DNA from: Opitutales bacterium
GTDB taxonomy: Bacteria > Verrucomicrobiota > Verrucomicrobiia > Opitutales > Intestinicryptomonadaceae
Length of the DNA: 23,010 nucleotides
NCBI GenBank assembly: GCA_017633865.1
Contig: JAGBOM010000224.1
Location: 1-23,010 of the forward strand
Direction: 5' to 3'
The translations under genes were made by a program, and so were the position numbers. The notes below the pieces were generated by a model, which was given only the letters and a program-made list of their open reading frames with translations, made no database searches and had not been told where the DNA came from. The number at the start of each line of letters is the position of its first letter. The stretch's first letter is position 1. Positions 1-23,010 of the stretch are shown one piece after another.

Positions 1-60
1 ATAACATAATTTTTTATTACTATACATTGCTATATATTGCAACGATTATAAGCCACCGCC

Positions 61-82
61 GCAAATTATTGCAATAATTTGC
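61..82. repeat. Perfect 22-bp palindrome, operator or origin candidate
   Basis: The 22 bases are identical to their own reverse complement, with core ATTGCAAT and ends GCAAATT/AATTTGC. A related near-palindrome with the same core lies at 680-700 inside the first gene. Such symmetry suits a dimeric DNA-binding protein or a cruciform at an origin. The sequence alone does not say which. Confidence 0.6.
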
Positions 83-250
83 AGTCGTTTTTTATAACAG
101 TAGTTAACAAAAATCATTGCTATTATTTAAAATATGTTAAGACGCTGCAAAAAGTTTGTAAAATATTTGGAAGTGTCTTTTTTTGTGCCCATCTTTGCAT
201 CGTCAAAAACAAAGTAAACAGCAAAAAACTTTAGTGGCGGTTGCCTTCCG

Positions 251-274
251 TCTCCGAAAGGAGAGTGCTTTTTT
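251..274 (+). terminator. Hairpin with GAAA loop and T-run, terminator or attenuator candidate
   Basis: The arms TCTCC (251-255) and GGAGA (260-264) close a GAAA tetraloop, and TTTTTT follows at 269-274 after GTGC. The stem is short, so termination would be weak. It lies about 90 bases before the first gene, where it could attenuate a leader transcript. Confidence 0.35.
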
Positions 275-366
275 ACTTTGGCATTGACAGCGGGAGGTGA
301 CCGCTCAACTTTTTTATAAAGTTCAAAAAAAACGCCGCAACAATGTCAAAATAAAAGTAAAACAAA

Positions 367-1419
367 ATGAAGCAAACCGAAGTAAAAACCGGCGTGTTAA
401 TCCACATAGACACGCTAAAAAACTGCACAGAGATGCTCCAGACACCGGAGCAACGTGCGGGACTCCTGGAGACGATGCTCGCCGCATACTATCCAAACGA
501 GTTCAAGGCGAGCACCGACCATTGGACGCTCTCCTCGTGGAAATTCCTCGAGGACAACATCAAGCGCAACGACGCGAAGTTCGAGCAGAACGGCGAGAAG
601 AAGCGCAAAAACTGGGAGGAATGGAAGGAGCGCAACAAGCGCGAAAAAGAGCAAAAGGAGCGCGAATTGGCAGAACTCCGCAATAAATTGCAATTATTGC
701 AAACTACTGCGGGAACATCCTCTACCTCTGTTATAGAGGATAATCCTCCCACCGTATCCTCCTCCGTATCCTCGTCCACATCCTCGACCACATCCTCGAC
801 CACATCCTCGACCACATCCTCACCCTCTGTTATAGATAACTCTATAACAAATAAAAATAATAATTCTCTCTCTAATAAAATCAATAAATATACTTTGCCG
901 GAGGTTCAGAAGATGCTCGAAGAGAGAGAGATTTTTTTTAAAAAAAATTGGCTTTTCCGCTTTTGGAACCTCAACGAGAATACCTACAAATGGAAATGCG
1001 ACCCCATCTCGGCTGCATACGCATTTGCAACAAAATATCCCGAGGCGTTGAAAGGAAAGAAAGGAATAGAGAATTTACCCCCCAATTCCGCGCCACCCCC
1101 CGACATTGTCAAGAAACAAGTAGAGAGTATTACCGAGCTGGACACGGCACGCGCGCAGGAGTTGTGGGCGGACTTTGGCAAGGAGATTGAAAAATCTACC
1201 CAAATTCCCGACGAGTTCAGACAGCTTTACATCCGGGGCCGACCATTGCACGCAATGCGCCTTGGTTACGAAGTACGCGACACGCTGTGGGTAGAGTTCG
1301 ACAAAAAGGAGGACTCGCTCGCATTTGCCAGCCAATTTTACGACATAACACACAAAGAATTGTACGGTTATGGCGTAAACGGTGAGATTGGAAGGGTCAA
1401 AGTTCAGGTAAAAGAGTAG
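367..1419 (+). CDS. DUF6291-like phage protein with low-complexity linker
   Basis: This 350-aa protein opens the plus-strand gene set. Residues about 10-90 resemble the DUF6291-type N-terminus of Bacteroidetes phage proteins: a helical LLETMLAAYYPNE-like stretch, then LEDNIKRND and NGEKKRKNWEE. A charged helix follows (about 75-110), then a Ser/Thr-rich linker (about 115-160) encoded by 12-bp tandem repeats, then a C-terminal domain of unknown fold (about 175-350). Proteins of this shape are often placed beside replication genes, so a replication or early role is possible but unproven. The ATG at 367 follows an A-rich stretch (AAAACAAA), like several other starts in this window. No helicase, primase or Rep motif is seen. 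Confidence 0.75.
   Translation: MKQTEVKTGVLIHIDTLKNCTEMLQTPEQRAGLLETMLAAYYPNEFKASTDHWTLSSWKFLEDNIKRNDAKFEQNGEKKRKNWEEWKERNKREKEQKERELAELRNKLQLLQTTAGTSSTSVIEDNPPTVSSSVSSSTSSTTSSTTSSTTSSPSVIDNSITNKNNNSLSNKINKYTLPEVQKMLEEREIFFKKNWLFRFWNLNENTYKWKCDPISAAYAFATKYPEALKGKKGIENLPPNSAPPPDIVKKQVESITELDTARAQELWADFGKEIEKSTQIPDEFRQLYIRGRPLHAMRLGYEVRDTLWVEFDKKEDSLAFASQFYDITHKELYGYGVNGEIGRVKVQVKE
776..819 (+). repeat. 12-bp tandem repeat coding a Ser/Thr linker
   Basis: The unit CCACATCCTCGA is repeated about three to four times and encodes Ser-Ser-Thr-Thr repeats inside the 367-1419 gene. It is in frame, so copy-number changes would only change linker length. The unit is short and lacks spacers, so it is not a CRISPR array. 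Confidence 0.8.
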
Positions 1420-1640
1420 ACCAAGATAATATTAATTATCGGACAAATTCAAGCGGGGGAGAGGGTGACACCGTAAGGCCCTGGGAATACGTTAAAATTT
1501 TGCGATTTTTCGGTATTTATTGCCCGTCCCGCCCAATTCCCTCGCTTTTTGTAAAATCCGCTAAAATCCCGCAAAATGTGGTATAAAACAAAAGTTGGAT
1601 AATGTGCAACAATCTACTAATTAACATAAAATAAAATATC
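1420..1640. other. Intergenic region with short AT-rich direct repeats
   Basis: These 221 bases hold no gene that I can support. There is a near-palindrome (GATAATATTAATTATC, about 1425-1440) and a run of related short direct repeats of the form TAAAAT-CC-GC near 1552-1576. A promoter for the following gene is expected here, but I see no clear TAnnTTTG site. Confidence 0.4.
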
Positions 1641-1940
1641 ATGGTGACATTTCATTATAAGGATTATGCAGGCCGCGAGGAAATAGAGGACGCTTTAAAA
1701 ACTCCTTCTCGTTTCATAATCTTTGCGAGGAGGTTTAGTAAAACTTCCTCACCGACGGCCGGTGTAAATTACTATCTGACTATGAAGGGAACACGGTTTC
1801 GGCTGAATATGTGGTATGATAAAACGCTTGGTGCATATAGAGGCCGCCTGTTCCAGAACAATAGCAGGATGGCGAGAAATATATTTTACGCAGCTACTAA
1901 GCAAATTATGCTAAAATGGTTTTTAAGCTTATTTGAATAG
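1641..1940 (+). CDS. Hypothetical protein, 99 aa
   Basis: This is a small basic protein of mixed alpha/beta character with no family I recognise. It contains an Arg/Phe-rich middle (RFIIFARRF at about residue 24) and an aromatic C-terminal half. The ATG at 1641 follows an A/T-rich leader after a 220-base intergenic region, so it may begin a new transcript. The next gene starts two bases after its stop, which indicates co-translation. Confidence 0.65.
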   Translation: MVTFHYKDYAGREEIEDALKTPSRFIIFARRFSKTSSPTAGVNYYLTMKGTRFRLNMWYDKTLGAYRGRLFQNNSRMARNIFYAATKQIMLKWFLSLFE

Positions 1941-1942
1941 AC

Positions 1943-2146
1943 ATGCAGGAACTTAATATTATAGCGTTAAAGGCCGCTATCCGTTCGCAGCTGCTCGATG
2001 CGTTCCGCAAAGATTTAAGGCAAGCTAATAACAGTAGCGACAGAAATAAATTAATAGAAATTTATTCCTATGTGCTATATAGGCTCGACCGAGTAAAAAA
2101 AATAGATATTGATAATGTTGATTTTCAAAAGCTAATGACAATTTAA
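1943..2146 (+). CDS. Hypothetical helical protein, 67 aa
   Basis: This short, mostly helical protein has alternating charged and aliphatic residues and no cysteines. It starts two bases after the upstream stop and ends two bases before the next start, so it sits in a tightly packed operon. No function can be assigned. Confidence 0.6.
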   Translation: MQELNIIALKAAIRSQLLDAFRKDLRQANNSSDRNKLIEIYSYVLYRLDRVKKIDIDNVDFQKLMTI

Positions 2147-2148
2147 AG

Positions 2149-2460
2149 ATGAAAAACATGTACACAATCGAAGTAAAAGACAGAGGCCAGCACGTTGTGG
2201 TGCTCTGCCCCACCCTGGACAGCGCGAAGGAGTGGATTTACAGGCGGCTAATAAAATACATGCGCGAAGATGTGGCGAACGATTTAGGCCTCTCCACGAT
2301 GGCCGAAATTACGCAGCATTACGCCGAGGAGTTCGAGGAGCTGCGCAAATTGCGCGAGGATGCCGTTGCAAATGAGAGGTTTTGCACCTATCGAACGACG
2401 GAATACAAGCTGCGCCAGGCCAGTGAGAAGGAGGCGGTCGGCGAGCTGTTGAATGTCTAA
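2149..2460 (+). CDS. Hypothetical protein, 103 aa
   Basis: The N-terminal third looks like a small beta-alpha unit (MYTIEVKDRGQHVVVLCPTL), followed by long charged helices rich in Glu and Arg. A second methionine four codons in (MYTIEV) is an alternative start. It is packed between neighbours with 2-base spacing upstream. I do not recognise the family. Confidence 0.65.
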   Translation: MKNMYTIEVKDRGQHVVVLCPTLDSAKEWIYRRLIKYMREDVANDLGLSTMAEITQHYAEEFEELRKLREDAVANERFCTYRTTEYKLRQASEKEAVGELLNV

Positions 2461-2479
2461 CATAAAAAAACAAAACAAA

Positions 2480-2656
2480 ATGAGTTATTGCCCCCAGTGC
2501 GGAATAGAGTGTAGCTACGCCGAGCCGGTCTATTATCCCGCAACATACGACGAAAACGGCGAATTGATTGAGGGAGACGCGGACGACGTAAGATGCACCT
2601 GGCGCGCGAAATGGAACGAGGAGTGCCAGGAATGGATTGAGCCGCCATGCGCTTAA
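2480..2656 (+). CDS. Small Cys-motif protein, putative zinc ribbon, 58 aa
   Basis: The protein opens with CPQCGIEC, a CxxC pair of the zinc-ribbon type, and has further cysteines near the middle and end, so zinc binding is plausible. I chose the ATG at 2480 because it follows ACAAAA, the leader context of other genes here. An in-frame ATG at 2453 would add nine residues and overlap the previous gene. It is acidic (ENGELIEGDADD). No specific role is known. Confidence 0.65.
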   Translation: MSYCPQCGIECSYAEPVYYPATYDENGELIEGDADDVRCTWRAKWNEECQEWIEPPCA

Positions 2657-2673
2657 CTTAAAACGCTCTAATT

Positions 2674-3408
2674 ATGGCTAAAATCGTGCAATTAAACATT
2701 TTCGGCGAGCGGGAGCCGGTGGATATTGCCCCGCGTGGTTATGACGCTTTTACGGCAAAATTTAAGCGCAAAAAGACCACAGACGATTGCTACACGCCGC
2801 CGGCCGTCTATGACGCGGTGCTCCGCTACGTCGATGAGCACGTTATGCCGCTGGATGGCCTCGAAGTGCTCCGGCCGTTCAAGCCGGGAGGGGATTATTT
2901 AGCCGAAAAATACGGCGATAATGTGGTGGTTATAGATAATCCGCCCTTCTCGATATACACCCGCATAATACGCAATTATTGCGAAATGGGTGTGCGGTTC
3001 TTTCTGTTCGCGCCGTCTTTAACAATGTTTGTGCCGGGTGCTCCTGTGCAATACCTTGTCGCTCGGCTAAATGTAGTCTATGAAAACGGCGCAAAGGTTA
3101 GGACTGGTTTTGTAACGAATATGTTAGGCGGCACGAAGGTAAGGCTCGCCGGTGTCCTTGCCGCTTCCATCAAGGCGGCGCAAAACAGACCAGGCAACAG
3201 GCCGAAATTTAACAAGCCCGCCGGCATCTACTCCAGCGCGGATTTAATGCGCTTTTGCACAGACGGCGAGGATCTGACGTTGGAAGGCTCGGCCGAGTTT
3301 GTCGAGAAAGTGCAAGGCCGTAAAATTTTTGGCAAAGGGATGCAGTTCCCGGACAGTGATACAGAAATATTACAACGCTTAAATAATACTCAAAATGGCA
3401 ACGAATGA
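2674..3408 (+). CDS. Methyltransferase-fold protein with DNPPFS motif
   Basis: This 244-aa protein carries the N6-adenine methyltransferase catalytic signature DNPPFS (about residue 89) and an upstream CYTPPAVYDAV segment (about 40-50) like phage Dam-type enzymes. Between them is RPFKPGGDY rather than the usual glycine-rich SAM loop (motif I, FxGxG). Homologues of this form are common in Firmicutes and Bacteroidetes prophages and are, as I recall, sometimes mislabelled ParB. It may methylate adenine, or may be a degenerate or alternative SAM-binding enzyme. The C-terminal half (about 130-244) is basic and may bind DNA. The stop overlaps the next gene by 14 bases. Confidence 0.7.
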   Translation: MAKIVQLNIFGEREPVDIAPRGYDAFTAKFKRKKTTDDCYTPPAVYDAVLRYVDEHVMPLDGLEVLRPFKPGGDYLAEKYGDNVVVIDNPPFSIYTRIIRNYCEMGVRFFLFAPSLTMFVPGAPVQYLVARLNVVYENGAKVRTGFVTNMLGGTKVRLAGVLAASIKAAQNRPGNRPKFNKPAGIYSSADLMRFCTDGEDLTLEGSAEFVEKVQGRKIFGKGMQFPDSDTEILQRLNNTQNGNE

Positions 3409-3790
3409 AATAATTTTGGAGGAGGTTGGACGCTTCCGCATACATCGCCGCGAGCCTGTCGAGTTTGGCGCGTTTTTCCTCGTGCGCTCGCTCTACGCTT
3501 TGGAGGCTGATGGCCGCGCCTGGCAAAAAAATATTTTTGCCGTGGCCGTCGGTGTGCTAACCGTCGCAGCCATCGCGCTCGATTGCGTCGCGCTCGTCTT
3601 TGTGTGGTTTGGTAAATTGACATTCTACATATTGCGAAGCCTCTGGGATGTCGTAATATACGCCGCTAAGGTGGTTTTAAATAAGCTTTTCGGAACGGCA
3701 TTAAAGTGGATTGTAATTGTATTAATCGCATTAACATTGTACTTGAAATGGCACGAAATCGCGGCAATAATAGCTTCTTGGCATCTGTAG
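3395..3790 (+). CDS. Membrane protein, 131 aa
   Basis: A soluble N-terminus of about 45 residues is followed by a long hydrophobic stretch (about 46-80, probably one or two membrane helices) and another helix near 103-120. The start lies 14 bases inside the methyltransferase-fold gene, suggesting translational coupling. The following small membrane gene overlaps its end. It could be a lysis or envelope-modifying protein. No family is recognised. Confidence 0.65.
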   Translation: MATNEIILEEVGRFRIHRREPVEFGAFFLVRSLYALEADGRAWQKNIFAVAVGVLTVAAIALDCVALVFVWFGKLTFYILRSLWDVVIYAAKVVLNKLFGTALKWIVIVLIALTLYLKWHEIAAIIASWHL

Positions 3791-3933
3791 CCCGACGACT
3801 TAATAACATTGCCGCCGTCATAGGTTATGCCTTTATAATCAAGTCTTTGGTTATGGGTGATTTAATCAGAGATTTAAGGTATTTAGCGCAGATAATCCAG
3901 GACACTTTTGTAATACTTATTTCGGGAACTTAA
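3748..3933 (+). CDS. Small hydrophobic protein, 61 aa
   Basis: The reading frame opens upstream, but the ATG at 3748 gives a sensible protein (MARNRGNNSF...) that overlaps the previous gene by 43 bases; an earlier ATG at 3706 would add 14 residues. It has a basic N-terminus, a hydrophobic stretch near residues 20-35 and a second one near the C-terminus. Two overlapping small membrane genes recall holin pairs, but there is no motif to support that. Confidence 0.45.
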   Translation: MARNRGNNSFLASVARRLNNIAAVIGYAFIIKSLVMGDLIRDLRYLAQIIQDTFVILISGT

Positions 3934-3950
3934 TAAAAAAAACAACGCTT

Positions 3951-4892
3951 ATGAATACGATAGAAACAATACTTTATTTGGCACAACAGGCGGGAACGCC
4001 GCTCGCTCTCAACATAGACGACGGCAAGTTCTACCTATACCGCGAGGGTGGGGAAGGCCTCGCCCGCCTCTCCCCTATCCGCGAGCCTTCGAAGACTTTT
4101 GCAATCTTCGAGCCTTCGCGCCTCGTTACGCTCGGTAATTTAACGGCATTGCAACGGCTCGGAAACGGAACGGAAACGGACTGGCAACGGCTCGACAACG
4201 GAACGGAAACGGATGCAGAACGGCTCGACAACGGACGAGAAACGGCATTACAACGGAACGTAAACGGATTTACAACGGCATTAAATCGGGAGCTAATCGG
4301 AGAAGGGAAGGTTAATCTCGCCCGGTTCTCTATCGATTGCCCGGCGGAAGTGATGGAACTTGCGCAGAAGGTCGAGGAACTCCTCGACCGCGCAATTAAG
4401 AACACGAACAAGCCCTCCACAATCGACAATTTAATGAAGTTGCACAGGAACGCCGCCGCCTTCGCTACGGATGGCAACATATACAAACTTAAACAGGTGG
4501 AGCAACGTTTGCGCGGAATAATAGCGAAACAGTCGGCAATTAAGGCGAGCGAGGCAACGGTGGAGAGGCGGGAACGCCGCCGCCTGTTGTGTTTCAAGAT
4601 TGCCGCCTGTCTGGTAGTTGTTGCCTTTCTCGGCTTCTGGGGCTGGTGGAGACTGACGCGCTCGCCTGCACAGGCAACGCACGATCCCGGCACGATTGCA
4701 ACCGCCGCGCGCTCGCCTACCCTACCGGCGGAAGCCTCGCCGCTTCTTGCAGCCTTCGAGGAGTACGAGGCGGAAACTGGCAACAAGTTATGGCCAGGCG
4801 GCCGAGCATGCCTCGAGCGCGCAGCCATCGCCGCCGGAGTAGTTAACGACAAAGACAAAATAAAAATATTAATCTACAAATCTACAAAATGA
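3951..4892 (+). CDS. Repeat-containing single-pass membrane protein, 313 aa
   Basis: After a small N-terminal domain (1-55), residues about 62-108 contain four imperfect 11-residue repeats of the type RLDNGTETDAE, encoded by a dense run of AACGG pentamers. A helical region follows (about 120-200), then one membrane helix (about 211-232, LCFKIAACLVVVAFLGFWGW) and a C-terminal tail of about 80 residues. Hendecad repeats suggest a coiled coil. The stop overlaps the next start (ATGA). Composition and topology suggest a membrane-tethered rod. I do not recognise a family. Confidence 0.65.
   Translation: MNTIETILYLAQQAGTPLALNIDDGKFYLYREGGEGLARLSPIREPSKTFAIFEPSRLVTLGNLTALQRLGNGTETDWQRLDNGTETDAERLDNGRETALQRNVNGFTTALNRELIGEGKVNLARFSIDCPAEVMELAQKVEELLDRAIKNTNKPSTIDNLMKLHRNAAAFATDGNIYKLKQVEQRLRGIIAKQSAIKASEATVERRERRRLLCFKIAACLVVVAFLGFWGWWRLTRSPAQATHDPGTIATAARSPTLPAEASPLLAAFEEYEAETGNKLWPGGRACLERAAIAAGVVNDKDKIKILIYKSTK
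4135..4290 (+). repeat. Cluster of AACGG pentamers, iteron-like, within a gene
   Basis: ACGG, mostly as AACGG, recurs about 15 times in roughly 155 bases, at spacings of about 6 to 15 bases and always on the same strand. Part of this reflects the 11-residue protein repeat in the 313-aa protein. The same pentamer also recurs at several offsets within each 33-base unit, which the protein repeat does not require. Iteron-like origins look like this, but a coding explanation remains possible. Confidence 0.45.
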
Positions 4893-5419
4893 TACCAAAC
4901 AAAAAAATAACAATCTTGGTTGCAAGTCTGCGCAGCGTAAAGAAGGATGTAGAGCGGCGTAATATCGCAACTATCGAGACTTTGCGCGTGCAAATGCTGC
5001 TCGACGAGGCATTCATGCCGTTATGCCGCATTACAGGCCTAAGAGATGAAGACATTGAAATAACTTCCGCCTTTGACAAGGAGCGAAGCAATTTGGGCAG
5101 GGGCTGGAAGGTGTCGCAGACGCGTTACATTACTAAAGACGACTGCCTCCGCCTTCTCGACGAGCTAATAAATAACGCTATCGAGAACGCAGCCGCGAAT
5201 GGCTGGTGCGTCGAGGGCGAAGAACCGCCGGAGGCCTCGCCCACTCCGCCCGCCGCTGATGAAACGACAGACGACAAAAAAAAGCCGCCCGAGGCCATTA
5301 CAGGCGGTACGAAAAACCGCGTTAAATTGCTTAGCTGCCTCGAGGCGGCAAGCCGAGCAATTAACGAAGCCATTGCCCTTCTCGCAGAACTGAAGGAGGC
5401 GGTGGCGCAATTGAATTAA
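4889..5419 (+). CDS. Hypothetical protein, 176 aa
   Basis: The protein has a basic N-terminal helix (MIPNKKITILVASLRSVKKD), a mixed region to about residue 110, a Pro/Glu/Thr-rich acidic linker (about 110-140) and a C-terminal helix (about 145-176). Its ATG overlaps the upstream stop by four bases (ATGA), so the two are translationally coupled. It is followed by a strong hairpin terminator at 5438. No function can be assigned. Confidence 0.65.
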   Translation: MIPNKKITILVASLRSVKKDVERRNIATIETLRVQMLLDEAFMPLCRITGLRDEDIEITSAFDKERSNLGRGWKVSQTRYITKDDCLRLLDELINNAIENAAANGWCVEGEEPPEASPTPPAADETTDDKKKPPEAITGGTKNRVKLLSCLEAASRAINEAIALLAELKEAVAQLN

Positions 5420-5437
5420 AAGGCCTTCGCAAGCCCA

Positions 5438-5486
5438 GCCCCGCGCGTGGTCTAACCGCTGGAACTTAGGAGCGCGGGGCATTTTT
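5438..5486 (+). terminator. Strong terminator-like hairpin with structured loop
   Basis: A perfect 9-bp GC-rich stem (GCCCCGCGC at 5438-5446 with GCGCGGGGC at 5472-5480) is followed by ATTTTT. The 25-base loop can itself fold (GGT-CTA-ACC). It follows the 176-aa gene and would end transcription from upstream, or let a reduced amount pass to the next two small genes. Confidence 0.7.
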
Positions 5487-5510
5487 CAAACTAACTAAAA
5501 CGTTAAGAAA

Positions 5511-5708
5511 ATGGAGATTTGGATAGACGAAAAGACACACACAGTGTACGTAGAAGATGCTGGCAAAAAGTTTACTTCGTATGCCGTTCATTCTGCAATG
5601 ATACACTATATAAAAGAATACACAAAAAAGACACGCACACCCTACGAAGGTGTAACAGCACCTAAGTACAACCGCGAGAACATGACATGGAAGGCAAGCA
5701 TTGTTTAA
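5511..5708 (+). CDS. Hypothetical protein, 65 aa
   Basis: This small beta-rich protein starts MEIWIDEKTHTVYVEDAG and has a helical middle. The ATG at 5511 follows an A-rich leader (GTTAAGAAA) after the terminator hairpin. The next gene follows after 16 bases. No family is recognised. Confidence 0.6.
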   Translation: MEIWIDEKTHTVYVEDAGKKFTSYAVHSAMIHYIKEYTKKTRTPYEGVTAPKYNRENMTWKASIV

Positions 5709-5724
5709 CTAAAAAAACGCAAAA

Positions 5725-6042
5725 ATGAAGGAATACAAATGGAACGAGCACGGCGTGTGCATTAATCCCGACATTATCAAGCTCAAAACCCAAAAATTTG
5801 AACTTAGCATCGAGACGGCCGAGCGAGATGGCGGCTGGTATTATGGTTTTATTTACGGCGGTTTTTTTAATGACCACTGCAGTTTTTATCCCTGCACATG
5901 CGAAGGCCGAGGCGAGAGCGTGCAAAATACCGCAATAGTAAAAGCCATCGCGCATATCAAAAGGACACAACAGCCGCGCGGCGAAATACTGCAGAAGCTC
6001 CACGAGCTTTATTTTAAAAGCGCGCAGCTGCTATTATTTTAA
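5725..6042 (+). CDS. Hypothetical protein, 105 aa
   Basis: The protein is aromatic-rich in its first half (RDGGWYYGFIYGGFF, about 34-48) and helical at its C-terminus. It contains a CTCEG segment with two cysteines, but no clear metal site. The ATG follows AAAAAAACGCAAAA, matching the A-rich starts of nearby genes. It is the last plus-strand gene before the bidirectional terminator. Confidence 0.65.
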   Translation: MKEYKWNEHGVCINPDIIKLKTQKFELSIETAERDGGWYYGFIYGGFFNDHCSFYPCTCEGRGESVQNTAIVKAIAHIKRTQQPRGEILQKLHELYFKSAQLLLF

Positions 6043-6072
6043 TGAAAATTGCTTTTTATTTGTTTTGACACC

Positions 6073-6116
6073 GGCGGCCGCCCTGGTGGATTTTCCCAGG
6101 CGGCCGCCTTCTTTTT
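6073..6116. terminator. Bidirectional terminator between convergent genes
   Basis: Two copies of GGCGGCCGCC (6073-6082 and 6099-6108) form a 10-bp stem extended by CTGG/CCAG with one bulged C. On the plus strand TTCTTTTT follows. The convergent minus-strand gene ends at 6115, inside the T-run. This separates the plus-strand gene set from the minus-strand genes. Confidence 0.85.
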
Positions 6117-6645
6117 ATGTGCGTTTTCTTTTTGCAATACCGAAAAGGTTTTTAATGTCACAATCAACCAAAGGCTCGTTAAAGTCGCAATATATGCCAT
6201 ATTTGCCATTTAGATAACTGCTATGAGAGTGCGGAAGTGTAAAACCTGTGCGACAAACTATTTTCCAAGTATTGCTTTCGTAATTAAATAAAAAGCATTC
6301 TTGCAAAGTCGGATATTTTTCGTAAAGGTTTTGCAGCTTCTTTTTGTTGTCCTGTTCGTAGTCGTCTGTAGTTATTTCTATAGCAACAATAGGCTTGTTA
6401 TGCTGCATGTTGGATTTGAGCGACCATATTACTATATCCGGGATTTCGGAGTTAGGCTTGCCGATTTCGCCCTCGTTGACAGCCTCGAAACGTGGTAACA
6501 GAAGGTCGTCGATATGGCGGCAAATTCTCTTTAATATCCTTTGGTGTATTACCTTTGCTTTTGCAGCCGCAGCCGCCTCGCCAAGCCCCAAGCCAGACAA
6601 GTCGCAAATGGCTCCTGTATTTGTCGAATATACTCCCATAATCAT
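6115..6645 (-). CDS. PD-(D/E)XK / Uma2-like putative nuclease, 176 aa
   Basis: Residues from about 70 show the order of a Uma2-type PD-(D/E)XK domain: PDIVIW, a 14-residue gap, AIEITT, then DxxKKKLxxLYEKYP and a beta-strand CFLFNYES. The usual Lys of the E-X-K motif is Thr, and a Lys in the following helix may replace it, as in Uma2 proteins. The N-terminus includes an Ala-rich helix (GEAAAAAKAK). The gene is flanked by terminators and has its own promoter (6665-6695), so it is expressed apart from the virion operon. It could be a cargo or defence gene. A second ATG two codons in is an alternative start. Confidence 0.6.
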   Translation of the reverse strand: MIMGVYSTNTGAICDLSGLGLGEAAAAAKAKVIHQRILKRICRHIDDLLLPRFEAVNEGEIGKPNSEIPDIVIWSLKSNMQHNKPIVAIEITTDDYEQDNKKKLQNLYEKYPTLQECFLFNYESNTWKIVCRTGFTLPHSHSSYLNGKYGIYCDFNEPLVDCDIKNLFGIAKRKRT

Positions 6646-6664
6646 TGCTATTTAGTTAACGCCA

Positions 6665-6695
6665 CAAATATAAGCATTTTATACATACAAACAAA
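6665..6695 (-). promoter_or_regulatory. Bacteroidetes-type promoter for the nuclease-like gene
   Basis: On the minus strand, TTTG (6695-6692) is followed after exactly 19 bases by TATATTTG (6672-6665), the Bacteroidetes -33/-7 pattern. The start codon at 6645 lies about 20 bases downstream, leaving a short leader. Confidence 0.75.
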
Positions 6696-6697
6696 AA

Positions 6698-6725
6698 AAA
6701 ACGGCACTTATTTAAGTGCCGTTTT
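6698..6725. terminator. Terminator of the late/DGR operon
   Basis: The arms AAAACGGCACTTA (6698-6710) and TAAGTGCCGTTTT (6713-6725) are fully complementary. Minus-strand transcripts end in a run of T (the A-run at about 6692-6701 on the plus strand). The stop codon of the last gene of the operon (6724-6726) overlaps the hairpin. It isolates the nuclease-like gene from the operon upstream. Confidence 0.85.
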
Positions 6726-7047
6726 AAGTTAATTTATATATGGTTTTATTTCCGTCGCGCCATTTAATTAGCGTTGCCGTCAGTGGGTACTCCTTGGCGG
6801 GTATCTGATTTAGCTGCTCCTTCACGAGGCGGGCGTTGGTGAAGAACTTGCCCTCGCCCAACTCGTCGCTCTTGAAGTGTACGAGTGTGCGCCCGTCGCC
6901 CTTCTCGGTCTTGATGTCCTTGATGACGTTAAGGATGGTTATTTGTTTGCCAACCACATCATCGACGGAGACGCGCTTACAGCAATAGCAATCCGCCGCC
7001 ACGTCCTTGACCGTACCCTCTTTTATTAAGTCTGCAAAACTTTTCAT
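6724..7047 (-). CDS. OB-fold-like protein in the DGR operon, 107 aa
   Basis: From about residue 33 the pattern of strands (GKQITILNVIKDI, RTLVHFKS, KFFTNARLV) followed by EYPLTATLIKWRDGNKTIY resembles phage OB-fold single-stranded DNA-binding proteins. The N-terminus holds a CYCC cluster (about residues 20-23). Its ATG overlaps the previous stop by one base (TAATG), so it is coupled to the 122-aa gene and through it to the reverse transcriptase. A role in handling DGR cDNA or in replication is possible but not shown. Confidence 0.6.
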   Translation of the reverse strand: MKSFADLIKEGTVKDVAADCYCCKRVSVDDVVGKQITILNVIKDIKTEKGDGRTLVHFKSDELGEGKFFTNARLVKEQLNQIPAKEYPLTATLIKWRDGNKTIYKLT

Positions 7048-7415
7048 TAGTCGATGTCGTGCTCCTTGCAGATGCGTTCGATGGCGTTTTTTAACGCCTT
7101 GCGAGTCTGCAAAAAATCATTGTAATTGTCAATCATTGCCTGTGCGTCGTCGCCTGTGTAGATGCCGAACACCGCCGCGTTATATTCGTTTATCAATTTC
7201 GCCTCGTGGTCGTTGCCGTAGATTTCGTCCATCGCGGTCTTTACAAATAAATTCGCGCTTATGGGCGCGGCGATGCTGATGGCGAGCGCAGACCATTGCG
7301 CCGCGCCTTCCTCGCCTGTGGGTGGCTCTTCCTTAATGTCGAGCCTTATCTCTGCGCGAAATTTGCCGCCCTCATACTCCGACGGCTGCTCACTGTAATA
7401 TGTCCTCTGTTTCAT
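7047..7415 (-). CDS. Hypothetical protein downstream of DGR RT, 122 aa
   Basis: The first 30 residues look beta-rich (GGKFRAEIRLDIKEE). The rest is mostly helical, with an Ala-rich segment (ALAISIAAPISANLF) and a charged C-terminus. The start lies 26 bases inside the RT gene, so it is probably translationally coupled. Its length is near that of the DGR accessory protein Avd, but it is acidic and not a simple four-helix bundle, so I do not call it Avd. Confidence 0.6.
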   Translation of the reverse strand: MKQRTYYSEQPSEYEGGKFRAEIRLDIKEEPPTGEEGAAQWSALAISIAAPISANLFVKTAMDEIYGNDHEAKLINEYNAAVFGIYTGDDAQAMIDNYNDFLQTRKALKNAIERICKEHDID

Positions 7416-8409
7416 TTCCGTATAATTTTTTTAATAAATGTCTGCTATTACTGTGCGTCGCCCATCCGTACCAACTGGCGGTCTTGCGTCGTATGGCTTC
7501 GGGCGTGACGTTGCGCTTTGTGAGTTTTGCGACGGCTCGGCAAAAGTTTTGTTTTATCGACTTCCGTATCAGCTTCTGTTTTCGGTAGAACTTGAAGCCG
7601 ACATAATCTAACGCCCTGCCGTGGCGGTCTTGTCGATTTTCCGCTATTGGGAATATCTGATAGTTTGATTTTATTGTCAAGTGTAGGCCGTTGCCTAAAT
7701 AGGCGTTGATTGTGTCAAATACGCGGTGTAGTTCGTTTTTGTCGTCGCTAAAAAATACAATGTCGTCCGCGTACTCGACGCACTTTATTTTTAACGTCTC
7801 ATTGCAATAGTGCATAAAATAAGCGAGGTAAAGATTGCTTAGATATTGGCTTAGATAATTGCCAATCGGCAAACCGCGCTCGCTGTCTATTATATTATCA
7901 ATCAGCTTTAACAATCTGCCATCCTTGATTTTGCGCCGTACAATCTGTTTTAAAATTTCGTTGTCGATGGATGGATAATATTTTTTGAGGTCGATTTTAA
8001 GGCAGTAAAGTTTCCGCCCTTCAAACTCCTTTATTATCCGCTCTACCTGTGCGGCACACGCCGCAATCCCGCGCCCTTTGATGCAACTATATGTATTATA
8101 TGTAAAAATCCTCGTCCATATCGGCTCTAATACATTCATTATTGCGTGGTGGACTATGCGGTCGGGATAGTATGGAAGGCGGTAAATTTGCCGCTCCTTT
8201 GGCTCGTAGATTGTGAAAACGGTATATTGCGAAGTCTCGAATTTTTCCGCCTTCAAAATCTCATGCAGCCGTTGGAGGTTGCCTTCCCTGTCGCGGTCGA
8301 ATATCTTAACGCCGCGCTGCCGTGCCTTGCCTTTCCGCGCCTTACTGTCTGCAAGCCGTAGATTGTCAAGGTCGATTGCCTTATCATATAAGTTGCCGTA
8401 ACGCTTCAT
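7390..8409 (-). CDS. Diversity-generating retroelement reverse transcriptase
   Basis: This 339-aa enzyme would copy the TR RNA with adenine-specific errors to produce variable cDNA for the VR. The start MKRYGNLYDK is typical of DGR RTs. Fingers residues include YYPDRIVHHAI (80-90). The catalytic Asp lies in IDLKKYYPSID (139-149), and YADD is at 213-216. GLPIGNYLSQYLSNLYL (179-195) has the IGNxxSQ form characteristic of DGR RTs, not the QGxxxSP of retroviral or group II RTs. The thumb has SWYGWATHSNS (312-322). There is no maturase or endonuclease domain. It lies just downstream of TR and the target gene on the same strand, the standard DGR order, and appears intact. Confidence 0.96.
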   Translation of the reverse strand: MKRYGNLYDKAIDLDNLRLADSKARKGKARQRGVKIFDRDREGNLQRLHEILKAEKFETSQYTVFTIYEPKERQIYRLPYYPDRIVHHAIMNVLEPIWTRIFTYNTYSCIKGRGIAACAAQVERIIKEFEGRKLYCLKIDLKKYYPSIDNEILKQIVRRKIKDGRLLKLIDNIIDSERGLPIGNYLSQYLSNLYLAYFMHYCNETLKIKCVEYADDIVFFSDDKNELHRVFDTINAYLGNGLHLTIKSNYQIFPIAENRQDRHGRALDYVGFKFYRKQKLIRKSIKQNFCRAVAKLTKRNVTPEAIRRKTASWYGWATHSNSRHLLKKLYGNETEDILQ

Positions 8410-8475
8410 TCTGCATTGTAAGTTGTGAGCCGTCGGCGTTGCCGCCTACCGACACACTCAACATTTATTATATTT

Positions 8476-8490
8476 TTCGCCAAGTGGCGA
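8476..8490 (-). other. Small hairpin downstream of TR
   Basis: TCGCC (8477-8481) pairs with GGCGA (8486-8490) around four bases. It shares ATTTTTCGCC with the hairpin beyond VR (8676-8691). It lies 40 bases past the TR end, in the TR-RT spacer, a region needed for cDNA priming in the studied phage BPP-1 DGR. Confidence 0.5.
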
Positions 8491-8529
8491 GGCTGCTGTC
8501 CCTTTTTTTGAGTTTCTTTTGTACAAGCA

Positions 8530-8642
8530 TAGCCGCGACCCGATATTCGGGTTGACGTTGCCGGGCACGTTGTTCGAGTTCGCGTACAGGAAGCCGCAGT
8601 GGGAGCCGTTATTCGCATTACCCCCGAAGTGAACACCCCGGA
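8530..8642 (-). repeat. DGR template repeat (TR)
   Basis: The TR aligns with the VR at a constant offset of 211 bases, with no gaps. Of 23 coding-strand adenines, 18 differ in VR; no other base differs across the 113 bases. Read in the VR frame, TR is rich in AAC/AAT codons (for example NSNNVPGNVNPN), the usual design that lets one adenine-rich codon become many residues. An invariant, adenine-free block, the coding-strand 3' end (8531-8543 on the plus strand), would be the IMH*-like segment. The alignment breaks down beyond 8642. TR lies between the target gene and the RT. Confidence 0.95.
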
Positions 8643-8675
8643 AGGACAGCCAACCTTGTATTTTCTAAAAAATTT

Positions 8676-8691
8676 TTCGCCTTACGGCGAA
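8676..8691 (-). other. Hairpin downstream of the VR
   Basis: TTCGCC and GGCGAA form a 6-bp stem; on the coding strand the loop is GTAA, of GNRA type. It lies 50 bases past the end of VR and 29 bases past the target gene stop. Known DGRs carry a hairpin just after VR that helps retrohoming. A run of T (AAATTTTTT) follows on the minus strand, so it could also be a terminator. Confidence 0.6.
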
Positions 8692-8719
8692 TACTCGCGC
8701 GGTCGCGCTACGCGCTCCA

Positions 8720-11317
8720 TTAGGGGGGCGGGATGGCGCAGAGCCGCGACCCGAGATGCGGGCTGACGGAGCCGGGCACGGCGGACGAGGACGCGTACAG
8801 GAAGCCGCAGCGGGAGCCGAGATTCGCAGCACCCCCGAAGAGAACACCCCGGAGCGACACGTCCGACGCGGGCAAATTTGCGCCCCAGTAATAGTCGCAA
8901 TAATACGACGTTGACGAGCCGCCCTGTGTCTTGCAAATAATATCGCCCTGTTCATTGTCGAATATTGTCTTTATCCAGTTGTCGGCGCGTGGAGTGTTGC
9001 CCAGTTCGGTGTATTGCGAAAAATCCGTGCTCGAAAATTTTTGCGGGTCGTCGGTAATATAACACGTCGATATGCCGCCCGCCGCGTCTGATTGTACATT
9101 TATCAATATGCCGTCCGTCCAGTCCCAAATGTCGCCAAACGGTGATTGAATGCCGCGATAACTGTTTACCTCAAATGTTACGAGGATGTTGTCGTCTGCA
9201 TCTTTTACGCTGTAATTCTTTACCGCGCTTTGGTTGCCGTACTCCAACAAATAACCGCACGGAACGAGTGGATTATAACTGTTGTAGGCGTTCCATGCGT
9301 CGCCGTTCCAGTTCGACACACCCGGACCCAATCCGCCCTGCGCGTAGCCGTTGGCATCCTTCGCCGCGTTGAAGTTTTTTTGCGAGTTGAGCGTGGCGTA
9401 CTCGGTAACGAATAACCAATATAACATCCTTTGTGCGAGATATATGTGGCAGTTCCATGCCGTGCCGTTGCCCCTGTTTCGTGCGTACTGGCGGAAATTT
9501 GTTAAAGAAATATTGCTGGCGGGCTTGCCTAATAATGAGCGGTAGGTGTTGTCCCAGTCGGCTGTATTTTGTCCGCCGCGATACTCCGGCGACGAATTAA
9601 CGACGCTGCACAATTTAGGGGTCGTGGGGTCGGTTCTGTCAACCGTCGCCTTCTCCGCAGATACGTACATCAATGGAATTTCAATAAAGCCGGCGAGCGG
9701 GTATTGTGAAATTAGTTTTTTGTGTATTGTGCCGTGAATTTCCGATTTAAAGTAATGCTTAGGTATTTGGAGCATCAGTTGGCCCGCGCTTCCATCCACG
9801 GTTTCGCCGCTCCAGTCGGATTGGTCGGCGAAGGGCGTAAACGTTAAATCGTCCTGTAATAAGCCGCCAATTATGGCATTTTGCACGGGCAGCTCCGCGT
9901 GAAGGCTCATGTTGCCGATGCGGGTACAATCCGGGCTGGGATTGCTCTCGTCCCACTGGACACCATAAAAAAAGAAATTTAGCGAGATTTTGTAAATTTC
10001 GTTGTCGATGTAATTCCGTGTGTTCCACGCTTCCAGCAGGCCTCGGTGGTCGGTGTCGGTGGTGTTGATGTCTTGGATGGTGAGCGACGCGGAGACGGTC
10101 TGCACGTTGTTTGTTTTCGCTGATACGTTTGTAGTTATATAGCTGCCGTCTGTACCTTTACTGATGCCTTGGAGTGCGCTGTCTGCCTTCGCGCCCTGTG
10201 CCGCCGTTGCCGCGTATGCCTTCACGTTTGACGCTTCGGCAAGTCCTTTGTGGGTGTTGTCGGCGGTGGTGATGTCTTGGATGGTCAGCGACGCGGCGAC
10301 GGTCTGCTCGTTGTTTGTTTTCTCTGTTACCGTCGTAGTAATATAATTGCCGTCTGTGCCTTTGGAGATACTTTGCAGCGCGGTGTCTGCCTTCGTACCC
10401 TGGGCCGCGGTCGCGAAGTCGGAAGGGTCGAGCGAGGGCTGCGCATTAACTCGGACAAATGGCGGCTGTGTTATAAATGAAGTTGGATATGCTGTTATTT
10501 CTTGCGTCGTTTCTGCTTCATAATAATAATCAGACGGCGGCAGGGCTTTTAATACATTAAATGCCAACTGGCTACAATCCGACGAAATAGGCAGCGCAAA
10601 ACATCCGTAATTGTTAAACCACGCATAAAGCAAACTATTATCATTTAAATCTGCTCCAATAAATGAACTAATGCCCCACGCAGACTTATACAGCACTTTT
10701 GGCTCATAATCTAAATATTTAACCGTGTTATTGCCTAAGTATTGTATCGGATTGTCATAGTCCATAAACTCATCGCCTACGTCTGTGCGGTCGTACACAT
10801 ACGGAAATAGCAAATACTGGTTATTATCAACCGTTACGGTTGGCAAGTCGTCGCCGCCGATTAGTAAGTCGGGCGAGAATAAAAATACATAAGCGTAGTT
10901 ACGCTCGGATGCACAGCGACATAATATTAATTGTTCGGTTGTAAATGTTATGTAGCCATGCTCTTCATTTTGCCGCACATATAGTTGCTTTGCTGTTAAT
11001 GTGCCGCCCCGTTTTATTTCTATATAGCCAGTGCTTTGGTATGTATATTGCGTTTCTCCGTATTCAACTGCAACTGGCTCCTGCCTTTTGTAAAAATAGC
11101 CGTTCACAAAATCCGCCGTCGTTTCACCTTGGTATTGTCCAATTTCTCCGACTTCCAGCTCCTCGATACTTTGGAAAAATTTTGGCACTTTGTCGGACAC
11201 GTTGCCGCGCAGTGCCTCAATCTCGCCCTCGAGCCTGGCGATGTCGCCAGGTGTCGCCGAGTCGTCCTTCTTCTGAAGGTTTAATTTTAAAAGTGGATTG
11301 TATTCGTAGCCCGCCAT
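8720..11317 (-). CDS. DGR target: variable fibre-like attachment protein, 865 aa
   Basis: This large protein is probably displayed on the virion and binds the host. It starts MAGYEYNPLLKLNLQKKD and has a short coiled coil (about 23-38). A beta-rich region follows, then two copies of a fibre-like module (about 302-360 and 368-425), then a C-terminal domain of about 400 residues ending in the variable region. The end pattern (SLRGVLFGGAANLGSRCGF, then RLC) matches the formylglycine-enzyme/C-type-lectin-like fold used by DGR targets. VR covers about residues 822-859, with 11 amino-acid differences from TR. No signal peptide is seen. It lies at the end of the virion gene block, just before TR and RT. 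Confidence 0.9.
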   Translation of the reverse strand: MAGYEYNPLLKLNLQKKDDSATPGDIARLEGEIEALRGNVSDKVPKFFQSIEELEVGEIGQYQGETTADFVNGYFYKRQEPVAVEYGETQYTYQSTGYIEIKRGGTLTAKQLYVRQNEEHGYITFTTEQLILCRCASERNYAYVFLFSPDLLIGGDDLPTVTVDNNQYLLFPYVYDRTDVGDEFMDYDNPIQYLGNNTVKYLDYEPKVLYKSAWGISSFIGADLNDNSLLYAWFNNYGCFALPISSDCSQLAFNVLKALPPSDYYYEAETTQEITAYPTSFITQPPFVRVNAQPSLDPSDFATAAQGTKADTALQSISKGTDGNYITTTVTEKTNNEQTVAASLTIQDITTADNTHKGLAEASNVKAYAATAAQGAKADSALQGISKGTDGSYITTNVSAKTNNVQTVSASLTIQDINTTDTDHRGLLEAWNTRNYIDNEIYKISLNFFFYGVQWDESNPSPDCTRIGNMSLHAELPVQNAIIGGLLQDDLTFTPFADQSDWSGETVDGSAGQLMLQIPKHYFKSEIHGTIHKKLISQYPLAGFIEIPLMYVSAEKATVDRTDPTTPKLCSVVNSSPEYRGGQNTADWDNTYRSLLGKPASNISLTNFRQYARNRGNGTAWNCHIYLAQRMLYWLFVTEYATLNSQKNFNAAKDANGYAQGGLGPGVSNWNGDAWNAYNSYNPLVPCGYLLEYGNQSAVKNYSVKDADDNILVTFEVNSYRGIQSPFGDIWDWTDGILINVQSDAAGGISTCYITDDPQKFSSTDFSQYTELGNTPRADNWIKTIFDNEQGDIICKTQGGSSTSYYCDYYWGANLPASDVSLRGVLFGGAANLGSRCGFLYASSSAVPGSVSPHLGSRLCAIPPP
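8741..8853 (-). repeat. DGR variable repeat (VR)
   Basis: This is the variable copy of TR at the 3' end of the target gene. Differences from TR occur at 18 positions, all opposite coding-strand adenines of TR, and change 11 codons (His to Leu and Arg; Asn to Ala, Leu, Ser and His; Ile to Leu), plus one silent change. The adenine-poor end (AGCCGCGACCCGA on the plus strand, from 8742) is unchanged and would be the IMH. The pattern shows that mutagenic retrohoming has acted on this lineage. Confidence 0.95.
10045..10417 (-). repeat. Tandem fibre module duplication
   Basis: Two direct repeats of about 170 bases (about 10045-10215 and 10250-10417) encode related segments of the target protein that share KADxALQxISKGTDG and SLTIQDI. 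The copies have diverged mainly at single bases. Such modules are common in phage fibres and may arise by recombination. Confidence 0.8.
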
Positions 11318-11321
11318 AATG

Positions 11322-11519
11322 TTAACTGTCTTGACATTCTATTTTTGTGATTTGCCCGGAGTCGTTGAGCGTGAAGTATTGAGCGAACACCACGCTGTCG
11401 CCTTCGTAATAGGTAATTTTTGTGATGTTGCCATTTTCATCGCGCTCCAGTTCCTCCGACCGTCCGGGAACTGTCGCCCAGCTATCGCGCGTTGTTTCTG
11501 TGTAATTGCCGCCGATCAT
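11322..11519 (-). CDS. Small beta-rich protein, 65 aa
   Basis: The protein has alternating hydrophobic and polar residues of beta type (NITKITYYEGDSVVFAQYF) and begins MIGGNYTETTRD. It ends four bases before the fibre gene starts, so the two may form a unit. It could be a fibre-associated or adaptor protein. I do not recognise the family. Confidence 0.65.
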   Translation of the reverse strand: MIGGNYTETTRDSWATVPGRSEELERDENGNITKITYYEGDSVVFAQYFTLNDSGQITKIECQDS

Positions 11520-11524
11520 GTGCT

Positions 11525-12217
11525 TTACTTTTTAGATAGTGCCTTAATTATTAAGAAGGCCGCGAGGCCGCCGAGAAGCCAACCGGCGACACCGAAGCCG
11601 CCCTCCTCGCCGGGAACGCCGCCCAAATACTTTTTACATATTGCGTCCAGCTTGTCCGCTCCGATTGCGAACAGGCCGCCCTTCTTGCGTCGAGCGTCCG
11701 CAACAATGTTATAAAGCGCAGCCGCCGCCCTTGTGCCGTTGGAATATGCAGCGTTTACCAGGTTCGCGAAGGTTTGGAAGTGTCCCGGCCCGTTCCAAAC
11801 TGCGTAGAGGAATTGCAGCTGGAGCTGCGGATTGCTCATAATTACAGCTTTTGCGCCGTCGGAGAGATAGCGGCCGGCGTAGTCGTTGTACATTGCCTTG
11901 ATGATTTCGCGGGTGTACTGGCGCAACTGCGCACCAACCGCTGCAGAGATGCCGCGCTTGCCGTCCGCCTTGTCGCCGTAGTAGCTTGTATCGCCGTGAT
12001 GGTTGCCGTAGTAGGTGTCTATCAACTTCCAGAAATTGCGGCCGGCGGTGCTGTCTGTCACTGCAGAGCCCGCGCCGTTTTTCCTATCGAGCCCGAACAT
12101 CGTCTCGCCGCTGATGCCCATTGCTTCGCCTCCCTTGAGCTTGTCTTTCATGTCCGGGTGATAATAGCCGCCCTCGATGTTGTCGATTATTAAATCGACC
12201 ATATCTTCCATCTCCAT
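11525..12217 (-). CDS. Membrane-anchored GH108/lytic transglycosylase-like enzyme, 230 aa
   Basis: The N-terminal IEGGYYHPDM (about 14-23) resembles the catalytic EGGY...P block of GH108-type and related phage peptidoglycan enzymes, with Glu15 the likely acid. GISGETMFGLDRKNG (34-48) and YAVWNGPGHF (about 158-167) fit a lytic-transglycosylase-like fold. A C-terminal hydrophobic helix (about 206-226, WLLGGLAAFLIIKALSKK) anchors it in a membrane. Virion-borne, membrane-anchored muramidases are known in PRD1-like and other internal-membrane phages, where they open the wall at entry. No holin or spanin is recognised next to it. Confidence 0.7.
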   Translation of the reverse strand: MEMEDMVDLIIDNIEGGYYHPDMKDKLKGGEAMGISGETMFGLDRKNGAGSAVTDSTAGRNFWKLIDTYYGNHHGDTSYYGDKADGKRGISAAVGAQLRQYTREIIKAMYNDYAGRYLSDGAKAVIMSNPQLQLQFLYAVWNGPGHFQTFANLVNAAYSNGTRAAAALYNIVADARRKKGGLFAIGADKLDAICKKYLGGVPGEEGGFGVAGWLLGGLAAFLIIKALSKK

Positions 12218-12229
12218 AATTTTACCATG

Positions 12230-12823
12230 TTAAATTAATTTTGCCATGTCCTGGGGGACAGGGATTATTAACTCTGTGTCGTCGCTGAATGTGTTGGCCG
12301 TGTAGTCGTTTACTGTGTTGTAAACCTTGTTGCCAAGCATGTTAACGCCTTCGCCGGCAAGTGCGCCCATTATTGTACCGGCCTGGAACGTGTGCCCGGC
12401 ATACGTAAAGGGCATTGTTGTAACTACTTTTTTCGCCTTCGCAAACTGAATGGCTTTTGTGTAGCGTTCGTCGTTCAGACCATCCTGTAAAGCTTTATTA
12501 AGCGTGTATTTGTTATCGCATAACGCGCTAAATTTCTTGCCAACCTCGTTCCAGTTCGTTATCTGGAGACATACGCGCAGAGCCTCCTGCGCATTGTTTC
12601 TGTAAGGACTTCCCGCACTCCAGCCAACCAGCACGGAGTCGGTGACGTTGAGATATTTTTTCAGAAGCGCCGCCTGTTCTGTTTCTGTGCTCGTGGTAAG
12701 GTCGGAGATGGCTTTATTTTCCTGCTCCGTTTCCTTTTTGCCTCGGTTTTTGAAGTAGAAAAAAATTCCCGCTCCGAGAGCCACCGCGCTAAGACCTACG
12801 AGCCAGCCTTTGCTATTGTCCAT
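12230..12823 (-). CDS. N-terminally anchored membrane protein, 197 aa
   Basis: A membrane helix at about residues 7-26 (WLVGLSAVALGAGIFFYFKN) is followed by basic residues and a soluble domain of about 160 residues with mixed helix and strand character. The opposite topology to its C-anchored neighbours suggests a different placement relative to the membrane. It sits between the muramidase and the Lys-rich protein. No family is recognised. Confidence 0.7.
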   Translation of the reverse strand: MDNSKGWLVGLSAVALGAGIFFYFKNRGKKETEQENKAISDLTTSTETEQAALLKKYLNVTDSVLVGWSAGSPYRNNAQEALRVCLQITNWNEVGKKFSALCDNKYTLNKALQDGLNDERYTKAIQFAKAKKVVTTMPFTYAGHTFQAGTIMGALAGEGVNMLGNKVYNTVNDYTANTFSDDTELIIPVPQDMAKLI

Positions 12824-12838
12824 CGCCTTTTATTTTAT

Positions 12839-12866
12839 GAAGGGCGCAGCGTTCGCCGTGCCCTTC
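12839..12866 (-). other. Intergenic hairpin within the late operon
   Basis: GAAGGGC (12839-12845) pairs with GCCCTTC (12860-12866) in the 68-base gap between two late genes. On the minus strand it is followed by an A-rich rather than a T-rich stretch, so it is more likely an mRNA-stability or processing element than a terminator. Confidence 0.45.
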
Positions 12867-12891
12867 TGGTTAGACTGACAAAACGCAGCTG

Positions 12892-13131
12892 TTAAAAGCC
12901 GCTTAACTTCTGCTTAGCCTTTGCGGCGCGTTCCTTGATGGCCTTGCGCTGCTTGACTTCGTTCTCGTACGCTGTCACCTTCTTTTTGTACTCCGCAATC
13001 TTCTTGTTGTTGTCCGCGTCGATGGCTTTTGTCTTTGCGTCGTAGTTCTTCCATACCTCGATGCTCGCGGTCTCTCGCGGGGTCTTCGGGTATTTCTTGA
13101 GTTTTGGTTTTGATGGTTTCTTAAGTGCCAT
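12892..13131 (-). CDS. Lys-rich basic protein, 79 aa
   Basis: About a third of residues are Lys or Arg. The N-terminus has short Lys-Pro repeats (KKPSKPKLKKYPK) and the rest is a charged helix, probably a coiled coil. A DNA-condensing or genome-binding virion role fits the composition and the place in the operon, but is not proven by a motif. Confidence 0.65.
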   Translation of the reverse strand: MALKKPSKPKLKKYPKTPRETASIEVWKNYDAKTKAIDADNNKKIAEYKKKVTAYENEVKQRKAIKERAAKAKQKLSGF

Positions 13132-13169
13132 AATCCGTATCGTTTATATGTTTATTAATCTGTGAATTG

Positions 13170-13367
13170 TTACAAGTATGTTAGCGCGCTGCGCAGCCTC
13201 TTTGTGTCCTGCGCGAGCTGCACAAGCTTCATTAATTCCTGTGCGCTTAGGTTGCCCGCCGCTATCTGTGTGCGTATCGCCGAGGCGAGCTGCTCTGTCA
13301 ATCTCTCAAATGAGAGGTTGTTCGCCTCGATGGTTGGCGGCTGCGGTTTTCTGATGAAGTCAAACAT
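13170..13367 (-). CDS. Small helical protein, 65 aa
   Basis: After a basic, Pro-rich start (MFDFIRKPQPPT), the chain is one or two amphipathic helices. Its start overlaps the stop of the 298-aa gene by eight bases, so the two are translationally coupled. It may be a small assembly or scaffold protein. No family is recognised. Confidence 0.6.
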   Translation of the reverse strand: MFDFIRKPQPPTIEANNLSFERLTEQLASAIRTQIAAGNLSAQELMKLVQLAQDTKRLRSALTYL

Positions 13368-14256
13368 TTTGCGTACCGCCCGCCCCCTTCGGGAACTCTA
13401 CCGCCGTAGCCTCCTGTGGCTGCTGCGGCGGTGTGTTGTGTTTCATCGCGGCGCGCTGCTTGATAGCGAGCGCGATTTCGTTAACGTCCTGCTCCGTTAA
13501 TGCCGGGTCCTGGTACATTGCATTTGCCAACGCCTCCACCGCGCCATATTTCGGGTCGGTGGGTCGGCTGGTGTCCGCTCCCGACAACGTAGCGGGCTGT
13601 GCCTCCGCCGCATTGTTGATTGGCAAGGCGGGGAACAGTTCGCCCAAAATCTTTTTTATTGCCATCACAAGCGTATCGGCCGCCGCGCCTGTATTGCTCT
13701 CATATTTACGCCTTTCGTCCTTGAGTTCTTTTTTTATCTCCGCAATTTCGCGGAGTTCGCGGTTGCGCCGCTCCTCAAAGTCCTTTTCGCGCTGCTTCAA
13801 TAAAATTTCATTGATGCGCTGCTCGTTCTTGACCGCAATGCCTTCGAGCTTGGCGTTGAGCGTCTCCTCCGACACCCAGCCGGGAGGCGGTTGCATAAAA
13901 CCAAAACCACCCAATCCCGCCGCCTGTTGCTGCGGCTGCTGTGTCGGCACTTCGTCCGCCTTGTCGTGGTTGTAAAACTCAAACGGGCCGAGCGTGCCCT
14001 GGCTTCCGTTTGCGCCCTTCGAGCTTCTAAGCTCAATACAGAGCAGCGCGTCCGACGGTATGCCCGACTGAAGCGCACCATTGAGGCGTGCGATGGCTTT
14101 TTCTGTCTTTGCTGCCGCGTCGTCGTCGCTCTGCCAGTCGTCGCCGTTGTAGTGCATAATTGGTACTCTTTTGTAATTCTGCATTACAAACAGGCTCCAG
14201 CAGGGGTACTGCGTTTGCCTCATGTGGTTAATGATGTAATCCTTTGTCAGTTTCAT
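13360..14256 (-). CDS. Coiled-coil virion protein candidate, 298 aa
   Basis: A folded N-terminal domain (1-100) is followed by a Gln/Gly/Pro-rich linker (about 105-130). A strongly charged coiled coil comes next (about 140-190, EKDFEERRNRELREI), then an Ala/Pro-rich C-terminal domain. There is no Walker A site, so it is not a packaging ATPase. It may be a scaffold or vertex protein. It starts four bases after the upstream gene ends. Confidence 0.7.
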   Translation of the reverse strand: MKLTKDYIINHMRQTQYPCWSLFVMQNYKRVPIMHYNGDDWQSDDDAAAKTEKAIARLNGALQSGIPSDALLCIELRSSKGANGSQGTLGPFEFYNHDKADEVPTQQPQQQAAGLGGFGFMQPPPGWVSEETLNAKLEGIAVKNEQRINEILLKQREKDFEERRNRELREIAEIKKELKDERRKYESNTGAAADTLVMAIKKILGELFPALPINNAAEAQPATLSGADTSRPTDPKYGAVEALANAMYQDPALTEQDVNEIALAIKQRAAMKHNTPPQQPQEATAVEFPKGAGGTQNV

Positions 14257-14260
14257 TTTG

Positions 14261-14740
14261 TCAGTCTGTTATTATTATTATGTCGTCATTTGCATTTTTT
14301 TTGCCGTTGTTGTCGCCGTCGCTGTTGTTGCCGCCTGTTTCCAGCCTTATCGGGGCCATGTACATGTACAATGCGCAAAAATTTATAACGCTTGCAAACA
14401 TCGCGTCCGTTGTGCCTTCAAACAGGTTAAATTTAAGCGTATTGTCCGCCGTAAATATAAAATCCGTCTCGACTTTTTGCAGCGTGCCAAAATCCACTAC
14501 TTCCGCCACTGGCGACAAGTCCCAGAAGTCGGTGGGCGTGTCCACTTGCAAAAATTTCTTTTGCAGTTGGTTTTTGTCGGTTATCTCACCCTCCGCAAAT
14601 ACACGGTAAAAGAAGGCAACGCCGCCGGAGAACTGGAGCACGTTGGCCACGTCCGCCTTGCTTACATACTTACATTTAAGCGTGTAATCCTTTATGCCGT
14701 GGGTGGTGGCGTAGTTCTTGATATAGTCGCAAACGTCCAT
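14261..14740 (-). CDS. Hypothetical virion protein, 159 aa
   Basis: The protein is beta-rich from about residue 35 to 125 (GGVAFFYRVFAEGEI, DFIFTADNTLKFNLFEG) and ends with an Asn/Asp/Gly-rich tail, including GGNNSDGDNNGKKNANDD. It follows the 251-aa capsid candidate after four bases. A minor capsid or spike role is possible. No family is recognised. Confidence 0.65.
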   Translation of the reverse strand: MDVCDYIKNYATTHGIKDYTLKCKYVSKADVANVLQFSGGVAFFYRVFAEGEITDKNQLQKKFLQVDTPTDFWDLSPVAEVVDFGTLQKVETDFIFTADNTLKFNLFEGTTDAMFASVINFCALYMYMAPIRLETGGNNSDGDNNGKKNANDDIIIITD

Positions 14741-14744
14741 TTTT

Positions 14745-15500
14745 TTAGCGTGTTAATAGGAATGTTACAGTAAAATCCGTCGCCGTGTAGCTCATTGGTG
14801 CGCTGTCTAACTGCGTGAGTCTCAAATTTACCTGCTTGTTTTTCGACTCGAAGGCAACCGGGAAAAACGTCTTGTCATACCCCTGGTTCTCCGTTACGGC
14901 CAAAATGCTCACCGGCACAGGGTCGAGAAGCTCTCTCACACTGTCGTTAATATCGAGCGCGAGGCGCATAATATTTGCCGTGTCGCCGCCGACGAAGTTC
15001 ACGCCCGCCACGCGGTCGTAGTCGGAGGGGAGATTTATGTTGTAGTTTGAACCAAGCGCGGGCTGCTTGATGGTGAAGCTCTGCATGTCGTAGCCTGTAA
15101 CCTCCTCGCCGAATATCGACACCGCCGGCTGCTCGTTGCTTTGCCTAAACAGTGCAACAAAGGTGAAGGCGGCCGCGCTGTTAGTTACTCGCACGTTTAA
15201 GTAATAGTTTTTGCCCGCCGATTGGGACAAAACCGGCCTAAACACCGCCGTAAGGTCGAAGTCTGCGCTGCTGGTGTTTTTGCACCAGTTTTGCACAGGC
15301 GAGAAGCTAAGGATGCTTTTAAAGTCATCCCGGAGCTCTATTTTAATCTCATCCGCCGAAGGTAACGCCGTAACGAGCGGGCACGCGATGCCGGTGAGGA
15401 ACTTGTAAAGCTCGTCCGATTTAAAAACGTATTGATAAGCCTGTGTTCCTGTCGTCGCTGGTACGGTGAACCAATATTTTTGTATAAGTTCTTTTGCCAT
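14745..15500 (-). CDS. Beta-rich capsid protein candidate, 251 aa
   Basis: Almost the whole chain alternates short strands and loops (for example NYYLNVRVTNSAAAFTFVALF, DFTVTFLLTR at the end), as in jelly-roll capsid proteins. It lies directly after the 210-aa gene, with an AT-rich spacer between. Its length suits a single jelly roll or a short double one; FLiP and PRD1 major capsid proteins are longer. The ATG follows GGTGTAACAAA. I infer the capsid role from fold character and position only. Confidence 0.6.
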   Translation of the reverse strand: MAKELIQKYWFTVPATTGTQAYQYVFKSDELYKFLTGIACPLVTALPSADEIKIELRDDFKSILSFSPVQNWCKNTSSADFDLTAVFRPVLSQSAGKNYYLNVRVTNSAAAFTFVALFRQSNEQPAVSIFGEEVTGYDMQSFTIKQPALGSNYNINLPSDYDRVAGVNFVGGDTANIMRLALDINDSVRELLDPVPVSILAVTENQGYDKTFFPVAFESKNKQVNLRLTQLDSAPMSYTATDFTVTFLLTR

Positions 15501-15530
15501 TTTGTTACACCTTATATTATATATATAATG

Positions 15531-15626
15531 TTAGTGAGGCGGCGTGTTCCGGCGAGAACGCTTGCGCGGCTTTTGGATGCCGCCGCCTCTGGTCGTGGTA
15601 GGCTTCCTCGTGAACGTGAATGTGCT
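15531..15626 (-). CDS. Basic 31-codon extension of the 210-aa gene in the +1 frame
   Basis: The frame opens exactly at the stop of the 210-aa gene, has no start codon, and encodes a strand-like STFTFTRKPTTTRGGG segment followed by a basic tail (KPRKRSRR). Its codons mostly end in G or C, as in neighbouring genes. Read after AAG with one base skipped, it continues the 210-aa protein naturally to about 241 aa. Either a programmed frameshift or a one-base sequence error would explain it. Confidence 0.45.
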   Translation of the reverse strand, partial: STFTFTRKPTTTRGGGIQKPRKRSRRNTPPH

Positions 15627-16257
15627 ACTTTACGCGAATTTCCGAGCCACGGAGCGCAACTTCGATGAAGTAGCGGTTTGTTGTGCCGCTGATGGTTGCG
15701 CCCTGGGGTACGTGCAACCTCATCTGGAGCTCCTGGCTGTCTTGAATGAGCTTGGGAGCGGTGAGGATAATGCCGTCCTTCTCTCCGTTGATGCCCACCG
15801 ACTCCTGACAGAAGGAGTTAATCGGAGATTGGAAAATGTTGAGCTGTGCAAGGTCAAGCTCGAGCTCGCAGTTGCTGATGATGGGGTCAACTGTGCCGAT
15901 GTTCGCCACTGGCAAGTAGTTGATGTTGGCCGCCGTGTAGGTGGTGTTGGTGGCTGCAGTGTAGCCGATGCGCGCCGTGATACGGCTAAGCATGAAGGCG
16001 CAGCCCTGCTTGATTTTCTGTTTCGACAGGTTGCAATAACCGTCTTTGATTGCGTCGTCGTTGTAGAGAAGGTCGAGAAGTCCACCTGCGCCGGTGATTT
16101 CGTACCTCTTGTAGTACACGCTATCGGAGAGGTTAAGGTTGCCGTTCTTGAAGTCCTTAATCATTCCCGGTGAAAGCTTCATAACGCTTGCGAGAAGGAG
16201 AGCTTGGTCTCTTGTAAAGAACTTTGTGATGTCGAGGTTCTTCAGTAATTCTTCCAT
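15625..16257 (-). CDS. Second capsid protein candidate, 210 aa
   Basis: An N-terminal helical region (1-85, with LLASVMKLSPGMIKDFKNG) is followed by a beta-rich half (about 110-210, ELELDLAQLNIF, YFIEVALRGSEIRVK). A gene pair with the 251-aa protein recalls viruses with two small jelly-roll capsid proteins, but no signature proves it. The last strand ends abruptly at TAG, and a basic extension follows in another frame (15531-15626). It starts 19 bases after the 195-aa gene ends. Confidence 0.6.
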   Translation of the reverse strand: MEELLKNLDITKFFTRDQALLLASVMKLSPGMIKDFKNGNLNLSDSVYYKRYEITGAGGLLDLLYNDDAIKDGYCNLSKQKIKQGCAFMLSRITARIGYTAATNTTYTAANINYLPVANIGTVDPIISNCELELDLAQLNIFQSPINSFCQESVGINGEKDGIILTAPKLIQDSQELQMRLHVPQGATISGTTNRYFIEVALRGSEIRVK

Positions 16258-16276
16258 GATTTGATATGTTTATTGG

Positions 16277-16864
16277 TTAAAAAATGCCCATAAGGTTCGC
16301 CGCTGCCATAGCGTCCGAAACACCCATTAGGGATGCAGCCTTGTATGCTGCGTCGTCGTCAACGCCGTCAACTGTCCGGGTTATCTGCTCTGCGTCGTCG
16401 ATGTGCTCGGCCAGATACGCCCAGTCGTTGTTGTACGTCTTGCCGTCTGTGTCGGTGACGGTCTTTTCGCCAGCCGCAAGCGCAAACTCCGGCGGGGCGG
16501 TGGTAGTGCCGAGAGCTCCGACACCGTTAAACATTGCTGCCGGGTTCTTGGTAACATCCAGGCCGCTGATGCCTACCTCCGTGCCTACGCTGTCCGGGGC
16601 GATAACTGCGACGGTGTGCAACGCTGCGTAGGTTGCCACGCCCTGGAAGGCTGCGCGGAGCTTCGGGTCGTCCATCATCATGTCGCCAACCGTGCCAACA
16701 ATTAGCATGAGCGGGCCGCCGATATTCTGCATAGTCTTGCTTTTACCTTCGCCGAAGAGCTTGTTGGTGATGAACGCGCCGCCAACCGCGCCAACACCGC
16801 GCACCGCCGCGTTGATAGCGACGGCAGTTGCGTCTTTTTGCCAGTTCTTTCTGATAAATGCCAT
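16277..16864 (-). CDS. Ala/Gly-rich virion protein candidate, 195 aa
   Basis: The first 75 residues contain small-residue, hydrophobic segments (NAAVRGVGAVGGAFITN, GPLMLIVGTVGDMMMDD) that could enter a membrane. The rest is soluble and acidic. A GEGKSKT segment resembles, but does not match, a Walker A motif. It lies between the 296-aa anchored protein and the capsid candidates. No family is recognised. Confidence 0.65.
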   Translation of the reverse strand: MAFIRKNWQKDATAVAINAAVRGVGAVGGAFITNKLFGEGKSKTMQNIGGPLMLIVGTVGDMMMDDPKLRAAFQGVATYAALHTVAVIAPDSVGTEVGISGLDVTKNPAAMFNGVGALGTTTAPPEFALAAGEKTVTDTDGKTYNNDWAYLAEHIDDAEQITRTVDGVDDDAAYKAASLMGVSDAMAAANLMGIF

Positions 16865-16887
16865 AGTTTTCTATTTATTAAAAGTTA

Positions 16888-17778
16888 TTATTTTTTCTTG
16901 CCTTTCTTTTTGCCTCCAAATACCTTATAAATCAACAGGCCGCCGCCTACAATGCCGAGAGCCCAGCCCCACCAGGGGATGCCGCCCTTTTTGGTTGCCG
17001 TTTGCGTGTTCCCGGTCTGCGCCGCCGGTGCTTCGTAGGTAACGTCTGCCGCCTGTGCAACTTGCGCGGCCTGGTAAGCCTCCGCCGCCTTCTGTACAGT
17101 TTTGGCAAGTGCTGCCTGTGCGGTCTGCGTCGCCTGCGCGTCGCCGGTGTTTTGTGCCACCTTGAGTTCCATCGATGCCGCCTTCTGCGCCGCCTGCGCC
17201 GCTATTGCGTCCGCTTCCGCCTTTGCGCGTTCCGCCGCCGCCGCCGCTATTTTCGCCGCCTCTTCCTTGTCCGCCGTGAGTTTTTTGGCTTCGAGAGTCT
17301 TGTATTGCTGTAATACGTTCTCGCCCTGCCCCGCCTCAAATTGCGCCCATACTGGCCGCTGGAAGTTGTATTTAACTGCAAGCGCGTAACATTCGTTATA
17401 CAATGCGACGTAACGGCTGTATTTTTCGTAATCGTCCTTATTGGTCGTCCTGTAATAGCTACCGGTCGGCAAAAGTACGCTGTATGTTGCACCGTTGGCT
17501 GTTACCCCTGTACCGGTGTTTACTTGTGCTTTGCCGGCTGCCTTGGCGCGGTAACTGTCAATAACCGCCTCGCCGTTGCCCGCTTCAAAGTCGGCCCAGT
17601 TTGGCGGACTTACGTTGTAGGTGTAGGCGAGGCCGTAGGCTGTGTCGTACTGCTGAACATACCCTTTGTATTTGTTGTATTCCGCCTCGTCCGTGAATGT
17701 CTTTTTGCCGCCTGGTGTGTTGAGCGTGTAAACATCGCCCAGACCGCCGCACAATCCGTATAACAAAAAATCTCTCAT
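16888..17778 (-). CDS. C-anchored virion protein with tandem domains, 296 aa
   Basis: I chose the ATG at 17778 because it overlaps the upstream stop (ATGA); the frame stays open further upstream but without a better start. After a short N-terminus come two similar domains (about 25-85 and 105-165) sharing a YxKYxxYVxxYxxxYxLAxxYN pattern and an FEAGxGExV motif. A long Ala/Gln/Glu coiled coil follows (about 170-255), then a C-terminal membrane helix (WWGWALGIVGGGLLIYKVFG) and a Lys tail. Its topology resembles membrane-bound spikes or internal membrane proteins. Confidence 0.7.
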   Translation of the reverse strand: MRDFLLYGLCGGLGDVYTLNTPGGKKTFTDEAEYNKYKGYVQQYDTAYGLAYTYNVSPPNWADFEAGNGEAVIDSYRAKAAGKAQVNTGTGVTANGATYSVLLPTGSYYRTTNKDDYEKYSRYVALYNECYALAVKYNFQRPVWAQFEAGQGENVLQQYKTLEAKKLTADKEEAAKIAAAAAERAKAEADAIAAQAAQKAASMELKVAQNTGDAQATQTAQAALAKTVQKAAEAYQAAQVAQAADVTYEAPAAQTGNTQTATKKGGIPWWGWALGIVGGGLLIYKVFGGKKKGKKK

Positions 17779-18095
17779 CGCCTGTTGCTTTTTTTGTTGT
17801 TGTCCTTCTTTTTGTCTTTGTCGCCGGTGGCTGCTATCAATGTGATAACGGCGAGGCCGCCGAGTGCCCACTTCCACCAGTTGCTTTTTTTTGTTTCCTC
17901 CGCCGGTTCTGCGGGGGGTGTCGCCGCTGATGTCGCCGCCGCCGCTGCAATTTTGCCGGGATCCATGGTTGCCGCCTGTGCGGGAACTGCAGCCGCCGGT
18001 GTGTTTGTCGTCGTCGTCACCATCGGAGCCACCGCCGGTTGGTTGTTACAGCAGCAGACGCTGCGGGGGATTAATTTTATAACTACACATGCCAT
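17775..18095 (-). CDS. C-anchored small virion protein, 106 aa
   Basis: A Cys cluster (VCCCN, about 13-17) lies near the N-terminus, followed by an Ala/Pro/Thr-rich linker (about 20-70), a membrane helix (about 73-90, WWKWALGGLAVITLIAA) and a Lys/Asn/Arg tail. A strong Shine-Dalgarno-like GGAGG lies 8 bases before ATG. It overlaps the next gene by four bases (ATGA). Confidence 0.65.
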   Translation of the reverse strand: MACVVIKLIPRSVCCCNNQPAVAPMVTTTTNTPAAAVPAQAATMDPGKIAAAAATSAATPPAEPAEETKKSNWWKWALGGLAVITLIAATGDKDKKKDNNKKSNRR

Positions 18096-18096
18096 T

Positions 18097-18435
18097 TTAT
18101 TTCCTCCTTCCGCCGTTTGAGTTCATAATTAAAGCCAGGCCGCCGAGTAACACCACGCCGCCAATTATCCAGGGAGTCCAGTTTGTTTCCTGTTTGGCGG
18201 GTGTCCTGTACGACGTGCCGCCGGTGGTAATTGGTGCATAGGTCGAGGTGCTGCCGCCTGTCACCGTCGAGCCGCTCGCTTGTGCGCTCTGGTTTTTCGC
18301 TGTAATTGCCGTGGTCGCTATCGTAGTGCCGGCGTTAATCCCGGCATTAATCAACGGCATCCAGTTCTGCAGATTTTCGCCGCCCGCGCCAAGTCCGTTG
18401 CACCTGCCTATTTCGTATGCTGCTATTCTGTCCAT
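18097..18435 (-). CDS. C-anchored small virion protein, 112 aa
   Basis: The chain is Ser/Thr/Gly/Ala-rich, with a membrane helix near the C-terminus (about 85-106, WIIGGVVLLGGLALIMN) and a GGRRK tail. I chose the ATG at 18435; an ATG 42 bases upstream overlaps the previous gene by 26 bases. The next gene starts one base after its stop. It is one of four consecutive genes with C-terminal anchors. Confidence 0.6.
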   Translation of the reverse strand: MDRIAAYEIGRCNGLGAGGENLQNWMPLINAGINAGTTIATTAITAKNQSAQASGSTVTGGSTSTYAPITTGGTSYRTPAKQETNWTPWIIGGVVLLGGLALIMNSNGGRRK

Positions 18436-18451
18436 TTTCAATAAAATTTCA

Positions 18452-19894
18452 TTAACGTTTTTTCGCGAAGGCTGCAAACAGTAGCAACAAGCCGCCAGCC
18501 GCTGCCGCCGCGATTAAATATTTTTTTGTGTCGTCGCCTTCCTGTGCCGCGTTTTCGTTTGCCCAGTATTGCTCCCATGTGATGTAATTGCCGTTTTCGT
18601 CCATGTAGAAGTTGCCCGCAGAGTCGAAGGCGTAAATCTTGCGCAGCTCGTCAAGCTGTGCCTGTGCCGCCTCCGCGTTTGCTTTGTTTTGCGCCTGCAG
18701 CTGTGCCTCCTGTGCCTTTGCCTCCTTTGCCGCCTCCTTCGCTGATTTTATCGACGCTATCCACTGCCATATCTGCGTTAAAATGCCGATACAGGCGGCG
18801 ATGGTGGCGGCGATGGTGGCGGGGTCGCCAAGTGTCGGCTCGCCGTCGTCGGTGTCGTTGGTCGGCATGTCGAATTTAGTATTTTTGTCCACCTTTGGCT
18901 CGGGGAGCTTCGAGCCCTTTTTTATGGATTTTTCGAGCTTATCGACGTTGCCGCCCATCGTTTTAAACAGCTTGCGAAGCCGCTGCATTGCCTTCACGCC
19001 ATCCTTCCATGCGCTCTCGCTGTAGCCGAGTGCCGCAGCCTCTGATTGTGTGAGGAGTCCAACATTTAATTTTGTCGCCATCCCGGCAAGGTTTAGCGCA
19101 ATTAGAGAGCGGAGGCCGTTTCTCAACAGAACGGTAACAGGATTAATCTTTATAAACAGCACTTTGAGCACTTTGCCCGCAATTTTTACCGTTTCTTTTG
19201 TTAAATTAACGATGTCTTTTTGTGCTTCATAAGCGGCCTTCCAGGGGTCGATTGCGGAGTCTTTGAACTGGTTGCCCGCCTTCTTGATGCTCTCCTTTGC
19301 GCCGCTGGTGTTGCCGGTGACGAGCTGCCCCGCCGCCTTAAGGGTGTTAGCTGTCGCCTTCGTAGCGTTCACGACGCTTTTTGCAGCTGCCGATACACCA
19401 GTACCCACTGCCTTAACGCCCGAGGCGAGAGCCTTACCCAATTTCTTAAGCCAGCCGGCGAGCTCCTCGTCGTCAGTGCCAGGCGTGTGCAACATGTTAA
19501 TATAATCATCCTCCGCGTGCTTTACGGCATCCACCTGTTCCTGTGTGTAAAACAAGTAGCCGCCGTCCTGCTCGTCGATGTCCTCGATATAAGGCACGAT
19601 ATGAGAGGCGAGCCGGTATGCCTCGAAGTCGGTGTTGCTCAATATGATTAAAACCTTAGCTTTACGCGCGTCGGTGTAGTCGGAAGGCTGCGCCGTGCCG
19701 TCTGCAATCTTTTGCGCCGCTACGTTGTAGATGCCCTCGATACCGTGCAATGTCTCCGCCTGTGCGCGTATGAAGGCGGCACGCCGGGATGGCTGCACCA
19801 TCCGCGCCGCGTACGCCTCCAGGCTCGCCGAGCCGGGGAACTGCGCCCCATCTATTCCGCTAAGACCATAAACTGGTATCATCAACAAAAACAT
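18452..19894 (-). CDS. Large membrane-associated virion protein, 480 aa
   Basis: After a soluble N-terminal domain (1-150), the chain has amphipathic Ala/Lys/Val segments (LKKLGKALASGVKAVGTGVS) and possible membrane segments (about 240-275 and 360-380). A charged Ala/Glu/Gln coiled coil follows (about 380-415), then a C-terminal anchor (LIAAAAAGGLLLLFAAFAKKR). It could act in membrane penetration or genome delivery. A second in-frame ATG lies four codons in. The stop of the previous gene lies three bases away. Confidence 0.65.
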   Translation of the reverse strand: MFLLMIPVYGLSGIDGAQFPGSASLEAYAARMVQPSRRAAFIRAQAETLHGIEGIYNVAAQKIADGTAQPSDYTDARKAKVLIILSNTDFEAYRLASHIVPYIEDIDEQDGGYLFYTQEQVDAVKHAEDDYINMLHTPGTDDEELAGWLKKLGKALASGVKAVGTGVSAAAKSVVNATKATANTLKAAGQLVTGNTSGAKESIKKAGNQFKDSAIDPWKAAYEAQKDIVNLTKETVKIAGKVLKVLFIKINPVTVLLRNGLRSLIALNLAGMATKLNVGLLTQSEAAALGYSESAWKDGVKAMQRLRKLFKTMGGNVDKLEKSIKKGSKLPEPKVDKNTKFDMPTNDTDDGEPTLGDPATIAATIAACIGILTQIWQWIASIKSAKEAAKEAKAQEAQLQAQNKANAEAAQAQLDELRKIYAFDSAGNFYMDENGNYITWEQYWANENAAQEGDDTKKYLIAAAAAGGLLLLFAAFAKKR

Positions 19895-19896
19895 TT

Positions 19897-21930
19897 TTAG
19901 TTAAACAATCCGGCGAGCTGCGCCGCCGTCGCCCTGTCCGTTACCCTGTAAATTTCGCTGTTACTTACGCCAGGCGGCAAACTGTTAAACACAAACCAAA
20001 CGCGGTCGCAGCGTATGCCGTCGAGATTTACAAGTATGTGGGAAGGTTGTTTTTTACCTTTAAAACATACAAGCTCGAAGGCGGGGTCGTACCCCATGCA
20101 CTTCAATACACACCAGGCAAACACGCTAAGGCAATCGCAATCGACTCCGCGCCGCCTATCCGCCCAGGTTCTTAACGGCGTGCGCACTTCTTCACGGCCT
20201 TCCCGGTCGTATTCGTAACGGATGTTATGCCGTAGCCAGTGCCACAAATTAAAGACGCTCTGAAGTTTAGTGTCTGCCTTGAGGTGCTGCGCTATCCTGG
20301 CACAATCTTTATAATGTGCTTTGCAAATGTCTGCAATAAGTTTTTTTGTATCGTCGAGGCCTACGCCGGCGAAGGTCTGCGAGTGTTGAGCCGGCGCAAA
20401 AAAAGCGTCGTAGCTCTGTAATATTTTGTACGTAGGCTTGAGGCCTCGACAATCCATTAACTCATTATTATTATATAATGCGTCGTTGGCGGTCTTGCCG
20501 AGGCCTTTTTGTGTCGGCATTATCTTGTGCCGATAGTCAAACATCTCCTTACCATTGTCTATATATACAAAACCTTTCGGGAGTTTTGGAAGCCATTTGG
20601 GTATATTTTTAGATATACGCCAGCCTTCTGGAAGTGTTGGAACAATACCGACAAATTGACTTATCAAACCATTTGTTTGCGATATTCTTTCGTTATCTGC
20701 GTATTTATAGCCCAATATGTTAGCAATATTACTAACGCGGTCATAATTACCTTTGTCGATTTCTTCAATAAAGTATTTTATTATTATATCGCGTAAATTG
20801 CTAATATACCTTGCTTTTACACGACTGCCAGGTTCATCAAGTTTTTGCGGCCTTGTCTTGTAAAATGCTTCATCTTTCCAAACTTCGAGCATTTTATCAA
20901 CTTCCTGCATCCAATCTTCTTTTGTTTTTACTTTCGGCTTGATGGGTGTTTTTTGCTGCTGTAAGTCGCTTTTGATTTGCTCATAAAGCAACGGGTCGTC
21001 GGTCTGCATCTTTTGCAGTTCCTCGCCGCTAAACTTCCGGATGTCGTATTTTTTTAATGCCGCCGTATCTTCCAAGTCCTTCCGGGCTCGCGTCCTCGTG
21101 TCGGTGATTATATATGTATCACCAGGCGCACCAAGAGAATTTTTTTCGTTAAATGTTTGGTTATTTGAAACATTTAATATATCTTTGCCACTGAAAGGCA
21201 GACAGATTTCAACGACTTTAAAGGGTTTGTTTGTACGGACAGTTGCGTTGAAGCTGGGAGCCGTACGGCTTTCTTCCCAACCATAGGGATATAAGACATT
21301 ACCGCTGTTTGCCTTTTTTATTATGTCTTTCAATTTTTTAGGATGGCAGGAGCTTACATAATTGTAAGTATCAAATACCAATGTAACACAAAATAAAATT
21401 GGCTTCCCGTCGTAGTTAGTGAATGGTTTTACAAATACAAGCCCCTTATCGTCTAATATCGCCATACGTGGATTTTCCAAAGTAGGCTTAATTAACGCCT
21501 TAAATATTGTACGGTCTTGCCAATTAGAGTTTTTCTCTTTAAGCTTATCTTCTAACTGATAATCTCTTAATACAATCCATTTATAAGGACGTGCCAGCGG
21601 TGTCTCTACAATGTACGTTTTACGCTTCCCTGTTGTATTGTGAATTGTAAGCACATTTTTAAAGGAGGCTTCGTTAAAATCCTCGGGCGGAATAAAGTCG
21701 GCTGGATTGCTTGTTAAATACTCTGTAATATTCTTTTCGTCAACAACTTTCACACCTTCCACCGGCACAAACATCTCCTCCTCCTCGTTCCATGTTACAG
21801 GCGAGGCCTCGCCCTCCTGCATACGCTTAGAGAACGCCACGAGGCTCTCGTTGTCCTCAAACTCCAATTTGATCGAGGGCTTGCCCAAACCGCTGAACGC
21901 GCTTTTATATGTCGTGCCGTAAACTCCCAT
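19897..21930 (-). CDS. Virion protein with C-terminal transglutaminase-like domain, 677 aa
   Basis: Residues about 570-655 carry a transglutaminase/cysteine-protease-like triad: GVDCDCLSVF with Cys598 (or 600), SHILVNLDG with His631 and CDRVWFVF with Asp642. The family can cross-link, hydrolyse or deamidate proteins. The first 550 residues do not resemble a family I know and contain mixed alpha/beta stretches and charged regions. There is no membrane anchor. Possible roles are processing of virion or host envelope proteins. It lies early in the late operon, 4 bases after the WHy-like gene. Confidence 0.65.
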   Translation of the reverse strand: MGVYGTTYKSAFSGLGKPSIKLEFEDNESLVAFSKRMQEGEASPVTWNEEEEMFVPVEGVKVVDEKNITEYLTSNPADFIPPEDFNEASFKNVLTIHNTTGKRKTYIVETPLARPYKWIVLRDYQLEDKLKEKNSNWQDRTIFKALIKPTLENPRMAILDDKGLVFVKPFTNYDGKPILFCVTLVFDTYNYVSSCHPKKLKDIIKKANSGNVLYPYGWEESRTAPSFNATVRTNKPFKVVEICLPFSGKDILNVSNNQTFNEKNSLGAPGDTYIITDTRTRARKDLEDTAALKKYDIRKFSGEELQKMQTDDPLLYEQIKSDLQQQKTPIKPKVKTKEDWMQEVDKMLEVWKDEAFYKTRPQKLDEPGSRVKARYISNLRDIIIKYFIEEIDKGNYDRVSNIANILGYKYADNERISQTNGLISQFVGIVPTLPEGWRISKNIPKWLPKLPKGFVYIDNGKEMFDYRHKIMPTQKGLGKTANDALYNNNELMDCRGLKPTYKILQSYDAFFAPAQHSQTFAGVGLDDTKKLIADICKAHYKDCARIAQHLKADTKLQSVFNLWHWLRHNIRYEYDREGREEVRTPLRTWADRRRGVDCDCLSVFAWCVLKCMGYDPAFELVCFKGKKQPSHILVNLDGIRCDRVWFVFNSLPPGVSNSEIYRVTDRATAAQLAGLFN

Positions 21931-21934
21931 AACA

Positions 21935-22459
21935 TCAACTATTTAAAGCGTCCGCACTGAATGGCACTGTAGTGTCGATTTTGATAGTAAAGCCCATCGT
22001 CTTAATCTGTCCCTCCACCTTCGCCTCCGTCGGCCAGTTTGCGCCGTTGCCTGTAAGATAGCCGGCGAGGATTTTCGCAGTAGCCACGCCGATATTTGCC
22101 CACGGCACGGATATGTCGAAGGGCAAATCGACGCTGCTATTTTCCGGGATTTCTATCGGGACGTTATTGGTATTGAGTGTTGCGATACGATGGAGAGAGC
22201 CGCCAAAATTAAGGAAAATGTCGAGGTACATCTGATTGACGACAAGCGGAGTGTTTTCGAGGTTGGTAAACCTCATCCAGACGCGGAACACGAGGTTGCC
22301 GCCGCTGGCAAACTGGTAAAGCTGTATTCTGGTGAGTTGATAGCGCAAGCTCTCCGCCGCCTTAGCCTTGCGCACAAGATAGACGGCGTAAATGGCCGCG
22401 CCGGTGATGGCCGCGACCGCAAAAAATTTTCCTAATCCGTTGTCATTGTTGGTTGTCAT
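21935..22459 (-). CDS. WHy/LEA14-like anchored protein, 174 aa
   Basis: A membrane helix at about residues 11-30 (KFFAVAAITGAAIYAVYLV) is followed by a beta domain (about 40-165) with FRVWMRFTNLENTPLVVNQM and SVDLPFDISVP. That pattern resembles the immunoglobulin-like LEA14/WHy fold also found in some phage genomes. A strong Shine-Dalgarno-like GGAGG lies before ATG, which is uncommon here. It is a membrane-bound virion candidate. Confidence 0.65.
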   Translation of the reverse strand: MTTNNDNGLGKFFAVAAITGAAIYAVYLVRKAKAAESLRYQLTRIQLYQFASGGNLVFRVWMRFTNLENTPLVVNQMYLDIFLNFGGSLHRIATLNTNNVPIEIPENSSVDLPFDISVPWANIGVATAKILAGYLTGNGANWPTEAKVEGQIKTMGFTIKIDTTVPFSADALNS

Positions 22460-22512
22460 TCGTGCCTCCTTCCGTTTTGCTTTTCTGCACGAATGTACAC
22501 AACTATAATATT

Positions 22513-22728
22513 TTACGCAACGGGGGATGGGTGCAAGTATTTCGGGAAGTGCGAATAGAAGAAGCGCAGCACCTCCTCCTCGTCCACGAGGTTGTAACGA
22601 CTTGTTGCCTTAGCCTTAATTAGCTGTAATTTAATTAAATACCCTATGCTCTGCGCGTCCCATATTGAGCGCAGCACAGGATTTCGGAGCATTACCTCCG
22701 TCGGGGTGTATAATATCTTAGCCGCCAT
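22513..22728 (-). CDS. Small MerR/excisionase-like HTH candidate, 71 aa
   Basis: The sequence WDAQSIGYLIKLQLIKA, then VDEEEVLRFFYSHF, fits the pattern of MerR/Xis-type winged helix proteins, which bind DNA to regulate transcription or excision. I chose the ATG at 22728 because a -33/-7 promoter ends about 18 bases upstream; a longer frame would include the promoter. It is the first gene of the late operon, so autoregulation is plausible. It could equally be a small virion protein. Confidence 0.55.
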   Translation of the reverse strand: MAAKILYTPTEVMLRNPVLRSIWDAQSIGYLIKLQLIKAKATSRYNLVDEEEVLRFFYSHFPKYLHPSPVA

Positions 22729-22745
22729 AACTGTAAAATTTTTTG

Positions 22746-22776
22746 CAAATATAAAAGACTGAATAACAATTACAAA
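22746..22776 (-). promoter_or_regulatory. Bacteroidetes-type promoter of the late operon
   Basis: On the minus strand, TTTG (22776-22773) is followed after 19 bases by TATATTTG (22753-22746), the same pattern as the promoter at 6665-6695. It lies about 18 bases before the first late start codon and would drive the long minus-strand block. Confidence 0.75.
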
Positions 22777-22821
22777 GGATTGAATTAAAAAAAATGCACC
22801 ACCCCCTGCAAAAATTCCCAA

Positions 22822-22856
22822 AAAAACGCCGCCGAACGTTTCACAACGCCGGCGGC
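22822..22856 (-). terminator. Minus-strand terminator upstream of the late promoter
   Basis: The stem GCCGCCG (minus strand, 22856-22850) pairs with CGGCGGC (22834-22828) and is followed by GTTTTTT. It would stop any minus-strand transcript entering from the window edge, shielding the late promoter. What it terminates is not visible unless it is a short RNA from about 22960. Confidence 0.65.
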
Positions 22857-23010
22857 TCAACGCTTGATAAATACTTTAAAATCATAAAGTTACAAAATAC
22901 TCAAAAACGTAATACAAATGAACTATTATCTATTATGGAAAAAAATTTCGGGACTTTTTCCAGCCGCAAACATAAAACAAAAAAACACTTCTTTTGAAGA
23001 AATTGAAAAG
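22857..23010. other. AT-rich end region without a supported gene
   Basis: These 154 bases hold no gene that I can support. There is a short inverted repeat ACTTTA/TAAAGT (22873-22890), a minus-strand TATGTTTG (22974-22967) that fits a -7 box without a clear -33, and a GGAAAAA/TTTTTCC foldable segment just downstream. If the contig is circular, it joins the non-coding 1-366 stretch. Confidence 0.4.

Follow-up and report, generated by a model that had tools for sequence, protein, structure and literature searches.

A DGR beside jelly-roll capsid genes in the genome of a probable tailless virus of Bacteroidales

DGRs are best known from tailed phages. Among phage records, those closest to the cassette described here come from crAss-like phages, cr55_1 and cr50_1 (Suoliviridae), which are tailed and have genomes of ~98 kb. 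Other systems also invite comparison. FLiP and phiCjT23 are ssDNA double-jelly-roll phages of Flavobacterium; neither is known to have a DGR. Salisaeta icosahedral phage 1 (SSIP-1) is a cultured tailless phage with a host near Bacteroidota. The Helvetiavirae (P23-77, SH1, HCIV-1) have two single-jelly-roll capsid proteins. One paper gives FLiP as ~9 kb of ssDNA, SSIP-1 as circular dsDNA of 44 kb, and the capsid of SSIP-1 as "single jelly roll?" (PMC6260650).

Here, the window (the whole stretch of 23,010 nt that was analysed) has ends that overlap exactly by 119 nt, with a period of 23,087, giving an element of ~23.1 kb. With a probability of about 84%, we read it as a tailless icosahedral gut virus, with a Paludibacteraceae bacterium (Bacteroidales) as its presumed host and a genome, nearly complete here, that is circular or arranged head-to-tail; a DGR would diversify its probable spike, and the cassette was probably exchanged with tailed phages. 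Directed hypermutation of a receptor-binding protein would then extend to a virus realm for which the literature searches listed no such report, and this would suggest that a device of tail fibres works on a tailless vertex.

The DGR cassette and its target

All features discussed here lie on the minus strand. The DGR stands at the downstream end of the late block, a leftward run of 18 ORFs taken as genes (8720-22860). The reverse transcriptase (RT; 339 aa, 7390..8409) is of the DGR type; it matches Pfam RVT_1 (1.1e-16) and PHROG 1423 (2.3e-113), and its residues 2-325 match PDB 8ub7 (3e-38), which we take to be the DGR RT of BPP-1. A template repeat (TR, 8527..8648) and a variable repeat (VR, 8738..8859) form a direct repeat of 84% identity, and between TR and RT lies an Rfam RT-17 RNA (8407..8494; 41.8 bits against a gathering score of 40.4). 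TR and VR differ at 20 of 122 positions. Eighteen of these 20 are template adenines, and 18 of the 23 adenines are changed (hypergeometric 3.9e-15). VR falls inside the target gene (8720..11317), which adjoins the RT. An RT of the DGR kind, adenine-specific mismatches and a VR at the 3' end of the target gene together establish the DGR that the earlier note had claimed.

Such an element would copy TR through RNA, with the RT misreading adenines. The mutated cDNA would then replace VR, near the C-terminus of the target, to give progeny spikes with differing binding tips.

Two small genes lie beyond the RT. A protein of 122 aa (7047..7415; PHROG 11557, 2.8e-18) is a possible DGR accessory protein; it is 36% identical to cr50_1 gp045 (E 2.8e-15), and as a candidate for Avd it gave no Pfam match and no PDB match below 0.17. 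The other, of 107 aa (6724..7047), matches PHROG 19665 (2.7e-20) and found nothing in tblastn of phage records.

The cassette compares most closely with that of Crassvirales. The RTs of cr55_1 and cr50_1 are 51% and 42% identical to that of the window, the C-termini of their targets 36% and 42%, and in both phages the target is near the RT. Only cr50_1 shares the accessory gene and, unlike the window, it has the RT before the target. In cr55_1, a TR/VR repeat search gave nothing; a repeat-like stretch between tail protein and RT can be seen by eye. Because the RT, the target tip and one accessory gene all resemble those of crAss-like tailed phages, the cassette has probably crossed between virus realms.

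The target (865 aa) is probably a vertex spike or fibre, and probably the protein that binds the host. It matches PHROG 5302 (4.6e-97), a family that crAss-like phages also match; the fold at its C-terminus is, we presume, C-lectin-like. Instead of belonging to the virion, the protein might be secreted by the infected cell or displayed on its surface, and here its N-terminal part is pertinent: it is unmatched in the phage records listed (20 of 52), since those matches begin at residue 398 or beyond. We consider this role unlikely. The target gene closes the late block, and its product has no membrane segment that we could find and carries a tandem repeat (D2, 10022-10414, by repeat search). 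In crAss-like phages, proteins related to its C-terminal half bear a tail-protein annotation and are encoded near a DGR RT (residues 449-863 are 42% identical to the cr50_1 tail protein).

Capsid folds and the search for tailed-phage machinery

The earlier note had picked out beta-rich capsid candidates in the late block, and structure prediction agrees with it. The putative major capsid protein (MCP; 251 aa, 14745..15500) is predicted at pLDDT 95.3 to be a double jelly roll. Compared with solved structures, the top 15 rows for this model are all double-jelly-roll proteins of viruses, either capsid or scaffold (STIV, PRD1, PM2, PBCV-1), and the match spans its whole length; a predicted MCP of this fold is what the window shares with Bamfordvirae. 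The FLiP capsid is not among the listed structural matches, which excludes nothing. A neighbouring protein of 210 aa (15625..16257) is predicted as a single jelly roll and is a candidate penton. Jelly rolls, as the structure comparison also brought up, are found in enzymes as well.

Sequence searches with these proteins found fewer companions among known viruses. Phage records, those of FLiP and phiCjT23 included, held no match to the late-block DNA, the 251-aa or the 210-aa protein; a viral contig collection held none to the 251-aa protein or to capsid-gene alignments A1 and A2; and PDB sequences returned nothing useful for the 865-aa, 230-aa, 122-aa and alignment A1 queries. Yet the protein database is rich in capsid relatives, with 68 capsid clusters (the longest contig is 20-25 kb in 12 of them) and 137 penton clusters (20-25 kb in 23 of the 120 listed). 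One gut survey reports an unsuccessful search for vertical jelly-roll capsids (PMC8530359).

If the window were instead a tailed phage or its satellite, its capsid and packaging genes would have to be too diverged to see, with the 251-aa protein serving in a tail or as decoration by means of its jelly-roll domains. The target's family, PHROG 5302, is labelled "tail protein," and this is the only tail-labelled match above cut-off in the late block. Below threshold, or weak, are matches of the 480-aa protein to T7_gp14 (0.0035) and TMP_2 (0.0052) in Pfam, of the 197-aa protein to phrog_10574 (tape measure, 0.037), of the 298-aa protein to phrog_5240 (tail fibre, 0.18), and of the 329-aa protein to phrog_339 (tape measure, 0.47).

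Against this, no terminase, portal, HK97 capsid, sheath or baseplate was found above cut-off with all 18 late ORFs scanned in PHROGs and Pfam and 7 of 18 in NCBIfam. The hallmarks of Caudoviricetes (large terminase, portal, HK97 capsid) are thus missing from the 18 late ORFs in PHROGs and Pfam, and no window ORF of at least 40 aa has the Walker A (P-loop) motif. Relatives, by inspection of their ORF lists rather than family by family, show no terminase either. Add the whole-length capsid match of the 251-aa model and the tie of the 677-aa protein to a structural protein of tailless SSIP-1, and a tailed phage, which we rejected on the missing hallmark matches and the missing Walker A, becomes very unlikely. 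The earlier note had proposed a tailless, membrane-containing virus; the jelly-roll folds, the lack of tail-machinery matches above cut-off outside the target, and the SSIP-1 link support the first half, while an internal membrane may be supposed. None of what that note had named as counter-evidence turned up: there was no terminase, portal or HK97 match, no plasmid match of the 210-aa protein, and the contig is an element of 23.1 kb whose ends overlap.

The missing motif has a second consequence. By sequence, the window genome lacks a recognisable packaging ATPase, and the FtsK-HerA ATPase expected of Bamfordvirae is not found in its ORFs of at least 40 aa. This ATPase is also missing in the Odin and FLiP groups of double-jelly-roll viruses (PMC5894146).

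A plasmid or integrative element might use jelly-roll proteins for a purpose other than a virion; no particle is known, and enzymes also have the fold. Such an element is highly improbable given that a double and a single jelly-roll protein of capsid type lie side by side, that the block shares a protein with SSIP-1, whose gp34 is annotated as structural, and that a plasmid search, made with the 210-aa protein alone, gave no match. A rolling-circle Rep, as in FLiP (Finnlakeviridae), was sought in part of the early ORFs, and the early protein of 350 aa matched no Rep family in Pfam, PHROGs or NCBIfam.

A chimeric assembly, with a piece of a crAss-like phage joined to a tailless virus, is scarcely credible: the RT and target tip are indeed closest to Crassvirales among phage records, and most sizes of 20-25 kb MCP contigs have no counterpart among the RT matches listed, but those phage matches, at just 42-51% identity, are not recent, the clusters that hold the RT and the MCP of the window have 12 contigs each with the same longest contig, and 23,578 bp recurs as the length of the longest contig for MCP P0008 (81%), penton P0117 (76%) and RT P0196 (74%), a same-contig link that rests on matching size.

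SSIP-1, relatives and two states of the capsid gene

Among the closest described systems for the tailless virus that we favour is SSIP-1. The transglutaminase-like structural protein of the window (677 aa, 19897..21930; PF04473 at 0.0019, below cut-off) is homologous to SSIP-1 gp34, with E 2e-4, or 6.4e-21 with a profile built without that phage. SSIP-1 has a run of structural genes that includes gp47, of 256 aa, and I1ZBI0, which among viral models matches the 251-aa MCP best, is likewise 256 residues long. Profiles of MCP and penton found no match in SSIP-1 gp44-gp48; direct homology of MCP to gp47 did not show by profile (P 0.2%, gp47 having been entered as a single sequence). SSIP-1 differs in its genome of 43.8 kb, in gp40, which carries a P-loop and is annotated as an ATPase, and in having no reverse transcriptase named among 56 of its 57 features listed.

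The domain of the 677-aa protein occurs in 22 of 197 genomes, its own counted. Genomes that match the 210-aa profile as well as this domain were examined as relatives. They belong to Bacteroidales and share late genes, and the order of these genes, with the window. In G147, G360 and G278, Pfam phage integrases are encoded close to the block.

In 15 relatives the capsid slot has two states. Four have one fused gene, as does the window, and 11 have a half-length gene of 112-137 aa. The half-length genes are homologous to half of the fused gene (P 82-97% against two of the fused halves; 8.3% for the best of 192 controls) and would be expected to fold as single jelly rolls. They are not uniform in setting: a protein of 367-397 aa precedes the short gene in G331, G002 and G007, and a second gene of 258-393 aa is present in G338, G023, G114 and G015. 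Between the second genes and the fused protein there is scarcely any match. The half-length state recalls Helvetiavirae, which differ from the window in that its capsid domains are fused and it has no P-loop ATPase. Because its MCP is one fused gene, the window itself is not placed in the P23-77-like viruses.

A concatenated tree of 17 rows (transglutaminase-like domain, 210-aa and 195-aa proteins) would allow a single switch from one state to the other. Of 200 bootstrap trees, 77% have a branch that sets the fused group apart (support 73/78), and 54% have one for the other group. The SSIP-1 row, very long and with 23% of the columns filled, does not fix the root.

Since the lineage holds both fused and half-length genes, fusion or fission within one virus lineage may be proposed. 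The fuller reading stands at about even odds: one tailless Bacteroidales virus lineage has both capsid states, fused double and homologous half-length, and a virus of its fused branch, with no recognisable packaging ATPase, has acquired across realms the hypermutation cassette of crAss-like tailed phages, with which it varies its vertex spike. The double jelly roll has been argued not to stem from fusion of the two Helvetiavirae single-jelly-roll capsid genes (PMC8812541). Fused and half-length genes offer a chance to test its origin and, if the reading is true, fusion or fission would make the independent origin of the two capsid kingdoms a matter of debate again.

The remaining late genes

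Several other late genes recur in relatives. The ORF that opens the late block (22513..22860, called at 115 aa) has profile matches in G304, G360 and G188 and a tblastn match to G360 (4.9e-12); the 174-aa protein (21935..22459) matches G147 (2.1e-7) and G360 (2e-6); the 480-aa protein (18452..19894) matches the same proteins of G147 and G360 as does the 677-aa protein. Profile matches were also found for the 195-aa protein (16277..16864) in 11 of 12 relative regions, for the 298-aa protein (13360..14256) in G147, G360, G304 and G188, and for a basic 79-aa protein (12892..13131) in G147 and G360. The 159-aa protein adjoining the capsid gene (14261..14740) has, by position only, a counterpart of 108-143 aa near the same place in relatives. 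Iterated profiles drifted in places, those of the 174-aa and 210-aa proteins drawing in transglutaminase-like proteins; E-values of iterated profiles and of concatenated-tree rows count rows already joined to the profile, and the SSIP-1 match was redone without SSIP-1 for comparison. Known as ORFs only are proteins of 329 aa (16888..17877), 106 aa (17775..18095, no Pfam match) and twice 65 aa (13170..13367 and 11322..11519).

The single-anchor membrane proteins that the earlier note had seen are present. The protein it took for an anchored muramidase (230 aa, 11525..12217) has a C-terminal membrane anchor; the enzyme found no confirmation, Pfam, PHROG, NCBIfam and PDB offering no useful match. 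Anchors are C-terminal also in the 480-aa protein (segment 459-477) and in the 126-aa protein (18097..18477, found in its 112-aa form), and N-terminal in those of 197 aa (12230..12823) and 174 aa. With segments scored at Kyte-Doolittle values of at least 1.6 in a list of 16 late ORFs, from which an overlap rule left out those of 106 and 159 aa, five (230, 197, 112, 480 and 174 aa) have one hydrophobic segment and the 115-aa ORF has two.

Virion genes and contig ends

The region is read here as the genome of a tailless virus that carries a diversifying retroelement (DGR), with a probability of roughly 0.84. The earlier note recognised no terminase, portal, tape measure, sheath or baseplate in the late block. 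In PHROGs and Pfam, terminase, portal, HK97 capsid and tail machinery likewise had no above-cut-off match in any of the 18 late ORFs, save for the label attached to the DGR target. The pattern [GA]xxxxGK[ST] was absent from window ORFs of at least 40 aa in all frames. Thus, a packaging ATPase is not recognisable. Sought in ORFs of at least 60 aa, the same pattern was absent from 8 of 15 relatives' regions; in the remaining seven it is carried by genes within the block or beyond it. PMC5894146 describes the Odin and FLiP groups, which are double-jelly-roll viruses, as likewise having no ATPase. The single-anchor proteins and the kinship to SSIP-1 (Salisaeta icosahedral phage 1, which is tailless) suggest an internal membrane in the virion.

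The window corresponds to bases 38-23047 of a contig (C52) of 23,255 bases, in a genome of 3.67 Mb and 87 contigs. An exact copy of the first 119 bases of this contig stands at its end; the period is 23,087, and a circular or head-to-tail genome would look like this. At the contig end, past the window's right end (locus L003), lies a perfect palindrome whose arms are 60 bases each; it overlaps the end of this terminal overlap and may be a hairpin end, a fold-back or an assembly artefact. The last ~22 bases of the window (22989-23010) differ from C52, as do 3 of the first 963. Over 18,241 bases the window is matched at 100% identity by JAGBRL010000004.1 (23,251 bases), a contig of the Paludibacteraceae MAG RGIG9379, which comes from yak cecum. 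Paludibacteraceae is a family within Bacteroidales.

Relatives and their capsid genes

The 251-aa major capsid protein (MCP), a predicted double jelly roll, has 68 homologues among 388 candidates, all of 241-261 aa. The 210-aa penton candidate has 137 among 397 (120 of the 137 listed). In the protein database, relatives lie on contigs of 20-25 kb, and some homologues of these two proteins on far longer ones (196,354, 79,924 and 78,714 bases). Two capsid alignments found no relative of the window among 2.9 million viral contigs. With none found there although the protein database has some, the lineage seems to evade virus finders. Within the same order, 13 of 393 genomes match the 210-aa profile and 3 of 393 the 251-aa profile, the window's own genome counted in both; within the same family, 4 of 20 match the 210-aa profile, again with its own counted.

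Fifteen relatives' regions were examined. Pfam places phage integrases near the block in all three tested (G147, G360 and G278). Of 12 regions searched with iterated profiles, every one has the 210-aa protein as well as the transglutaminase-like domain, and 11 have the 195-aa protein. A transglutaminase-like profile built without SSIP-1 matched SSIP-1 gp34 at 6.4e-21, its sole match among 339 ORFs. With the RT, the target and 8 early ORFs of the window as queries, tblastn at 0.01 found nothing in the 15 regions or in SSIP-1; an RT match in G278, at 1.4, is at chance level. In G278, the 210-aa-type gene is separated from the capsid slot by a C-5 cytosine DNA methylase gene (PF00145, 2.2e-48; L049:10843-11571).

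That slot holds a single gene of 243-294 aa in four relatives (G147, G360, G188 and G304). The remaining 11 of the 15 have a gene of 112-137 aa there, with a second gene after it. Two genes of ~125-137 aa instead of one of ~250 aa are seen at L049:11568-12331 (G278), L051:8371-9149 (G087), L047:8405-9229 (G049) and others. The first of the two shares homology with one half of the fused capsid protein. In profile-profile tests using 10 of the 11 first genes, these matched the fused provirus protein in its N-half with a probability (P) of 96-97% (E 3e-9 and 5e-10), and the C-half of the window MCP at 82-92%. The provirus N-half matched the window's N-half at 92-95% and its C-half at 97%, the two window halves matched each other at 43-57%, and first matched second short gene at 93-95%. 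Weak values came from the second gene, which reached no more than 19% with any half of a fused protein, and from the first when set against the provirus C-half (0.4%) or the window N-half (2-7%). The best of 192 control comparisons, which used reversed and column-shuffled profiles and other families of the same loci, including that of the 210-aa protein, also a jelly roll, reached 8.3%.

Judged by these values against the controls, the capsid-slot domains are, at the level of sequence profiles, one family; the comparisons do not show first and second genes turning into N- and C-halves. PMC8812541 proposes independent origins for double and paired single jelly-roll capsids; a lineage with both fused and half-length genes is a place for testing that proposal. 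In G331, G002 and G007 (L053:8165-9358, L060:11331-12434, L061:5729-6832), the short capsid gene is preceded by the gene for a protein of 367-397 aa, which may be another jelly-roll protein.

The retroelement and its origin

Pfam identifies the RT clearly as RVT_1; it is also a member of PHROG 1423, with a match to PDB 8ub7 spanning residues 2-325. TR and VR, each of 122 bases, differ at 20 positions, 18 of these at template adenines, of which the TR has 23 (hypergeometric 3.9e-15); the remaining two are a C-to-G and a T-to-C change. The VR lies near the stop codon of the 865-aa target gene, and an Rfam RT-17 RNA (8407-8494) lies between TR and RT. The gene for a 122-aa protein overlaps the RT end; its product shares 36% identity with a protein from crAss-like phage cr50_1, and had no match to the Avd family in Pfam and PDB sequence searches. 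From the cassette and the gene order, the DGR would generate variants in the tip of the target, a probable spike, during infection, and tailless particles bearing differing tips would then be released. Among the titles and abstract openings listed from open-licence papers, none concerned a tailless double-jelly-roll virus with a DGR. In the global DGR survey (PMC8144416), the phylogenetic test of viral genomes relied on TerL genes.

A search of 50,697 phage records gave 52 matches for the target and 141 for the RT, every one below 60% identity. The best are crAss-like: cr55_1 for the RT (51%) and cr50_1 for the target tip (42%). The order in cr55_1 (target, RT, 111-aa gene) resembles the window's, whereas in cr50_1 the RT stands ahead of the target. 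The natural reading of these sequences is that the cassette was exchanged with tailed phages.

A misassembly joining a tailless virus to a crAss-like fragment would also place a DGR on this contig. It might be argued from the fact that, of the 20-25 kb contig sizes listed for the MCP, all but one fail to recur in the 120 RT matches listed of 7,718. One size does: MCP cluster P0008 (81%), penton cluster P0117 (76%) and RT cluster P0196 (74%) each have a longest contig of 23,578 bases, from which we infer a single genome bearing all of them. For the MCP and the RT of the window itself, the cluster holds 12 contigs in each case. Such a chimera is very improbable.

Two genes on the plus strand of the window carry further features. 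The 244-aa protein (2674-3408) matches PHROG 21498 (3.9e-61), had no match in Pfam, and contains an NPPFS stretch, which we take to be adenine-methyltransferase-like. The 313-aa protein (3951-4892) combines 11-residue repeats (33-nt family D1) with a single membrane segment, at residues 212-230.
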